From: Caldovatus aquaticus
GTDB taxonomy: Bacteria; Pseudomonadota; Alphaproteobacteria; Acetobacterales; Acetobacteraceae
Assembly: GCF_019458025.1 (NCBI RefSeq)
Contig: NZ_JAHZUY010000003.1
Coordinates: forward strand, 1 to 64,000
DNA: 64,000 bases
Reading direction: 5' to 3'
The position numbers and the translations under genes were made by a program. Below the pieces are notes generated by a model that was not told the origin of the DNA, made no database searches, and worked only from the letters and a program-made list of their open reading frames with translations. This document shows, piece by piece, positions 1-64,000 of the stretch (the first letter of the stretch is position 1; each line of letters starts with the position of its first letter).

Positions 1-1
1 A

Positions 2-127
2 TGCTTCAATCGCCTCAAGCATTTCCGCCGCATCGCCACACGCTTCGACAAGCTCGCACGCAACTACCTCTCCACCGTCGCCCTCGCCGCCATCCGGCTG
101 TGGACACGGTTTGAGTCCAGGACCTAG
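2..127 (+). mobile_element. IS5-family transposase, C-terminal end only
   Basis: The frame is open from the window edge and ends at TAG 125-127. It encodes about 41 residues with the pattern F-x-R-I-A-T-R-F-D-K-L-A-R-N-Y, then a Leu/Ala-rich helix and R-L-W. This is the conserved C-terminus of IS5-family DDE transposases. Those enzymes cut and paste their element using a DDE triad, which would lie left of the window. The terminal inverted repeat probably falls within about 20 bases around the stop codon, but it cannot be confirmed without the other end. Whether the element is complete is unknown. Confidence 0.75.
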
Positions 128-130
128 GGG

Positions 131-307
131 AAGCCGCTTGGCACCGCTGACCCGATCCGGACCGGCGACGCCGACGGCGCGCCGGACGAGATCGAGGAAT
201 TCCTCACCGGCGCGCGCCCCGCCGCGCGACCGGCGGCGTGGCGCCGTCGCGCCCCCGCATGGCCGGGCGGGCGGACCCGGGCTAGGCTCCGCCCGCCCGA
301 GGCATGA
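131..307 (+). pseudogene. relic of an adenylate/guanylate cyclase-like protein
   Basis: A frame directly after the insertion sequence reads G-D-A-D-G-A-P-D-E-I-E-E-F-L-T-G (codons 164 to 211). This recalls the linker just before the cyclase catalytic domain in alphaproteobacterial adenylate/guanylate cyclases. The match stops after about 25 residues, the rest is low-complexity Arg/Ala/Pro, and a TGA closes it at 305-307. No catalytic domain follows. I read it as debris of a gene broken by the insertion sequence. The resemblance is short, so the identification is weak. Confidence 0.3.
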
Positions 308-326
308 CGGACGGCGAAGCGGACCC

Positions 327-1958
327 ATGAGCGAGATCACGGACGGAACGACGATCGGCGCGGTCTTCGCCCGCGCCGTGTCGGCCCATGGCGACCGGCC
401 CTTCCTCGCGGTGCCGCCGAACGAGGCCCGCGCCTACCTGCCCGCCGGCGCCGAGATCACCTACGGCGAAGCCGGACGGCGCGTCGCGGAGCTGGCGGCC
501 GCCTACCGCGAGGCGGGCTACGGCCCCGGCCATCGCGTCGCGACGCTGCTCGAGAACCATCCCGACCACGTGCTGCACAAGCTTGCGCTCAACAGCCTCG
601 GCGTGTGCTGCGTGCCGATCAATCCCGACTACCGCCCGGGCGAGGCCGCCTACCTGATCGCGCACAGCGAGCCCGAGCTGATCGTCGCGCTGGCGGCGCG
701 CGAGCGGCAGGCGCGGGAGGCCCTGGCGCAGAGCGCCCACCGGCCGCCGGTCGTCGTCGCGGAGGCGTTTCCCGCCGGACTCCCGAAGCCGGCGCGGCCC
801 GCGGACGGTGCGGAACCCGGGCCGGAGACGCCGGCCAGCATCCTCTACACCTCCGGCACCACGGGGCGGCCGAAGGGCTGCGTCCTCTCGCACGGCTACG
901 AGGTCGCCTCCGGAGCGCGCTACGCCTCGCTCGGCGGCCTCGCCGCGCTGCGTCCCGGCGAGGAGCGCATCTACAACCCGCTCCCGCTCTACCATGTGAA
1001 CGCCGGCGTCCTGTCGCTGCTGGGCGCCGTCCTGACCGGCAACTGCCAGATCCAGCCCGACCGCTTCCACCCCCGGCGCTTCTGGCACGAGGTCGCGGCG
1101 ACGCGGGCGACGATCGTGCACTACCTCGGCGTCATCGCCGCCATGCTGATGGCCCAGCCGCCCGGCGCGGAGGAGCGGCGGCACGGGGTGCGCCTCGGCA
1201 TCGGCGCCGGGATCGAGCCGCAGCTCCATCGCGCCTTCGAGGAGCGCTTCGGCTTCCCCATGGTCGAGGTCTGGGGCATGACCGAGATGGTCCGCGTCCT
1301 CGCCGACAGCACGGAGCCGCGCCAGGTCGGCACGCGCGCCTTCGGGCGCGCCTTCCCCGGCCTCGAGGTCCGCGTCGTGGACGAGGAGGACCGCGACGTG
1401 CCGGAGGGCCAGCCCGGCGAGATGCTGATCCGCCACTCGGCGGCGACGCCGCGCCGCGGCTTCTTCTCGGGCTACCTGAAGGACGAGGCGGCGACCGAGG
1501 CGGCCTGGCGCGGCGGCTGGTTCCACACCGGCGACGTGGTCTGGCGCGGGCGCGACGGCATGCTCCACTTCGTGGACCGCCGGAAGAACATCATCCGGCG
1601 CTCGGGCGAGAACATCGCCGCGGCGGAGGTGGAGGCCGTGCTGCTGACCCACCCCGACGTGCTGCAGGCGGCGGTGATGGCGGTCAAGGACGAGCTGCGC
1701 GAGGAGGAGGTGCTGGCCTGCGTCGTCCTCCGGCGTCTCGCGCCGGATCCCGCGGCCGCCGCGGAGTCGCTGTTCCGCCACTGCCGCGAGCGCCTCGCCT
1801 ACTACAAGGCGCCGGGCTGGATCCACATCGTGGAGAGCCTGCCGACCACGGCGACGCAGAAGATCCAGAAGCACACGATCTATCCGGCCGGCGTGGACCC
1901 GCGCTACCTCCCCGGCGTGGCGGACCTGCGCGCGCTGAAGAGGCGCGATGCGTCGTGA
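327..1958 (+). CDS. AMP-binding acyl-CoA ligase (CaiC-like)
   Basis: This 543-residue protein belongs to the ANL superfamily, which activates a carboxylic acid as acyl-AMP and transfers it to CoA in the cytosol. The AMP-binding P-loop (Y-T-S-G-T-T-G-R-P-K-G) lies near residues 173-183. The core motif with H-T-G-D is near residue 400, the hinge D-R-R-K-N just after, and the catalytic lysine region T-A-T-Q-K-I-Q-K near 510. The length is normal and both domains are present. The start was set at ATG 327; the open frame runs further upstream, but that part is low-complexity. The pattern is closest to crotonobetaine/carnitine-CoA ligases. The substrate cannot be told from the sequence. Confidence 0.85.
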   Translation: MSEITDGTTIGAVFARAVSAHGDRPFLAVPPNEARAYLPAGAEITYGEAGRRVAELAAAYREAGYGPGHRVATLLENHPDHVLHKLALNSLGVCCVPINPDYRPGEAAYLIAHSEPELIVALAARERQAREALAQSAHRPPVVVAEAFPAGLPKPARPADGAEPGPETPASILYTSGTTGRPKGCVLSHGYEVASGARYASLGGLAALRPGEERIYNPLPLYHVNAGVLSLLGAVLTGNCQIQPDRFHPRRFWHEVAATRATIVHYLGVIAAMLMAQPPGAEERRHGVRLGIGAGIEPQLHRAFEERFGFPMVEVWGMTEMVRVLADSTEPRQVGTRAFGRAFPGLEVRVVDEEDRDVPEGQPGEMLIRHSAATPRRGFFSGYLKDEAATEAAWRGGWFHTGDVVWRGRDGMLHFVDRRKNIIRRSGENIAAAEVEAVLLTHPDVLQAAVMAVKDELREEEVLACVVLRRLAPDPAAAAESLFRHCRERLAYYKAPGWIHIVESLPTTATQKIQKHTIYPAGVDPRYLPGVADLRALKRRDAS

Positions 1959-2024
1959 CGCGGCCGCGGGCCGCGCGGCGCCGGGCCGTGGCGCGCCGCT
2001 GCCGCATGCCCTATCTCGGCTGCC

Positions 2025-2648
2025 GTGCAGCCCGTGGACCTCGCCCTCGCTCTCGCGGTGGATGCCTCCGCCTCCGTGGACTACGACGAGTTCGGGCTGA
2101 TGCTCGGCGGCTACGCCGCGGCGTTCCGCGATCCCGGCGTCGTCGCCGCCTGCACCGCCGGGCCGCGCGGCGCGGTGGCGGTGGCGATGCTGCTCTGGTC
2201 CGGGATCGGCGCGCAGGAGGTCGTGGTGCCCTGGACCCGCGTGGCGGACGCGGCGGCGGCCGCCGCGCTCGCCGAGGCGATCGGGACCGCGCCGCGCCTG
2301 GTCCGTCCCGGCGCGACCGCGCTGGGGGAGGGCATGGCCGCGGGCCTCGCCCTGCTCGGCCGCTGCCCCGCCGAGGCGCGGCGGCTGGTGCTCGACGTCT
2401 CGGGCGACGGGCGGCACAACCAGGGCCGCGCGCCCGGGCCGGTGCGCGACCTCGGCGCCGCCGCCGGCGTGACGATCAACGCGCTCGCGGTGCTGAACGA
2501 GGAGGGGCCCGAGCTGCTGGAGCACTACCGCGCCGAGGTCATCGGCGGCCCCGGTGCCTTCGTCATGCACTGCCCCGACTACCCCGCCTTCGCCGAGGCG
2601 ATCCGCGAGAAGCTGTGGCGCGAGATCGGCGGGGTTCCCGTCGCCTGA
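2025..2648 (+). CDS. DUF1194 protein with von Willebrand factor A fold
   Basis: The 207-residue protein opens with a hydrophobic strand and the metal-ion-dependent adhesion motif D-A-S-A-S near residues 13-17, followed by Y-D-E-F. These are hallmarks of the DUF1194 family of single VWA-domain proteins. A second acidic cluster, D-V-S-G-D-G, lies near residue 125. Such proteins bind divalent metal and are thought to mediate protein contacts; no member's job is well known to me. The GTG start leaves no clear signal peptide, so an upstream start in a poorly conserved leader is possible. It sits 66 bases after the acyl-CoA ligase on the same strand. Confidence 0.75.
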   Translation: MQPVDLALALAVDASASVDYDEFGLMLGGYAAAFRDPGVVAACTAGPRGAVAVAMLLWSGIGAQEVVVPWTRVADAAAAAALAEAIGTAPRLVRPGATALGEGMAAGLALLGRCPAEARRLVLDVSGDGRHNQGRAPGPVRDLGAAAGVTINALAVLNEEGPELLEHYRAEVIGGPGAFVMHCPDYPAFAEAIREKLWREIGGVPVA

Positions 2649-2702
2649 GCGGCGTGCCATCACGCCCGCCTCCGCCCTTGCCCCGGACCGCGCCGCCGAC
2701 CG

Positions 2703-3818
2703 ATGCTCCTGCTCATTCCCGGCCCCGTGCAGACCCGCCCCGAGGTGCGCGCCGCCATGGCGGCGGACATCGCCCCGTGGGACGACGATCACAGGGCGGA
2801 GCACGCGGGGCTGCGCGCGCGCCTGCTGGCGATCGCCGGCGGCGCCCCGGGCGGGCACGCGGTGCTGCCGGTGACGGGCTCCGGCCACGCCGCGGTCGAG
2901 GCGTGCCTGCGCACCTTCGTCCCCGCCGGCGGCAAGGTGCTGATCCCGCTGAACGGCGCCTATGCGCACCGCATGGCGCGGCTGGCGCGCGAGGCGGGCC
3001 GCGTGGTGGCGGGGCTCGAGGTGCCGGACACGCGCCCGGTGCGGGCCGAGGAGGTCGCCGCCGCGCTCGCCGCCGACCCGGCGATCGGCCATGTCGGCAT
3101 GGTGTACAGCGAGACCGGCAGCGGCATCGTCAACGATCCGGAGGCGATCGGCGCCGTGGTCCGCGCGGCGGGGAGACGGCTGATCCTCGACGCCGTCTCG
3201 GCCTTCGGCGCGCTGCCCTTCCGGATGGCGGCGCACCCGGAGTGCGACGCGCTCGCCTTCACCACCGGCAAGTGCCTGGAGGGGATGCCCGGCATCGGCA
3301 TCGCCGTCGCCCGCACCGACCGGCTCCTCGCCTGCGCGGGCCAGGCGGGGTCCTGGGTGCTCGACCTCGCCGCGATCCACGAGCACGCCGTGCACAACGG
3401 CCCGGGCAGCCACCGCTTCACCCCGGCGGTGCAGGTGTTCCGCGCCCTCGGCGTCGCGCTCGACCTCTACGAGCGGGAAGGCGGCCAGCCCGCGCGCCTC
3501 GCGCGCTACGCGGAGAATGCGCGGGTGCTCTATGAGGGCGTGCGCGCCCTCGGCCTGACGCCGTATCTGGAGCGGCGCCACCAGGGGCCGGTCGTCGTCA
3601 CCGTGCGCCAGCCGGCCGACCCGGCCTTCACCCTGCCGGGCTTCGTCGCGGCGCTGAAGGCGCGCGGCGTGCTGATCAGCAACTTCTTCACCACCGCCGC
3701 GCCGACCTTCCGCGTGGGATGCATCGGCGCGGTCGCGCCGGAGGACATGCGGGCGGCGGTCAGGGCGATGGGCGAGGCCCTGGACTCGCTGGGGGTGCGG
3801 CGCCGCGCGCCGGCGTGA
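2703..3818 (+). CDS. PLP-dependent aminotransferase, 2-aminoethylphosphonate transaminase (PhnW) type
   Basis: The 371-residue class V aminotransferase starts with the family opening L-I-P-G-P-V. It carries the substrate loop G-S-G-H-A-A-V-E near residue 60, the PLP-pairing aspartate in L-D-A-V-S near 160, and the Schiff-base lysine in T-G-K-C-L-E-G-M-P-G near 190. The C-L-x-G-x-P-G sequence after the lysine is typical of PhnW rather than of serine-glyoxylate enzymes. PhnW converts 2-aminoethylphosphonate and pyruvate to phosphonoacetaldehyde and alanine. No phosphonatase or phosphonate transporter is in the window, so a related alanine-glyoxylate activity is also possible. Confidence 0.75.
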   Translation: MLLLIPGPVQTRPEVRAAMAADIAPWDDDHRAEHAGLRARLLAIAGGAPGGHAVLPVTGSGHAAVEACLRTFVPAGGKVLIPLNGAYAHRMARLAREAGRVVAGLEVPDTRPVRAEEVAAALAADPAIGHVGMVYSETGSGIVNDPEAIGAVVRAAGRRLILDAVSAFGALPFRMAAHPECDALAFTTGKCLEGMPGIGIAVARTDRLLACAGQAGSWVLDLAAIHEHAVHNGPGSHRFTPAVQVFRALGVALDLYEREGGQPARLARYAENARVLYEGVRALGLTPYLERRHQGPVVVTVRQPADPAFTLPGFVAALKARGVLISNFFTTAAPTFRVGCIGAVAPEDMRAAVRAMGEALDSLGVRRRAPA

Positions 3819-3936
3819 GCGCGCGGGCGCATCGTTCGCGATCCCCATCGGACCGGCGCGGGCGCCCCGCGTGCAACCGGCCGCCGCGCCTGCCGTTCCG
3901 GCGAACGCCCGTCATGGGCGCTTCACGGAGGACGCC

Positions 3937-4143
3937 ATGGCAGTCGTGAAGGTCATCGAGCTGCTCGCGGAATCGGAGGAGAGCTGGGAGGACGCGGCGC
4001 GCAAGGCGGTCGCCGAGGCGGCCAAGAGCGTGCGGGGAATCCGCTCGGTGTGGCTGAAGGAGATGCAGGCGACGGTGGAGAACGAACAGGTCAAGGCCTT
4101 CCGCGTCAACGCGAAGATCTCCTTCGTCGTCGAGCGGACCTGA
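3937..4143 (+). CDS. dodecin, flavin-storage protein
   Basis: The 68-residue protein has the dodecin signature: K-V-I-E-L near the start, S-W-E-D-A-A near residue 18, the flavin-stacking tryptophan in S-V-W-L-K near residue 40, and a closing F-R-V-N-A-K-I-S-F strand. Dodecins form hollow dodecamers that bind riboflavin or FMN pairs and buffer free flavin. The start ATG follows an ACGGAGG ribosome site at a normal distance. It stands alone between unrelated genes. No flavin riboswitch is apparent in the 118 bases upstream. Confidence 0.93.
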
Positions 4144-4383
4144 GGTCGGGGCGGGCGGCGTCGCGCGCCCCGCCCGTGCCGGTGCCGCCCGGCCGCAGGC
4201 CTTGCGTCTTCGACAGGGGCGGGCGCGGCGCATCCCGGCCGCGGGCCGATGGCACGTCCCGGGGGCGACTCCGCGCCGCGGGGCCCTGCCACCGGCGGGA
4301 GGCGCGGTCGAGGGACGCGGAGCCGCGCGCTCGCCGGGGCGCAACCCGCTGGCGCCCGCCGGCGGCGACGGCGCGACGCTCCG

Positions 4384-5109
4384 CTATCCGATCACGATGT
4401 CGCGCATCGCGAGCAGCGCCCCGGGCTCGATGCGGTCGGCCGCCACCGGGCGCAGCAGCAGCGCCTCGCGCGCTTCCGGATCGCGCAGGCGCAGGAACAG
4501 CGCGTCGCGCTCGTTCGCGGGCTCGTCCGCGAGGTAAAGCTGCGTCACCAGGGAAGGCGCCGCGCCGGGCTGCAGGGCGGCAGGAGGGCGGTGCGGCGGC
4601 ACCGCGACGGCGAGGTGGATGTGCGGCGTGCGCCCCGGATAGGGCACCGGGCGGATGGTGCGGAAGGCGAAGCTGCCGTCGGCTCCCGCCACCGCGCGGC
4701 CGCGGCCCTGGAAGCCGGGGTCGCGGCCGTCCCGCCGGTCCCGAGGGTGGCGGTAGCGGCCGTTGGCGTCGCATTGCCAGATCTCGATCATCGCTCCCGG
4801 CATCGGCGCGCCGCGCGTGTCCAGGACCCGCCCGCGCAGGTGCATCACCGTGCCCTGGGCGCGCGCCGCTTCGCCCGCGAGCCGGACGAGATCGGCATCC
4901 ACGTCGCCGGACCAGTCGAGGGGATAGAAGGGCCCGGCCGGTTGCGGCGGCGTCGGCGCCGCAAGCCGGCGCGGGGGCGCCTGGCCCCAGGCCGGCGCGA
5001 CGCGGAGCGGGACGGCAAGGCCGAGGCGCGCGAGCCCCGGAAGGGCGCCAGCGCCAAGGGTCAGGCTGCGCCGGCCGGGCAGGGAGGGCGTGGGCGGCAG
5101 GCGGCGCAT
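4384..5109 (-). CDS. intradiol ring-cleavage dioxygenase (protocatechuate 3,4-dioxygenase-like), Tat-exported
   Basis: From ATG 5109 the protein is 241 residues and begins with a twin-arginine leader ([13 protein letters not shown]). This suggests export in folded form with its iron. The dioxygenase fold follows: G-P-F-Y-P near residue 60, G-A-x-I-E-I-W-Q-C-D near 110, and the iron-binding run Y-P-G-R-T-P-H-I-H with Tyr, His and His ligands near 155-163. The first Tyr ligand is probably in G-R-Y-R-H-P. Cytosolic PcaGH enzymes lack a Tat leader, so this is the less-studied exported group. The substrate is unknown. Confidence 0.8.
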
Positions 5110-5342
5110 GGCGGGACCTCGCGCTCGGGGGACAGGTCCGCTCATCTGGTTTGTCCTGGCGCGCCGTGCGAGGCGCCTCCCGCGACTTCGCGGGTGCGGC
5201 GCCGTGTCGTGCGGGGCGCGAGGCGCGCCACGGAGATGCCGCTGCCCCCCGGCGGCCCGGCCGCGCTTTCGCGGGCGCCCGCGGCCGGCCAGGCAACCCT
5301 CGGCGGCGGGTGGCGCTTTGCGGGAGGACGCGCGCGGTCGGG

Positions 5343-6296
5343 ATGACGGCCACTCGCGATGACAATGCCCCCCGCCGCCGCCCGCCGCCGGGGCGCGGCG
5401 CCACTCCCCGTCGGGCCGCCGCCGCGGTGGCGGGCGTGGCGCTGAGCAACCCGGACCGGATGCTCTGGCCCGAGGCGGGCGTCACCAAGCGCGCTCTCGC
5501 CGGATACCTGGCGGGCGCCGCGCCGCACCTGCTGCCGTACCTCGACGGACGTCCCCTGGTGCTGCTGCGCGCGCCGGCGGGTCTGCACGGCCCGCGCTTT
5601 TTCCAGCGCCATCCCGGCGGGGGCCTCGGCCCCGCGGTCCGGCGGATCGCGCTGCCCGGAGAGCCGAAGCCGCTGATCGGCGTGGATTCCGTGCAGGGGC
5701 TGGTCGCGCTCGCCCAGGCCGGAACGCTCGAGATCCATCCCTGGGGCGCGCGGATCGAGGACATCGAGCGGCCCGACCGCCTCGTCCTCGACCTCGACCC
5801 GGCCGAGGACCTGCCCTTCGCGGCGGTGGTGCGCGCCGCGCGGGAACTGCGCGAGCGGCTGGAGGCGCAGGGCCTCGCCGCCTTCTGCAAGACCAGCGGC
5901 GGCAAGGGCCTGCACCTCGTCGTGCCGCTGCAGCCGCGGGCCGCCTGGCCCGAGGTCCGGGCCTTCGCGCAGGGCATGTGCGAGGCGATGGAGCGGGCGG
6001 CCCCCGAACGCTTCACCACTGCCGTCGCACGGCAGGCGCGGAGCGGGCGGACCTTCCTGGACTACCTGCGCAACGACCGCGGCGCGACGGCGGTGGCGCC
6101 CTGGTCGCCGCGCGCGCGGCCGGGGGCGCCGGTGTCCATGCCGCTCGCCTGGAGCGAGGTGACGGAAGGGACGCTCGATCCGCGGGCCTTCACCCTGGCC
6201 ACGGCGCCGGCGCGGCTGGCGGGCCCGGCCGCCTGGCCCGGCTTCGCCGAGGCGGCGCGGCCGCTGCCGGCCGCGCCGGCCGCCGCGGGAGGCTGA
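5343..6296 (+). CDS. stand-alone LigD-type polymerase/primase domain
   Basis: The 317-residue protein matches only the polymerase (POL) domain of bacterial LigD, the multi-domain end-joining enzyme. Visible are the family opening N-P-D-R-M-L-W-P near residue 38, H-P-W-G near 136, the metal-binding L-D-L-D-P-A-E-D near 150, T-S-G-G-K-G-L-H near 185, and the C-terminal [10 protein letters not shown] near 240. LigD POL adds ribonucleotides at broken ends held by Ku. No ligase, phosphoesterase or Ku gene is in the window. The N-terminal 30 residues are Arg/Pro-rich and unlike the family. It converges with the AAA ATPase gene, 14 bases away. Confidence 0.85.
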
Positions 6297-6310
6297 GGCG
6301 CGCCCGCCGC

Positions 6311-7816
<1,506 letters not shown>

Positions 7817-7919
7817 CCATCCCTCCGGGTCACGGCGCGGCGCTTCGCTCGCGTGCAGGCAACCCCGCGGTGCGCGCCTGGGGAACAGAACAACCCGGAC
7901 GCGCCATTTCGGTGGCTCA

Positions 7920-7948
7920 AATATATCGGCCCTTCACCGAAATCACAA
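7920..7948 (-). promoter_or_regulatory. sigma70-type promoter of the AAA ATPase gene
   Basis: On the minus strand TTGTGA (7948-7943) and TATATT (7925-7920) are separated by exactly 17 bases. This is one of the few A+T-rich spots in the neighbourhood. A start near 7913 would give a leader of about 97 bases before ATG 7816. Confidence 0.6.
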
Positions 7949-7956
7949 GCTTGTGA
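7943..7956. promoter_or_regulatory. perfect 14-base palindrome overlapping the -35 box (operator candidate)
   Basis: TCACAAGCTTGTGA is a perfect palindrome, and its left half is the -35 hexamer of the ATPase promoter. A dimeric repressor bound here would block RNA polymerase. The regulator is unknown; no regulator gene lies beside it. Confidence 0.5.
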
Positions 7957-8462
7957 AGCCGGGCGCGGGCGTCCGGCCGATGGCCGGGGGTGGAATCAGC
8001 CGCGCCGCCGGCCGGCGCGCGATGTCCGGCATCCCGCGCTGATGCGCCGCCGGTTCCGGCGCGACCATCGGCTATCGGGAGGGAGGCGATCTCGCTGCGC
8101 CTTGCCATGCCCGGCCGCGCCGGGCGATGGGGATCGGGAAGGGACGCCACGACCGGCGAAAGTGCCCGAAGCCTGCTGCGCGCCGATCAGGCACGGATCG
8201 GGGCGCCGCCCCGGACCGCAAGCGCGCGGCGCGGCGGGGGCGGCCGGCCGGGCGCGCCCGCGTCCCCTCTTGCGAAGGCGGGAGGGCAAGCGGGACGCGC
8301 GAAGCGCGGCGGCGGCCGCGGGCCGGGATGGCGAGCGGGAGAAAGAAACGACGACGAGGGAGGGTGGCGTCGCGGGTCGGGACGCCGCCGGCGCCGCCAG
8401 GTGGCCCGGATCGTGTCGCAGGGGCCGTGGTCGGACGCCAGGGCGTTGCTCAGCCGGGCCGG

Positions 8463-8538
8463 TGGTGGAGCTGAGGGGAGTCGAACCCCTGACCTCCTCA
8501 TTGCGAACGAGGCGCTCTCCCAACTGAGCTACAGCCCC
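8463..8538 (-). tRNA. tRNA-Ala (anticodon CGC)
   Basis: Read on the minus strand, the 7-base acceptor stem GGGGCUG pairs with CAGCUCC (one G-U). The D-arm contains AGCUCAGUUGGGAGAGC, the anticodon loop is UUCGCAA on a 5-base stem, and the T-loop is UUCGACU. A CCA end is encoded at 8465-8463. The anticodon CGC reads the GCG alanine codon. Confidence 0.97.
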
Positions 8539-8762
8539 GCGCCACCTCCGGTCGGCCGGGAGCACGGCGGTCGCCGGCCCCACGGCGGCGCGGTCTATGT
8601 CGCGCCGGACGGGCGAAGTCAAGGCACCTTCCGCCGCCCGCGCCGGCGTCTCGCCGTCGCGTGCGCCGCGGCCGCCCCGCGCTTGCCGCGCGGCCGCCGG
8701 GCCACTAGCTTGCGGCGATCCGCCCGCCCGACCCGCAAACCGCCTGACGCGACTCTCGCCCG

Positions 8763-9074
8763 ATGATCCTGGACGCCGTGTTCTTCCTCCTGCAGGCGGC
8801 CTTGGACCTGTTCTGGTGGGCGGTCGTCGTCGCCGTCATCGTGCAGCTCCTGGTCCAGTTCGGCGTGCTGGACACCCGCAACCGCTTCGTCTGGGCGGTG
8901 GCGGACTTCCTCTACCGCATCACCGAGCCGGCCTTTCGCCGCGTCCGGCGCTGGCTGCCCGATCTCGGGGCGGTGGACCTCTCCCCGCTCGTCGTGCTGC
9001 TGCTGATCACCGCGGCGGGCATCCTGCTGAACGCGGTGCGGCGATACATGATCCTCGGCGGCCTCTACTTCTGA
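8763..9074 (+). CDS. YggT family integral membrane protein
   Basis: The 103-residue protein has a hydrophobic N-terminal segment (residues 1-30), a central amphipathic stretch with the family motif [13 protein letters not shown] near 62, and a second membrane segment (residues 75-95) ending in R-R-Y-M. This is the YggT layout. YggT proteins are linked to osmotic shock resistance and, in some bacteria, to envelope or division functions; the mechanism is not settled. It is followed two bases later by a DUF167 gene, an arrangement also seen in other proteobacteria (yggT-yggU), so the two are probably co-transcribed with folD. Confidence 0.9.
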
Positions 9075-9076
9075 CC

Positions 9077-9385
9077 ATGGCGAGCTGGTGGCGCGCCGAG
9101 CCCGACGGTCTGACGCTCCGCGTGCGGGTCCAGCCGCGCGCGCGCCACGCCGGGCTGCGCGGCGTGCAGCCCTCGGCGGACGGCCCGCGCCTCGGCCTCG
9201 CCGTGACCGAGCCGCCGGAGGACGGCCGCGCCAACCGCGCTGCCTGCGCCATCCTCGCCGCGGCGCTCGGCGTCGCCCCCTCGGCAGTGAGCGTGGCGCA
9301 GGGGGTGTCGGCGCGCGAGAAGACGCTGCGCGTGGCCGGCGATCCGCAGGCGCTCGCCGCGCGGCTGCGGGAGTTCGCGCCATGA
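9077..9385 (+). CDS. DUF167 (YggU) family protein
   Basis: The 102-residue protein carries the YggU pattern: [10 protein letters not shown] near residue 12, then E-D-G-R-A-N near 48, and V-S-x-R-E-K near 78. The family folds as a small alpha/beta domain of unknown function. ATG 9077 lies three bases after the yggT stop, and its own TGA overlaps the folD start as ATGA. This points to one translation-coupled operon yggT-yggU-folD. Confidence 0.88.
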
Positions 9386-10275
9386 GCGGCACGGCCCCCG
9401 GGGCGCCGGCGGCGCCCGCGGCAGGCGGCGGGGCGCGCGTCATCGACGGCAAGGCGGTCGCCGCCGCGCTGCGCGCAGAGATCGCCCGCCGCGTCGCGGC
9501 GCTGCCCTTCCGCCCCGCCCTGCGCGTGATCCGGGTCGGCGAGGACCCGGCCAGCGTCGTCTATGTCCGCACCAAGGACCGCGCCGCCCTCGCCGCCGGT
9601 CTGGACAGCGCCACCATCGTCCTGCCCGCCGATGCGTCCGAGGCGGAGCTGCTCGAGACCATCGCCCGGCTGAACGCCGATCCGGCGGTGGACGGCATCC
9701 TGGTCCAGCTCCCGCTGCCGCCGCAGATCCGGCCCACCGTCGTCATCGAGGCGATCGATCCGGCGAAGGACGTGGACGGCTTCCATCCGCTCAATGCCGG
9801 CCGCCTCGCGGCCGGGCGCACCGACGGGCTGATCCCCTGCACGCCCAAGGGGGTGATGCACCTGCTGCGGCATGCCGGCGTGCCGCTCGCCGGCGCCCGC
9901 GCCGTGGTGCTCGGGCGCTCGCAGATCGTCGGACGGCCGATGGCGCAGCTCCTGCTCGCCGCCGACTGCACCGTGACCGTCGCCCACAGCCGCACGCGCG
10001 ACCTGCCGGCCGAGTGCCGGCGCGCGGAGATCCTCGTGGCCGCGGTCGGCCGGGCCGAGATGGTGCGCGGCGACTGGATCGCGCCGGGAGCGGCGGTGAT
10101 CGACGTCGGCATGAACCGCCTGCCGGACGGGCGCCTCACCGGCGACGTCGCCTTCGCCGAGGCGCGCCAGGTGGCCGGCTGGATCACGCCGGCGCCGGGC
10201 GGCGTCGGGCCGATGACCGTCGCCTGCCTGCTCGAGAACACGCTGGAGGCGGCGCTGGCGCGGCGCGGCCGCTGA
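9382..10275 (+). CDS. folD: FolD, methylenetetrahydrofolate dehydrogenase/cyclohydrolase
   Basis: The 297-residue enzyme interconverts 5,10-methylene-, methenyl- and 10-formyl-tetrahydrofolate with NADP, feeding purine and formyl-Met synthesis. The catalytic tyrosine and lysine sit in Y-V-R-T-K near residues 57-61. The Q-L-P-L-P substrate loop is near 114, the N-A-G-R-L motif near 137, the G-R-S-x-I-V-G-x-P nucleotide loop near 180, and the signature P-G-G-V-G-P-M-T near 272. The length is normal. The start overlaps the preceding stop by four bases. The first 18 residues are Ala/Gly-rich and precede the true domain, so a later start is possible. Confidence 0.95.
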
Positions 10276-10366
10276 GCCCCGGGCAGCGCGCCATGGCGAG
10301 GACCGCCCGCGGTGGCGCCGGTGCGGCGCGCGCCGGCCGCAGGGGCCGGAGAAGGCGGCTGCGCCG

Positions 10367-11305
10367 GTGAGGGGCGCCGCGGCCCCTCGGGCCGGCGCGG
10401 CGGCGTCACGCCGCGGCTCCGGAGCCGGCGGCCTCGCGCTCGGCGGGTTGTTCGTCCTGCTCTGGGCCTCGGCCTTCACCGCGGCGCGGGTGGCGGTGGC
10501 GGAGTGGCCGCCGCTCTGGGCGCTGGCGATCCGCTTCCTCGCCGTGCTGCCCCTGCTGCTGCCGGTGGTGGTGCTGCGCCAGCGGCGCGGCGCGGGGCCG
10601 CGCTGGCCGGGGCGGGGCGACCGCGGGCGGCTCGCGCTGATGGGGCTGTTCGGCACCGCGGGCTACCTGGCCGCGGCCTGGATGGCCTCGGCGCGCATTC
10701 CCTCCGGGCTGGTGGCGCTGCTCTGCGCCACCGCGCCGCTCTTCGTCGCCGCCGGGGAGGTGCTGGTGCTGCGCCGCCGCCTGGCGGGGGCGGCATGGAC
10801 GGGCCTCGGGCTCGGCTGGGCCGGGGTGGCGGTGCTCGGTCTCGGCCGCGCCGGGGGCTTCGGCGGGGCGGAACTCTCCGGGATCGCGCTGGCGCTGGCG
10901 GGGGCGCTGAGCCAGGCCGTCGGCATCCTGGCCTTCGCCCCGGCCCGGGGCCGGATCGACCCCTGGGCCGCCAATCTCGGCCAGGCCGCGGTGTCGGCTC
11001 TGGCCCTGCTGCTCGGCGCGCTGGCGCTGGAAGGCGCGCCGCCCGCCGCGGCCGGAGCCGCCACCGCGGCCGCCATGGCCTGGAGCGTGCTCGGCGTCGG
11101 CGTGGCGGGCTATGCGCTCTACTTCGTCATGCTGCGCCGCCTGCCGCCGAGCACCGCGGCGGCGCTGCAACTTCTCGCGCCGCCGCTTGCCGCGGTGCTG
11201 GGCTGGGCGCTGCTCGGCGAGGTCCTCGGCTGGACCGACCTGGCGGGGGGCGCGATCACGCTCGCGGGGCTGGCGCTGCTGCTGCGCGCCGCCGGACGCG
11301 GCTGA
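10367..11305 (+). CDS. DMT-superfamily transporter (two EamA domains)
   Basis: The 312-residue protein is strongly hydrophobic with about ten predicted membrane helices in two repeats, residues 25-160 and 170-308. This is the EamA layout. The repeat openings show W-A-S-A-F-T-A-A-R near residue 35 and A-L-S-Q-A-V-G-I near 180. Members export amino acids, metabolites or drugs across the inner membrane; the substrate cannot be read from sequence. The GTG start is uncertain because the first 20 residues are Arg/Ala-rich. It is 91 bases past folD and may have its own promoter, although I see none. Confidence 0.85.
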   Translation: MRGAAAPRAGAAASRRGSGAGGLALGGLFVLLWASAFTAARVAVAEWPPLWALAIRFLAVLPLLLPVVVLRQRRGAGPRWPGRGDRGRLALMGLFGTAGYLAAAWMASARIPSGLVALLCATAPLFVAAGEVLVLRRRLAGAAWTGLGLGWAGVAVLGLGRAGGFGGAELSGIALALAGALSQAVGILAFAPARGRIDPWAANLGQAAVSALALLLGALALEGAPPAAAGAATAAAMAWSVLGVGVAGYALYFVMLRRLPPSTAAALQLLAPPLAAVLGWALLGEVLGWTDLAGGAITLAGLALLLRAAGRG

Positions 11306-11393
11306 TCCGGCCTCGCGCCTTCAACGCCCGGCGGCGCGCGGCTAGGCTGCCCCGGCCCGCGCGCCGCCAGGGCGCCGAAGGAGACCCGACGCC

Positions 11394-12509
11394 ATGCTGC
11401 AGCCGCCGCCCGCCGAACCCGGCATGCGCGAGGAGGAGGTGGACACTCCCGCGCTGCTGCTCGACCTCGACGCCTTCGAGCACAACCTGGACCTGATGGC
11501 GCGGCTGCTGGAGCCGACCGGGGCGAAGCTGCGCGCCCACGCCAAGACGCACAAGTCGCCGGTGATCGCGCTGCGGCAGATGGCGCGCGGCGCGGTCGGG
11601 CAGTGCACGCAGAAGGTCGCCGAGGCCGAGGCGCTCGCCTGGGGCGGCGTGCCCGACATCCTGGTGAGCAACGAGGTGGTGGGGGCGCGCAAGCTCGCCC
11701 GCCTCGCCGCGCTGGCGCGGATCGCCAAGGTGGCGCTCTGCGTGGACGACCCGGCGCAGGTCGCGGCGGCCGAGGCGGCGGCGGCGGATGCCGGCATCCG
11801 CCTCTCCGTGCTGGTCGAGATCGACGTCGGCACCGGCCGCTGCGGCGTGGCGCCGGGACCGGAGGCGGTGGCGCTCGCCGAGCGGATCGCGGCGAGCCGG
11901 CACCTGGTCTTCGGCGGGCTGCAGGCCTACCACGGCAGCGCGCAGCACATGCGCACGCCCGCGCAGCGCCGGGCCGCGATCGCCGCTGCGGCGGACGGGG
12001 CGCGCCGCACCGTCGAGCAGCTCCGCCAGCGCGGGCTGGAGTGCCCGATCGTCGGCGGCGGCGGCACCGGCACCTTCGCGCTCGAGGCCGGCAGCGGCGT
12101 CTATACCGAGATCCAGGCCGGCTCCTACTGCTTCATGGACGCCGACTACGCGCGCAACGAGGAGGCGCCGCCCTTCCGCCAGGCGCTGTTCGTCCTCGCC
12201 ACGGTGATGAGTGCGGCGCGGCCCGGCGTGGCGGTGGTGGACGCCGGGCACAAGGCGGTGCCGACCGATTCCGGCATGCCGCTGGTCTGGGGCCGCGACC
12301 CCGACGTGCGCTACGTCCGGGCGAGCGACGAGCACGGCAACCTCGCCGTCGCGCCGGAGACGCGCGACCCGCCGCGGCTCGGCGAGAAGCTGCGCCTCGT
12401 GCCCGGGCACTGCGACCCGACGGTGGACCGCTACGACTGGTATGTCGGCGTGCGCGCCGGCCGCGTGGAGTGCCTGTGGCCGGTGGCGGCGCGCGGGGCG
12501 ATGGCGTAG
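11394..12509 (+). CDS. PLP-dependent D-threonine aldolase-type enzyme (DSD1 family)
   Basis: The 371-residue fold-type III PLP enzyme starts with V-D-T-P-A-L-L-L-D-L-D near residue 14, then the lysine region H-A-K-T-H-K-S near 47-53, which holds the Schiff-base lysine. The Ala-racemase-like barrel follows, with G-G-G-G-T-G-T near 221. The C-terminal metal motif P-G-H-C-D-P lies near 338-343, where His and Cys bind zinc or manganese in D-threonine aldolase and D-serine dehydratase. Both activities occur in the family: cleavage to glycine and aldehyde, or deamination. No neighbouring gene decides between them. Confidence 0.85.
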   Translation: MLQPPPAEPGMREEEVDTPALLLDLDAFEHNLDLMARLLEPTGAKLRAHAKTHKSPVIALRQMARGAVGQCTQKVAEAEALAWGGVPDILVSNEVVGARKLARLAALARIAKVALCVDDPAQVAAAEAAAADAGIRLSVLVEIDVGTGRCGVAPGPEAVALAERIAASRHLVFGGLQAYHGSAQHMRTPAQRRAAIAAAADGARRTVEQLRQRGLECPIVGGGGTGTFALEAGSGVYTEIQAGSYCFMDADYARNEEAPPFRQALFVLATVMSAARPGVAVVDAGHKAVPTDSGMPLVWGRDPDVRYVRASDEHGNLAVAPETRDPPRLGEKLRLVPGHCDPTVDRYDWYVGVRAGRVECLWPVAARGAMA

Positions 12510-12534
12510 GGCCGGTCGCGGACGGCCGGCCCCG

Positions 12535-13878
12535 TCACAGCTCGGCCTCCTCGAACACGCGGCGCACGTCGCCGCGCCAGGCGCCCCGGTAGCGCGCGAG
12601 CCAGCGGTCGGCGCGCGTCAGCCCGCTCGCCACGATCTCGTCGAGCGGCGCGAGGTAGAGGTCCTCGCCGAGGCCGCGCGCCTTCAGGCCGTCGCGCGCG
12701 ATCGCCACCGCGTCGCGGGCGACCTCGCGCACGCTGCGGCCGCGGATAGTGGCGTGCAGCGCCTCGCGCGGCACGGCGGCGCGCAGCGCGCGGATCTCCT
12801 CCACGGTCCAGCCGCGCACCAGGGCGGCGGCCGCCTTGCGCGCGGCGCCGTCGTAGAGCAGCCCGACCCAGAAGGCCGGCAGCGCCACCAGCATCGCCGG
12901 ATCGCCCGCGTCCGCCCCGCGCATCTCGATGTAGCGCTTGAGGCGGACGTCGGTGAACACCGTGGTCACGTGGTCGGCGAAGTCGCCCATGGTGGCGCGC
13001 TCCCCGGGCAGCACGTCCAGGCGCCCCTCCATGAAAACGCGGAAGCTCGCCCCCGCGGCGTCCAGCCACTTGCCCTCGCGCATCACGAAGTACATCGGCA
13101 CGTCGAGCACGTACTGCGCGAAGCGCTCGAAGCCGAAGCCGTCCTCGAACACCACCGCGGGGACGCCGGTGCGGTCGGGGTCGGTGTCGGTCCAGACCTG
13201 GGCGCGGTAGGAGCGGAACCCGTTGGGCCGGCCCTCGGTGAAGGGGGAGTTGGCGAACAGCGCCGTCGCCACCGGCTGCAGGGCGAGGCTGATCCGCATC
13301 TTCTCGACCATGTCGGCCTCGGAGCCGTAGTCGAGGTTGACCTGCACCGTGCAGGTGCGGGTCATCATGTCGAGGCCGAGATTGCCGACCTTCGGCATGT
13401 AGGCGCGCATGATCGCGTAGCGGCCCTTGGGCATCCAGGGCATCGCCTCGCGCGTCGCCAGCGGGTGGAAGCCGAGCGCGATGAAGCCGATGCCGAGCGG
13501 CCCGGCCACCTCGTGCACCTCGCGCAGGTGGGTGCCGAGTTCGACCCGCGTCGCGTGCAGGTCCGCCACCGCGTCGCCCGAAAGCTCGAGCTGGCCCGCG
13601 GGCTCGAGGCTGACCGAGGCGCCGCCGCGCCGGAGGCCGATCAGGTTGCCGTTGTCGAGGATCGGCGTCCAGCCCTTCGCGGCCAGCCCCTCGAGCAGCG
13701 CGCGGATGCCGTCCGGCGCGTAGGGCGGCGCGGCCAGGGTGTCGCGCCGGAAGCCGAATTTCTCGTGCTCCGTGCCGATGCGCCACTCCGATTGCGGCTT
13801 GGAGCCCTTCTCGAACCATTCGGCAAGCTGCCGCGCCGACTCGATCGGGGTGAGATCCGCCTCTCCCGGATTCGACAT
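12535..13878 (-). CDS. gshA: glutamate-cysteine ligase, plant/alphaproteobacterial type
   Basis: The 447-residue enzyme makes gamma-glutamylcysteine from Glu, Cys and ATP, the first step to glutathione. The family signature R-I-G-T-E-H-E-K-F-G-F is near residue 33. Later come L-E-P-A-G-Q-L-E-L-S-G near 88, R-T-C-T-V-Q-V-N-L-D near 170, and S-P-F-T-E-G-R near 215. The length fits the GCS2 (plant-type) family and not the shorter E. coli enzyme. The ATG at 13878 follows its own leader. It lies 79 bases downstream of rsmE on the same strand, an order found in related alphaproteobacteria. Confidence 0.93.
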   Translation of the reverse strand: MSNPGEADLTPIESARQLAEWFEKGSKPQSEWRIGTEHEKFGFRRDTLAAPPYAPDGIRALLEGLAAKGWTPILDNGNLIGLRRGGASVSLEPAGQLELSGDAVADLHATRVELGTHLREVHEVAGPLGIGFIALGFHPLATREAMPWMPKGRYAIMRAYMPKVGNLGLDMMTRTCTVQVNLDYGSEADMVEKMRISLALQPVATALFANSPFTEGRPNGFRSYRAQVWTDTDPDRTGVPAVVFEDGFGFERFAQYVLDVPMYFVMREGKWLDAAGASFRVFMEGRLDVLPGERATMGDFADHVTTVFTDVRLKRYIEMRGADAGDPAMLVALPAFWVGLLYDGAARKAAAALVRGWTVEEIRALRAAVPREALHATIRGRSVREVARDAVAIARDGLKARGLGEDLYLAPLDEIVASGLTRADRWLARYRGAWRGDVRRVFEEAEL

Positions 13879-13957
13879 CAAGCCCTTCCAAAGCGCGCGG
13901 CTGGCCGGCGTGCGGGCGCGTCACCCGAGCGGCAGCGGCGGGTTGTGAAGCGGTGGC

Positions 13958-14698
13958 TTATATGGTCCCCGTCCAGTCCCCCGCCAGCGCCTGCAGCGCC
14001 GCGAGGCCGGCGACCACCGCCGTCTCGGCCCGCAGGATGCGCGGGCCGAGGGCGACCGTCGAAACAAAGGGGCGGCGGCGCAGATCGTCAAGCTCCGCGC
14101 TCTCGAAGCCGCCCTCCGGACCGACCAGCCAGCCGAAGGGCGGCCGCAGCCCGATGCCGGCCACGACGCGCGCGAGCGGCGGCGAGGCGCGCCGTTCGTC
14201 GCCGGCGAGCAGGGGCACCGCCGGGTCCCACCCGTCCAGCACGGCGTGCAGCGGCGCGGGATCGGCGAGGCGCGGCACCGTCAGGCGGCCGCACTGCTCC
14301 GCCGCCTCGCGCGCGATGGCGGCGAGGCGCGAGGTGTTGACGCGGCCGGCGACGGTGCGGCGGGTGAACACGGGCTGGATCAGCGCGGCGCCGAGCTCGG
14401 TCGCCTTCTCGGCGATCCAGTCCATCGCGTCGCGCTTGATCGCGGCGACCAGCAGGCGGATGTCGGGCTCCGGCGCCGCGGGACGGAGCTGGCGCTCCAC
14501 CACGAAGGCGGCCCGGTCCTTGCGCAGCGCGGCGATGCGCGCGGCCCACTCGCCGTCGCGGCCGTTGAACAGGCGGACCGGATCGCCCACGGCGCGGCGC
14601 AGCACCGTGCCGAGGTAGTGGGCCTGGCCGGGGGCGGCGGCGAGTTCCGCGCCGGCTCCGAGCGGCGCGTCGAGATGGAGGCGAGGTGGGGTGGACAT
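13958..14698 (-). CDS. rsmE: RsmE, 16S rRNA m3U1498 methyltransferase
   Basis: The 246-residue SPOUT-class enzyme methylates uridine 1498 of 16S rRNA. An N-terminal PUA-like domain (residues 1-70, with H-Y-L-G-T-V-L-R) precedes the knotted domain. That domain carries K-A-T-E-L-G near 106, the SAM-binding loop V-G-P-E-G-G-F near 188, and the knot motif L-G-P-R-I-L-R-A-E-T-A near 215-225. ATG 14698 was chosen because upstream codons do not fit the family. The gene is divergent from ubiA, with starts that touch or overlap, so the two must share a compact promoter region inside each other's 5' ends. Confidence 0.94.
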   Translation of the reverse strand: MSTPPRLHLDAPLGAGAELAAAPGQAHYLGTVLRRAVGDPVRLFNGRDGEWAARIAALRKDRAAFVVERQLRPAAPEPDIRLLVAAIKRDAMDWIAEKATELGAALIQPVFTRRTVAGRVNTSRLAAIAREAAEQCGRLTVPRLADPAPLHAVLDGWDPAVPLLAGDERRASPPLARVVAGIGLRPPFGWLVGPEGGFESAELDDLRRRPFVSTVALGPRILRAETAVVAGLAALQALAGDWTGTI

Positions 14699-15629
14699 GG
14701 CGGCTCCGGCGGCGACATTACTCCGCCCCGTGCGAGGCTTCACCGACATCCGCGCCGAGGGCTGGGTCGCGCGCCTGCCGCCCGCCTGGCGGCCCTACGC
14801 GCTGCTCGCCCGCTTCGACCGGCCGATCGGCGCCTGGCTGCTGTTCCTGCCCGGGCTCTGGGCGATCTGCCTGGCGGCGCCGGGCTGGGCGGAGGGGGTG
14901 CGGCTGACGCTGCTCTTCGCCCTCGGCGCGCTGGTCATGCGCGGCGCGGGCTGCGTGGTGAACGACCTGTGGGACCGCGACCTCGACCGGCGCGTGGCGC
15001 GCACGGCGGGGCGTCCGCTCGCCTCCGGCGCAGTGACGCCGCGGCAGGCGCTGGCGTTCCTCGCCGCGCTCTCGGCGGTGGGGCTCCTGGTCCTGCTGCA
15101 GCTCAACGCGGCGGCGATCGCGCTCGGCGTGCTCTCGCTCGTGCCGGTCGCGCTCTATCCGCTGGCCAAGCGCGTGACCGACTTCCCGCAATTGGTGCTC
15201 GGCCTCACCTTCGGCTGGGGCGCGCCGCTCGGCCATGCGGCCGTGACGGGCGGCGTGGACGCGGTGACGGCGGCGCTCTACGCGGCCGCGATCGCCTGGA
15301 TCCTCGGCTACGACACGATCTACGCCCACCAGGACCGCGAGGACGACGCCCTGGTCGGCATCCGCTCGACCGCGCTCCGCTTCGGCGAGCGCACGCGGCC
15401 CTTCCTTGCCGCCTGCTACGCGGCGACGGTCGCGCTGCTCGCGCTCGCCGGCTGGCTCGCCGGGCTCGGCTGGCCGTTCTTCGCGGCGCTGGCGCTGCCG
15501 GCGGCGCTGCTGGCGCGGCAGGTGGCCGTGCTCGACATCCGCGACCCGGCGCACTGCCTGCGGCTGTTCAAGGCGAACCGCGAGGTCGGGCTTGCGGTCG
15601 CGCTCGCCATCCTGCTGGGGCGCGCGTGA
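14697..15629 (+). CDS. ubiA: UbiA, 4-hydroxybenzoate polyprenyltransferase
   Basis: The protein has about 310 residues and eight to nine membrane helices. It attaches the polyprenyl tail to 4-hydroxybenzoate in ubiquinone synthesis. The first Asp-rich motif N-D-L-W-D-R-D-L-D lies near residues 88-96 and the second, Y-D-T-I-Y-A-H-Q-D, near 203-211. Both bind the magnesium-diphosphate. F-D-R-P-I-G near 40 is also family-typical. ATG 14697 has a GAGG ten bases upstream; a GTG at 14691 is an in-frame alternative. The stop overlaps the next gene's GTG, so the two are coupled. Confidence 0.94.
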   Translation: MAAPAATLLRPVRGFTDIRAEGWVARLPPAWRPYALLARFDRPIGAWLLFLPGLWAICLAAPGWAEGVRLTLLFALGALVMRGAGCVVNDLWDRDLDRRVARTAGRPLASGAVTPRQALAFLAALSAVGLLVLLQLNAAAIALGVLSLVPVALYPLAKRVTDFPQLVLGLTFGWGAPLGHAAVTGGVDAVTAALYAAAIAWILGYDTIYAHQDREDDALVGIRSTALRFGERTRPFLAACYAATVALLALAGWLAGLGWPFFAALALPAALLARQVAVLDIRDPAHCLRLFKANREVGLAVALAILLGRA

Positions 15630-16282
15630 CGGACGCGGCCGAGGCCTTCATCCGCGCCCACACCGCCGTCGCGCGCGCGCCGCTCGTGCCGGAGATCGCG
15701 CTCCATCTTGCGACCGAGGTCACGCCGATCTGGCAGGCGACGGAGGCGTGGCTGTCCCAGGCGAACGTCGCGCCGCCCTTCTGGGCCTTCGCCTGGCCCG
15801 GCGGGCAGGCGCTGGCGCGGCTGCTGCTCGACGAGCCGGCGCGCGTCGCGGGCAGGCGCGTGCTCGACTTCGCCGCGGGCTGCGGCATCGGCGCGATCGC
15901 CGCCGCCCGCGCCGGGGCGGCGCGGGTCGAGGCCGCGGAGATAGATCCCCTCGCCGCCGCGGCGGTCCGCCTCAACGCGGCGCTGAACGGCGTCGCGGTC
16001 GCGGTGGTGGCGGCGGACCTGGTCGGCGCCGCCTGCCGCTGGGACACGGTGCTCGCCGGCGACGTCTGCTACGAGGCGCCGATGACGCGCCGCATCCTGC
16101 CCTGGCTGCGCGGCCTCGCCGCCGCCGGGGCGGAGGTGCTGCTCGCCGATCCGGGCCGCGCCTACCTGCCGCGCGAGGGGCTGGCGCCTCTCGCCCGCTA
16201 CGCCGTGCCGACGACGCGCGAGCTCGAGGACCGCGAGGAGCGCGCGGTCACGGTCCATCGCCTGCTGCCCGCCGGCGCGTGA
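15626..16282 (+). CDS. class I SAM-dependent methyltransferase (ETFB-lysine methyltransferase-like)
   Basis: The 218-residue protein has the SAM-binding glycine loop V-L-D-F-A-A-G-C-G-I-G near residue 80 and the acidic residue that holds the SAM ribose in A-E-I-D-P near 105. The F-W-A-F-A-W-P-G-G near 52 and the D-x-x-Y-E-A-P near 150 are typical of the METTL20/ETFB-KMT group. That group methylates the beta subunit of electron transfer flavoprotein next to its partner-binding loop. The GTG start lies inside the end of ubiA. The substrate is inferred from motif likeness only. Confidence 0.75.
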   Translation: MTDAAEAFIRAHTAVARAPLVPEIALHLATEVTPIWQATEAWLSQANVAPPFWAFAWPGGQALARLLLDEPARVAGRRVLDFAAGCGIGAIAAARAGAARVEAAEIDPLAAAAVRLNAALNGVAVAVVAADLVGAACRWDTVLAGDVCYEAPMTRRILPWLRGLAAAGAEVLLADPGRAYLPREGLAPLARYAVPTTRELEDREERAVTVHRLLPAGA

Positions 16283-16607
16283 GGGCGAGGAGCGCGCCGG
16301 CCTGGACGGCCGGGCGGCAGGGAAGGGCAGGCCGCCATGCGCCTCGCCGCCGCGCGGGCGTTCGCGTCGCGGCAGGACAGCCACGGCAGCGCCGGGCGCT
16401 GCCGGGGCGGCGCGGAGCGCCACGGCGAGCGGGTCAGCCGCTCCGACGCGGCGCTGCGACGCCCAGGGGCGGCAAGCCGGCAGCACGGAACGGGGCCTCG
16501 GCGGCGGGCGGCGCCCCGTGCCGCTCCCCGGTGCCGGCGCCGCGCTCGCGCGGACCGACGCCGCCGCCAAGCGGGCCCGCGCCGGACCGGCCCGGCGGGC
16601 GCGCCGG
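16283..16607. other. intergenic region, 325 bases, no gene seen
   Basis: This is the convergent space between the methyltransferase and a minus-strand SDR gene. A small inverted repeat CCGGCC/GGCCGG sits at 16297-16313, about 15 bases after the methyltransferase stop, and could help termination. Nothing else is recognisable. Confidence 0.5.
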
Positions 16608-17357
16608 TCAGATCACGATCCCGCCGTCCACGTGCAGCATCTGTCCGGTGATGTAGCCCGCGGCGGGCGAGGCGAGGAAGGCGACGGCGTGCGCCACCTC
16701 CTCCGGCGTGCCGAGGCGGCGCAGCGGGATGCGCGCGAGCGTCGCCTGCCACTGCGCCTCGCTCAGCGCGGCGTGCGCGCCCGGGTCCTTGCGCGTGTAG
16801 CCGGGGACCACGGCGTTCACCGTGACCTCCGGCGCCCACTCGATCGCGAGCGCCTTCACCAGCGCCTCCACCGCCGCCTTCGCCGCCGCCGAGGCGGGGA
16901 AGGTCGGGGTGTCGCTGCGGAAGAGGTGGGCGACGAAGGAGGAGACGGCGATGAGGCGGGGATCGCGCCCCGCCGCGAGGTGCGGCCGCGCGGCCCGGGC
17001 GAGGCGCAGGAAGGCCCAGGCGATGGCGTCCTGGCTGCGGGCGAAGTCGGCGTCCGTCAGGCGCTCGACCGGGGTGCGGTCGGCGAAGCCGGCGTTGGAG
17101 ACCAGCACGTCCAGCCCGCCGAGCGCCTCGGCCGCCTCCTCCACCAGCCGCGCCGGCGCCGCCGCCTCGGCGAGGTCGGCGAGCAGCACCACCGCCCGCG
17201 CGCCGCGCTCGCGCACCGCCGCCGCCGTGCGCTCGGCGCCCGCGCGGTTGGCGCGGGTGTGGACGGCGATGGCGGCCCCGGGGGCGGCGAGGGCCCGGCA
17301 CGTCGCGGCGCCGATGCCGCTGGCGGCGCCGGTCACGAGGATTTTGCGTTGCAACAT
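16608..17357 (-). CDS. SDR-family oxidoreductase with serine in place of the catalytic tyrosine
   Basis: The 249-residue protein has the classical SDR cofactor loop T-G-A-A-S-G-I-G near residues 9-16, the N-A-G motif near 88, and the active-site serine region A-V-S-S near 138. The C-terminus ends in V-D-G-G. The usual Y-x-x-x-K catalytic pair reads S156-A-A-A-K160, so the proton-donating tyrosine is replaced by serine. Cofactor binding should be intact but normal ketone/alcohol chemistry may not be. It is divergent from the cyclase-family gene with 76 bases between them, so the two may be co-regulated. Confidence 0.85.
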   Translation of the reverse strand: MLQRKILVTGAASGIGAATCRALAAPGAAIAVHTRANRAGAERTAAAVRERGARAVVLLADLAEAAAPARLVEEAAEALGGLDVLVSNAGFADRTPVERLTDADFARSQDAIAWAFLRLARAARPHLAAGRDPRLIAVSSFVAHLFRSDTPTFPASAAAKAAVEALVKALAIEWAPEVTVNAVVPGYTRKDPGAHAALSEAQWQATLARIPLRRLGTPEEVAHAVAFLASPAAGYITGQMLHVDGGIVI

Positions 17358-17433
17358 GATTCATCCGCCTCGCGGAATGCGCCATCATGGGACGGCGACG
17401 CTGCTCGCCACAACCGCACAAGGGAGGGACGCG

Positions 17434-18417
17434 ATGAAGACGCTTTCGCGCCGCGGCCTGTTCGGCGCGGCCTGCCTGGCCTGCGGCGGGGCGCATCTCG
17501 GCCTGCGCGCGACCCCGGCGCAGGCGCAGGCGGGCTGGTCCCCGCCGCCGTCGAGCCAGCGCTGCCCCTCGCGCTTCGGGCCGCAGGACCGGCGCGGTTA
17601 CATGAACCTGCTCGACAACGAGAAGCGCCAGGCCGCGGCACGCCTCATCCGCCAGGGGACCGTGATCGAGCTCGGCCGGAAACTGGAGCCGACCATGCCG
17701 TTCTTCGGCACGCGGCGCTTCGACATGCACCTCAAGCGCACCTTCATGAACCCGCAGCCGAACCGCCGCGGCTCGAACGAGGAGATCGTCATCACCGAGA
17801 TCGGGCAGGTCGGCACGCAGCTCGACGCCTTCCCGCACCAGACCATCGGCGAGGAGGTGTACAACTGCGTCAAGTACGAGGACATCGCGACGCGCAGCGG
17901 GTTCCGCGAGATGGGCGTGGACGGCGTCGGCACGGTCTTCACCCGCGGCGTGCTGATCGACGTCGCCGGGCTGAAGGGCCAGCGCACGCTGCCGATGGGC
18001 TACGAGATCACGGTGGACGACCTGCAGCAGGCGCTCTCGCGCCAGAACACCCGGATCGAGCGCGCCGACGCGGTGGTCATCAACACCGGCTGGGGCCACC
18101 TCTGGGGCACCGACAACGCGCAGTACGTCCGCGGCTGCCCGGGGATCGGCATCGCCGCGGCCGAGTGGATCATCCGCCAGGAGCCGGTGCTGATCGGCTC
18201 CGACAACTGGCCGGTCGAGGTGGCGCCGAACCCGGACCCCAACGCCAGCCTGCCGGTGCACCAGATCGCGCTGGTCGTGCACGGCGTGCATCTCCTCGAG
18301 AACATGAAGCTCGACGAGCTGGCCGAGCGGCGGATCTACGAGTTCTGCTTCATCATGCAGCCACTCAAGATCGTCGGCGGCACCGGCTCGACCGTCGCGC
18401 CGAGCGCGATGATCTGA
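17434..18417 (+). CDS. cyclase-family (kynurenine formamidase-like) protein, Tat-exported
   Basis: The 327-residue protein starts with a twin-arginine leader (L-S-R-R-G-L-F-G-A-A) ending near A-Q-A at residue 32. The body resembles the cyclase/formamidase family, metal-dependent hydrolases of amides or lactones. In the family the metal motif is H-x-G-T-H-x-D-x-P-x-H. Here the aligned stretch reads Q-V-G-T-Q-L-D-A-F-P-H near residues 126-136, so two of the usual histidines are glutamine. A good AGGGAGG ribosome site precedes ATG 17434. A hairpin just after the stop probably ends the transcript. Confidence 0.8.
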   Translation: MKTLSRRGLFGAACLACGGAHLGLRATPAQAQAGWSPPPSSQRCPSRFGPQDRRGYMNLLDNEKRQAAARLIRQGTVIELGRKLEPTMPFFGTRRFDMHLKRTFMNPQPNRRGSNEEIVITEIGQVGTQLDAFPHQTIGEEVYNCVKYEDIATRSGFREMGVDGVGTVFTRGVLIDVAGLKGQRTLPMGYEITVDDLQQALSRQNTRIERADAVVINTGWGHLWGTDNAQYVRGCPGIGIAAAEWIIRQEPVLIGSDNWPVEVAPNPDPNASLPVHQIALVVHGVHLLENMKLDELAERRIYEFCFIMQPLKIVGGTGSTVAPSAMI

Positions 18418-18427
18418 GCCGCCGGAA

Positions 18428-18454
18428 CCGGGGCCCGCGCCGGGCGGGCCCCGG
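18428..18454 (+). terminator. G+C-rich hairpin after the cyclase-family gene
   Basis: Arms CCGGGGCCCGC (18428-18438) and GCGGGCCCCGG (18444-18454) pair perfectly over 11 bases with a 5-base loop. The hairpin starts 11 bases after the stop codon. Only a short CTT follows, so intrinsic termination would be weak by E. coli standards, but the position supports it. Confidence 0.55.
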
Positions 18455-18516
18455 CTTGCGCCGCCGCCGCGCCGCCCGCATCCTCCGGCGCCGCTTCGCC
18501 TTGGGGGGATTCGCGC

Positions 18517-19527
18517 GTGACGCTGACGGTGCTCGAGCCCGAGGGGCTTTATCCCGACACATTGCTGGAGCAGGAGGTGATGGGCTCCGGGGTCCGCATC
18601 CTCCGCGGCAACGCGCGCGCGAGCCTCGCCGAGCTGCCCGACTCCCTCTGCGCCGAGGCGGACGGGCTGATGACGCTGCGCCTCGCCGTGCCTGGCGAGC
18701 AGCTCGCCCGCTTCCCGCGCCTCAGGGTCGTGGTGCGCATGGGGGTGGGCTACGACCGCGTGGACCGCGCCGCCTGCGCCGCGCGCGGCATCACCGTCTG
18801 CAACGTGCCGGACTACGGCACGCAGGAGGTGGCGGAGTTCGCGGTCCTGCTGGCGGTGGCGCTGCGCCGCGGCCTCGCGCTCTACCACGACGGCCAGCGC
18901 GCCGAGCCGCCCGCGCCCTGGGGCGTGACGCCCTCGCCGCTGGTGCGCCGGCTGGAGGGGCAGACCTTCGGCATCCTCGGCCTCGGCCGCATCGGCACCG
19001 CGGCGGCGCTGCGCGCGAAGGCGATGGGCTTCCGCGTGGTGTTCTTCGACCCCCATCTGCCCAACGGCGCCGACCGCGCGATCGGCGTCCGGCGCGCGCG
19101 CACGCTGGAGGAGCTGCTCGCCCAGTCCGACGTGTTCTCGATCCACACGCCGCTGACGCGCGCCACGCGCGGCCTGATCGGCGAGCGCGAGCTGCGCCTG
19201 CTGCCGCGCGGCGCGGTGGTGGTGAACACGGCGCGCGGGCCGATCCTCGACCTCGACGCGCTGGAGCGGGCCCTGCGCGACGGCCACCTCGCCGGCGCCG
19301 GGCTCGACGTGCTGCCGGAGGAGCCGCCGCGCGAGCCGCTGCCCTCGCTGCTCCGCGCCTACCGGGCGCGCGAGCCCTGGCTCCTCGGCCGCCTCATCGT
19401 CACCCCGCACATCGCCTTCCACACGCCGGAGGCGTGGGAGGACATCCGCCGCAAGAGCGCCGAGACCATGCGCGACGTGCTGGTGGAGGGGAAGCGGACG
19501 AACGTGATCCCGCCCGAGGCGGAGTGA
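18517..19527 (+). CDS. D-isomer-specific 2-hydroxyacid dehydrogenase (CtBP-like)
   Basis: The 336-residue protein has the NAD-binding loop G-I-L-G-L-G-R-I-G near residue 152. The catalytic trio follows: arginine in N-T-A-R-G-P near 232, glutamate in L-P-E-E-P near 268, and histidine in T-P-H-I-A-F-H near 295. The N-terminal part with R-M-G-V-G-Y-D-R-V-D near 73 and the pattern as a whole are those of C-terminal-binding-protein-like or phosphoglycerate-dehydrogenase-like enzymes. They reduce 2-keto acids to D-2-hydroxyacids. The GTG start is 99 bases after the previous gene. The substrate is unknown. Confidence 0.85.
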   Translation: MTLTVLEPEGLYPDTLLEQEVMGSGVRILRGNARASLAELPDSLCAEADGLMTLRLAVPGEQLARFPRLRVVVRMGVGYDRVDRAACAARGITVCNVPDYGTQEVAEFAVLLAVALRRGLALYHDGQRAEPPAPWGVTPSPLVRRLEGQTFGILGLGRIGTAAALRAKAMGFRVVFFDPHLPNGADRAIGVRRARTLEELLAQSDVFSIHTPLTRATRGLIGERELRLLPRGAVVVNTARGPILDLDALERALRDGHLAGAGLDVLPEEPPREPLPSLLRAYRAREPWLLGRLIVTPHIAFHTPEAWEDIRRKSAETMRDVLVEGKRTNVIPPEAE

Positions 19528-19542
19528 GCGGGTGGCCCGCGG

Positions 19543-21498
19543 CTATCGCTCCGCGGCCGTCTCCTGGAGCCTGCGGCCCTCCGCAGCCGGCGGCCCGGGA
19601 GGCACCGGCAGGCTGAGCACGAAGGTGGCCCCGCCGCCCGGCGTCTCCTCCGCCCGCATGGCGCCGCCATGGGTGCCGGCCACGGCGCGGCAGAGCGCGA
19701 GGCCGACCCCGGTTCCCACCCCGTCCGGCTTGGTGGTGAAGAACGGGCCGAAGATCCGTTCGCGCAATTCCGGCGGGATGCCGGGGCCGCTGTCGGCGAC
19801 CCGCAGCTCGACCGTGCCGCCCGCCCGCCGGGCGGAGATCGCCAGCCGGCGCGGCCGCCCCGCCGCGGCCGCGCCGTCGCCCCCGGCGCCGAGCCCTTCG
19901 AGCGCGTGCTGGGCATTGGCCACCAGGTTCGCCACCACATGCGCGATCTGGTCGGGATCGCCGCGCAGCTTCGGCAGGCCGTCCGGCAGGTCGAGCTCGA
20001 GCGCGATCCCCGCCGCGCGCAGCCCGTAGCCCGCGAGGTCGAGCCCGGACCGCACCGCGTCCGCCAGGTCGAAGACCTCGCGCCGCTGCGCGCGGCGCCG
20101 CGCGCTCGCCATCAGGCTGGCGACGATCCGGCCGCAGCGCTGCGCCGCCTCGCGCACCGCCTCGGCGCGCGCGGCGAGCGGCGTGCCCTCCGCCTCCTCG
20201 GCGAGCAGCAGCGCCTGGGCGGCGACGACGGCGAGCGGGTTGTTGATCTCGTGCGCGACGCCGGCGAGGAGCGAGGCGGTGGTGGAGAGCTGCTCGGCCC
20301 GGCGCAGCGCGTCGCGCTGGGCGCGGCGGGCGCGCTCGGCCTCGTGCCGCGCGGTGATGTCGGTGTAGGTGGAGACGATGCAGCCGTCGGGCAGCCGCCG
20401 GCGACGGATCTCCAGACACACCCCGTCGGAACGCAGGTCCTCCTCGACCGAATCGGTCGCGCCGAGGATGCGCGCGACGCGCTCGGCGACGAGCGTCCCG
20501 GCATCGGCGTCGCGCCGGTCGTGCGCGGAACGGATCCCGCGCGCGAGGCGGTCGCGCACGAACGCCGCGATCGGGGTGCCGGGGCGGCCGAGCTCGGCCG
20601 GGAAGCCGAACAGGTCGAGGAAGCCCTTGTTGCACAGGATCAGCCGGCCTTCGGGATCCATGATGCTCACCCCGTCGCCGATGCTCGAGAGGATCGTCTC
20701 GAGCTGGGCCGTGCGGCGGGCGAGGTCCTCCTCGCGGGCCTTCAGCTCGGTGAGATCGCGCATGAACACGGCGAAGCCCTCGATGCTGCCGTCGTCGGCG
20801 CGCTTCGGGGCGAAGACCCAGCTGACGTATTTCCGCCCGTTCCTGCGGTAGTCGATCCAGCCCTCCTCCTTCACCGTCTCGCCGGCGAGGGCGCGGAGGG
20901 CGAGCGGGTCGAGCCGGCGCTTCACCTCGGGCCCGACCAGCTCGCCGGTGGTCCGGCCGATGATGGCCTCCGGCTTCCGGCCGGCGAACGCGCTGAATTC
21001 GCGGTTGACGAAGCGGTAGCGGAAGTCGCGGCCGATCAGGCAGATGCGCGCGGGGATGGCATCCAGGATCTCCTCGAGCTGGCGGCCGCGCCGCTCGAGC
21101 TCCTCCTGTCGCCGCATCGCCTCCGTGAGGTCGCTGGTGATGACCATGTAGGCGGTGATCGCCCCGCGCGGCCCGAGCACCGGCGCGTAGATCCGGTCCA
21201 CGTAGCGCCGCCGCGGCGGGGCCGCGGGGTCGTCGTGGTTGACGTATTCGATCCAGCCCTGCCAGCGGTGCGTCTCGCCCGCCAGCGCGCGGCGGCCGAG
21301 CGGCGCGATGCGCCGCGCCGTGGCGCGGCCGAGCATGTCGGCGACCGTCGTGCCGAGGATCTCCTCGCGCCGCAGGCCGAGGAAGGCGCACATCTCGGCG
21401 TTGACGTAGATGTGCCGGCGGCGGCGATCCATCACCGCGATGCGCACCGGGGCGGCGTCGAGCACCGCGGCGAGAGTGGCGGGGTCGAGCCGCGGCAT
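19543..21498 (-). CDS. multi-PAS sensor histidine kinase
   Basis: From ATG 21498 the protein has 651 residues. It carries three PAS domains, near residues 5-125, 130-255 and 260-385. Each of the first two has an N-x-E or N-R-E-F motif and a PAC-like Y-V-x-W or W-I-x-Y strand. The phosphorylated histidine is in A-H-E-I-N-N-P-L near residue 415, and the ATP-binding part has an N-box (V-A-N-L-V-A-N-A-Q) near 530 and D-S-G-P-G-I-P near 580. No membrane helix is seen, so it is probably cytosolic. An upstream ATG at 21651 has a fair ribosome site and would overlap the regulator gene, but the added residues look non-coding. Confidence 0.85.
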   Translation of the reverse strand: MPRLDPATLAAVLDAAPVRIAVMDRRRRHIYVNAEMCAFLGLRREEILGTTVADMLGRATARRIAPLGRRALAGETHRWQGWIEYVNHDDPAAPPRRRYVDRIYAPVLGPRGAITAYMVITSDLTEAMRRQEELERRGRQLEEILDAIPARICLIGRDFRYRFVNREFSAFAGRKPEAIIGRTTGELVGPEVKRRLDPLALRALAGETVKEEGWIDYRRNGRKYVSWVFAPKRADDGSIEGFAVFMRDLTELKAREEDLARRTAQLETILSSIGDGVSIMDPEGRLILCNKGFLDLFGFPAELGRPGTPIAAFVRDRLARGIRSAHDRRDADAGTLVAERVARILGATDSVEEDLRSDGVCLEIRRRRLPDGCIVSTYTDITARHEAERARRAQRDALRRAEQLSTTASLLAGVAHEINNPLAVVAAQALLLAEEAEGTPLAARAEAVREAAQRCGRIVASLMASARRRAQRREVFDLADAVRSGLDLAGYGLRAAGIALELDLPDGLPKLRGDPDQIAHVVANLVANAQHALEGLGAGGDGAAAAGRPRRLAISARRAGGTVELRVADSGPGIPPELRERIFGPFFTTKPDGVGTGVGLALCRAVAGTHGGAMRAEETPGGGATFVLSLPVPPGPPAAEGRRLQETAAER

Positions 21499-21622
21499 CG
21501 GCTGCGCCGTGCCGCTCCTCGCCCGCTTCCCCGGCGGCGCCGGGGCGCAGCACGGGCCTGTGCGCCGCGGCGCACCGCGCGCAGGCTTCCCCGCCTGCGC
21601 GCCGGCCGGGGGGGCGCGGGGA

Positions 21623-22423
21623 TCAGTGTTCCGCCGCCGGGTCGAAGACATAGCCGGCTCCCCGCACGGTCCTGATAACGCTGGGCTGGTCCGGGATGGT
21701 CTCGATCTTGCGCCGGATCCGCGCGATGCGGACGTCGATGGAGCGGTCGAAGTGCTCCTCGCCGCGCGGGTGCGCGAGCTCGAGCAGCGTCTCGCGGCTC
21801 AGCACGCGGCCGGGCCGTTCGGCGAAGGCGCGCAGCAGGGCGAACTCGCTCGGCCCCAGCGGGATCTCGTTGCCGTCGGCGCCGATCAGGCGGCGCGCGT
21901 CGAGGTCGAGCTGCGTGCGGCCCATGCGGACGCGGCGCGTCGGCGCGGGCTGCGGCGTCGCCGCGCCGGGGGCGGCCTGTGTCCGCGCCGTGCCGCCCGC
22001 CGGTGCGGAGGCCGCTGCCGCCGCCTGCTGCCCCGCGAGGCGCGCCGCCTCGCGGCGACGCAGCACGGCGCGCAGCCGGGCCAGCAGCTCGCGCAGATCG
22101 GCCGGCTTCGCCACGTAGTCGTCGGCCCCGACCTCCAGCCCGACGACGCGGTCCACCACGTCGCCGGCCGCCGTCAGCATGACGATGCCGATGTCGCCGA
22201 ACTCGCCGGCGCGCAGCGAACGCGCGATGGAGAGCCCGTCCTCGCCGGGCATGGCGATGTCGAGCAGGACGAGGTCCGCCGGGCGCTCGCGGAGCGCCGC
22301 GCGCAACTGCTGCCCGTTCCCGGCGCACCGCACGGCGAAGCCGTGGCGGGTGAGGTACTCGCCGACGGCATCGCGCAGGGCCCGTTCGTCGTCCACGACG
22401 ACGATCTCCGGCTGGTCCGCCAT
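21623..22423 (-). CDS. OmpR-family two-component response regulator
   Basis: The 266-residue regulator has a receiver domain (residues 7-120) with the acidic pair V-V-D-D-E, the phospho-accepting aspartate in V-L-L-D-I-A-M-P near 53, and the conserved lysine in Y-V-A-K-P near 103. A long Ala/Gln/Pro-rich linker (about 128-165) leads to a winged-helix DNA-binding domain (170-262) ending in R-T-V-R-G-A-G-Y. A GGAGG precedes ATG 22423. The histidine kinase gene follows on the same strand, so they form one two-component pair. It is divergent from the sugar-acid cluster, which it may control. Confidence 0.92.
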   Translation of the reverse strand: MADQPEIVVVDDERALRDAVGEYLTRHGFAVRCAGNGQQLRAALRERPADLVLLDIAMPGEDGLSIARSLRAGEFGDIGIVMLTAAGDVVDRVVGLEVGADDYVAKPADLRELLARLRAVLRRREAARLAGQQAAAAASAPAGGTARTQAAPGAATPQPAPTRRVRMGRTQLDLDARRLIGADGNEIPLGPSEFALLRAFAERPGRVLSRETLLELAHPRGEEHFDRSIDVRIARIRRKIETIPDQPSVIRTVRGAGYVFDPAAEH

Positions 22424-22538
22424 TCTGTTTCCTCCGCCCTGTCGTTCCCGGCCTGGCGCTCCGCCCAGGGGCGGACCCGGCGGGCGAAACAGAAGAAACA
22501 ATTCGCGAAACCGGCGCAATCCTCCGCGCAGGGGCGCC

Positions 22539-22552
22539 ACACGACATCGTGT
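22539..22552. promoter_or_regulatory. inverted repeat ACACGA-CA-TCGTGT (operator candidate)
   Basis: Two perfect 6-base arms are separated by two bases, 116 bases upstream of the response-regulator start. The size and symmetry suit a dimeric DNA-binding protein. No second copy was seen nearby. Confidence 0.35.
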
Positions 22553-22797
22553 GCTCGCCGCCGGGCAAGAGGCATCCCGCGATCCACGGCCGGGAGCGAC
22601 CGCGCCGCGCCGAACGGCGGCGGGCGCAGCGAGGGGAACACCGATGTCCGGGGCCGTCAACCGCGCCGCTTCCGGAAGGCGAGCATCCCTCCCTGCCGCG
22701 GCCGCTCGCCTGCAGGCGGCGAGGCTGCGCAGCCGTGCGCGCAACCCCCGCGACAGGAGCGCGCAGCCGGGACTCCCGTCCGCGCGAGGGACGAGCC

Positions 22798-22831
22798 ATG
22801 CCGCGGCCGGGCCGCCTTCCGGCCGCGGCAT
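22798..22831. repeat. 13-base perfect inverted repeat, 8-base loop
   Basis: ATGCCGCGGCCGG (22798-22810) pairs with CCGGCCGCGGCAT (22819-22831). The stem would be very stable in RNA of either strand. There is no T-run on either side, so it is not a classical terminator. It lies about 95 bases before the dehydratase gene and upstream of its probable promoter. Confidence 0.6.
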
Positions 22832-22867
22832 CCTGCGCCGCGCCCGATGGGGGCGCGCCGGCCGGCG

Positions 22868-22896
22868 TTGACAGTCCCGCTCGCGGCCTCGCACTT
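22868..22896 (+). promoter_or_regulatory. probable promoter of the dehydratase-SDR-FAH cluster
   Basis: A consensus TTGACA at 22868-22873 is followed 17 bases later by GCACTT (22891-22896), a weak -10. The start codon at 22925 is 29 bases further. The perfect -35 with a poor -10 would fit an activator-dependent promoter. Confidence 0.4.
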
Positions 22897-22924
22897 TCCC
22901 GGGCCGCAAACGGGGAAGCACGCC

Positions 22925-24715
22925 ATGGCCGGTGCCGACCAGACCCAGAAGAAGTTCCGCCTGCGCAGCCAGCGCTGGTTCGACGATCCGGACGATCCGG
23001 GCATGACGGCGCTCTACACCGAGCGCTACCTCAATTTCGGCCTCACGCGCGGCGAACTGCAGTCCGGCAAGCCGATCATCGGCATCGCCCAGACCGGCAG
23101 CGACCTCGCCCCCTGCAACCGGCACCACCTCGACCTCGCGCAGCGGGTCAAGGAGGGCGTGCGCGACGCCGGCGGCATTCCGCTCGAATTCCCGATCCAT
23201 CCGATCCAGGAGACCGGCAAGCGGCCGACCGCGGCGCTCGACCGCAACCTCGCCTATCTCTCGCTGGTCGAGGTGCTGCACGGCTACCCGATCGACGGCG
23301 TGGTGCTGACCACGGGCTGCGACAAGACCACCCCCGCCTGCCTGATGGGCGCGGCGACGGTGAACATCCCGGCGATCGTGCTCTCCGGCGGGCCGATGCT
23401 GGACGGGCACTACAAGGGCCGCCTCACCGGCTCCGGCACCATCGTCTGGGAGGCGCGCAAGCGCCTCGCCGCCGGCGATCTGGACTACGAGGGCTTCATG
23501 GAGCTGGTGGCCTCGAGCGCCACCAGCATCGGCCACTGCAACACCATGGGCACGGCGCTCTCGATGAACTCGCTCGCCGAGGCGCTGGGGATGAGCCTGC
23601 CGGGCTGCGCCGCCATCCCCGCCCCCTACCGCGAGCGCGGGCAGATGGCCTACGCGACGGGCCGGCGCATCGTCGAGATGGTGCACGCCAACCTGCGCCC
23701 GTCCGACATCATGACGCGCCAGGCCTTCGAGAACGCGATCGTGGTGGCGAGCGCGATCGGCGCGAGCACCAACTGCCCGCCGCACATCATCGCCATCGCC
23801 CGCCACATGGGGGTGGAGCTCGCGATCGAGGACTGGGACCGCATCGGCCACGACGTCCCGCTGCTGGTGGACTGCCAGCCGGCGGGCCGCTTCCTCGGCG
23901 AGGCCTTCCACCGCGCCGGCGGCGTGCCGGCGGTGATGCGCGAGCTTCTGCGCGCCGGGCGGCTGCACGGCGGGGCGCTGACCGTCACCGGCCGGACGGT
24001 CGCCGAGAACCTTGCCGCCGTGGGCGAGCCGGACCGCGAGGTGATCCGCCCCTACGACCGCCCGCTGAAGGAGCGCGCCGGCTTCGTCATCCTCGGCGGC
24101 AACATCTTCGACAACGCGGTGATGAAGGTGAGCGTCATTGACGAGGCCTTCCGCCGCCGCTTCCTCTCCGACCCGCCGGACGTGTTCGAGGGCAAGGTCG
24201 TGGTGTTCGAGGGGCCGGAGGACTACCACGCGCGCATCGAGGACCCGGGCCTCGGCATCGACGAGCGCACCGTGCTGGTGATCCGCAACTGCGGTCCCGT
24301 CGGCTATCCCGGCAGCGCCGAGGTGGTGAACATGCAGCCGCCGGCGGCGCTGATCAAAGCCGGGATCGAGGCGCTGCCGACCATGGGCGACGGGCGGCAG
24401 AGCGGCACCTCCGGCAGCCCCTCGATCCTCAACGTCACGCCGGAGGCGGCGGTGGGGGGCGGGCTGGCGCTGCTGCGGACCGGCGATCCGATCCGCATCG
24501 ACATCAGGGCGCGGCGCGTGGACGTGCTGATCCCGGAGGCCGAGCTCGCGGCGCGGCGGGCCGCGTGGCGGCCGCCGCAACTCCTCAACAAGACGCCGTG
24601 GGAGGAGATCTTCCGCAGCCTGGTCGGCCAGCTCGGCACCGGCATGTGCCTGGAGCCGGCGACGATGTACCTCAACATCCTGGAGACGCGGGGCGAGAGC
24701 CGGCACAACCACTGA
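22925..24715 (+). CDS. IlvD/Edd-family sugar-acid dehydratase
   Basis: The 596-residue protein has the three iron-sulfur cysteine regions of the family: P-C-N-R-H near residue 63, G-C-D-K-T-T-P-A near 131, and G-H-C-N-T-M-G near 203. The C-terminal domain carries N-C-G-P-V-G-Y-P-G near 457. The opening R-S-Q-R-W-F and the length of about 600 place it with aldonate dehydratases (arabonate, xylonate, galactonate) rather than dihydroxyacid dehydratase IlvD. These enzymes remove water from an aldonic acid to give a 2-keto-3-deoxy acid. The downstream SDR and FAH-type hydrolase support a sugar-acid role. Confidence 0.88.
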   Translation: MAGADQTQKKFRLRSQRWFDDPDDPGMTALYTERYLNFGLTRGELQSGKPIIGIAQTGSDLAPCNRHHLDLAQRVKEGVRDAGGIPLEFPIHPIQETGKRPTAALDRNLAYLSLVEVLHGYPIDGVVLTTGCDKTTPACLMGAATVNIPAIVLSGGPMLDGHYKGRLTGSGTIVWEARKRLAAGDLDYEGFMELVASSATSIGHCNTMGTALSMNSLAEALGMSLPGCAAIPAPYRERGQMAYATGRRIVEMVHANLRPSDIMTRQAFENAIVVASAIGASTNCPPHIIAIARHMGVELAIEDWDRIGHDVPLLVDCQPAGRFLGEAFHRAGGVPAVMRELLRAGRLHGGALTVTGRTVAENLAAVGEPDREVIRPYDRPLKERAGFVILGGNIFDNAVMKVSVIDEAFRRRFLSDPPDVFEGKVVVFEGPEDYHARIEDPGLGIDERTVLVIRNCGPVGYPGSAEVVNMQPPAALIKAGIEALPTMGDGRQSGTSGSPSILNVTPEAAVGGGLALLRTGDPIRIDIRARRVDVLIPEAELAARRAAWRPPQLLNKTPWEEIFRSLVGQLGTGMCLEPATMYLNILETRGESRHNH

Positions 24716-24720
24716 GTTGA

Positions 24721-25530
<810 letters not shown>

Positions 25531-25555
25531 TGGGAACCGAGGGGGAACCGCACGG

Positions 25556-26404
25556 ATGAAGCTGCTGCGCTACGGCCCGAAGGGGCAGGAGAAGCCCGGA
25601 ATGCTCGACGCCGAGGGCGCGATCCGCGACCTCTCGGGCGTGATCGCCGACCTCCGGGGGGAGGCGCTGTCGCCCGAAGGGCTCCGGCGGCTCGCGGCGC
25701 TCGATCCCGGCGCGCTGCCGAAGATCGCGGGCCAGCCGCGGCTCGGCCCGCCGGTCGCCGGCATGACCAACTTCGTCTGCATCGGCCTCAACTACGCCGA
25801 CCACGCGGCCGAGACCGGGGCGGCGATCCCCAAGGAGCCGATCGTGTTCCTCAAGTCGCTCGGCGCGCTGTGTGGCCCGAACGACGACGTCGTCATCCCG
25901 CGCGGCTCGACCAAGACCGACTGGGAGGTGGAGCTCGCCGTCGTCATCGGCCGGACCGCCCGCTACGTGCCGGAGGCGGAGGCGCTCGACTACGTCGCCG
26001 GCTACACCATCTGCAACGACGTCTCCGAGCGCGAATGGCAGCTCGAGCGCGGCGGGAGCTGGGACAAGGGCAAGGGCTTCGACACCTTCGGCCCGCTCGG
26101 CCCGTGGCTGGTGACCAGGGACGAGGTGCCGGACCCGCAGGACCTCGCCATGTTCTGCGAGGTGGACGGGCAGCGGATGCAGGACGGCTCGACCCGCACC
26201 ATGATCTTCGGCGTGGCGAAGCTGGTGAGCTATGTCAGCCACTGCATCACGCTGCATCCGGGCGACGTCATCAGCACCGGCACGCCGCCCGGCGTCGGCC
26301 TGGGCAAGAAGCCGGCGCCGGTCTTCCTCCGCCCCGGGCAGACGATGCGGCTCGGCATCGCCGGGCTGGGCGAGCAGGTGCAGCGGGTGGTGGCGGCGGA
26401 GTGA
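25556..26404 (+). CDS. fumarylacetoacetate hydrolase-family enzyme, 2,4-diketo-3-deoxy sugar-acid hydrolase type
   Basis: The 282-residue protein has the FAH fold: F-V-C-I-G-L-N-Y-A-D-H near residue 72, the metal-binding D-W-E-V-E-L-A-V-V near 122-130, and N-D-V-S-E-R near 157. The closing S-T-G-T-P-P-G-V-G is near 240. Such enzymes cleave carbon-carbon bonds of diketo acids with magnesium. After an aldonate dehydratase and an SDR, the likely substrate is a 2,4-diketo-3-deoxy sugar acid, giving pyruvate and a hydroxyacid. Its stop is five bases before the next ATG. Confidence 0.87.
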   Translation: MKLLRYGPKGQEKPGMLDAEGAIRDLSGVIADLRGEALSPEGLRRLAALDPGALPKIAGQPRLGPPVAGMTNFVCIGLNYADHAAETGAAIPKEPIVFLKSLGALCGPNDDVVIPRGSTKTDWEVELAVVIGRTARYVPEAEALDYVAGYTICNDVSEREWQLERGGSWDKGKGFDTFGPLGPWLVTRDEVPDPQDLAMFCEVDGQRMQDGSTRTMIFGVAKLVSYVSHCITLHPGDVISTGTPPGVGLGKKPAPVFLRPGQTMRLGIAGLGEQVQRVVAAE

Positions 26405-26409
26405 GCGCC

Positions 26410-26895
26410 ATGCGCAGGGTGGCCCGCGGGCTGCTCCTGGCCGCGCTCGGCCTGTCGCTGGCGCCGGCGGCGCAGGCGCAGCAGCGCGCGGCGCGGCCGG
26501 CGCCGCGGGAGACCCTCGCTGCCGCGGTGGACCGCGAGATGCGCGGCTGCATCGGCACCGTGCGCGAGGTGCCGCGCTACCTGGAGTGCCTGGACCGGCA
26601 GAACGCGGCGCTCGAGCAGCGCCTGGCCCAGGCGATGGAGCGGCTGCAGGCGGCGATGGAGCCGCCCGAGCGCGGCGCCGCCTTCGCCGAGGTGCAGGCG
26701 GCCTGGGCCGCCTACCGGCAGAAGCACTGCGACTTCGTCGGCACCTCGCAGAGCCTCGGCGAGCGGGCGCCGGTCGAGCGCGCCGCCTGCTACCTGCACT
26801 TCGCCATCGCGCGCATCGAGGAGCTGGAGGCGGCGCTGCGGCCGCCGCCGCAGCAGGACCGGCCGCCGGGCCAAGCGCCGCGCGGCGGGCGCTGA
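26410..26895 (+). CDS. secreted LprI-like (DUF1311) protein
   Basis: The 161-residue protein has a signal peptide: R-R, then a Leu/Ala-rich core ending A-Q-A near residue 24. The mature part carries the DUF1311 pattern with conserved cysteines: M-R-G-C near 47, Y-L-E-C near 62, then W-x-x-Y-R-x-x-x-C-D near 105, and A-C-Y near 125. The family includes LprI, a lysozyme inhibitor; most members are uncharacterised periplasmic proteins. GTG 26401 is an alternative start inside the previous gene. The Pro/Arg tail may be a non-conserved end. Any link to sugar-acid catabolism is only positional. Confidence 0.75.
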   Translation: MRRVARGLLLAALGLSLAPAAQAQQRAARPAPRETLAAAVDREMRGCIGTVREVPRYLECLDRQNAALEQRLAQAMERLQAAMEPPERGAAFAEVQAAWAAYRQKHCDFVGTSQSLGERAPVERAACYLHFAIARIEELEAALRPPPQQDRPPGQAPRGGR

Positions 26896-27029
26896 GAGCG
26901 GATCGCGGACGGCCGGGAACGGCCGGGAGCGGGAATCCGCGCGCCGGACGACGCGCCGGCGCCGTTGCCGCGCGCACCGCCGGGCGGAAGCGGCTCCAGC
27001 GGCCCGGGCCCGGCACGGGAGGGGAGGGG

Positions 27030-27046
27030 CGGGGACCGCGTCCCCG
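27030..27046 (-). terminator. short G+C hairpin after the UxaA-family gene
   Basis: CGGGGAC (27030-27036) and GTCCCCG (27040-27046) pair over seven bases with a 3-base loop, starting six bases past the minus-strand stop codon. There is no U-run. The gene converges with the LprI-like gene here. Confidence 0.35.
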
Positions 27047-27052
27047 TCCCGC

Positions 27053-28585
27053 TCACATCGTCGCCCCGATCGTCCAGGGCGCGAACTCGGCGCCGCCGAA
27101 GCCGAGCTTCTCGCTCTTCGTCCGCTCGCCGCTCGCCACGCGCAGCATCAACTCGAAGATCCGCTCGCCGCACTGCGCGACCGTCTCCTCGCCGCCGAGG
27201 ATGGTGCCGCAGTCGAGGTCCATGTCCTCGCGCATCCGCTCGTAGAGCGGCGTGTTGGTGGCGAGCTTGATCGAGGGCGCGGGCTTGCAGCCGAAGACGC
27301 TGCCGCGGCCGGTGGTGAAGCAGACCAGGTTGGCGCCGCCCGCGACCTGCCCGGTCGCCGCCACCGGGTCGTAGCCGGGCGTGTCCATGAAGACGAAGCC
27401 CTTCGCGGTGACCGGCTCGGCGTAGCGGTACACCTCGACCAGGTTGGTCGTGCCCGCCTTGGCCATGGCGCCGAGCGACTTCTCGAGGATCGTCGTCAGG
27501 CCGCCCGCCTTGTTGCCGGGGGAGGGATTGGCGTCCATCTCCGCGCCCTCGCGCGCCGTGTACTCCTCCCACCAGCGCATCAGCGCGACCAGCTTCTCGC
27601 CGACCTCGCGGCTCACAGCGCGGCGCGTCAGCAGGTGCTCGGCGCCGTAGGTCTCGGGCGTCTCGGAGAGGATCACCGTGCCGCCGTGCCGCACCACGAG
27701 GTCGCTCGCCGCGCCGAGCGCGGGGTTGGCCGTGATCCCCGAATAGCCGTCCGAGCCGCCGCACTGCAGCGCGACGATCAGCTCGCTGGCCGGCACCGTC
27801 TCGCGCCGCACGGCGTTGGCCTCGTCGAGCACCTCGCGCACGAAGGCCATGCCGGCCTCGATCGTGGCGCGCGCGCCGCGCTCCTGGATGTCCATCACCC
27901 GCAGGCGGCCGGCGAGGCGCTGTTCCTCCAGCATCGGGCCGAGCTGGTTGACCTCGCAGCCGAGGCCGATCGCGATCACATGGCTGAAGTTCGGATGCCG
28001 CGCGTAGCCGGCGAGGGTGCGCCGGAGCAGCTTCAGCGGCTCGCCCATGGTCATGCCGCAGCCGGTCTTGTGCGTCAGCGCCACCACGCCGTCCACGTTC
28101 GGCCAGGCGGCGAGCGGATCGGCGCCGGTGATCGGGTTGCGCTCGAACTGCCGCGCGATCAGCTCCGCGACATGGGCCGAGCAGTTCACGCTGGTGAGGA
28201 TGCCGATGTAATTGCGCGTCGCCACGCGCCCGTCGGCGCGGCGGATGCCCTGGAAGGTGGCGGGGACGGGCAGCGGCTCGGTCGGGCGCGCGTCCGCGCC
28301 GAAGGCGTAGTCCCTGGCGAAGTCGCCCATCGCGCAGTTGTGCGTGTGCACCCACTCGCCGGGTGCGATGGGTCGCGTGGCGAAGCCGATGATCTGGCCG
28401 TAGCGGCGGATCGGCTCGCCGGCCGCGTGCGGCCGCAGGGCGACCTTGTGGCCCGGCGGGATCCGCCGCTCGCCCACGCGCAGGCCCTCGGCGAGGGCGG
28501 CGCCCGGGGCCAGGGCGGTGCGGGCGATCGCCACCCCGTCCTCGGGATGGAGGCGGATCACGGGCGGCAGGGCGGGGGCGTCCAT
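27053..28585 (-). CDS. UxaA-family altronate/galactarate dehydratase-like enzyme
   Basis: The 510-residue protein has an N-terminal SAF-like domain (residues 1-95) with the family H-T-H-N motif near 88. The main domain has T-R-N-Y-I-G-I near 130, the cysteine in H-K-T-G-C-G-M near 180, L-G-C-E-V-N-Q near 215, and L-Q-C-G-G-S-D-G near 285. These enzymes are iron-dependent hydratases that remove water from altronate or galactarate. The whole-length single polypeptide is the normal form. ATG 28585 was chosen over an upstream in-frame ATG at 28627, whose extra residues are Arg/Pro-rich. It points toward the sugar-acid cluster and may serve a related substrate. Confidence 0.87.
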   Translation of the reverse strand: MDAPALPPVIRLHPEDGVAIARTALAPGAALAEGLRVGERRIPPGHKVALRPHAAGEPIRRYGQIIGFATRPIAPGEWVHTHNCAMGDFARDYAFGADARPTEPLPVPATFQGIRRADGRVATRNYIGILTSVNCSAHVAELIARQFERNPITGADPLAAWPNVDGVVALTHKTGCGMTMGEPLKLLRRTLAGYARHPNFSHVIAIGLGCEVNQLGPMLEEQRLAGRLRVMDIQERGARATIEAGMAFVREVLDEANAVRRETVPASELIVALQCGGSDGYSGITANPALGAASDLVVRHGGTVILSETPETYGAEHLLTRRAVSREVGEKLVALMRWWEEYTAREGAEMDANPSPGNKAGGLTTILEKSLGAMAKAGTTNLVEVYRYAEPVTAKGFVFMDTPGYDPVAATGQVAGGANLVCFTTGRGSVFGCKPAPSIKLATNTPLYERMREDMDLDCGTILGGEETVAQCGERIFELMLRVASGERTKSEKLGFGGAEFAPWTIGATM

Positions 28586-28674
28586 CGGGCGGGGTCCTGG
28601 GCCTGGGCGTGCGACGGTGGCGCGCATCCTAGCGGGCCTGCCGCAGCGGGCCAGCCCGGCGCCGGGGCGCGGCC

Positions 28675-30333
28675 TCAGGCCGGGGAAGGCAGCCCTTGCG
28701 CGCGCCGGATCGCCTCCAGCAGGCCCGCCGTCGAGCTGTCATGCGCCCCGGCGCGCGGCCCGCGCTCCAGTTCCTCCGCGAGCGGCGCGGCGAGCCGCTT
28801 GCCCAGTTCCACGCCCCACTGGTCGAAGGCGTTCACGTCCCATAGCGCCGCCAGCGCGAACACCTTGTGCTCGTAGAGCGCGACGAGCTGGCCGAGCGTG
28901 CCGGCGTCGAGATGCGGCAGCAGGATGGTGAGGCTCGGGCGGTCGCCCGGGAAGACGCGGTGCGGCAGCAGGCGCGCGATCTCCGCCTCCGGCAGCCCCG
29001 CGGCCGCCATCTCGGCGCGCGCCTCCTCGGCGCTCCGGCCGCGCAGCAGCGCCTCGGCCTGGGCGAGGCCGTTGGCGAGCAGGGCGCGGTGGCTCTCGGC
29101 GTGCGGATGGTCGGGCCGGGCGATCAGGATGAAGTCCACCGGCACCGGCGTCGTGCCCTGGTGGACGAGCTGCATGAAGCTGTGCTGGGCGTTGGTGCCC
29201 GGCTCGCCGAACACCACCGGCCCGGTCGCGCGCGCGACCGGCGCGCCGGCCAGCGTCACCCGCTTGCCGAGGCTCTCCATCTCGAGCTGCTGCAGATGCG
29301 CGGGCAGCCGCGCCAGCCGCTCGTCGTAGGGCAGCACCGCGCGGGCCGGGTAGCCGAGCGCGTTGACGTGCCACGCCTCCACCAGCGCCATCAGCACCGG
29401 CACGTTGCGCTCGAGCGGCGCGCCGAGGAAGTGCTCGTCCATCGTCCGCGCGCCGGCGAGCAGCCGCTCGAACGCGCTCCACCCCAGCGCGAGCGCGAGC
29501 GACAGCCCGACCGCCGACCAAAGCGAGAACCGCCCGCCGACCCAGTCGCGGAAGCCGAACACCCGCGCCGGGGCGATGCCGAACGCCCCGGTCGCCTCCA
29601 GGTTGGTGGACATGGCGGCGAGGTGGAGCGGGGCCTGCTCCTCGCCCAGCGCCGCGGCGAGCCACGCGCGCACCAGGCGCGCGTTCAGCAGCGTCTCCTG
29701 CGTGGTGAAGGTCTTGGAGGCCACCAGCACCAGCGTCCGCGCCGGGTCGAGCCGCGGCCGCAGCGCTTCCCAGGCATGGGCGTCCACATTGGCGAGGTAG
29801 TGCGCGCGCAGCGGCGACACCCCCTCGCGCCACAGCGCCCGAGCCACCATCGCCGGCCCGAGGTCCGAGCCGCCGATGCCGATGTTCAGCACGTCGGTGA
29901 AGCGCTCGCCGGTGGCGCCGCGGATCTCGCCCGCATGCACCGCCTCCGCGAAGGCGCGCATCCGCGCGAGCGTGTCGTGCACCGCGGCCGAGGCGTCCTC
30001 GTCGCCGGCGCGGAACCCGGCCGAGCGCGGCGCGCGCAGCGCGATGTGCAGCACGGCGCGCCGCTCGGTGGCGTTTATCGGCTCGCCGCGCGCCATGGCG
30101 TCGCGCCGCGCCTCCACCCCGCAGGCGCGGGCGAGGCCGAGCAGCGCCTCGAGCGCCGCGTCCGACACCGAGGTCTTGGAGAGGTCCACCAGGAGGTCGC
30201 CGGCGCGATGCGCGAAGCGCGCGAAGCGCCGCGGATCGGCGGCGAAGAGCGGGCGGATCGCGCGCGCCCCGGGCCGCGCGCCGAGCGCCTCGACCCTGGC
30301 CCACGCCTGCTCGCGGGCGGTGTCGGTCGTCAC
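28675..30333 (-). CDS. pgi: glucose-6-phosphate isomerase
   Basis: The 552-residue enzyme interconverts glucose-6-phosphate and fructose-6-phosphate. Visible are the substrate loop I-G-I-G-G-S-D-L-G-P near residue 150, S-K-T-F-T-T-Q-E-T near 210, the signature V-G-G-R-F-S-L-W-S-A-V-G near 270, and the C-terminal signature F-D-Q-W-G-V-E-L-G-K near 500 with the catalytic lysine. The length matches the E. coli-type enzyme. The start is a GTG (30333); there is no good ATG before conserved sequence. It stands 89 bases downstream of the M16 peptidase pair on the same strand. Confidence 0.95.
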   Translation of the reverse strand: MTTDTAREQAWARVEALGARPGARAIRPLFAADPRRFARFAHRAGDLLVDLSKTSVSDAALEALLGLARACGVEARRDAMARGEPINATERRAVLHIALRAPRSAGFRAGDEDASAAVHDTLARMRAFAEAVHAGEIRGATGERFTDVLNIGIGGSDLGPAMVARALWREGVSPLRAHYLANVDAHAWEALRPRLDPARTLVLVASKTFTTQETLLNARLVRAWLAAALGEEQAPLHLAAMSTNLEATGAFGIAPARVFGFRDWVGGRFSLWSAVGLSLALALGWSAFERLLAGARTMDEHFLGAPLERNVPVLMALVEAWHVNALGYPARAVLPYDERLARLPAHLQQLEMESLGKRVTLAGAPVARATGPVVFGEPGTNAQHSFMQLVHQGTTPVPVDFILIARPDHPHAESHRALLANGLAQAEALLRGRSAEEARAEMAAAGLPEAEIARLLPHRVFPGDRPSLTILLPHLDAGTLGQLVALYEHKVFALAALWDVNAFDQWGVELGKRLAAPLAEELERGPRAGAHDSSTAGLLEAIRRAQGLPSPA

Positions 30334-30421
30334 CGGGCGTCGCCCTCTTCCCGCGCCGTCGTCCTCCCCGCGGTCGGCGCGCGGCAGGAAGGGCTCCGCC
30401 CCGGCCTGCGGGCGTCCCTCC

Positions 30422-31690
30422 TCACGGCTCCGCGGGCCGCCCCGCCACCGCCACCGAGAGCGCCTCCGGCTTCAGGAGCCGCGCCGCGACCTGCGCCGCC
30501 CGCTCGCGCGTCAGCGCGCGCAGGCGCGCCGCGCGGCCGTCCAGCCAGTCGATCGGCCGGCCGTTGCGGCGCAGCGCGAGCAGCGTGTCCGCGATCCGCC
30601 GGCTGTCCGTGAACTGCAGCGGCAACGAGCCGGTCAGGTAGGCCACCGCGTCCGCGACCTCCTGCGCGGTCGGTCCCTCGGCGGCCATCCGCGCCCATTC
30701 CTCGCGCGTCAGCGCGAGCGTCTCCGCCACGCGGCCGTTCTCCGTCGCCACCGAGCCGACGATCGCCGCCTGGCGGAACAGCACCTCGAGCCCGGCGCCG
30801 ATGCCGTAGGTCAGGCCGCGCCGCACCCGCACGGCCTGCATCAGGCGCGAGCCGAAGTCGCCTCCGGCGAGGATGCGCAGCACCACCTGCGCCGTCTCCC
30901 AGTCTGGATCGCTCACCGCGAGGCCGGGCTGGCCGAAGATCACGGTGGATTGCGGCGAGTCGAACTCCACCACCGTGCGGCCGAACGCGCGGAAGGGCGG
31001 CAGCGCCGGCGCCGCGGGCGGGGGCCCGGCGGGCAGCCCGTCGAACAGCCTCGGCAGCAGCGCGGCCAGCCCGTCCGGCGTGATGTCGCCGGCGGCGGCG
31101 ATCAGCAGCCCGTCGCGGCGGAGCTGGCGGGCGATGACCGCGCGGATCGCCTCCACGGGCAGCGCGGCCAGGGTTTCCGGGGTGCCGCCGACCGGGCGGC
31201 CGGCCGGGTGGTCGGGGAAGGCAGCGGCCCAGAAGGCGCGGCTCGCCTGGCCGCGCGGCGTCTCGAGCACCTGCCGCGCGCCGGCGACGGCGCGGGCGCG
31301 CACCCGCTCCACCGCATCCGGGTCGAGCCGCGGCGCGGCCATGGCGAGGTTCGCCAGCCGCACCGCCTCCGGCAGCGCCGTCGAGAGGGCGCGGAAGCCG
31401 CCCTCGAAGCCGTCGCGCTGCGCCTCGAAGCCAAGGCCGATGGCGGAATCGCGCAGCGCGTCCGCGAACTCCGGCGCGCGCAGCTCGCCCGCACCCTCGG
31501 TGAGCAGCGCCGCCGCCATCGCCGTCGCGCCGTTCCGTTCCGGCGCATCGAGCGCGGCGCCGCCCTCCCAGGCCCAGGCGACCGAGACGACCGGCACCGA
31601 GTGGTCCTCCACCAGCCAGGCCGTGAGACCGCCCGGCGCCTCCACGGCGCGGATGGGGATCGCGCGGGGAACAGCCGTGGCCCCGCTCAT
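30422..31690 (-). CDS. M16-family peptidase homologue lacking the zinc motif
   Basis: The 422-residue protein has the two-lobed M16B fold pattern, but where the zinc motif H-x-x-E-H should be (about residue 55) it reads R-N-G-A-T-A-M-A-A-A. It therefore cannot bind zinc there. It keeps the R/Y region R-V-R-R-G-L-T-Y-G-I near 305 that binds substrate. In this family an inactive subunit commonly pairs with an active one encoded next to it, as here. Its ATG overlaps the stop of the active partner by four bases. Confidence 0.88.
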   Translation of the reverse strand: MSGATAVPRAIPIRAVEAPGGLTAWLVEDHSVPVVSVAWAWEGGAALDAPERNGATAMAAALLTEGAGELRAPEFADALRDSAIGLGFEAQRDGFEGGFRALSTALPEAVRLANLAMAAPRLDPDAVERVRARAVAGARQVLETPRGQASRAFWAAAFPDHPAGRPVGGTPETLAALPVEAIRAVIARQLRRDGLLIAAAGDITPDGLAALLPRLFDGLPAGPPPAAPALPPFRAFGRTVVEFDSPQSTVIFGQPGLAVSDPDWETAQVVLRILAGGDFGSRLMQAVRVRRGLTYGIGAGLEVLFRQAAIVGSVATENGRVAETLALTREEWARMAAEGPTAQEVADAVAYLTGSLPLQFTDSRRIADTLLALRRNGRPIDWLDGRAARLRALTRERAAQVAARLLKPEALSVAVAGRPAEP

Positions 31691-33093
31691 CCGCGCACGC
31701 TCCCGGCCGGCGCGTCGGCGGGCAGGAGCCAGCCGGTGGTGTCGGGCGCCGAGGCCAGCACCGCGCGGGCCGCCTCCGCCACCTGCGCCCGCGTCACGGC
31801 GCGCAGCCGCGCCGGCCAGTGCTCGACGGCCTCGAGCGGCAGGCCGATCGCCAGCGTCCCGCCGATCATGCGCGGCGCCGCGCCGAGGCTGTCGAGCGCG
31901 AGCAGCGCGCCCGCCGTGAGCTGGCGGATCGCGCGCGCCACCTCGGCCTCGCCCGGCCCCTCGTCGAGCAGCCGCTTCACCACGTCGTCGGCTGCGCGTT
32001 CCAGCCGGTCCGGCGCCACCTCGCGCCGCGGCGTGGCGAAGACCGAGAAGCTGCCGGCGCCGAGCGCGTCGCTGTCGTAGCCCGCGCCGGCGCCGACCGC
32101 GAGGCCGGTCTCGACCAGCGCGCGGTGCAGCCGGCTCCCCTGGCCGCCGCCGAGGAGGTGGGCGAGCACCTCCAGCGCATAGGCGTGCCGCGTCTCGCCC
32201 GCGGTCAGGGTCGGCGCCATCCAGGCGCGGGCGTAGGCCGCCTCGCGCACGCCGGGATCGCGGCGGACCAGGCGCGGCTCGTGCGCCGCGGGCGGCGCCG
32301 GGGCACGGTCGCGGCGCGGCGCGGCGCGCGCCGGGATGGCGCCGTAATGGGTCTCGACCAGGCGGCGGAATTCGGCCTCGCGCACGTCGCCGGCGACGAC
32401 CAGCACCGCGTTCTCCGGCGCGTACCAGCGCGCGTAGAAGCCGCGAAGGTCGTCGAGGGTGATGGCGCGGATCTCCTCCGCCCAGCCGATGATCGGCCGG
32501 CCGTGCCAGTGCTGCGGGCCCCAGAGCGCGGCCTCGAACGCCTCGCGGAAGCGGGCGCGGGGGTTGCTGTCGGTGCGCAGGCGGCGCTCCTCGAGGATCA
32601 CGTTCCGCTCGGCCTCGAACTCCTCGGCGCCGAGGGTGGCGCCGGCGACGCGGTCCGCCTCCATCTCCATGATGAGCGGCAGGCGCGAGGCCTCGACGTG
32701 CTGGAAGTAGGCGGTGACGTCGCGCGAGGTGAAGGCGTTGTCGTGGCCGCCCTCGCGCGCCACGGCCTGCGAGAAGGCGCCGGAGGGGACGTTCCGGCTG
32801 CCCTTGAACATCATGTGCTCGAGGAAATGGGCGACGCCGGAGCGGCCCGGCGGGTCCTCGCCGCCGCCCACGGCGTAGAAGAGGTACTGCGCGACCACCG
32901 GCGCGCGCCGGCTCTCGACCAGGACCACGGTCAGACCGTTGGGGAGGCGCCAGAGCTGCGCCCCGAACAGCGGGCGGTCGGTCGGCGGGACGGGGGGGCC
33001 GGCGGACGGATCGGCGGCCGGGACGAGGGACGGCGTGGCGAGCGCTGCGGCGGCGGCCGTGGCGAGGGCGGTGCGGCGGGTCACGCGGGGCAT
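31687..33093 (-). CDS. M16-family zinc peptidase, active subunit
   Basis: The 468-residue protein begins with a signal or Tat-like leader (T-R-R-T-A-L-A-T-A then an Ala-rich stretch ending near residue 27), so it probably acts in the periplasm. The inverted zinc motif H-F-L-E-H is near residues 87-91, and the third ligand glutamate is in E-A-E-R-N-V-I-L-E-E near 160-170. M16B enzymes degrade peptides as dimers with a non-catalytic partner, which is the next gene. The pair lies downstream of lspA and a lipoprotein gene, an order kept in related alphaproteobacteria. Confidence 0.92.
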   Translation of the reverse strand: MPRVTRRTALATAAAAALATPSLVPAADPSAGPPVPPTDRPLFGAQLWRLPNGLTVVLVESRRAPVVAQYLFYAVGGGEDPPGRSGVAHFLEHMMFKGSRNVPSGAFSQAVAREGGHDNAFTSRDVTAYFQHVEASRLPLIMEMEADRVAGATLGAEEFEAERNVILEERRLRTDSNPRARFREAFEAALWGPQHWHGRPIIGWAEEIRAITLDDLRGFYARWYAPENAVLVVAGDVREAEFRRLVETHYGAIPARAAPRRDRAPAPPAAHEPRLVRRDPGVREAAYARAWMAPTLTAGETRHAYALEVLAHLLGGGQGSRLHRALVETGLAVGAGAGYDSDALGAGSFSVFATPRREVAPDRLERAADDVVKRLLDEGPGEAEVARAIRQLTAGALLALDSLGAAPRMIGGTLAIGLPLEAVEHWPARLRAVTRAQVAEAARAVLASAPDTTGWLLPADAPAGSVRG

Positions 33094-33361
33094 GCCCGCG
33101 GAGATAGGGGCGGGCCCCAGGGGAGGGAAGGGACGATGCGCGGCCCACCGCCCTCCCGAGGCCGTCTCCCGCAGAGCGATGCCCGCCTCCGCTCCTCCGC
33201 CCGCCGCGCCCGCCGCGGCGATCCGGGCGTCGCCCGGCCCTGGGCCGGCTGCCCGGCGACGACGGGGCGGCGACGGCCCACGAGCTGCGCTGCGTCCGAG
33301 GGCCGCTGCCGCGACCCCTCGCGCTCCGCGGGGCGAGACGGAGGAAGGGGCACCCCGGCGC

Positions 33362-33946
33362 TCAGAACAGCCCTTCGAGCAGCCCGCGCCGGCGCGGCTG
33401 GATGATCGGCGTCTCGCCCTCGGTCGGCGAGCGGCCGAGCGCGGCGTTCTCGCGCAGCCGCTGCGCCTCGCGCTCCGCGTCCACCGGGGTGCCCGGCGGC
33501 GGCGGCTGGCGCCAGAACATTAGCCGGTCCACGAAGGGGCGATCCGGCTGCTCCAGCCGCAGCGCCTCCTCGTCCACGCGGCGGCGGATGTCGGGCGGGA
33601 CGGAGCGGCCGGTCTGCGCGACCAGCGCCGCCTCGCCGGGGCTCGGGCGGCCGGCTGCGGCCGGGCTGCCGAGCGCGGCGCCGGGAACCAGCGCCGCCTC
33701 CGCCTGCTCGCGGATGGAAAGCTCCTGCGGGCGCCGGGCGCCGGGACGCGGCGGCGGCAGCTCCGTCATGTCCGGCGGCATGGAGAGCGGCGCGCGCGTG
33801 GTGACGGCGAACTCGTCCGGCGCGTCGCGGGTGAAGCCGAGGGTGCGTGCGGTGTCGGACCCGCAGCCGGCGAGGCCGGCAGCGAGGGCGAAAGCGACCA
33901 GGGCGCCGCACCGGGTGCCGGCGGGGCGAGGGGAGCGCTGCCTCAT
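33362..33946 (-). CDS. DUF3035-type lipoprotein
   Basis: The 194-residue protein has a lipoprotein signal: Arg-rich start, Ala/Leu core, and lipobox L-A-G-C with the lipidated Cys at residue 28. The mature part has L-G-F-T-R-D-A-P-D-E-F-A-V, then P-L-S-M-P-P-D, both typical of the DUF3035 family found next to lspA in alphaproteobacteria. The rest is Pro/Arg-rich and likely unstructured. The ATG overlaps the lspA stop by four bases. The function is unknown; the position suggests an outer-membrane or periplasmic envelope role. Confidence 0.8.
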   Translation of the reverse strand: MRQRSPRPAGTRCGALVAFALAAGLAGCGSDTARTLGFTRDAPDEFAVTTRAPLSMPPDMTELPPPRPGARRPQELSIREQAEAALVPGAALGSPAAAGRPSPGEAALVAQTGRSVPPDIRRRVDEEALRLEQPDRPFVDRLMFWRQPPPPGTPVDAEREAQRLRENAALGRSPTEGETPIIQPRRRGLLEGLF

Positions 33947-34443
33947 GCGCTTTCCTTAGCCGCGGCCTTGGGCCGGAACAAGGCATCCGCGAGGAGGGCC
34001 CCGACGCCCAGCACGATGGCGGCGTCGGCCAGGTTGAAGACGTACCAGTGCCAGGGTCCGGCGTAGGCGTCCACGAAGTCCACCACGGCGCCGAAGCGCA
34101 GCCGGTCGATCAGGTTGCCGATCGCGCCCCCGATGACCGCGCCGAGCGCGGCCGCGGCGAGCCGGGTCTCGGCCCGGGCCATCCAGCGCAGCAGGAAGGC
34201 CGCGATCGTCAGCGCGAGCAGGCCGAGCGCGAGCTGGTGCCAGAGCGTGTCCCCGGCGAGCAGACCGAAAGTGACGCCCCGGTTCCAGACCATGGTGAGG
34301 TCGAGCCCGACCGGGCCGAGGGCGAGGAGCGGGACGTTGCGCAGCTCCGGCAGGCGGAGGACCTCCAGGATCCACCACTTGCTCGCCTGGTCGGCGGCGA
34401 GCACCGCGGCGGCGACGGGGAGGCCGAGTCGCAGGCCGCTCAT
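33943..34443 (-). CDS. lspA: LspA, lipoprotein signal peptidase (signal peptidase II)
   Basis: The 166-residue inner-membrane protein has four predicted membrane helices and the two catalytic aspartates, in G-N-L-I-D-R near residue 112 and in V-V-D-F-V-D near 122-125. D-Q-A-S-K-W near 18 and N-R-G-V-T-F-G near 54 are also family motifs. It cleaves prolipoproteins before the lipidated cysteine. It is followed by a lipoprotein gene with ATGA overlap and preceded by ileS, the usual ileS-lspA pair. Confidence 0.95.
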   Translation of the reverse strand: MSGLRLGLPVAAAVLAADQASKWWILEVLRLPELRNVPLLALGPVGLDLTMVWNRGVTFGLLAGDTLWHQLALGLLALTIAAFLLRWMARAETRLAAAALGAVIGGAIGNLIDRLRFGAVVDFVDAYAGPWHWYVFNLADAAIVLGVGALLADALFRPKAAAKESA

Positions 34444-34498
34444 GCGCCGCTGCCGTCGCCGCGCCTGGCCTCGCTGCGGGCGCGCACGATCGCCGCCG

Positions 34499-37363
34499 TC
34501 ACTCGGCGGCGCGCGGGAAGGCCGGGTGCGCCTCCACCGCCTCCTCGCAGCGCCGGCAGAGTGTCGGGTGGGCGGCGCTCCGGCCGACCTCCGGCAGCAC
34601 GCGCCAGCAGCGCTCGCACTTGGCGCCGGGAGCGGGGCGGAACTCCACGACCGGGGGAGCCGCCTCGCCGGGCGCGCCGTCCTGGGGCGCGACCTCCACC
34701 GCGGAGACGATGCACACCTCCGCCCACTGCTCGGGCGTCAGCAGCCCGAGGTCCTGGCGCGCGAGCCGCAGCAGGGGCGCGGCCTGCAGGCCGGCGCCGA
34801 TCGCGCCTGCGCGCCGATGGGTCTCGAGCACGGCGGTCACGGCGGCGCGGATCCCGCGGATGCGCTCCCACTTCGCCGCCAGCGCCGGATCGCGCCAGCC
34901 CTCCGGCACCAGCGGGAAGTCGAGCAGGTGGACGCTCCCCTCCTCGTCCGGGAAGCGCGCGAGCCATGCCTCCTCCGCGGTGAACACCAGCACCGGCGCG
35001 AGCCAGGCGCAGAGGCAGCGGTGCAGCGCATCGAGCACCGTGCGCGCGCTGCGCCGGCGGTGGCTGTCGGGCCGGTCGCAGTAGAGCGAGTCCTTGCGGA
35101 TGTCGAAGTAGAAGGCGGAGAGGTCGGTGGCGCAGAAGGCGTGGAGCTCGGGATAGACGCCGGTCCAGTCGTAGGTCTCGACGGCGCGGCGGAGGCGGGC
35201 GTCGAGCTCGGCGAGGCGGTGCAGCACCCAGCGCTCGAGCTCCGGCAGCTCGGCGTGGGGCACCGTCTCCTCGTCCGAGAAGCCGGCGAGGTTGCCGAGC
35301 AGCCAGCGCAGCGTGTTGCGCAGGCGGCGATAGAGCTCGGCCTGCTGCTTCAGGATCTCGGGGCCGATGCGCAGGTCCTCGGCGGTGTCGGAGTTCATCA
35401 CCCACAGGCGCAGGATGTCGGCGCCGTACTGGCGCATCACGTCCTGCGGCGCGGTGACGTTGCCGAGCGACTTCGACATCTTGCGGCCCTGCTCGTCGAG
35501 CACGAAGCCGTGCGTCAGCACCGCCTTGAACGGGGCGACGCCGCGCGTGCCGACCGATTCGAGCAGCGAGGAGTGGAACCAGCCGCGGTGCTGGTCGGAG
35601 CCTTCCAGGTAGAGGTCGGCCGGGAAGGGCAGGCCGCGGCCGCCGGCCTCGCCGAGGACGAAGGCGTGGGTCGAGCCGCTCTCGAACCACACGTCCACGA
35701 TGTCCATCACCTGCTCGTAGTCCGCGGGGTCGCGGCCCGCGCCGAGGAAGCGCGCGGCGGCGCCCGGCTTGTACCAGGCATCGGCGCCTTCGGCGGCGAA
35801 GGCGGCGGCGACGCGCTCGATCACCGCCGGGTCGCGCAGCGGCTCGCCGCTCCGCCTCTCGACGAAGACCGGGATCGGCACGCCCCAGGCGCGCTGGCGC
35901 GAGACGCACCAGTCCGGCCGCGCGGCGATCATGGAGGCGAGGCGGTTGCGCCCGGCCTCGGGGATGAAGCGGGTGCGGGCGATCGCCTCCAGCGCCTTGG
36001 CGCGGATCCGGTTGGCGTCGTCCATGGCGATGAACCACTGCGGCGTGGCGCGGAAGATCACCGGCTTCTTGGAGCGCCACGAATGGGGGTAGGCGTGGGT
36101 GATCCGGCCGGTGGCGACCAGCGTGCCGGCCTCGCGCAGCGCGGCGTAGATCGCCTCGTGCGCCTCGAACACGGAGAGGCCGGTGAAGCCTGGCGCCTGC
36201 TCGGTGAAGGTGCCGTCGTCGGCGACCGTCTCCGGGACCGGCAGGCCGTGCCGACGGCCCAGCTCGAAGTCGTCCTCGCCGTGGCCGGGGGCGATGTGGA
36301 CGAAGCCGGTGCCGGCCTCGGTGGTCACGAAGTCGCCGGGCAGCAGGGGGACGTCGAAGTCGTAGCCCCGGCCGCGCAGCGGATGGGCGGCGACGGCGCC
36401 GGCGAGCTCCGCGCCCTTCAGCACGCGGCGGACGGTGTGGGGGCCGAGACCGGCCTCCTTCTCGAACTCCGGCAGCAGCTTCAGCGCCACCAGCAGCCGC
36501 TCGCCGACGCGGAGCAGCGAGCCATCCGCGACGCCCTCCACATGCACCAGCGCGTAGTCGATCTCCGGCCCGTAGGCGACGGCGCGGTTGCCGGGGATGG
36601 TCCAGGGCGTGGTGGTCCAGATCACCACGCTCGCGCCGACCAGGTCCTCCGCGCCCGCGCGCAGGATCGGGAAGCGCGCGTGCAGCGTCGGCGAGACGTG
36701 GTCGTGGTACTCGATCTCCGCCTCGGCGAGCGCGGTCTTCTCCACCGGGCTCCACATCACCGGCCGCAGCCCCCGGTAGAGCGAGCCGTTGAGCAGGAAC
36801 TTGCCGAGCTCGCGCGCGATCGCCGCCTCGGAGGCGAAGTCCATGGTGGAGTAGGGCCGCCACCAGTCGCCGAAGCAGCCGAGGCGGATGAACTCCTCGC
36901 GCTGCACCTTGAGCCAGTGCTCGGCATAGGCGCGGCACTCGGCGCGGAAGTCGAGCACCGGCACCGCGTCCTTGTCCTTGCCCCTGGCGCGGTACTCCTC
37001 CTCGACCTTCCACTCGATCGGCAGGCCGTGGCAGTCCCAGCCCGGCACGTAGTCGGCGTCGAACCCCGCCATCTGCGCGGCGCGGTTGATGACGTCCTTG
37101 AGGATCTTGTTGAGGGCGTGGCCGATGTGGAGGTGGCCGTTGGCGTAGGGCGGGCCGTCGTGCAGCACGAATTTGGGCCGCCCCGCCGAGCGCGCGCGCA
37201 GCCGCGCCCAGAGGTCGAGCCGCGCCCAGCGTTCGAGCCATTGCGGCTCGCGCCGCGGCAGGTCGCCCTTCATCGGGAACGAGGTGGTCGGCAGGAAGAC
37301 CGTGGCGCGGTAGTCGCGCGGCGCGGCGAGGGGGGCGGACGGCGGCTGCGGTCGGTCGTTCAT
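34499..37363 (-). CDS. ileS: isoleucyl-tRNA synthetase
   Basis: The 954-residue class I synthetase charges tRNA-Ile. The HIGH motif lies in [12 protein letters not shown] near residues 68-79, the editing domain follows at about 200-400, and K-M-S-K-S lies near 625. The C-terminal zinc finger is present (K-C-E-R-C-W near 905 and C-R-R-C near 932). The length is normal for the bacterial type. Its start region is part of a 23-base tandem duplication that adds a second ribosome site and ATG upstream (see 37361-37406). No T-box was seen. Confidence 0.97.
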
Positions 37364-37386
37364 CGGAATGCCTCGGGGGCGTGCAT
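37360..37386 (-). CDS. 8-codon upstream open frame overlapping the ileS start
   Basis: The minus strand reads ATG CAC GCC CCC GAG GCA TTC CGA TGA (M-H-A-P-E-A-F-R). The TGA overlaps the ileS ATG as ATGA. A GAGG lies seven bases upstream of this ATG, the same spacing as the GAGG before ileS. Ribosomes could translate this leader and restart at ileS. It contains no isoleucine codons, so attenuation by isoleucine supply is unlikely. It may be an accident of the duplication. Confidence 0.4.
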
Positions 37387-37406
37387 CGGTAGGCCTCGGG
37401 GGCGTG
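37361..37406 (-). repeat. 23-base tandem repeat duplicating the ileS ribosome site and start codon
   Basis: Positions 37361-37383 and 37384-37406 match at 21 of 23 bases. Each copy, read on the minus strand, contains CACGCCCCCGAGG, a 7-base spacer and ATG. The copy nearest the gene supplies the ileS start; the distal copy supplies the upstream frame. The rest of the gap to ribF (37407-37660) shows nothing further. Confidence 0.8.
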
Positions 37407-37660
37407 TCGCGGGCTGTCCGCGTTCCCGCGGGGCCCTGGGGTGGCGCGCGCGCTGTGTCCCGGCCCTCAGACGAGGACCGGGCCGGGAATTCGATGCTGC
37501 GCCAGCCGGACCATCCCCGCCTTATGGGGAGGGGGGCGGCGGCAGGTCAAGCGCGTGCCCCGCCCGGAGCGCCCGCTGCCGGGCCACGGCGCCCCGGCCC
37601 GCGCCTGCCGGCGCTGCCTGGCCCGGCGGCGGGCGGGTGGCGGGGCGCGGCCAGGCCGCC

Positions 37661-38644
37661 CTAGGAGGGCGCGGCGGAGCCGCCGCGGCCGGCGGCGAGC
37701 ACCCGCCGCGCCTCCTCGGCATCCCGCGCGATCGCCGCCTTCAGCGCCGCGAGATCGGCGAACCGCTCGTCCGGCCGCAGGAAATGCTCGAGCCGCACGC
37801 CGATCTTCTGGCCGTAGAGGTCGCCCGCGAAGTCGAAGATGTGGGTTTCCAGCCGGGTCTTCGGGTCGCCGCCGAGGGTCGGCCGCCGCCCGACATTCGC
37901 CACGCCCTCGCGCAGCGTCCCGTCCGGCAGCGCCACGCGCACCGCATAGACGCCCCGCGCCGGCTCCAGGTGCCGGCCGAGCCACATGTTCGCCGTCGGC
38001 CAGCCGAGCGTCCGGCCGAGCTTGTCGCCGTGCTCGACCCGGCCGCGCACCTCCCAGGGCCGCCCCAGCATCTCCGCCGCGCGCTCCGGATAGCCGTCCT
38101 GCAGCGCGCGGCGGATGCGGGTCGAGGAGATCGGCCCGCCCGCGTCGGCGAGATGCGGCACCACTGTCAGCCCGATGCCGCGCTTCTCGGCCTCGCGTGC
38201 GAGGAAGGCGACGTCGCCGCCGCGCCGGTGGCCGAAGGCGAAGTCCGCGCCGCAGGCGAGGTGCCGCGCCCCGATCCCCCGGTGCAGCACCTGCTCGACG
38301 AAGGCTTCCGCCGGCATCGCCGCGAACTCGGCGGTGAAGGGGATGACATAGACGATCCGCGCCCCGTGGGCGCCGAGCAGCGCCACCTTGACCTCGGGCA
38401 GGGTCAGGCGGAAGGGAGGGTCGTCGGGGCGGAAATGCTCGCGCGGATGCGGCTCGAAGGTGAGGGCGGCCAGCCGCAGGTCCGGCCGCGCCGCGTGCGC
38501 CGCGCGCAGCACCGCCACGTGGCCGCGATGCACCCCGTCGAAATTGCCGAGCGCCACCGTCGCGCCGCGCAGCGCCTCGGGCAGCGCGTGCCAGGTGGTG
38601 ACGACCCGCGGCCCGCCCCCGTCTCCGCCGCCCGGCGCGCTCAC
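37661..38644 (-). CDS. ribF: RibF, bifunctional riboflavin kinase/FAD synthetase
   Basis: From GTG 38644 the protein has 327 residues. The N-terminal nucleotidyltransferase has G-N-F-D-G-V-H-R-G-H near residue 35 and a later S-S-T-R-I-R near 170. The C-terminal flavokinase shows G-R-T-L-G-W-P-T-A-N near 212 and the glutamate-containing R-L-E-H-F-L-R near 290. Together they make FMN and FAD. The GTG overlaps the upstream gene's TGA as GTGA, which favours it over ATG 38665. It lies upstream of ileS in the same direction, a common arrangement. Confidence 0.94.
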   Translation of the reverse strand: MSAPGGGDGGGPRVVTTWHALPEALRGATVALGNFDGVHRGHVAVLRAAHAARPDLRLAALTFEPHPREHFRPDDPPFRLTLPEVKVALLGAHGARIVYVIPFTAEFAAMPAEAFVEQVLHRGIGARHLACGADFAFGHRRGGDVAFLAREAEKRGIGLTVVPHLADAGGPISSTRIRRALQDGYPERAAEMLGRPWEVRGRVEHGDKLGRTLGWPTANMWLGRHLEPARGVYAVRVALPDGTLREGVANVGRRPTLGGDPKTRLETHIFDFAGDLYGQKIGVRLEHFLRPDERFADLAALKAAIARDAEEARRVLAAGRGGSAAPS

Positions 38645-39222
38645 GTCTCGTCCTCGCCGAGCCAACGCGGGACCGGCGGCGGGCGGAAGGAGGCGAGCGC
38701 GTCCAGCGCCGCCTCCGGCGTGGCCGCGCGCAGAGCCAGGCTGCGGTTCAGCGGGGTCAGGAAGCCCTCCTCGACCATCTGGTCGAGCAGCGCGAACAGC
38801 CGCTCCCAGTAGCCGGCGACGTCGAGCAGCACCAGGCCCTTGGCGTGGATGCCGAGCTGGGTCCAGGTCAGGGTCTCGATCGCCTCCTCCAGCGTGCCGT
38901 AGCCGCCGGGGAGCACGACGAACCCGTCGGCCAGCTCCGCCATCAGCGCCTTGCGCTCGTGCATCGTGTCCACGACCCGGAGGTCGGGCACCGAGCGCAG
39001 CCCGACCTCGCGGCGCAGCAGGCCGCCGGGGATGACGCCGGTCACCTCGGCCCCGCCGGCCAGCGCCGCCTCGGCGACCGCGCCCATCAGCCCGACCGCG
39101 CCGCCGCCATAGACCAGGCCGAGGCCGCGCGCCGCGATGGCGCGGCCGAGCGCGGCGGCCGCCTCGCGGTAGGCGGGCCGGCGTCCCTCGGCCGAGCCGC
39201 AGAAGACGCAGACGCGGCGCAC
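38641..39222 (-). CDS. LOG-family (TIGR00730) nucleotide phosphoribohydrolase
   Basis: The 193-residue Rossmann-fold protein opens with V-C-V-F-C-G-S and has the family motif P-G-G-Y-G-T-L-E-E near residues 104-112. It also has L-V-Y-G-G-G near 37 and M-H-E-R-K near 88. LOG proteins remove ribose-5-phosphate from cytokinin-type or other nucleoside monophosphates. In bacteria the physiological role is often unclear. It is the first gene of a probable short operon with ribF. Confidence 0.9.
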   Translation of the reverse strand: MRRVCVFCGSAEGRRPAYREAAAALGRAIAARGLGLVYGGGAVGLMGAVAEAALAGGAEVTGVIPGGLLRREVGLRSVPDLRVVDTMHERKALMAELADGFVVLPGGYGTLEEAIETLTWTQLGIHAKGLVLLDVAGYWERLFALLDQMVEEGFLTPLNRSLALRAATPEAALDALASFRPPPVPRWLGEDET

Positions 39223-39233
39223 GCGGCGCGGCC

Positions 39234-39662
39234 CTAGCCGTCGCGCGACGGCACCATCACGGTCGCGTCGCCCTCGATCACCGGCTTGCCCTCGACCGTG
39301 CAGACGGTGCGAAGGATGGCGCGCTTGCGGTCGGGATCAAGCCCGGTGACCTCGACCGTCGCCGTCACCGTCGCGCCGATCCGCACCGGGGCGCGGAACC
39401 GCAGGTTCTGCGAGAGGTAGATCGTTCCGGGCCCGGGCAGGCGGGTCCCCAGCACGGTGGAGATCAGCGAGGCGCTGAGCATTCCGTGCGCGATCCGCTC
39501 CTTGAACACCGTCCGCGACGCCGCCTCGGCGTCGATGTGGACCGGGTTGGTGTCGCCCGAGATCCCGGCGAAGAGCAGGATGTCGGCCTCGGTGATGGTC
39601 TTGGCGAAGCTCGCGCGCTGGCCAAGCTCGAGGTCCTCGAAGAACAGGCCGGTTCCGGCCAT
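39234..39662 (-). CDS. MaoC-like (R)-specific enoyl-CoA hydratase
   Basis: The 142-residue hot-dog fold protein has the hydratase-2 motif: A-G-I-S-G-D-T-N-P-V-H near residues 33-43 with catalytic Asp and His, followed by A-H-G-M-L-S-A near 62. Members hydrate trans-2-enoyl-CoA to (R)-3-hydroxyacyl-CoA and can supply polyhydroxyalkanoate synthesis. The size fits the single-domain PhaJ-like type. ATG 39662 fits the family start. It is divergent from the M20 peptidase gene. Confidence 0.88.
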   Translation of the reverse strand: MAGTGLFFEDLELGQRASFAKTITEADILLFAGISGDTNPVHIDAEAASRTVFKERIAHGMLSASLISTVLGTRLPGPGTIYLSQNLRFRAPVRIGATVTATVEVTGLDPDRKRAILRTVCTVEGKPVIEGDATVMVPSRDG

Positions 39663-39777
39663 TCCGGGTGCGCTCCCATGCTGCACTGCGGTATGTTCCG
39701 GATAGCCCCGAAACCTCGGGTAGACAAGCCGGGGCGGGCCTGCCAGAAGCGGCCGGCCACGCAACGGGATTCCTGGC

Positions 39778-40917
39778 ATGCCGCGGACCGAGATCGGCCG
39801 TTCCGACCGCTTGCTCGCCGAGCTGCGCCGCTGGGTCGAGCACGAGACGCCGACCACCGACGCGGGCGCCGTCAACCGGCTGCTCGACGTCGCGGAGGGC
39901 GAGCTGCGCGCGGCCGGCGCCGCGGTCGAACGCATCCCGGGGTGCGACGGCTACGGCGACACGCTGATCGCCCGCACCCCCGGCGGGCGGGGCCGACCGG
40001 TGGTCGTCGCCGGCCATCTCGACACGGTCTGGGACCACGGCACCCTGGCCGGGCCGATGCCCTTCCGGGTCGAGGGCGAGCGCGCCTACGGCCCCGGCAT
40101 CTTCGACATGAAGGCGGGCAGCTTCCTCGCCTTCCACGCGGTGCGCGAGATCCTGCGCCAGGGAACGCCGACCCGGGCCCCGATCGTGCTGCTGCTGACC
40201 CCGGACGAGGAGGTGGGCAGCCCGACCAGCCGCGCCCTGATCGAGCGCGAGGCGCGCGGCGCCTGCGCCGTGCTGATCCCCGAGCCGGCGGTGGGCCCCG
40301 AGGGCGCCTGCGTCACCGCGCGCAAGGGGGTGGGCCGGTTCGAGATGCGGGTGCGCGGCCGCAGCGCGCATGCGGGCGGCAACTGGCAGGACGGGCGCAG
40401 CGCGGTGGTGGCGCTGGCGCGCAAGGTGCTGGAGATCCATGCGCTGGTGGACCTCGACCGCGGCATCACCACCAATGTCGCGCCGATCCGCGGCGGCACC
40501 CGTCCCAACGTCGTCGCGCCGGAGGCGAGCTGCGAGATCGACCTGCGCGTCTCCACCGCCGCCGACGGCGAGCGGCTGGAGCGGCTGATCCTCGGCATGG
40601 CCGGCAGCCCGGAGGAGGGGATCGAGATCGCCGTCAGCGGCGGCATGAACCGTCCGCCCTTCGCCGAGACGCCGGAGATCCTCGCGCTCTGGGAGCGGGC
40701 GCGCGCGCTCGCCGCGGCGCACGGCTACGACCTGCCGCGCACCGCCCGCGGCGGCGGTTCGGACGGCAACTTCACCGCCGCGCTCGGCGTGCCGACGCTC
40801 GACGGGCTCGGCTGCCCGGGCGGGGGCGCGCACGCGCCGGACGAGCACATCCGCTGGCCCGAGCTCGCCCCGCGCGGCGCCACCCTCTGCGCGCTGCTCG
40901 AGACGCTCGGGGACTGA
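39778..40917 (+). CDS. M20-family metallopeptidase (carboxypeptidase G2-like)
   Basis: The 379-residue protein has the di-zinc ligands of the M20 family: H-L-D-T-V-W-D-H near residue 80, the bridging aspartate in F-D-M-K-A-G near 110, the catalytic E-E-V near 144, and a late histidine in the G-G-G-x-H-A-P-D-E-H segment near 350. A dimerisation domain lies at about 185-290. The pattern H-L-D-T-V-W and G-G-G-S-D-G-N-F recalls carboxypeptidase G2, which removes C-terminal glutamate. There is no signal peptide, so the enzyme is cytosolic. An amidase gene follows after 63 bases. Confidence 0.87.
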   Translation: MPRTEIGRSDRLLAELRRWVEHETPTTDAGAVNRLLDVAEGELRAAGAAVERIPGCDGYGDTLIARTPGGRGRPVVVAGHLDTVWDHGTLAGPMPFRVEGERAYGPGIFDMKAGSFLAFHAVREILRQGTPTRAPIVLLLTPDEEVGSPTSRALIEREARGACAVLIPEPAVGPEGACVTARKGVGRFEMRVRGRSAHAGGNWQDGRSAVVALARKVLEIHALVDLDRGITTNVAPIRGGTRPNVVAPEASCEIDLRVSTAADGERLERLILGMAGSPEEGIEIAVSGGMNRPPFAETPEILALWERARALAAAHGYDLPRTARGGGSDGNFTAALGVPTLDGLGCPGGGAHAPDEHIRWPELAPRGATLCALLETLGD

Positions 40918-40980
40918 GGGCGGCTTGCCGCGCCCCGCGGCCCGGAGTGCAATGCGACGGGTCGGAGGGAGGAGGCCGGC

Positions 40981-42438
40981 ATGGCCGACGAGACGCTGAT
41001 CCGCCTGACCGCCACCGAGGCGGTGGCGCGGCTGCGGCGCGGCGAGGTCTCGCCGCTCGAGCTGATCGAGGCGGCGGCGGCGCGCATCGCCGCGGTCGAG
41101 CCGGCGGTGAACGCGCTGCCCACCCTCTGCCTCGACCGCGCGCGCGAGCACGCGGAGCGGCTGATGCGCGGCGAGGGGCGCGAGGCCGAGGGCGAGCCGG
41201 GCTGGCTCGCGGGCCTGCCGGTGACGATCAAGGACCTGCTCGACGTCGCCGGCGTGCGCACCACCTACGGCTCGCCGATCTTCCGGGACCACGTGCCGGA
41301 GAGGTCCCACCCGCTGGTCGAGCGCATCGAGCGCAAGGGCGGCATCGTCGTCGCCAAGTCCAACACGCCGGAATTCGGCGCCGGCGGCTCGACCTTCAAC
41401 GAGGTGTTCGGGCGCACGCGCAACCCGTGGAACACCGCGCTCACCTGCGGCGGCTCGACCGGCGGCGGCGCGGTGGCGCTGGCGACCGGCGAGTGCTGGC
41501 TCTCCCAGGGCTCCGACCACGGCGGCTCGCTGCGCCGGCCCGCGACCTATTGCGGCGTGGTCGGGCTCAGGCCCTCGCCGGGGCGGGTGACGCGCGGGAC
41601 CAGCAACAACCTGTTCTCGCCGCTCTCGGTGCAGGGGCCGATGGCGCGCAACGTGCCGGACGTGGCGCTGTTCCTCGACACCATGGCGGGCTGGGACCTG
41701 CTCGACCCGCTGACCTGCGAGGCGCCCGCCGTGCCCTACGCGCGCGCCGTCGCCGAGGCCGAGCGCGCCCTGCCGCTGCGCATCGCCTTCACGCCCGACT
41801 TCAACGGCGGCCTCGCCGTGGACCGCGAGACGCGGGAGATCTGCGCCCGCGAGGTGCGGCGCTTCGAGGATCTCGGCTGCACCGTGGAGCTCGCCGCGCC
41901 CGACCTCGGGCCGCTGGAGGAGGCCTTCCTGGTGCTGCGCGCGCAGCAATTCGTGGTGGACCGCGAACGGCAGCTCGAGACCCACCGCCACCTGCTCAAG
42001 CCCGACATCGTCTGGAACACCGAGCGCGGCCTCGCCGCCACCCCCTCCCGCCTCGCCTGGGCGGAGCGCGAGCGCGCCGCCTGGTACCGCCGCGTCGCCG
42101 CGCTGTTCGCGCGCTACGACGTCTTCGTCACGCCGGGCGCCGCGACGCCCGCCTTCGACGTCATGCTGCGCCACCCGGAGACGGTGGACGGCAAGAGGCT
42201 CGGGAACTACATGGCGGCGTCGCTGATCAACGCCGCGATCACGCTGGCCGGCTGCCCGGCGGTGGCGGTGCCCTGCGGCTTCGACCGCTACGGCCGCCCG
42301 GTCGGCCTGCAGGTGGTCGCGCCGCCGCGGCAGGAGGCGCGGGCCCTGCAGGCCGCCGCGCTGTTCGAGCGGCTGACCGGGCTCGACCGGCTGCTGCCGA
42401 TCGCCCCGCGCCCGGGCACGGTGCCGCCGCCCTCCTGA
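40981..42438 (+). CDS. amidase signature-family amidohydrolase
   Basis: The 485-residue protein has the full catalytic triad. The lysine is in V-T-I-K-D-L near 83, the cis-serine in the Gly/Ser-rich loop G-G-S-T-G-G-G-A near 158, and the nucleophile serine in S-D-H-G-G-S-L-R near 182. It hydrolyses an amide bond; substrates in the family range from aryl amides to GatA-type Gln-tRNA. No GatB or GatC genes are adjacent and G-G-A-V replaces the GatA pattern, so it is a catabolic amidase. The ribosome site GGAGGGAGGAGG is strong. Confidence 0.9.
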   Translation: MADETLIRLTATEAVARLRRGEVSPLELIEAAAARIAAVEPAVNALPTLCLDRAREHAERLMRGEGREAEGEPGWLAGLPVTIKDLLDVAGVRTTYGSPIFRDHVPERSHPLVERIERKGGIVVAKSNTPEFGAGGSTFNEVFGRTRNPWNTALTCGGSTGGGAVALATGECWLSQGSDHGGSLRRPATYCGVVGLRPSPGRVTRGTSNNLFSPLSVQGPMARNVPDVALFLDTMAGWDLLDPLTCEAPAVPYARAVAEAERALPLRIAFTPDFNGGLAVDRETREICAREVRRFEDLGCTVELAAPDLGPLEEAFLVLRAQQFVVDRERQLETHRHLLKPDIVWNTERGLAATPSRLAWAERERAAWYRRVAALFARYDVFVTPGAATPAFDVMLRHPETVDGKRLGNYMAASLINAAITLAGCPAVAVPCGFDRYGRPVGLQVVAPPRQEARALQAAALFERLTGLDRLLPIAPRPGTVPPPS

Positions 42439-42534
42439 CCGGCCGGCGACGCCAGGGAAGGCGACACGCCGGCCCGGCCTCCTGCTATGCTCTCCGGCGC
42501 CGCGCGGCCAAAGGCGCGGCGGGAGGAGGCGCCC

Positions 42535-42726
42535 ATGGACGAGGACCGCTTCAACATGGCCGTGCGCAAGTTCCTCAAGCAGGTCGGCGTCACCTCGCAG
42601 CGCGAGATCGAGCGCGTGGTGCGCGAGGGCAAGGTGCAGGGCAGGACGCTCAGGCTGCGGATGACGCTGACCTCCGACGACGCGCCGTTGCGCCACGTCG
42701 TCGAGGAGACGATCGAGCTGCCTTGA
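42535..42726 (+). CDS. small conserved protein, DUF6494-like
   Basis: The 63-residue protein opens with M-D-E-D-R-F-N-M, then R-K-F-L-K-Q-V-G-V-T-S-Q-R-E-I-E near residues 12-27, a pattern I recall from the small DUF6494 family of alphaproteobacteria. The C-terminal half is two likely strands (T-L-R-L-R-M and E-T-I-E-L). There is no membrane segment. A GGGAGGAGG ribosome site lies before ATG 42535. The function is unknown. It is transcribed with the amidase and the Bug-type gene. Confidence 0.75.
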   Translation: MDEDRFNMAVRKFLKQVGVTSQREIERVVREGKVQGRTLRLRMTLTSDDAPLRHVVEETIELP

Positions 42727-42762
42727 GGACCAGGCGGGGGGGGGAAGGGAGAGGACAGTGCC

Positions 42763-43752
42763 ATGAGGCCCCGCCGCCGCGCGCTGCTTACCGCCGGAGC
42801 CGCGTCGCTGACCGCCGCCGTGCCGGCTGGCGCGCAGCCCTCGCCGACGGGCGAACGCTGGCCCAGCCGCCCGGTCCGCATCGTCGCGCCCTACGCGCCG
42901 GGCGGCCAGTCCGACACGGTGATCCGCCTGCTCCAGCCCCGGATGGCGGAGTTCCTCGGCCAGCCGATCGTGATCGAGAACCGCACCGGCGCCGGCGGCA
43001 CGATCGGCGCCGGGATCGTCGCGCAGGCGCCGCCGGACGGCTACACCCTGCTGTTCGAGAGCATCGCCTTCCTGATCGCGCCGCTGATCGTGCGCGGCCT
43101 CGCCTTCGACTACGAGACCGCCTTCGTCCCCGTCGGCCAGGCGGTGGCGGCGCCCTACGTGCTCGCGGTGAGGCGCGACCTCGCAGCGCGCGACCTGGCT
43201 GGCTTCGTCGCCGCGGCGAGGGCGGCGCCGGGCAGCGTCACCTACGGCACGCCGGGCGTCGGCTCGCCGGGCCACCTCGCCGGCGCGCTGCTCGAGAGCC
43301 GCGCCGACATCCGGCTGCAGCACGTGCCCTATCGCGGCGGGGCGGAGGCGGCGCGCGACCTCGCCGCGGGCAACATCGCGGCGGTGCTGATCACCGCGAA
43401 CTCGATCAAGCCGGTCATCGACAACGGCCGCGCCCGCGGCGTCGCGCTGACCAGCGCCGAGCGCCGCGGCAGCCTCGCGCACCTGCCGACGATCGCCGAG
43501 AGCGGCTATCCGGGCTTCGACATGACAAGCTGGAACGGCCTGTTCGCGCCGGCCGGCACGCCGGAGCCGGTGATCGAGCGCCTCTCCGCCGCGCTGCGCC
43601 ACGCGACCGGCGACCCGGCGGTGCGCGAGCGCCTCGCGCTCACCGGCAACGACGCGGTGTCCGACACGCCGGCGGAATTCGCCGCGCGCATCCGGCGCGA
43701 GCGCGAGGTGGTGAAGCGCATCGTGCGGGAGAGCGGGATCCGCGCGGAGTAG
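42763..43752 (+). CDS. Bug/TctC-family periplasmic solute-binding protein
   Basis: The 329-residue protein has a leader (R-P-R-R-R-A-L-L-T-A-G-A then A-Q-P near residue 25), suggesting Tat or Sec export. The mature part begins W-P-S-R-P-V-R-I-V-A-P-Y-A-P-G-G, the family hallmark, followed by E-N-R-T-G-A-G-G near 70 and H-V-P-Y-R-G-G near 188. Bug proteins bind carboxylates or similar ligands for tripartite tricarboxylate transporters. No TctA or TctB membrane gene is here, which is usual for the many orphan Bug genes. The ligand is unknown; the amidase upstream may act on it. Confidence 0.92.
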   Translation: MRPRRRALLTAGAASLTAAVPAGAQPSPTGERWPSRPVRIVAPYAPGGQSDTVIRLLQPRMAEFLGQPIVIENRTGAGGTIGAGIVAQAPPDGYTLLFESIAFLIAPLIVRGLAFDYETAFVPVGQAVAAPYVLAVRRDLAARDLAGFVAAARAAPGSVTYGTPGVGSPGHLAGALLESRADIRLQHVPYRGGAEAARDLAAGNIAAVLITANSIKPVIDNGRARGVALTSAERRGSLAHLPTIAESGYPGFDMTSWNGLFAPAGTPEPVIERLSAALRHATGDPAVRERLALTGNDAVSDTPAEFAARIRREREVVKRIVRESGIRAE

Positions 43753-43942
43753 GGGGAGGCTGCGCCGTCCGCGGCGGATCGGCCTCGCGCGGACGGGCGA
43801 GGTCGCAACCGCCGGGCCCCCGCGCCGGCGCGGCGGCAGTTCGGCACGGGGAGCGCCCCGGCGAGGAAGGGCGAGATCGCGGCGGGGCGGCTTCCCGGCG
43901 CCGCGGGACGCCGGGCAACCGGGGCAGCGGCGCAGGCGCGCC

Positions 43943-44599
43943 TCAGCCCTCCACCTGCCAGCGCTGCCCGCCGATGATGGAGAGGAATTCCCGCCGCGTG
44001 CTCGGGTCGTCGCGGAAGGCGCCGAGCATGCGGCTGGTCACCATGGTGACGCCGTGCTTGTGCACGCCGCGCGTGGTCATGCACTGGTGCGCCGCCTCGA
44101 TCACCACCGCCACGCCCTTGGGCTGCAGCACGTCCTGGATGGTGTTGGCGATCTGCGCGGTCAGCTTCTCCTGGATCTGCAGCCGTTTCGCGTAGGCCTC
44201 GATCACCCGCGCGAGCTTCGAGATGCCGACCACCCGTCCCGCGGGAAGGTAGGCGACGTGCGCCCGGCCGATGATCGGCACCATGTGGTGCTCGCAATGG
44301 CTCTCCAGGCGGATGTCGCGCAGCACCACCATCTCGTCGTAGCCTTCCGTCTCCTCGAAGGAGCGGGTGAGCAGCGCGACCGGGTCCTCGGCGTAGCCGG
44401 CGAAGAACTCCTCGTAGGCACGCACCACGCGGGCCGGGGTGTCGCGCAGCCCCTCGCGGTCCGGATCGTCGCCGGCCCAGCGGATCAGGGTGCGCACGGC
44501 GGCCTCCGCCTCCGCGCGGCTGGGACGACCCTCCGGGAGAGGGGAGGCGGAGGCGGACTCGGCCCGGACGGGGGCGGCCCGGAAGGTTTCGATGTTCAC
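43943..44599 (-). CDS. folE: GTP cyclohydrolase I
   Basis: The 218-residue enzyme makes 7,8-dihydroneopterin triphosphate, the first step to folate and related pterins. Zinc ligands are in S-H-C-E-H-H near residue 105 and in Q-C-M-T-T-R-G near 175. R-L-Q-I-Q-E-K-L-T near 142 and G-I-S-K-L-A-R near 130 are also typical. The length matches the homodecameric type. The GTG start at 44599 is chosen because it gives the family length; no nearby ATG fits. It is cytosolic. Confidence 0.95.
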
Positions 44600-44731
44600 G
44601 GTCCTCGATGTCCCCTTAGGCGTGCGCTCCGAGCGCGGCGGCCCGGCGCGGCGACGCCGTTCTCCCCCGGTGCGGCCCTGCCCGGAGACATAAGGCATCC
44701 GTGCCGTGCCGCAACCGTCCCCCGCCCCGGC

Positions 44732-45199
44732 TCAATGCAGCCGGCCCGAGGGCAGGTGCGGACTGTCGAGGCTGAAGGCGGGGATCACCACGTCGAACGC
44801 CTCGCCGGTGCCCGTCACGACCATGTGATAGAGGCCGCGCATGAAACCGGAGGGCGTCGGCAGCGGCGTGCCGGAGGTGTATTCGAAGCTCTCGCCCGGC
44901 TCGAGCACCGGCTGCTCGCCCACCACCCCGGCGCCGTGCACGACCTGGGTGCGGCCTTGGGCATCGGTGATGCGCCAGGTGCGCCGCAGGAGCTGCACCG
45001 TTTCCGTGCCGAGATTCTCGATCGTCACGCGGTAGGCCCAGACGTAATGGGCGCGCTCGGGCTGCGACTGGTCGGCCAGGTAGAAGGCGCGCACCGTCAC
45101 GCGGATGCCGCGCGTGGTCTCGCAATAGGCGTCCTGCCGGCCGGCCCCCGGCGGGGGGCGCGACGGGCCCGGAGGCGGTTCGGACGGCTGTCTCGCCAT
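44732..45199 (-). CDS. apaG: ApaG-domain protein
   Basis: The 155-residue protein is a single ApaG domain (fibronectin type III-like) after a Pro/Gly-rich N-terminus of about 22 residues. Family features are Y-R-V-T-I-E-N near 60, R-R-T-W-R-I-T-D near 74, G-V-V-G-E-Q-P-V-L-x-P-G near 92, and the glycine-rich G-F-M-R-G-x-Y near 120. ApaG has been linked to cobalt/magnesium efflux and to Ap4A metabolism; its biochemistry is unsettled. It lies 167 bases downstream of metZ on the same strand, a frequent neighbour pair in this group. Confidence 0.93.
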   Translation of the reverse strand: MARQPSEPPPGPSRPPPGAGRQDAYCETTRGIRVTVRAFYLADQSQPERAHYVWAYRVTIENLGTETVQLLRRTWRITDAQGRTQVVHGAGVVGEQPVLEPGESFEYTSGTPLPTPSGFMRGLYHMVVTGTGEAFDVVIPAFSLDSPHLPSGRLH

Positions 45200-45366
45200 G
45201 GCGTTCCCTTCCCTGCGGAATACACCTCACCACGGCGCGGCGTGTCCACACCCGGCCGGGCGCGGACCCGCGGTCCCGCGCGCGGCGGCCGAGCGGCGCA
45301 ACCGCCGCCGTCCGCGCCCGGCCCGACGCGGCGCGGGCAGAAGGGGGGCGGCGCGCGCGGCTCCGC

Positions 45367-46560
45367 TCAGCGCGCCTCGAGCGCCGCGGCGAGATCCTCG
45401 ATGATGTCCGCCACATCCTCGAGCCCGACCGAGAGCCGCACGATGCCGTCGGTGATGCCGAGCCGCGCGCGCTCCTCGGCGCCGATGCGCATGTGGGTCG
45501 TCGTCGCCGGATGCGTCGCCAGGCTCTTGGCGTCGCCCAGGTTGTTGGAGATGTCGATCAGGCGCAGCGCGTCGAGCATGCGGAACGCCGCTTCCTTTCC
45601 GCCCTTCAGCTCGAAGGTGACGACGGTGCCGCCCGCGCGCATCTGCGCCATGGCCAGCCTCTGCTGCGGGTGGTCGGGGCGGAACGGGTAGAGCACGCGC
45701 GCGACCTCGGGCCGCCCGGCGAGGAAATTCGCCACCGCCGCCGCCGAGCGGCACATCGCGTCGAGCCGCAGCGGCAGCGTCTCCAGCCCTTTGAGGATCA
45801 CCCACGCATTGAAGGGCGAGAGCGAGGGGCCGGTGTTGCGGAGGAAGGGCTGCAGCGTGTCCTCGACCCACTTCCGGGGCCCGAGCACGGCGCCCCCCAG
45901 CACCCGTCCCTGCCCGTCGAAGTGCTTGGTCGCGGAATAGACGACGACGTCGGCGCCGAACTCCAGCGGGCGCTGCAGCAGCGGGGTGGCGAAGACGTTG
46001 TCCACCACCACCAGGGCCCCGGCGCGGTGCGCGAGGTCGGCGACCGCGCGCAGGTCCACGATCTCGAGCATCGGGTTGGAGGGGGTCTCGAGCAGCACGA
46101 GGCTCGCCGGGCGGCTCAGCGCGCGCTCCCACTGCGCGAGGTCGGCGCCGTCCACGAACTCGCCCGCGATGCCGTAGCGCGGCAGCAGGGTGGAGACGAT
46201 CCAGTGGCAGGAGCCGAACAGCGCGCGGCTCGCCACCACCCGGTCGCCGGTCCTGAGGTGCGCAAGCAGCGCGGCGTGCACCGCGGCCATCCCCGTCGCG
46301 GTGACGCGGCAGGCCTCGGCGCCCTCGAGCAGCGCCAGCCGCTCCTCGAGCATCGTCACCGTCGGGTTGCCGAAGCGCGAGTACTGGTAGTGCCGCTCGG
46401 TCCCGGCGAAGGTCGCCTCGGCCTGCGCGGCGCTGGCGTAGACGAAGCCGGAGGTGAGGTAGAGCGCCTCCGCCGTCTCGTCGAAGCCGCTGCGCATCTG
46501 CCCGCCGCGGACGAGGAGGGTGGCGGGGCGGAGCGTGCGGTCGCTGCGGGGCTTGGCCAT
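45367..46560 (-). CDS. metZ: O-succinylhomoserine sulfhydrylase
   Basis: The 397-residue Cys/Met-metabolism PLP enzyme makes homocysteine from O-succinylhomoserine and sulfide. Visible are Y-S-R-F-G-N-P-T near residue 59, the S-G-F-V-Y start typical of MetZ near 37, the PLP lysine in S-A-T-K-H near 210, and the E-T-P-S-N-P motif near 155. MetZ rather than MetB is favoured by V-Y-S-A-T-K-H-F-D-G-Q-G-R. A SAM-II riboswitch lies in its leader, so excess S-adenosylmethionine should shut it down. Confidence 0.94.
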   Translation of the reverse strand: MAKPRSDRTLRPATLLVRGGQMRSGFDETAEALYLTSGFVYASAAQAEATFAGTERHYQYSRFGNPTVTMLEERLALLEGAEACRVTATGMAAVHAALLAHLRTGDRVVASRALFGSCHWIVSTLLPRYGIAGEFVDGADLAQWERALSRPASLVLLETPSNPMLEIVDLRAVADLAHRAGALVVVDNVFATPLLQRPLEFGADVVVYSATKHFDGQGRVLGGAVLGPRKWVEDTLQPFLRNTGPSLSPFNAWVILKGLETLPLRLDAMCRSAAAVANFLAGRPEVARVLYPFRPDHPQQRLAMAQMRAGGTVVTFELKGGKEAAFRMLDALRLIDISNNLGDAKSLATHPATTTHMRIGAEERARLGITDGIVRLSVGLEDVADIIEDLAAALEAR

Positions 46561-46632
46561 GGGCGGGGGACCTTCGGAACGGAATTCCGGCCCCTCGCGG
46601 TCGGGGACGCGCCGGAGCGCGCCCCGCGGCCG

Positions 46633-46686
46633 TTTAGCGCGCTTGTTTAGGCTCGCCGCAAGCTGGCCGGACAAATCGCGAGCGTC
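46633..46686 (-). promoter_or_regulatory. SAM-II riboswitch in the metZ leader
   Basis: On the minus strand a stem GCTCGC/GCGAGC encloses GATTTG-TCCGGCC-AGCTTGC. The conserved CTAAACAAGC and GCTAAA follow. GCTTG in the loop can pair with CAAGC downstream, giving the pseudoknot of the SAM-II (metA-type) class. SAM-II elements are known in alphaproteobacteria before met genes, and S-adenosylmethionine binding lowers expression. The element ends about 72 bases before the metZ ATG. Confidence 0.9.
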
Positions 46687-46852
46687 GCTCCGCGCGGAGG
46701 CGGAACGGCGAGGCCATCTAGCCGCGGCGGGGGGCGGCCGGCAAGAGCCGCGCCGCGGGTGCGGGTGGGGAGGGGCGCGGGACGCAGGCCCGGCCAGGCG
46801 CGGGGAGGGCGGAGACGTGGCCCGTTCCGGCCGGAACCGACCCGCCCGGTGC

Positions 46853-46881
46853 TTGTCCGGGCCCACCCCCTGCGCTAACTC
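46853..46881 (+). promoter_or_regulatory. promoter of tRNA-Gly
   Basis: TTGTCC (46853-46858) and TAACTC (46876-46881) are 17 bases apart. The -10 ends 13 bases before the mature tRNA 5' end, a spacing suited to a short tRNA leader. Confidence 0.5.
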
Positions 46882-46893
46882 TATGAACTGAAG

Positions 46894-46968
46894 GCGGGCG
46901 TAGTTCAGAGGTAGAACGTCAGCTTCCCAAGCTGAATGTCGTGGGTTCGATTCCCATCGCCCGCTCCA
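46894..46968 (+). tRNA. tRNA-Gly (anticodon CCC)
   Basis: The acceptor stem GCGGGCG pairs with CGCCCGC. The D-arm is AGTTCAGAGGTAGAAC, the anticodon stem TCAGC/GCTGA holds loop TTCCCAA, and the T-arm has GTTCGATTC. CCA is encoded at 46966-46968. The anticodon reads GGG. Confidence 0.97.
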
Positions 46969-47251
46969 TTCCGGACCTCGTAGAAAACGGAACCAAGGCG
47001 TTCTCCTCCGGCCGCGCGGGATGGCGGGACGGCACGCTTGACGACGCCGCGCATGGCCTGATGGGGCGCACCCGCGGAGGGGCGGACCGGGCTGCGGTGT
47101 GAGCACCGGGCAGACCGCCCGCGCCACCATGGCTCGCTGCGGCACCCCGCCGCCAACCCTGGAGCACGCGTCGAGAGCGGATCGGCCGGCCGGGGCAAAA
47201 GCTGCCGCTCGGTTGCGCCCAATCCCCAGAGAGCAGGCCGCTGGCGGGCGA

Positions 47252-47298
47252 TGCCGGGTGAGGGATTCGAACCCCCGACCTTCGGTTTACAAAACCGA
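47252..47298 (-). other. attachment site: 3' part of tRNA-Thr (UGU) without its 5' half
   Basis: The minus strand shows an anticodon stem-loop TCGGT-TTTGTAA-ACCGA, a variable region, a T-arm GGGGG-TTCGAAT-CCCTC, and the 3' acceptor strand ACCCGGC plus A. The matching 5' acceptor strand GCCGGGT and D-arm are absent upstream. This is what remains when an integrating element inserts into a tRNA gene and brings its own copy of the 3' part. The restored tRNA should lie at the far end of the prophage, beyond this window. No CCA is encoded. Confidence 0.8.
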
Positions 47299-47401
47299 TT
47301 TCGGCCTCCTGCGCAATCGCAGGGACAGCCTGAAACCTAGCCTTTCCGCAGCCTTCCGCGCGCGGTCCTGCCGGCCAGGACGGCCGATCCGGCACCGAAG
47401 G

Positions 47402-47421
47402 CCGTAGCAAAACCCGTAGCA
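47402..47421. repeat. direct repeat CCGTAGCA, 12 bases apart
   Basis: CCGTAGCA occurs at 47402-47409 and 47414-47421, about one helical turn apart and 104 bases from the attachment fragment. The size and placement resemble arm-type binding sites of tyrosine integrases, but this is an inference from position alone. Confidence 0.35.
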
Positions 47422-47513
47422 GAACGCGCGCCGTCCCGCCGCGCCGCCCCGCCGCCCGGTGCGGGCGGCGCGTCGCGCCGTCGCGCGCCCACCCCCAGAC
47501 CAGGGAGACCCCG

Positions 47514-48377
47514 ATGCGCCAGGAGACCCTTGAGCGCCTGACCACGCACGTCCTCGAGCTGCTCGCGACGGACGGCATCCAGGCCTTCGACCGCTTCGCC
47601 CGCATGGGCAGCCGGCCGCTCCGCTTCTCCACCGGGACCGCCTACCGGGGCGGCAACGCCATCGCCCTCTGGGCCACCGCGCAGCTGAAGGGCTACGGCT
47701 CCCCCTTCTGGCTGACCTACAAGCAGGCGCAGGAGGCGGGGGCGCATGTGCGCCGCGGCGAGAAGGGCACGCTGATCCTCTACGCCGACCGCTGGAAGCC
47801 GCAGGACGCCGACCCCGACGACCCGGCCCGGGTGTTCGTGCGCGCCTACACCGTGTTCAACGCCCACCAGGTCGAGGGCCTGGCCCCGAGCTACTACACC
47901 CCCCTCCGTCGGCCGGAGGGCTTCGACCCGATCCCCGAGGCCGAGGCCTTCGTGCGGGCCACCGGCGCCACGGTGAAGGAGGGCGCCGGCCGCGCCTGCT
48001 ACATCCCCGCGCTGGACCGGATCGACATGCCCGACCGGCGGGCCTTCGCCGACGCCGAGGGCTTCTACGCCACGCTACTGCACGAGCTCGTCCACTGGAC
48101 CGGCGCCGAGGCGCGGCTGAACCGGCCGATGAAGAACCGCTTCGGCGATCCGGACTACGCGCGCGAGGAGCTGGTAGCCGAGCTCGGCGCCGCGCTGCTC
48201 TGCTGCGATCTGAAGCTCAGCAAGGCGCCGCGCGAGGACCACGCCCACTACCTCGCGGGCTGGATGCGCGCGCTGAAGAAGGAGCCGATGGAGCTGTGGT
48301 CGGCGGCGCGGGCGGCCGAGACCGCCTGCGACCACCTCTGGGGCTATCAGCCCCGCGAGGAGAAGATGGCGGCCTAG
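47514..48377 (+). CDS. ArdC-like antirestriction protein
   Basis: The 287-residue protein has the two ArdC domains. The N-terminal single-strand-DNA-binding domain (residues 1-125) shows Y-R-G-G-N-A-I-A-L-W near 44 and Q-A-Q-E-A-G-A-H-V-R-R-G-E-K-G near 72. The C-terminal zincin-like domain (150-280) has H-E-L-V-H-W-T-G near 189 and the downstream glutamate in E-E-L-V-A-E-L-G near 220. ArdC proteins protect incoming DNA from type I restriction and are known from conjugative plasmids and phages. It is the only plus-strand gene in the prophage segment, and its stop overlaps that of the small membrane protein gene by three bases. Confidence 0.88.
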   Translation: MRQETLERLTTHVLELLATDGIQAFDRFARMGSRPLRFSTGTAYRGGNAIALWATAQLKGYGSPFWLTYKQAQEAGAHVRRGEKGTLILYADRWKPQDADPDDPARVFVRAYTVFNAHQVEGLAPSYYTPLRRPEGFDPIPEAEAFVRATGATVKEGAGRACYIPALDRIDMPDRRAFADAEGFYATLLHELVHWTGAEARLNRPMKNRFGDPDYAREELVAELGAALLCCDLKLSKAPREDHAHYLAGWMRALKKEPMELWSAARAAETACDHLWGYQPREEKMAA

Positions 48378-48393
48378 CGGCCGCCACCCTTCT
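48361..48393. terminator. hairpin over the convergent stop codons (bidirectional terminator candidate)
   Basis: TGGCGGCC (48367-48374) and GGCCGCCA (48379-48386) form an 8-base stem with loop TAGC. AGAAG (48361-48365) and CTTCT (48389-48393) extend it past a small internal loop. The ArdC stop codon lies in the loop. There is no T-run, so efficiency is uncertain. Confidence 0.45.
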
Positions 48394-48601
48394 CGCGCAG
48401 GAAGATCCCGGCGGCGCCGAGCAGCACGAGCAGAGCGCCCGTCCAGCCGCCGGTCTGCGCCGCGGCGATCGTCTGCTGCACCACGTCGCCGGCCGCCACC
48501 ACCTGCGGCTCGCCGAGGATCTGCCCGACCCCCGCCACGATCAGGCCCGCGCCGACCGCCGTGCTCGGCTCGCGCAGCCGCCCCTGGAACCAGTCCATCA
48601 T
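48374..48601 (-). CDS. small phage membrane protein (holin candidate)
   Basis: The 75-residue protein has a charged start (W-F-Q-G-R-L-R-E), a first hydrophobic segment (about 13-30) and a second (about 50-67), ending in R-E-K-G-G-G-R. Two helices with a positively charged tail is a common holin plan. Two ATGs lie in tandem; 48601 overlaps the upstream stop as ATGA, and 48598 has the better spacing to GGAGGT. It is the last gene of the late transcript. I do not recognise the family. Confidence 0.65.
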   Translation of the reverse strand: MMDWFQGRLREPSTAVGAGLIVAGVGQILGEPQVVAAGDVVQQTIAAAQTGGWTGALLVLLGAAGIFLREKGGGR

Positions 48602-49095
48602 GCAACCTCCTCTGCCGGCGCCAGCGCTCGCTCCGCCGCCGCCCATGCCTCGCCCCACCGCTCGGGGCGCGGACGTCCCGGCCGCCAGAGCCGCAGGTAG
48701 CAGTCCCAGGCCGGGCCCTCCGCGCGCGGCAGCGGCATCGGATCCGTCCACAGCAGCAGCCGCGCGAAGGCGCAGGCCAGCGCGTCGTTCTGTTCCAGCG
48801 CCGCCCACACCGTCTCCGACTCCGGCCGCACCAGCAGCGCCCCGCACACGAAGCGCGCCCGCTCGCGCGTGGCCGGGTGACGCAGCACGCCGGCGACGCC
48901 CCCTCCCCGCTCGAACTGCCAGAGCCCCATCGCGTGCGCGACCGGGATCTGGCGCCGGTGCCGCAGGTCCGTCTCCTGCTTGGCGACGGCGAGCAGCATC
49001 ACCTCCGCCTCCGCCGAGTGCGGGATCCGGCAGGCCTGATCCATCCAGGCGAGCACCGGCCGCACCGTCAGCCGGAGCAGCAGTTCCGGCGTCAT
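48598..49095 (-). CDS. phage lysozyme/transglycosylase-like protein
   Basis: The 165-residue protein has a glutamate in A-K-Q-E-T-D-L-R-H-R near residue 40 followed by G-L-W-Q-F-E-R-G-G-G-V near 57-67. The catalytic-Glu-then-G-x-x-Q-F layout recalls lysozyme-like muramidases, where Glu is followed by G-L-x-Q. Similar W-Q-F-E proteins occur in phage lysis or tail regions. There is no signal peptide. It lies between two small membrane or structural genes with ATGA overlaps, so a lysis role is plausible but unproven. Confidence 0.55.
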   Translation of the reverse strand: MTPELLLRLTVRPVLAWMDQACRIPHSAEAEVMLLAVAKQETDLRHRRQIPVAHAMGLWQFERGGGVAGVLRHPATRERARFVCGALLVRPESETVWAALEQNDALACAFARLLLWTDPMPLPRAEGPAWDCYLRLWRPGRPRPERWGEAWAAAERALAPAEEVA

Positions 49096-49307
49096 CCCCC
49101 CCGCGCCCTCCGCTTCCGCAGCCGCTCGACGTGCGGCACCAGGCGCTTCGCGAGCAGCGCCTTGGCGCGCGCGATGTCGAGCCCGCACACCCGGACCTCG
49201 GGGAAGAGCTCGGCCGCCAGCGTCCAGTGGCGGCCCGAGCGGCTGGCCCTCACCGTCAGCCGCTCCCCCAGCACCTCGATCGTGAGCGGCACCGTCTCCG
49301 CCGTCAC
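49092..49307 (-). CDS. small phage protein, function unknown
   Basis: The 71-residue protein begins at GTG 49307, which overlaps the upstream stop as GTGA, and ends by overlapping the next ATG. The sequence has a strand-rich N-terminal half (T-I-E-V-L-G-E-R-L-T-V) and a basic helical C-terminus (A-K-A-L-L-A-K-R-L-V-P-H-V-E-R-L-R-K). No family is recognised. Its position among structural and lysis genes suggests a late function. Confidence 0.6.
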   Translation of the reverse strand: MTAETVPLTIEVLGERLTVRASRSGRHWTLAAELFPEVRVCGLDIARAKALLAKRLVPHVERLRKRRARGG

Positions 49308-49927
49308 GGCACCACCCGGAAGCCGAGCACCGGCAGGCCCTGCGAAGCGCCGGTGAGCTCGGTGAAGCTCGCCCCGGTCAGATCCGGCATGTCGCCGGCG
49401 AAGGCGTTGGCCACATAGACCCCGCTCATCTGGTTGGTGCCGCCATTCTGGATCGCGTTCGCCGCCGTGTCGGCGCCGCACCACCACGCCACCAGCATCG
49501 AGGTCCCGGGCACCGAGGTGCAGGTCGGCAGCGTCCCGGTGAACTTGCTCCCGGCGAAGTAGAGCCCGGGCTCGAGCCGCACCGGCGACACCGCCGCCTC
49601 CACCACCCCGGCCACCGCCGTGGACTGCGCCGCGTTCACCGCGGCGAGCGGCGCCCCGGTCGGCCGCCCCGCCCCATCGGCGCGCCAGAGGCCCATCTTC
49701 ACCGAGGAGCCGGCGCCGGCGGTGATGACGCGCAGGAAGAGCCGGTCGATCGTCACCGGCGCCATGATCTCGGCCGGGTGCAGCAGCAGCCGGTCGGCCG
49801 CGTTCACCGCCCCCGTGGAGGTCACCGGCACCGCGCCGAAGGGGTAGTAGCGGCCCGGCTTGTAGCCGACCCCGGCCCACTGCCGCCACGCCGGACGCTG
49901 CAGCCCGATCACCGGCTGATCCTCCAC
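49304..49927 (-). CDS. phage structural protein, function unknown
   Basis: The 207-residue protein is rich in Gly, Ala, Thr and beta-strand-forming stretches and has no membrane segment. Motifs include G-R-Y-Y-P near 26, V-K-M-G-L-W-R near 75 and P-G-L-Y-F-A-G near 120. The look is that of a jelly-roll fibre or decoration protein. It lies directly downstream of the tailspike cluster and overlaps its upstream neighbour by 19 bases. It may be an accessory receptor-binding or chaperone-like tail component. Confidence 0.65.
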   Translation of the reverse strand: MEDQPVIGLQRPAWRQWAGVGYKPGRYYPFGAVPVTSTGAVNAADRLLLHPAEIMAPVTIDRLFLRVITAGAGSSVKMGLWRADGAGRPTGAPLAAVNAAQSTAVAGVVEAAVSPVRLEPGLYFAGSKFTGTLPTCTSVPGTSMLVAWWCGADTAANAIQNGGTNQMSGVYVANAFAGDMPDLTGASFTELTGASQGLPVLGFRVVP

Positions 49928-50235
49928 GCCACCGTGCCGCTCGTGAACGAGGCGCAGCGCAGGCGGAACAGCACCCCGGGCTCCGGCTGCTCGCCGGTCC
50001 AGGCCCCCGGCGCCGCGACGCTGAACTCGGCGCCGTCGCGGGTCGTCGCCGGCACCGCCGTCACCCCGCCGTCGAAGCTGTATTCGCCGACCACCGTGGC
50101 GACGAAGGTGCCGGAAAGCACCACGTTGAAGGCGCTGCCGCCGACCTCCATCCAGGCGCCGGCCCCGGTGCCCGTGAAGCTGCCGGTCGCCACGCGCCGC
50201 GCGAGATCCGGCTGGCCGCTCGCGATCTTGCCCAT
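49909..50235 (-). CDS. small phage structural protein, function unknown
   Basis: The 108-residue protein is beta-rich with G-S-F-T-G-T-G near residue 18, F-V-A-T-V-V-G-E-Y-S-F-D-G-G near 44, and an F-R-L-R-C strand near 90. No signal peptide or membrane helix is seen. It is coupled to the 207-residue gene downstream by a 19-base overlap. I suspect a small tail or fibre component; no family is recognised. Confidence 0.6.
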   Translation of the reverse strand: MGKIASGQPDLARRVATGSFTGTGAGAWMEVGGSAFNVVLSGTFVATVVGEYSFDGGVTAVPATTRDGAEFSVAAPGAWTGEQPEPGVLFRLRCASFTSGTVAWRISR

Positions 50236-50239
50236 CGCC

Positions 50240-50413
50240 TCAATCCCCGCTTCCGGGCAGGTGGCGCGGCAGCGCCCCGCCCAGGCGTTCGGTCAGCCGC
50301 TCGAGCAGCACGCGCACCTCCGCCAGCCGCGTGTCGAGCCGCCACACCAGGAAGGCCAGGATGCCGAGCACTCCGCCCTCCTGGATCAGCTTGAGCAGCC
50401 CCGTCTCTTCCAT
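50240..50413 (-). CDS. 57-residue phage membrane protein (holin-like)
   Basis: A short gene encodes M-E-E-T-G-L-L-K-L-I, one hydrophobic segment (G-V-L-G-I-L-A-F-L-V-W, residues 14-24), then a charged amphipathic helix (R-L-A-E-V-R-V-L-L-E-R-L) and a Pro/Gly tail. One membrane helix followed by an amphipathic helix is a common small-holin plan. Its stop lies four bases before the next ATG, and it is 67 bases downstream of the tailspike. Confidence 0.65.
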   Translation of the reverse strand: MEETGLLKLIQEGGVLGILAFLVWRLDTRLAEVRVLLERLTERLGGALPRHLPGSGD

Positions 50414-50480
50414 GCCGTTCCTCCGCCCCCGGCCCAGGGTCCCTCCCCTACAGGGGGTGGCCGGGGGCGGCCACGCACAG

Positions 50481-52808
50481 TCAGAGCCGCGGCTTCACCG
50501 CCCGGACGAACAGCGTGCCCGACCCGACCGTGATGGAGCCGCCGGAGACGTTGTGCGCCGTCACCCGCACCTGGTTGCTGCTCGCGGTCCCGCCGACCAC
50601 GGCGTGGAACACCACGCCCCCGTTCTGGAAGCCGGCGTCCATCGCGAAGCCGGCCTGCACGAAGTCGCCCTGGCGCACCCCGGAGAGGGTCACGTCCTGC
50701 GTCGCCGTCGCCCCGGCCGCCAGCGGCGGCACGGTCCAGGCGAGCGAGGTCCCGAGCTCGCGCTTGCCCCACGCCCGCCCCGCCCCGAAGAGCAGCCGCG
50801 GCGCGTGCTCGGCCGGCGCGAACAGGCGCAGCGCCTTGAGGACCGCCGTGGCCGAGCCGCCGCGCACGCCGATCACCGCCCACTTCGCGTCGGCGTGCAG
50901 CGTCACCCGCTGCAGCCGGAGCAGCCCGTAGCCGCCGGTCAGGCTGTCGAGGTTCGAGTTGCCCTCCCACCAGTAGGAGGGCGCGCCCTGGAAGGTAATG
51001 CCCATGCCGGAGAGCAGCACGGTCTTGGTGCCGTCCAGCACGTTCTCGGCGGCGTCGAACTGCATCACCACGGGGCGCAGCTCGCTCCCCTCGGCGGCGA
51101 TGAAGAATTCCTTGCAGAGAGAGCAGTCCACCACGAAGGCCAGCGCCCGGCTGGTCGGCAGCGTCACGTCGTCGGCGTTGAGCGTGAGCTGGTCGAGCGC
51201 CGGGAAGCAGAAGCCGCTCAGCGTCGAGGGCGGCCCGGCCGGGTTGCCCGAGAGCACCGCCAGCCGCTCGAACCCGATCTCGGTGGCCGACCAGCGGAAC
51301 GCCGCGGCGCGCAGGTTCTCCACCGCCGCCACCAGCCGCGGCGTCGCCACCGCACCGACCGCCTGGTGCAGCGGCACCACCGCCCCGCCGGCGCGCGTCG
51401 CCCCGGCCGCATAGTCGATCGCGCAGCCGAGGAAGCCATAGGTGCCGACATAGGCGACCTCGTAGAAGGCGTCGCTGTAGCCCCCCGTGTGCCGCGCAAC
51501 GAAGGGGCTGCACGCCTCCATCCGCACCGCGCGCGCCGTCAGCCCACGCCCGTCCACTTCGAGCAGGAAGGGGATCGCGTCCACCGTCCCCGGCGTGCCC
51601 TGGCGCTGCAGCTCGAAGTCTGGGCCGAAGAAGGCATGCGCGTTGTGCCGGTCGTAGGCGCCGGGGTTGGCCGAGAGCCGCACTCCGAAGCGCGACAGCG
51701 TCGGGTGGGTCGCCGACTGGTTCGAGAAGTGCCCGCCGATGTAGCGGTTGGCGTTGTTCCAGCTCGTTGCCTGCTCGGTGCGGATGTCGAGCCCGTAGCG
51801 GCAGTCCACGATCCGGCCAAGGACGAAGGTGCTGTCCTCCACCCCGAAGGTGCCGGCGCCGAGGGTGCGCACGCCGATGGTGAAGCCGTTGGCCTCGACG
51901 ATCTCCACCAAGCCGGCGTCGAGGTTGCAGACCAGGACGCCGATCTCGGCCTCGTTCAGCCAGTCCGTGACGGCGGTGCGGACGACGCGGATGCCCCGTC
52001 CGACGAAGGAGCGGTTGCGCTGCGTCGTGCTGCCGATGGTCAGCGCCGGGGCGCCGCTCACCGAGGAGACGATGGAGCCGCGCATGATGAGCTCCGGCAC
52101 CCCGACCGGGATGGTGACGGTGCCGGTGCAGCGGAAGGTGCCGATCAGCAGCAGCGGGCGGCCGGCCGACGCCGCATGGGCGGCGGCCGCGTTGAGGGCG
52201 AGGGTGTCGTCGCCCTGGCCGTCGCCGCGCGCCCCCCAGAACAGCGGGTTGACCGCATCGGCCATGATCGCGCCGAGGCTGCGCGCGGTGGTGGCGCCGC
52301 TCGCCGTCACCGTGTCGGCCGACTTGTCGAGCTGCGACAGCGCGATCGGGTTGCCGGCGGCATCGAAGCCGAGCACCTTGCTCGCCCGCTCCGACCAGGA
52401 CGGCAGCGGGTCGGCCGTGGGGTCCCCATCCGGCAGGCGGAGGGTCTGATCGAGCCGACGCACATGGTCCTGCAGCGCCAGCCAGAAGCGGCTGATCTCG
52501 CGGTTCAGCGGCTTCACCGGGAAGGCGCCGGAGGTCGGGAACAGCACGTCCTGCTCGAGCGCCGTGTCGCGCTGGATCGTCACCCGCGCGTTGCTCACCG
52601 CCGCGGTGAGCCGCACCGTCGCCCCCTCGTAGAAGCCGTCCGTCAGCGTGCCGCCGACCACCTCGAACGTCGCCGCCGTCCCGTCCACGAACACCTGCAG
52701 GTCGGTGGTGTCGTCGAAGGGGAACGGCACCGGGAAGTCTGTCTGCGCGGTGGCGCCGACCGCATACTGGACGATGCTCGCGACGGTGGTGACGCGGAAG
52801 TTGCTCAT
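50481..52808 (-). CDS. tailspike/tail fibre with beta-helix domain
   Basis: The 775-residue protein starts with a short adaptor-like domain (residues 1-150, with F-P-V-P-F-P-F-D-D near 25) of the kind that anchors podovirus fibres. It continues with F-W-G-A-R-G-D-G-Q-G-D-D-T near 190, the opening of pectate-lyase-like beta-helices. The long Gly/Asn-rich repeat region (200-620) fits a trimeric spike. The C-terminal 110 residues look like a separate beta-sandwich. Such spikes bind and often cut surface polysaccharide. The ATG overlaps the upstream stop by four bases. Confidence 0.8.
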   Translation of the reverse strand: MSNFRVTTVASIVQYAVGATAQTDFPVPFPFDDTTDLQVFVDGTAATFEVVGGTLTDGFYEGATVRLTAAVSNARVTIQRDTALEQDVLFPTSGAFPVKPLNREISRFWLALQDHVRRLDQTLRLPDGDPTADPLPSWSERASKVLGFDAAGNPIALSQLDKSADTVTASGATTARSLGAIMADAVNPLFWGARGDGQGDDTLALNAAAAHAASAGRPLLLIGTFRCTGTVTIPVGVPELIMRGSIVSSVSGAPALTIGSTTQRNRSFVGRGIRVVRTAVTDWLNEAEIGVLVCNLDAGLVEIVEANGFTIGVRTLGAGTFGVEDSTFVLGRIVDCRYGLDIRTEQATSWNNANRYIGGHFSNQSATHPTLSRFGVRLSANPGAYDRHNAHAFFGPDFELQRQGTPGTVDAIPFLLEVDGRGLTARAVRMEACSPFVARHTGGYSDAFYEVAYVGTYGFLGCAIDYAAGATRAGGAVVPLHQAVGAVATPRLVAAVENLRAAAFRWSATEIGFERLAVLSGNPAGPPSTLSGFCFPALDQLTLNADDVTLPTSRALAFVVDCSLCKEFFIAAEGSELRPVVMQFDAAENVLDGTKTVLLSGMGITFQGAPSYWWEGNSNLDSLTGGYGLLRLQRVTLHADAKWAVIGVRGGSATAVLKALRLFAPAEHAPRLLFGAGRAWGKRELGTSLAWTVPPLAAGATATQDVTLSGVRQGDFVQAGFAMDAGFQNGGVVFHAVVGGTASSNQVRVTAHNVSGGSITVGSGTLFVRAVKPRL

Positions 52809-55800
52809 CGGCGGGGGCCTCCCAGGAAGCCGGACAGCGCCGGCGCCGGCTCACGACCCGCCGGCTCGGGCTGCATCGCGGTCCCGGCCTCGCGCGCCAG
52901 GGCGCGGAAAAGCCAGTCCACGTAGATCAGGTTGTTGAACCAGAGCGTGCGGCGGAGCGCCCCGGCGACCTGGTTGCCGGTCGCCTCCGGATCGGTCAGC
53001 GCCCACACCGCCATGAGCCAGGGCGCGAGCGCCGGGCCGCCGATGGCGGCGGCCTGCTGCGCCCAGGACGGCTCGCGGGCGAAGGCCGGCGGGTCGAGGC
53101 CGAGCAGCGGCCGCAGCCCGGCGGCGTTGCCGCTCAGCATCTCGATCGCGGTGTTGAGGTCGCCGAGGATGCCGCTCGCGCCCGACCGCTCGATGGCGCT
53201 GAACAGCCGCTCCCAGGAGGCGAGCGGGTGCCTGTCGTGCTCCCCGCCCGCGGGGCCGGCGACCAGCCAGGCGATGGCGATGGAGGAGAGCACGCCCGCC
53301 AGCACGCGCGCGTCGCGCTGCTGCAGCCCGGCCATCAGCATCCGCTGCGTCGCCGCCACGGCGAAGCCCTTGTAGAGGAACAGCATCTGCCCGAGCGGGC
53401 GGCTGAGGAAGCCCGGCCGGTCGGCGGCGGTCGGGCGCATCACCGCGGCGTCCACCGCGGTCTTGAGGGCGGCGCGGAACTGCTCGCGCAGCTCCGCGTC
53501 GGCCCAGGCGTCAGTGTTGGCCAGCGCCAGCCGCCCGTGCCGCTCGGCGCCGGCCGCCCGCCATTCGGCGGCGATCCGGCGCGCCGTCCCCTCGCCGATG
53601 CCGTAGGCGGCAAGCCGCGCGATCTCGTCGGCCGACGCCTCGCCGTCCGCCACCTTCGCCGCGAGCTCGACCATCTCGCCCTGGATCAGCGCCCCGGCGA
53701 AGCGCTGCGCCCAGTTGGTCCAGGGCACCATGAGGTTGACGAACATCATGGTCTCGGCGCCGGACCGCGCCCACCGCTCGATCAGCGTGTGGTCGGCGCC
53801 GATGCTCGCCATGTCGTAGAAGGCCCGCGCCCGGCCGAGCGTCACGAGCTCGAGCGCGGCACCCGCCTTCGCCGCCTCGTCGCCGCCGCGGCGGAACGCC
53901 TCGGCCTGCCGTCCGAGGCTGTCCATCAGCCCGCCGAAGGCCTGGCGGAAGCCGACCGCCATCACGATCCGGCCGAGGTCGGCGATCTGCGCCTTCAGCC
54001 CACCGCCGAGCTGCGTCAGCACGGCGTTGTTGATGAGGAAGCGGATCGCCCGCACCGAGAGGGCGTCCGGATCCTCGGGGACGTGCAGCGTGCCGAGCAC
54101 CTTGTCGCGCAGGTCGCGCGTCGCCTGGGTGACGGCGCGCGCCTCCTCGACCGTGCCGCGCCCGGCCGCCACCTCGCCCAGCATGGCGATCCGGTTGGCG
54201 GCGAGGCGGCCGAGCATGGAGGGGTCGCCGAACTTGCGGCTCATGGCGATCGCCGCCCCCATGCGGCGCGCATACTCGGCGCCGCCGGCGCGCTGGCTGA
54301 GGTCGAGGAAGTCGGCGATCAGCGCGGTCGGCAGGTCGATCGTGCGCTTGCGCGCGTGGCCGGGCCGGAAGCGGTCGCCCCACTCCCCCTGCGGCGCGTC
54401 GCCGCCGCCCACGATCTCGCGCACGAGGCGGTCAAGGCCGTCCTCGCCCTCCTCCCCACGCACCCCGGCGGCGCGCAGCGCGGCCTCCACCGCCCGCGTC
54501 ACCGCCGGATCGGAGGAGCGCTCGACGCGCCGCCCGAGCGCCGAGGCGATCTCGATCCGCAGCCGCGAGGGCTCGACACGGGCCACCGCCTCGCGCACCG
54601 GCGCCGCCGCCTCGGCCGCGCGCTGGCCGGCCAGCTCGGGGTCCATGCCGCCGTCCACCAGGTGCCGGCGCAGCACGCGCTCGACGGTCGGGCCGATGCC
54701 CTCGCGCAGCAGGTGGGAGATCGCGACCTCGGCACGAATGCCGGAACTCGCCCAGGTGTGCCCGCTCTCCGCCTCCCACCAATCGGCGATGCGCCGGGCG
54801 AGCTCGTCGCGGCGGCGCCGCACCTCGCTGCGGATCCAGTTGTGCGGGACGTAGGGCTCGCCCTTGGGCCGCCGCTCGGCCAGCGCCTTCGCCCGCTCGC
54901 CCAGGTCCGCGAGCTGCGCCGCGAGGTCCTCGCGCAGGGCGAGCCACTCGGCGAGCACCGGGTCGGCGGCGGCCTTCTCGCGCGCCGCCGCGAGCCGGGC
55001 GTCGGCCGCGGCGCGCAGCGTCTCGACTTCCTCGCGCGCCTGCTTCACCGCCGCGGCCGCCTCGGCCATCTGGATCCGCCGCGCCGTGGTGCCCTCGCGG
55101 TTCAGCGCCTCGCGGCTCTGGTCGGCGAAGGCGCGGGCGGCGCGCAGCGCGTCCTCGGCCGCGGCGAGCCGCGCCTGCGCCGCCTCGGCCGCCTGGCGCT
55201 GCTCGGGCGTGATGCCGGCGCGGGCGTCGATCTCCCGCTCCACCTGCTCGAGCTGGCGCGTCGCCACGTCGCGCTCGCGACGCAGCGCCGCCTCGGCCGC
55301 CTCGCGGTGGCGCGGCGAGAGCAGCACGCCGGCCTCGGCGCCCTCGCGCTCGAAGGGCTCGTAGAAGTGCTCGCGCCAGAACCGCGCCGCCTCCACCACC
55401 TGCGGGATGCGGTGCTCGCCGGTCGCCACCGCGAGCCCCACCGCCCGGTCGAACTCGGCGAAGGACAGCACCCCCTCGGGGCGCCCCGTCAGGCCCTCGC
55501 GCAGCTCCTCGAAGCGGGCGCGCCCCGGCGTCGCCCTGGCCGGGTCCCAGCCGCGGTAGGCGTAGTAGAGCTCGGCCTGCCGGCGCTCGGCGGCGGCGTA
55601 GCGCCAGGCCGCCTGCGCCGCCCGCGCCTCGACGCTCGCCGTGTCGGTGGCGTGGCCCACGGCGTTGCCGCGCAGGCGAAGGCCCGGGATCTGCACGATC
55701 TGGTCGGCCAGCCGCGCCAGCATGTTGCCGACCTCGCCGACGAAGCGGTTGTTCTTCAGCCGGTAGTAGGGCAGCTCGGCCATGCGCGCCCGCTCGGCGC

Positions 55801-57499
55801 CGGTGCCGGTGGCGGCGAGGCGGTCGCCGCCCTCGGGCGCCGGCGGCCCCTCGATCCGTCCCATGCCCGGAGGCGGTGGCTGGTCGTCGTTGGCGCCGGC
55901 GAGCAGCAGGCGCTCGGCGAGCGGCGCGTCGTCGCCGGTCGCCTGCCGCGCCAGGTCCTCATGCGCGCGGGCGGTCGCCGCGCCTTCCGCCTCGTCGGCG
56001 CGCCGGATCGCCGCCTCCGCCCGCTCGGCCAGCGCCTCGGCCTCGTCGAGCAGGATCCGGCGCGCCGGGTCGGCCTCGTCCATCGCCGCGATGCGCGCCG
56101 CGAGGCGGAGGAACGCATCGTGCAGCTCGTCAGCCTCATGCCGCAGGCGCTCGGCGGCCTGGAACAGCTCGGGCAGCGGCGTGCGCCGCAGTTCGGCCGC
56201 GCGCGCCATGTCCTCCGGGTCCCGGCTGCGGGCGAGCGCGCGCCACGCCGCGGCCTGCGGGCCGCCGAGCAGGCGCAGGCGCTGCTCGCTGGCCACTCCC
56301 CAGGCATCGGCCGGATCGAGGTCGTTGGCGGCGAGCGTGCCGCGCGCGAGGTCGTCCACCTGGCGCGGCACGAGCCGGCCCGCCGCGTCGAGCCGCGCCC
56401 AGCCGGCGCCGGGGAGATTGACCTCAAGGCCCGCCGCCGGCGGCGCGGTCCGCTCGGGCGGCGGCGCGGCGCGGCTCTCGCTGACGCGCACCACCTCGTA
56501 GTCGCCGACGCGCGCGCCGGGCGCGGCCGGGTAGCGCCGCCCCTCGGCGTCCACCAGAAGATCGCCCTCGCGACGCAGGACGCGGACGGCGACCTCCCGA
56601 TCCGTCTCCACGTGGCGCAGCGTCAGCCAGGTCTCGGCCTCGGCGGGCGGCGCCGACGCGCGGGCCGCGCCCTCCGGGGTGTCGGCCGCGGCGGCGGCGC
56701 CGGATCGTCCGGCCGGTGAAATTTCACCGGCGGCAGCCGAAACCCGCGCCGCATCGGCCCCGGCGGGGGATGCGCCGGCCGGCGAAATTTCACCCTCGGC
56801 CGCGCGCGGCCGTGCGCCGGGCGTGCGCAGCCCGTCCGCCAGGTCGTGCGCGAGGGCGTGGCGCCACGCCGCGGCGTCCAGGGACCGTGCGCTCACCAGC
56901 CCGGCGGCGCCGCCGAGCGCCGCGCCGAGCAGCGCCGACAGCGCCACCTCCGTCCCGAGGTCGCCCTGCAGCCCGGTCGGCAGACCGGGGCGCGCCAGCA
57001 CGTTCTCGGCCGCCGCCATGCCGCCGGTGAGCGCCGCCGTGCGCCCCGCCGCCTGCGCCGCCCGCCCGAGCCGCGTCGTCGCCGAGAGCCCGCCGATGCC
57101 GAGCGGCAGCGTCAGCAGGTTCTCAGGGGTGAGCATCCCGGCGAGGAACTGGCCGAGGAAGCCCGCCCCTTCCAGCTCGCGCGCCCGCTCGCGCAGCGCG
57201 TCCACCCGCCGCTTGAGGAAGGCCGTCTCCTCCGGGCTGCGGCTGTCGCGGAACAGGTGCAGGCTGTCCTCGTAGCCGCGCAGCTCGGCCGGATCGGCAT
57301 AGGGGTTGTAGCCCGCGACCGGCGGCGGCGCCCAGGCGCCGAAGGCCTCGAGCCGCTGCCGGTATTCCTCGGCGGTGCGCGCGAGGAAGCTCTGCTGCAT
57401 CCAGCCGGCGACGAAGTTGCGCAGGCCGCTGTTCGTCTCCGCGGCCGGCAGGCGGAAGGGGCGCGAGCCCGGCGCCCACTCGGGGAGGGTCTCGCTCAT
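52805..57499 (-). CDS. 1564-residue ejection/internal virion protein (T7 gp16-like position)
   Basis: The protein starts with a helical domain and a hydrophobic stretch (about 110-205, with L-T-P-E-N-L-L-T-L-P-L-G near 125). An Ala/Pro/Glu-rich linker with two G-E-I-S-P-A-G copies follows (220-270). A long coiled-coil-rich centre spans about 740-920. The helical C-terminus has membrane-prone segments (L-S-S-I-A-I-A-W-L-V-A near 1415) and ends with F-N-N-L-I-Y-V-D-W-L-F. Giant helical proteins in this place are T7 gp16-type ejection proteins that form the DNA channel. Unlike T7 gp16, I see no transglycosylase domain in it. Confidence 0.75.
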   Translation of the reverse strand: MSETLPEWAPGSRPFRLPAAETNSGLRNFVAGWMQQSFLARTAEEYRQRLEAFGAWAPPPVAGYNPYADPAELRGYEDSLHLFRDSRSPEETAFLKRRVDALRERARELEGAGFLGQFLAGMLTPENLLTLPLGIGGLSATTRLGRAAQAAGRTAALTGGMAAAENVLARPGLPTGLQGDLGTEVALSALLGAALGGAAGLVSARSLDAAAWRHALAHDLADGLRTPGARPRAAEGEISPAGASPAGADAARVSAAAGEISPAGRSGAAAAADTPEGAARASAPPAEAETWLTLRHVETDREVAVRVLRREGDLLVDAEGRRYPAAPGARVGDYEVVRVSESRAAPPPERTAPPAAGLEVNLPGAGWARLDAAGRLVPRQVDDLARGTLAANDLDPADAWGVASEQRLRLLGGPQAAAWRALARSRDPEDMARAAELRRTPLPELFQAAERLRHEADELHDAFLRLAARIAAMDEADPARRILLDEAEALAERAEAAIRRADEAEGAATARAHEDLARQATGDDAPLAERLLLAGANDDQPPPPGMGRIEGPPAPEGGDRLAATGTGAERARMAELPYYRLKNNRFVGEVGNMLARLADQIVQIPGLRLRGNAVGHATDTASVEARAAQAAWRYAAAERRQAELYYAYRGWDPARATPGRARFEELREGLTGRPEGVLSFAEFDRAVGLAVATGEHRIPQVVEAARFWREHFYEPFEREGAEAGVLLSPRHREAAEAALRRERDVATRQLEQVEREIDARAGITPEQRQAAEAAQARLAAAEDALRAARAFADQSREALNREGTTARRIQMAEAAAAVKQAREEVETLRAAADARLAAAREKAAADPVLAEWLALREDLAAQLADLGERAKALAERRPKGEPYVPHNWIRSEVRRRRDELARRIADWWEAESGHTWASSGIRAEVAISHLLREGIGPTVERVLRRHLVDGGMDPELAGQRAAEAAAPVREAVARVEPSRLRIEIASALGRRVERSSDPAVTRAVEAALRAAGVRGEEGEDGLDRLVREIVGGGDAPQGEWGDRFRPGHARKRTIDLPTALIADFLDLSQRAGGAEYARRMGAAIAMSRKFGDPSMLGRLAANRIAMLGEVAAGRGTVEEARAVTQATRDLRDKVLGTLHVPEDPDALSVRAIRFLINNAVLTQLGGGLKAQIADLGRIVMAVGFRQAFGGLMDSLGRQAEAFRRGGDEAAKAGAALELVTLGRARAFYDMASIGADHTLIERWARSGAETMMFVNLMVPWTNWAQRFAGALIQGEMVELAAKVADGEASADEIARLAAYGIGEGTARRIAAEWRAAGAERHGRLALANTDAWADAELREQFRAALKTAVDAAVMRPTAADRPGFLSRPLGQMLFLYKGFAVAATQRMLMAGLQQRDARVLAGVLSSIAIAWLVAGPAGGEHDRHPLASWERLFSAIERSGASGILGDLNTAIEMLSGNAAGLRPLLGLDPPAFAREPSWAQQAAAIGGPALAPWLMAVWALTDPEATGNQVAGALRRTLWFNNLIYVDWLFRALAREAGTAMQPEPAGREPAPALSGFLGGPRR
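56712..56794. repeat. duplicated palindromic segment inside the giant ejection-protein gene
   Basis: A 20-base perfect palindrome (56712-56731, core GGTGAAATTTCACC) and a 14-base copy with one mismatched pair (56781-56794) lie with centres 66 bases apart. Each includes GAAATTTCACC, an A+T island in G+C-rich DNA. They encode the two G-E-I-S-P-A-G peptide repeats, 22 codons apart. Confidence 0.7.
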
Positions 57500-60400
57500 G
57501 GCCGCAGGCTGTCGAGGTGCGGGGCGGACGGGTTGGGCACCGAGCCGGGCCAGGGCTCGTTCGGCGCCGCGGCGTCGCGCCGCTCGCGCGCCACCCCCTC
57601 CTCACCGGCGCGGCGCTGCAGCCAGCGCAGCCGGTGGCGCCACGCCTCGGCCTCGAGCGGGATCAGCACCGGGGCGCCGGTGCGCACGCCGTCCGGCCCC
57701 ATCATGCCGAGATAGTTCCGCACGCCGGGCGCGACCGGGCCCCAGAGCTCGTAGAGCCGCGCCACCACCACCCGCCTGCCGCCGCGGCCGTCCTCCACCT
57801 CGACCCGCTCGAAGCGGTCGGTCGGGCGGAGGAAGGCGCTGCCGCCGAGCACCCAGTTGGCCCGCTCCTCATCGGAGAGCCCCTGTCGGCGCAGCACGTC
57901 CTGCACCAGCTCCTCCTGCCAGCGCGCGCCGACCTCGCCGCCCCGCCCGTAGGGCGCGACGTGCTGCTCGGGCGGGTGCCGCACCCATTGCGGCGCCCCG
58001 AAGAGCCGCGCCCTGAGGCCGGACGGCATCCCCTGCGCCCCGCCCGGCGGCAGGCCGTATCGCGACAGGCCCCACTCGCCGCTCGCCGTGATCTCGCGGA
58101 GCGCCTGCCGCGCCGCCCGCTGGCGGTCGGGGACGTTCGCCATGAGCATCAGGATCTTGCCGTTGAGCTCGGCTTCCATCGCGGGCGGCAGGGTCGTCGG
58201 CCCGCCGGCCTCGGACAGCGCGCCCTCGACCAGTCGGCGCAGCTCCCTGCGCTGCTCGTCCGGCGTCGCCCCGAGCCGGGCCATCATCTCCTCGGCGAGC
58301 GCCGGGTCGCCGCGCGCGATGCGCCGGGAGGCCTCGATGAGCGGCTGCACCCGCTGCTCGAAGCCCTCCTCGGGGATCGACCGCAGCTGCTCGGCCACCC
58401 CCTCGAAGGCCCTGCGGCTCTTCTCGTCCAGCTGCGCGTGATAGACGCGCCGCGCCTGCGGGTCGGCCTCGAGCGCCTGGTGGATGGCCGCCGCCGCGGC
58501 GTAGGTGCGCGGGTCGCGGCTTTCGAGCGCGCCGAGCATGAAGCCCACCACCTGCTCGGGCAGCACGCCGGCGCGCGCCGCCTGCACGATCCGCGCCTGC
58601 GCCCCCGGGTCGGTGAAGGGCGCCTGCGCCTCGCCGCGGATCCAATCCAGCGCGATCGCCTGATACTCGCGGTTGTTCTCGACCTGCGGCCCCTGCTGGT
58701 CGCCCGGCCGCATCGCCTCGGCGAAGCGTTGCCACCGCTCGGCCTGCTGCTGCTGCAGGCGCAGCGCCTGCGCGCGGTCGCGGGTAAAGGTCTCGAGGAT
58801 GTCCACCTGCGCCGCGAGGGGGAGGCCCTGGATGCGCCGCAGCACCTCCGCCACCTCGCCCGCCGGCTGCGCGTCGGGCGTGACGCCGAGCGCGGCCAGC
58901 GCCCGCTCGCGGCGGAACTGCATCACCGCCTCGGCCGCGGCCCGCCCCTCGGCGGCGCGGTCGGCCTGCTCGCTCCGGCGGGCGACGTCCGCGCCCCAAT
59001 CGGCGCCGATGACCCGACCGATCTCGTGCAGCTCGCGCTCGATCTGGCTGCGCCGCGCGACCAGCGCCGGCGGCAGTGTGCCGTCCGGCCGGCGCTGGCG
59101 CTCCATCTCCGCGAGCTCCATGGCGCGGTCGGCCATGACCCGCGAGGCGGCGAGCCGCGTGCGCTGCTCGCGCCAGGTGATCTCCTGGCGCTGCTCGCGC
59201 ACCAACGCGTCGCCGAAGGCGGCGAGCTGCTGGCGCTCCTGCGGCGTCAGCCCGTTCCACTCCTCGCGCCAGCCGGGCGCGCCGGGGCCGGCGCGCAGCG
59301 CCTCGACGATGCGCCCGGCCTCCACCGTGTCGGCCGCGCCGCCCGGCCCGCTGCCCGCCCCGGGGAGCAGGTTGGCGAGGTAGCGCCGCGTCTCCTCCGG
59401 CAGCGGCCGGCCCGTCCGCAGGTGCTCGTCCACCCGGCCGGGCCCGGCGTTGTAGGCGGCGAGCGCGAGGCGGAGGTCGCCGCCGTAGTGATCGAGCAGC
59501 GCGCGCAGGTAGCGCGCGCCCCAGGGGATCGCCTTCGCCGGGTCGCTGCGGTCCTCCGGCCGCAGCGGCGGCAGGCCGAAGCCCGGGTCGCGCGCCGTCG
59601 CCGCCATGATCTGCGCCGCCCCGACCGCCCCGGCCCGGCTCACCGCGTTCGGGTCGCCGCCGCTCTCGAGCCCGAACACCTCGCGCAGCAGCCGCTCGGG
59701 CAGGCCGGTCTCGGCCGACGCCGCGGCGACGATCGGGCGCCAGCCCTCCGGCAGCCGGGCGCCGAACCGCTCCGGCCCGTCGCCGAGCAGCGCCGCGCCG
59801 GCGCCGCCGCGCAGCTCGCGCTGCAGCCGCGCCTGCAGCGGCGCCACCACCAGCAGCCGGCGCTCGATCTCGGCCGCCTCGCCACGGTCCCAGACCCCGC
59901 CCGTGTCCTGCGCGATCTTGGCCCGGAGCGACGCCAGCACCGGCGCCGGGTCGCGCCCCTGCAGGATGAGGTCGAAGGCCTCGCCGCCGAGCCGCCCCAA
60001 CGCCTGCTCGGAGAGGCGGCGCGCCTCCTGCCGGTCGCGCGCCGCGCGCTGGCCGAGCAGGTTGCCGTAGTGCTGGCCGATCAGCCGGCCGATCCCCTCG
60101 CCCACCGGCAGGCGCAGCTCGGGCGGCAGCGCCGAGAGCGTGCCCTGCCGCCACCGCTCCGCCGCCTGCCGGAAGGCCTCGGGGTCGTCCGCGTGCTGCT
60201 GGCGGAGCCGCTGGATCTCGCCCTGGCTGTCGAGCAGGAATTCGGAGGCGTAGCGGCTGGTCAGGACCTCGCGCCGGCGCCGCTCGGCGATGCGTTCGAA
60301 GGGGCGGCGCGAGAGGTCGGGGACCACGATGCGCCCCTCGGCGTCGCGCTCGATCGGCTCGGAGGCGCCGGCCGCCTCGCCGCTCGCGATCGCCTCCTGG

Positions 60401-60564
60401 GTGCGCTCGCGCTCGAGCAGCGAGGCGAGCGGGTCCAGCACCCCGGCGACGTCGAAGGCCTGGGCCGTGGCGCGGCGCGCCACCTCGCCGGTGCGGCCGA
60501 GATCCACCACCCCCGCCCCTTGCGGGAGGACGGTGCGCTCCTCGCGCGGCAGGCTGCCGCTCAT
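57496..60564 (-). CDS. 1022-residue internal virion protein with lytic transglycosylase domain
   Basis: After a helical N-terminus, residues 275-400 form a goose-lysozyme-like transglycosylase. The catalytic Glu lies in V-F-G-L-E-S-G-G near 299, followed by G-A-V-G-A-A-Q-I-M near 312, and A-Y-N-A-G-P-G-R-V near 370. This SLT domain cuts peptidoglycan so that DNA can enter. The remaining 600 residues are mostly alpha-helical, rich in Glu/Arg/Gln. The position after the gp14-like gene corresponds to T7 gp15. The stop overlaps the next ATG by four bases; its own ATG overlaps the upstream TGA by one base. Confidence 0.85.
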   Translation of the reverse strand: MSGSLPREERTVLPQGAGVVDLGRTGEVARRATAQAFDVAGVLDPLASLLERERTQEAIASGEAAGASEPIERDAEGRIVVPDLSRRPFERIAERRRREVLTSRYASEFLLDSQGEIQRLRQQHADDPEAFRQAAERWRQGTLSALPPELRLPVGEGIGRLIGQHYGNLLGQRAARDRQEARRLSEQALGRLGGEAFDLILQGRDPAPVLASLRAKIAQDTGGVWDRGEAAEIERRLLVVAPLQARLQRELRGGAGAALLGDGPERFGARLPEGWRPIVAAASAETGLPERLLREVFGLESGGDPNAVSRAGAVGAAQIMAATARDPGFGLPPLRPEDRSDPAKAIPWGARYLRALLDHYGGDLRLALAAYNAGPGRVDEHLRTGRPLPEETRRYLANLLPGAGSGPGGAADTVEAGRIVEALRAGPGAPGWREEWNGLTPQERQQLAAFGDALVREQRQEITWREQRTRLAASRVMADRAMELAEMERQRRPDGTLPPALVARRSQIERELHEIGRVIGADWGADVARRSEQADRAAEGRAAAEAVMQFRRERALAALGVTPDAQPAGEVAEVLRRIQGLPLAAQVDILETFTRDRAQALRLQQQQAERWQRFAEAMRPGDQQGPQVENNREYQAIALDWIRGEAQAPFTDPGAQARIVQAARAGVLPEQVVGFMLGALESRDPRTYAAAAAIHQALEADPQARRVYHAQLDEKSRRAFEGVAEQLRSIPEEGFEQRVQPLIEASRRIARGDPALAEEMMARLGATPDEQRRELRRLVEGALSEAGGPTTLPPAMEAELNGKILMLMANVPDRQRAARQALREITASGEWGLSRYGLPPGGAQGMPSGLRARLFGAPQWVRHPPEQHVAPYGRGGEVGARWQEELVQDVLRRQGLSDEERANWVLGGSAFLRPTDRFERVEVEDGRGGRRVVVARLYELWGPVAPGVRNYLGMMGPDGVRTGAPVLIPLEAEAWRHRLRWLQRRAGEEGVARERRDAAAPNEPWPGSVPNPSAPHLDSLRP

Positions 60565-61178
60565 CAGACCGGCCCCCGGGCGCGGCCGGTCAGCGGCTCG
60601 ATCATCGCCACCTGTTCGTCGGTCAGGCCGCGGTAGAGGCTCTGGCGGTTGTCGGGGGCGCCGCCGCCGCCCTCAGGGGCCGAAACCGGCCAGGTCTGAT
60701 AGACCGAGAGGCCGGCGCCGAGCAGCGTGGCGGCCGGGCGGATCCAGGCGGTGCGCCCCATCGCCGCGAAGGAGTCGTGCTCGAGCACGGCGGCGCGGTC
60801 GGAGAGGAGGAGCTGGCGTTGCCGCGCCGCGCCGAGCAGGCGGATGGCGGAGATGTCGCCCATCACCTGCCGCTCGTTCTCGCCTTCCAGGGTGGCGATG
60901 GTGCCCGAGCCGTAGGGGTCGAGGCCGAAGGCGGCGGCGGTGGCGCGCAGGCTGCTCTCGGTCAGGCCGGCGCGGCGCTGCCGCTCCACCTCCTGCTGCC
61001 GCGCCTGCACCGCCACGGTGTCGCGCTCGATGGCGAGCTGCTCGCGCCTGAGCGCCGCCATCTGGCGGCCGATCGAGGCCTGCGCCCGCGCGTTGGAATA
61101 CTGGGCGCCGGCCTGCAGCGCGGCGACGCCGAGGGAAGCCGCGGCCATCCCCGCGGACAGGGCGAAGCTCCAGGTCAT
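60564..61178 (-). CDS. internal virion protein, T7 gp14-like
   Basis: The 204-residue protein has a hydrophobic N-terminal segment (A-A-S-L-G-V-A-A-L-Q-A-G near residue 15) followed by a long Gln/Arg-rich helix (35-95) and a second hydrophobic stretch near 150. Size and layout match T7 gp14 (about 196 residues), the small ejection protein placed in the outer membrane. Its gene lies between nozzle and large ejection-protein genes as in T7. The start overlaps the nozzle stop by four bases. Confidence 0.72.
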   Translation of the reverse strand: MTWSFALSAGMAAASLGVAALQAGAQYSNARAQASIGRQMAALRREQLAIERDTVAVQARQQEVERQRRAGLTESSLRATAAAFGLDPYGSGTIATLEGENERQVMGDISAIRLLGAARQRQLLLSDRAAVLEHDSFAAMGRTAWIRPAATLLGAGLSVYQTWPVSAPEGGGGAPDNRQSLYRGLTDEQVAMIEPLTGRARGPV

Positions 61179-63112
61179 AGGGGCACCACCACCACACGCT
61201 TGAGGGCCAGCACGCCGACCGGCATCGGCACGTCGCGGTCGATCCGCCGCGTCAGCGCCGCCGGCTCGTTGGGGCGGGCGAAGCCGAGATGGCGGGTCAT
61301 CCACCAGCCGTCGCGCGCCGGCGGCGCCGCGCCCACCGTGAAGCCGTCGCTGAGCAGCGTCAGGCTGGTCCCGCCGACGCGGGCCGAGCGGGCGCGGTAG
61401 AGCCGCAGGTGCGTCTCGAGCACCCGCTGCGTGCGCTGGGCCAGCGTGCCGTCGGGGAGGTCGATCACCGGCGGCAGCGGGTCTATCCACCAGTCGAAGG
61501 CGAGGCCGAGCTCGACCGTGAGCCCGTCGTCGAGCCCGCCCTGCTCGTCGAGCTGGCGCGGCAGCGTCACCGCGCCGTCGCCCCCCGCCACCGCGCCGCC
61601 GAGGTAGTCGTCGCCGATCCGCCCGTGCACCTCGAAGCCCGCGAGGTGCGGCGCCGCGAGGGAGGGCGTCACGTCCTCCACCGTGGCGTCGAAGGCGAGC
61701 GCCGGATCGAAGCGTTCCAGCCGCACCGTGCCGTTGCGCTGCACGGCGACGAACACCGCATCGCCGGCGACGCCGACCGCCCGGAAGGCGCCCTGCGTCG
61801 TCCACTCGCACCAGGCGCCGATCTTCTGCTCGCGGATCGAGTGGAACAGGGCGATGCGCCCGGCGGCGTTGACGAAGAAGGCATACTGCTCGGGCCGGTC
61901 CTGCGCGCCGGGCAGGTAGGCGGCATCCACGATCTCGCCGATCAGGTCGGTCGCGGGCAGGCTCACCGGGTCGGCGGTGAGGTTGTCGGCCTCGGCGGTG
62001 TAGGCGAGGTCGCGCACCGCCCGCCCCCGCCCCTGCACGAACAGCACCCCGCCGTCGAAGGCGCCGGGCCGCACGTCGCCGGTGCCGAAGGGGGCAACGT
62101 GGCGGATGCGCGCCGTGGTCGGGGTGATCGGGCGCGTCTCCTGCTCGGGGACGAAGAACACCCCGGCCTCGGTGAAGAAGGTGAGCTGCGGGCCGGAGAC
62201 GGCGTGGGCGATGGTCCGCACCCGGGTCGCGCCGAGCGCCATCGCGATCGCGTCGGCGTCGGCCGCGGTGCCGAGGTCGAAGTTCCAATACTGGCCGACG
62301 CGGCTCATCCAGATCGCATCGCCCGCGTCGCGCGAGCCGCCGAACACCAGCCGCTGCTGATGCAGGCAGACCGAGCGCGGCCAGCCGCGCACCGCCGAGA
62401 AGGCCGCCTCCTCCCACAGCGTCGTCGCCTTGCCGTCCGGGGGCGCGGCGCCGCCGTCCCAGGTCACGGCGCATTGGGTGGCGCTGTTGACCGCGCCGAT
62501 GGTGCCGTGCCGGTAGCGGCTGGCGTCCACGTCCCAGACCCGGAGCGCGGTGCCGGCGTGCCCGGCGGCGAGCCAGCCGGCCGAGAAGTTCAGCACCCCG
62601 CCGGCGGCGTTCCAGGTGGCGGTGATCGCGCTCGCCGCGTAGCGGAAGAACGGCGTGCCGCGCGGCCCGTCGAAGGCCAGGGTCTCGAGCGACCAGGTGT
62701 CGGCGCCGGTGCGGCGGATGATCCGCGGCGCGAGGTCGGGATGCACCACCCACATCAGGTCGCCGCCCTGGGCGAAGCGCAGGCCGCGGAGCTGGCCGGC
62801 GGTCCACGGGCAGCCGGTGAGGGCGCCGGCCGCGGCGCCGTCCGCGGCGTAGTAGAACCGCACCTCGCCCGGCAGGAAGGCGGCAATGTAGGACTGGTCG
62901 AGGCTGAAGGCGAACTGCTCGAGCACCGGGGCGGTCGGCAGCTCGGCCAGGTGCCGGGTGCCCCAGCGCGACACCACCCCGCCGGTGGCGAGGGGGAGGC
63001 AGTTGAGGAGCGCCGCGGCACCGTGGCGGTAGAGCGCGGTCTCCTGCCGGGCGCGCGCCGCCTCGTCCAAGGTGCCGGCGACGAAGCTGGTCTGGGAGAT
63101 GTGGGTCTTCAC
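61175..63112 (-). CDS. tail tubular protein B / nozzle protein (T7 gp12-like)
   Basis: The 645-residue beta-rich protein starts T-S-F-V-A-G-T-L-D-E-A-A-R near residue 8 and has G-G-V-V-S-R-W-G-T near 44, F-Y-Y near 85 and later repeated W-D-V-D and V-F-F-V-P-E-Q-E near 320. Podovirus nozzle proteins show an N-terminal S-F-x-x-G motif and bladed propeller repeats like these. It forms the end of the short tail below the adaptor. The gene is nine bases after tail tube A. Confidence 0.8.
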   Translation of the reverse strand: MKTHISQTSFVAGTLDEAARARQETALYRHGAAALLNCLPLATGGVVSRWGTRHLAELPTAPVLEQFAFSLDQSYIAAFLPGEVRFYYAADGAAAGALTGCPWTAGQLRGLRFAQGGDLMWVVHPDLAPRIIRRTGADTWSLETLAFDGPRGTPFFRYAASAITATWNAAGGVLNFSAGWLAAGHAGTALRVWDVDASRYRHGTIGAVNSATQCAVTWDGGAAPPDGKATTLWEEAAFSAVRGWPRSVCLHQQRLVFGGSRDAGDAIWMSRVGQYWNFDLGTAADADAIAMALGATRVRTIAHAVSGPQLTFFTEAGVFFVPEQETRPITPTTARIRHVAPFGTGDVRPGAFDGGVLFVQGRGRAVRDLAYTAEADNLTADPVSLPATDLIGEIVDAAYLPGAQDRPEQYAFFVNAAGRIALFHSIREQKIGAWCEWTTQGAFRAVGVAGDAVFVAVQRNGTVRLERFDPALAFDATVEDVTPSLAAPHLAGFEVHGRIGDDYLGGAVAGGDGAVTLPRQLDEQGGLDDGLTVELGLAFDWWIDPLPPVIDLPDGTLAQRTQRVLETHLRLYRARSARVGGTSLTLLSDGFTVGAAPPARDGWWMTRHLGFARPNEPAALTRRIDRDVPMPVGVLALKRVVVVPL

Positions 63113-63121
63113 CGGCCGGCC

Positions 63122-63709
63122 TCAGCGGCGGCGCAGCGCCTCGAAGCGGCCGAGCGGGATGCGGCGCGCCGGGCGCTCGGAGGCGTTCTGGTGGCGGGCG
63201 ATCGCCAGCTCGCGCGCGGCGAGCTGCAGCATCGCCCCCTGCAGCTTCGGGTCGTCGCGGATCGGCACCGCGAACTCGGCGGCGAGGCGATAGACCACCG
63301 CCTGGCGGAAGGCCGGGGTCCAGCGCAGCTCGTCCACCCGGGCGTGGTATTCGAGCGCGACCGTCTGCGACGCCTCGGCGTCCAGCCAGATCGCCGTCTC
63401 GGCCGGCTCCCAGCCCGGCGCCACCGTGCCATCGACGAAGGGGGCGACGATGCGCAGGCAGTCGGTCGGCAGGGCGTAGGCGGCGGAGTAGCCGGACGCC
63501 TCCGCCGGCGGGTCGGCGAGGCGGGCCAGCGTCTCGATGCGGCGGTTGAAGCGCCAGGGGTGCGAGGCGAGGAGGAGGTCGGCGATCGGCTGGTAGCGGG
63601 CGTTCGCCACCACCTGCGCGGCGGAGGCGCCCTCGAAGGTCTCGATCGGGCTCTCGCCGATCAGCACCAGGGCGTCGGAGCAGAGGCGGAGGGCGTCGGC
63701 CTGGGCCAT
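63122..63709 (-). CDS. tail tubular protein A / adaptor (T7 gp11-like)
   Basis: The 195-residue protein has the pattern A-L-R-L-C-S-D-A-L-V-L-I-G near residue 6, then Y-Q-P-I-A-D-L-L-L-A-S-H-P-W-R-F near 39, which is typical of gp11-like adaptors (S-H-P-W-x-F). It has A-L-P-T-D-C-L-R near 79. The length is as in T7 (about 196). It joins the portal to the nozzle. ATG 63709 was chosen because an earlier ATG (63739) adds residues without likeness. Confidence 0.83.
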   Translation of the reverse strand: MAQADALRLCSDALVLIGESPIETFEGASAAQVVANARYQPIADLLLASHPWRFNRRIETLARLADPPAEASGYSAAYALPTDCLRIVAPFVDGTVAPGWEPAETAIWLDAEASQTVALEYHARVDELRWTPAFRQAVVYRLAAEFAVPIRDDPKLQGAMLQLAARELAIARHQNASERPARRIPLGRFEALRRR

Positions 63710-63760
63710 GGCCGCGCTATGGGGCCGGAGTGCGCCCACGCGCCACGCACAGACAGAAAG

Positions 63761-63789
63761 CGGGCGGGGCGCGCATCACGCCCCGCCCG
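63761..63789 (-). terminator. hairpin between capsid-side and tail genes
   Basis: CGGGCGGGGCG (63761-63771) and CGCCCCGCCCG (63779-63789) pair over 11 bases with a 7-base loop. Read on the minus strand it is followed by CTTTCTGTCTG. It lies 46 bases after the stop of the capsid-side gene and before the tail-tube gene, where T7 has its late terminator. Confidence 0.7.
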
Positions 63790-63834
63790 AGTTTGCAAGG
63801 GGAGCCGGACTTGCCCCGCCCGGCAGGGGAACGC

Positions 63835-64000
63835 TCAGACCGTGGTGATCTGGGCGATGCTGACGCTACTCGCCGAGCTCGCGGTGACGATGTAGGCGCG
63901 GAGCTGCGGCGTGCCGCCGAGGTCGAGCGCGGCGAGGATGATGTCGCCGGGGTTCAGCCGCTGGTAGAGCGCGCTGAAGTAGCCGGCGCCGCTGACCGTG
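63835..64000 (-). CDS. capsid-side small phage structural protein, C-terminal end only
   Basis: The frame is open from the window edge and ends at a TGA (63837-63835). The last 54 residues contain G-A-G-Y-F-S-A-L, then L-N-P-G-D-I-I-L-A-A-L-D, L-G-G-T-P-Q-L-R-A-Y-I-V-T-A, and end in Q-I-T-T-V. I recall similar G-Y-F and G-D-x-I-L-A motifs from small proteins next to the major capsid gene in other prophages. The start and full length are outside the window. A decoration or head-fibre role is a guess. Confidence 0.6.
   Translation of the reverse strand, partial: TVSGAGYFSALYQRLNPGDIILAALDLGGTPQLRAYIVTASSASSVSIAQITTV

Follow-up and report, generated by a model that had tools for sequence, protein, structure and literature searches.

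In front of metZ in Caldovatus aquaticus, a member of the Acetobacteraceae, we found a SAM-II riboswitch followed by 67 bases that may form a translational expression platform working by competition between strands, a reading to which we assign a probability of about one half. The window, which is the whole stretch of 64,000 nucleotides analyzed here, contains in this gap a strand, called D, that is the reverse complement of the aptamer loop strand L1 and would be a second, competing partner for it. Judged from its class and its gene, both read in the sequence, and from what is known of ligand and direction in the family, the riboswitch should turn metZ off at high S-adenosylmethionine (SAM). 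Without SAM, L1 would pair with the distal D across an intervening hairpin (H), leaving the ribosome-binding site open. With SAM, the pseudoknot would tie L1 to the nearby CGGCC and release D, and the freed D side would pair over the Shine-Dalgarno (SD) side in another hairpin (S) and so shut the site. The counterpart of D in other alphaproteobacteria appears often to be the 3' arm of an intrinsic terminator, and the same competition would act there on transcription.

The aptamer and the gap before metZ

Searched with the covariance model RF00521 (SAM_alpha, SAM-II), the minus strand gave a match of 57 bits at 46614-46692, covering all 79 positions of the model, with an E value of 3e-12 in a 501-base search and of 3.8e-10 in the whole 64-kb window. 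In a genome scan with the same model, this was the sole match at E 0.001 or better. The class proposed by the initial annotation thus passed the covariance check, the cut-off being 36 bits, and the element before metZ is, by its sequence, a SAM-II riboswitch. Riboswitches of this class bind SAM, form P2 upon binding, and act in the OFF direction. The features of the leader, all on the minus strand, are as follows.

46739..46744, minus strand: possible -35 element TTGCCG, 17 bases upstream of CTAGAT (by eye only)
46716..46721, minus strand: possible -10 element CTAGAT (by eye only)
46678..46683, minus strand: P1 5' strand GCTCGC (RF00521 alignment)
46665..46671, minus strand: L1, aptamer loop strand TCCGGCC (RF00521 alignment)
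46651..46656, minus strand: P1 3' strand GCGAGC (RF00521 alignment)
46633..46650, minus strand: conserved strands CTAAACAAGC and GCTAAA (RF00521 alignment)
46628..46632, minus strand: P2 3' strand CGGCC (sequence and RF00521 alignment)
46602..46626, minus strand: spacer hairpin H, between P2 and D (-22.1 kcal/mol, z -3.77)
46586..46592, minus strand: strand D, GGCCGGA, reverse complement of L1 (conservation in leaders, enrichment over shuffles)
46563..46598, minus strand: hairpin S, joining the D side to the SD side (-19.4 kcal/mol, z -2.31)
46571..46575, minus strand: SD-like GAAGG, 10 bases before the ATG (sequence)
45367..46560, minus strand: metZ, O-succinylhomoserine sulfhydrylase, 397 amino acids (TIGR01325)

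The P1 stem GCTCGC/GCGAGC that had been described was present at 46683-46678 and 46656-46651, and so were the two conserved strands, CTAAACAAGC at 46650-46641 and GCTAAA at 46638-46633. L1 contains the 5' strand of the pseudoknot P2 and is also complementary to D. We took the pseudoknot from the sequence; the structure line of RF00521 holds the P1 pairs only. Its two parts are predicted to pair GCTTG (46663-46659) with CAAGC (46645-46641) and GGCC (46668-46665) with GGCC (46631-46628), in agreement with the earlier statement that the loop is able to form a pseudoknot. The interval first given for the element, 46633-46686, leaves out the P2 3' strand at 46628-46632. If CTAGAT, picked by eye, is the -10 element, transcription is expected to start near 46709; an automatic promoter scan around the leader found none.

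The gene behind the aptamer is metZ, as had been annotated: its product scored 583 bits with TIGR01325 (cut-off, 510.05), and the closest named relative among the matches listed is Caldovatus sediminis, whose MetZ is 95% identical over query residues 1-389. The leader of a genome of the same genus (L121, from G047) is nearly identical to that of the window. The metZ ATG lies at 46560, 67 bases behind the P2 3' strand, or 53 when counted from where the Rfam match ends. The gap had been put at about 72 bases, a figure that drops to 67 once the last pseudoknot strand is counted, and had been called longer than expected. It is of ordinary length, as the distance from P2 to the start codon has a median of 75 and quartiles of 66-83 in 123 family leaders, or of 76 and 69-87 when measured to the last possible ATG. 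The start codons were set by script as the most upstream in-frame ones; a later ATG is possible in 19 of the 123 family leaders, and the choice looks wrong by eye in L004 and L108, which adds noise to the distances and to the tests on SD sides.

RF00521 matched 126 of 150 sampled Acetobacteraceae genomes at E 0.001 or better, 109 of them over the cut-off, and 141 of 289 genomes in a class sample of Alphaproteobacteria (124 over the cut-off). One same-genus genome, 78% complete, had no match at E 0.001 or better. Among the genomes of a 2014 survey, nine Rhodospirillales included, SAM_alpha was limited to Rhizobiales and Rhodobacterales (PMC4239095). We parsed 204 of the 207 loci L001-L207 (L031, L043, and L046 were left unparsed, and no start codon was found in L117 and L159); the named set, of 80 loci, and the family set overlap, for example in L121 and L128. 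In L031, from one family genome, the P1 and loop of the aptamer resemble by eye those found outside the family, and this is possibly a transferred copy.

Beside the metZ region lies a phage-like stretch (47514-62807), with an ArdC-type anti-restriction protein encoded at 47514-48377 and, at 50481-62807, large proteins with matches to tail proteins and to internal virion proteins; one of these large proteins has a transglycosylase-like part. Adjoining these genes, a tRNA-like 3' portion that has no complete D arm, at 47252-47305 (minus strand) scored 29 bits, exactly the Rfam cut-off, and ARAGORN called no tRNA at these positions. This piece may be an attachment-site remnant.

A strand in the gap complementary to the aptamer loop

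The case for D comes from comparison among leaders. We aligned 119 family leaders, without four long ones (L090, L096, L098, and L100) and without the 79 named leaders. GG[CT]C stood at the D position in 105 of the 119, and no other 6-column window in the 70-column spacer was as well conserved as D (GGCCGG), which had a mean conservation of 0.87 versus a single-column median of 0.42; the SD columns reached 0.71 and 0.64, and the stretch between the aptamer and D was variable. In the D core, the first two columns were G at 0.94 each, the third was C at 0.68, mostly replaced by T where it differed, and the fourth was C at 0.97. The motif [GT]GCCGGAC was present in 47 of the 79 named leaders, against a mean of 0.68 and at most 3 in 50 shuffles, and in 24 of the 123 family leaders (mean of 0.8 and at most 4 in 50 shuffles), where GG[CT]CGG occurred in 83 (shuffles: mean of 17, at most 24).

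In the window, the predicted L1-D duplex has 7 contiguous pairs and -15.7 kcal/mol. When leaders were grouped by loop sequence into A, B, and C (28, 51, and 20 leaders), the median number of contiguous pairs was 8, 8, and 6 between loop and D, and 5, 4, and 4 between loop and P2 3' strand. Among the Roseomonas-like genomes with loop GTCCGGTC, 11 of 13 carry GGCTGGAC at D, which by eye keeps eight pairs with that loop, G-U included. A single-leader test of L1 against the spacer gave p values of 0.05 or less in 51 of the 79 named leaders. Only 33 of the 123 family leaders reached p 0.05 in this test, and for the window alone L1-D was not beyond dinucleotide shuffles (p 0.149). We did not count the finding that L1-D was stronger than the pairing of L1 with the P2 3' strand (P2') in 98 of 99 leaders, as it set 12 bases of D against 7 of P2'.

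We then swapped pairing partners among leaders. Of the 119 aligned leaders, 99 entered the swap test, chosen for GG[CT]C or TGCC at D, and 95 the simulation described below. Because the 99 were chosen by their D sequence, the strength of L1-D in them is in part a circular result, and the comparison with swaps alone is informative. Since the leaders are related, the permutation counts are no probabilities. L1-D was stronger with its own partner (-15.29) than with swapped ones (-14.44), and 0 of 1,000 permutations reached the own value. With swaps restricted to within groups (-15.18), 55 of 1,000 did, in a test of low power because the loop hardly varies inside a group. For S, the own value was -13.49, compared with -12.17 for swaps and -12.80 for within-group swaps; for H, it was -14.94, compared with -11.43 and -11.95, and in all four comparisons 0 of 1,000 permutations reached the own value. 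The established helix L1-P2' failed as a control (own, -8.93; swapped, -9.32; 1,000 of 1,000 permutations reached the own value), so the swap test is blunt and should not be counted as specific.

When the region behind P2 was folded alone, H and S were predicted in most of the 24 leaders shown. The arms of S differ between groups, being GGACGCC/GGTGTCC in A, GGCCC/GGGCC in B, and CCAGAAT/ATTTTGG in some of C. The whole 141-base leader of the window folded no better than shuffles (z -0.52). The D side and the SD side were paired in 87 of 99 folds; the share was 84% when SD sides were swapped and 72% when they were shuffled. We also examined S in an alignment of 54 leaders of one group, in which slid registers had 55% or less of the cells paired versus 81% in their own register; no two-sided change was seen, and 364 of 500 shuffles paired as well. 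These 54 came from 66 loci chosen by [GT]GCCGG[AG], after removal by hand of 12 with odd or unclear SD sides, and their invariant D columns are circular because the loci were chosen by the D motif.

The same data could be explained without a competition for L1. D would then be the fixed 5' side of an SD hairpin that is always formed, and the SAM-stabilized P2, together with the stable H and S, would hinder the ribosome or stabilize the mRNA. In line with this, S has the lower predicted energy in the window (-19.4 versus -15.7 kcal/mol for L1-D), so that the open state in our proposal would need cotranscriptional folding, stacking on P1, or a higher temperature. Moreover, blocking D in simulated folds of 95 leaders did not free the SD, for which the mean unpaired value was 0.33 with D blocked, 0.36 with D free, and 0.38 with other windows blocked, and GGCC, a palindrome, easily finds complements in G+C-rich RNA. 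However, conservation is overall higher in the D core columns than at the SD, the core is kept across clades whose S arms differ in sequence and place, and part of it is unpaired in some folds. We regard a passive D as rather unlikely. The extra expression platform that the initial annotation suggested for the gap thus finds partial support: the comparison with relatives speaks for it, short of proof, and the single-leader test on L1-D in the window and the D-block simulation speak against its simplest form.

Terminators and leaders outside the family

A different output would be transcription attenuation, in which SAM causes termination, intrinsic or Rho-dependent, between the aptamer and the gene. 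Putative terminators are carried by many SAM-II riboswitches according to two reports (PMC1273637; PMC9373788), and one is predicted for S. meliloti metZ (PMC9373788). In G. oxydans, the 5' untranslated region (UTR) of this gene was covered 20-fold more than the open reading frame (PMC5756330), so control is probably exerted between aptamer and gene. The authors interpret this difference as termination of transcription and, for the G. oxydans leader, cite a prediction of a terminator/antiterminator (PMC5756330). Against this stands the leader of the window, where no hairpin with a T run behind it was found in 46450-46900 and where the bases following H and S form no T run; we rejected an intrinsic terminator as the platform of the window. 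Rho-dependent termination, for its part, could be a consequence of blocked translation. Attenuation as the output in the window thus appears improbable to us.

Terminators are frequent outside the family. We parsed 64 of 70 loci (L208-L277), which form the upper part of the class-sample list and hence a nonrandom sample, and whose downstream genes are not necessarily metZ. A terminator-like hairpin before a T run was present in 50 of the 64 leaders. In 43 of these 50, the loop (often CCGACC) pairs better with the 3' arm of the terminator (often GGTCGGGG) than with the 5' arm. In permutations of loop and 3' arm, the own value was -11.38 versus -10.82, and 6 of 1,000 permutations reached it. By eye, several of these leaders show an A-C mismatch (for example, L209, L228, L232, and L235).

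These leaders also bear on the idea that D pairs with the P2 3' strand, nested around H, and breaks the aptamer from the other side. We consider this very improbable: although the window allows five contiguous pairs between P2' and D (-13.5 versus -15.7 kcal/mol for L1-D), this pairing is weaker than L1-D in 95 of 99 leaders, and outside the family, many leaders have, by eye, GGTCGG both in P2' and in the 3' arm of the terminator, so that these two are not complementary and the pairing of loop and arm is favored.

The sequences thus suggest that many SAM-II leaders contain a strand competing for the loop, and we infer that its output is a terminator elsewhere and the ribosome site in the Acetobacteraceae. 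A broader formulation, which we offer tentatively, is that SAM-II leaders of metZ in the Acetobacteraceae use a second copy of their own pseudoknot strand, D, as an output device that competes for the loop and, on its release by SAM, closes the ribosome site. As the competing strand is a terminator arm in other alphaproteobacteria, one logic would have been exchanged between transcription and translation with the aptamer kept fixed.

An inserted arm and comparison with known systems

The comparison of leaders also revealed an arm of two hairpins inserted in the aptamer between the P1 3' strand and AAAACAAG. The window lacks it. Of the 80 metZ leaders from near named relatives (L128-L207), 55 have it, as read in the sequence for 54 of them and deduced from length only for L159, and so do 16 loci of the family sample (L032-L042, L044, L045, and L047-L049). 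We aligned 55 of 58 loci. The longer hairpin showed two-sided changes in 8 of 8 pairs among the 55 aligned examples, and the arm structure as a whole had 142 two-sided cells versus 58.9 in shuffles, a value reached by 0 of 500. The number of pairs with a two-sided change, 10, was reached by 154 of 500 shuffles. The 16 arm-bearing genomes of the family sample scored 28.2 to 35.4 bits with RF00521, all below the cut-off of 36, and in 13 of them the match was limited to positions 10-43 or 10-42. G132 likewise has a long span and is an ambiguous case. A model built from the arm-bearing set was a poor detector outside the family: it matched 11 of the 289 class genomes, including that of the window, all with short spans. 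In another alphaproteobacterial family (f116), L284 and L285 have a shorter insertion at the same aptamer site, at about bases 110-190 and with a single hairpin by eye, indicating that this site tolerates insertions more widely. Two single aptamers carry a hairpin elsewhere, L050 inside loop L1 and L051 just before GCTAAA.

Neither the class of this riboswitch nor its location is new. SAM-II is usually described with an output within the aptamer or directly at it, or else in a terminator. Its occurrence upstream of metZ is on record for S. meliloti (PMC9373788) and for Gluconobacter oxydans, there before the same gene, that of O-succinylhomoserine sulfhydrylase (PMC5756330). With the SAM-II elements of alphaproteobacterial met genes described by Corbino in 2005 (PMC1273637), the window shares P1, the pseudoknot strands, CTAAACAAGC, GCTAAA, and a methionine gene downstream; it differs in that no intrinsic terminator was found in it and that the D strand and the SD hairpin come after the aptamer instead. 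In S. meliloti, SAM-II likewise precedes metZ (Scheuer 2022, PMC9373788), and a Rho-independent terminator is predicted there, whereas none was found in the window. For S. meliloti metA, the same paper places the SD at the aptamer and the start of translation 74 nucleotides downstream of this riboswitch SD (PMC9373788); in the window, GAAGG begins 52 bases behind P2. In G. oxydans 621H, which has the same class before the same gene, the 5' UTR is 155 bases long by the positions tabulated in PMC5756330, compared with about 149 in the window, counted from the promoter picked by eye. The SAM-II element of metX that works by direct occlusion, covered in a review (PMC10907184), has the same aptamer class and OFF direction, but its ribosome site lies inside P2. 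In the window, this site is outside the aptamer, and no SD was seen within the P2 3' strand (GAAGG is at 46571-46575, and P2 ends at 46628).

In the portions available to us of the open-licence PMC literature, including PMC1273637, PMC4239095, PMC5756330, PMC10907184, PMC2258182, and PMC9373788, we saw no description of D and its SD hairpin or of the arm insertion. The low scores of the arm-bearing aptamers also mean that a group of SAM-II elements is underrated by the standard Rfam model. If D works as proposed, strand competition allows a large bacterial family to use this aptamer from a distance, and the sequences provide a test set for the change of expression platforms between transcription and translation.
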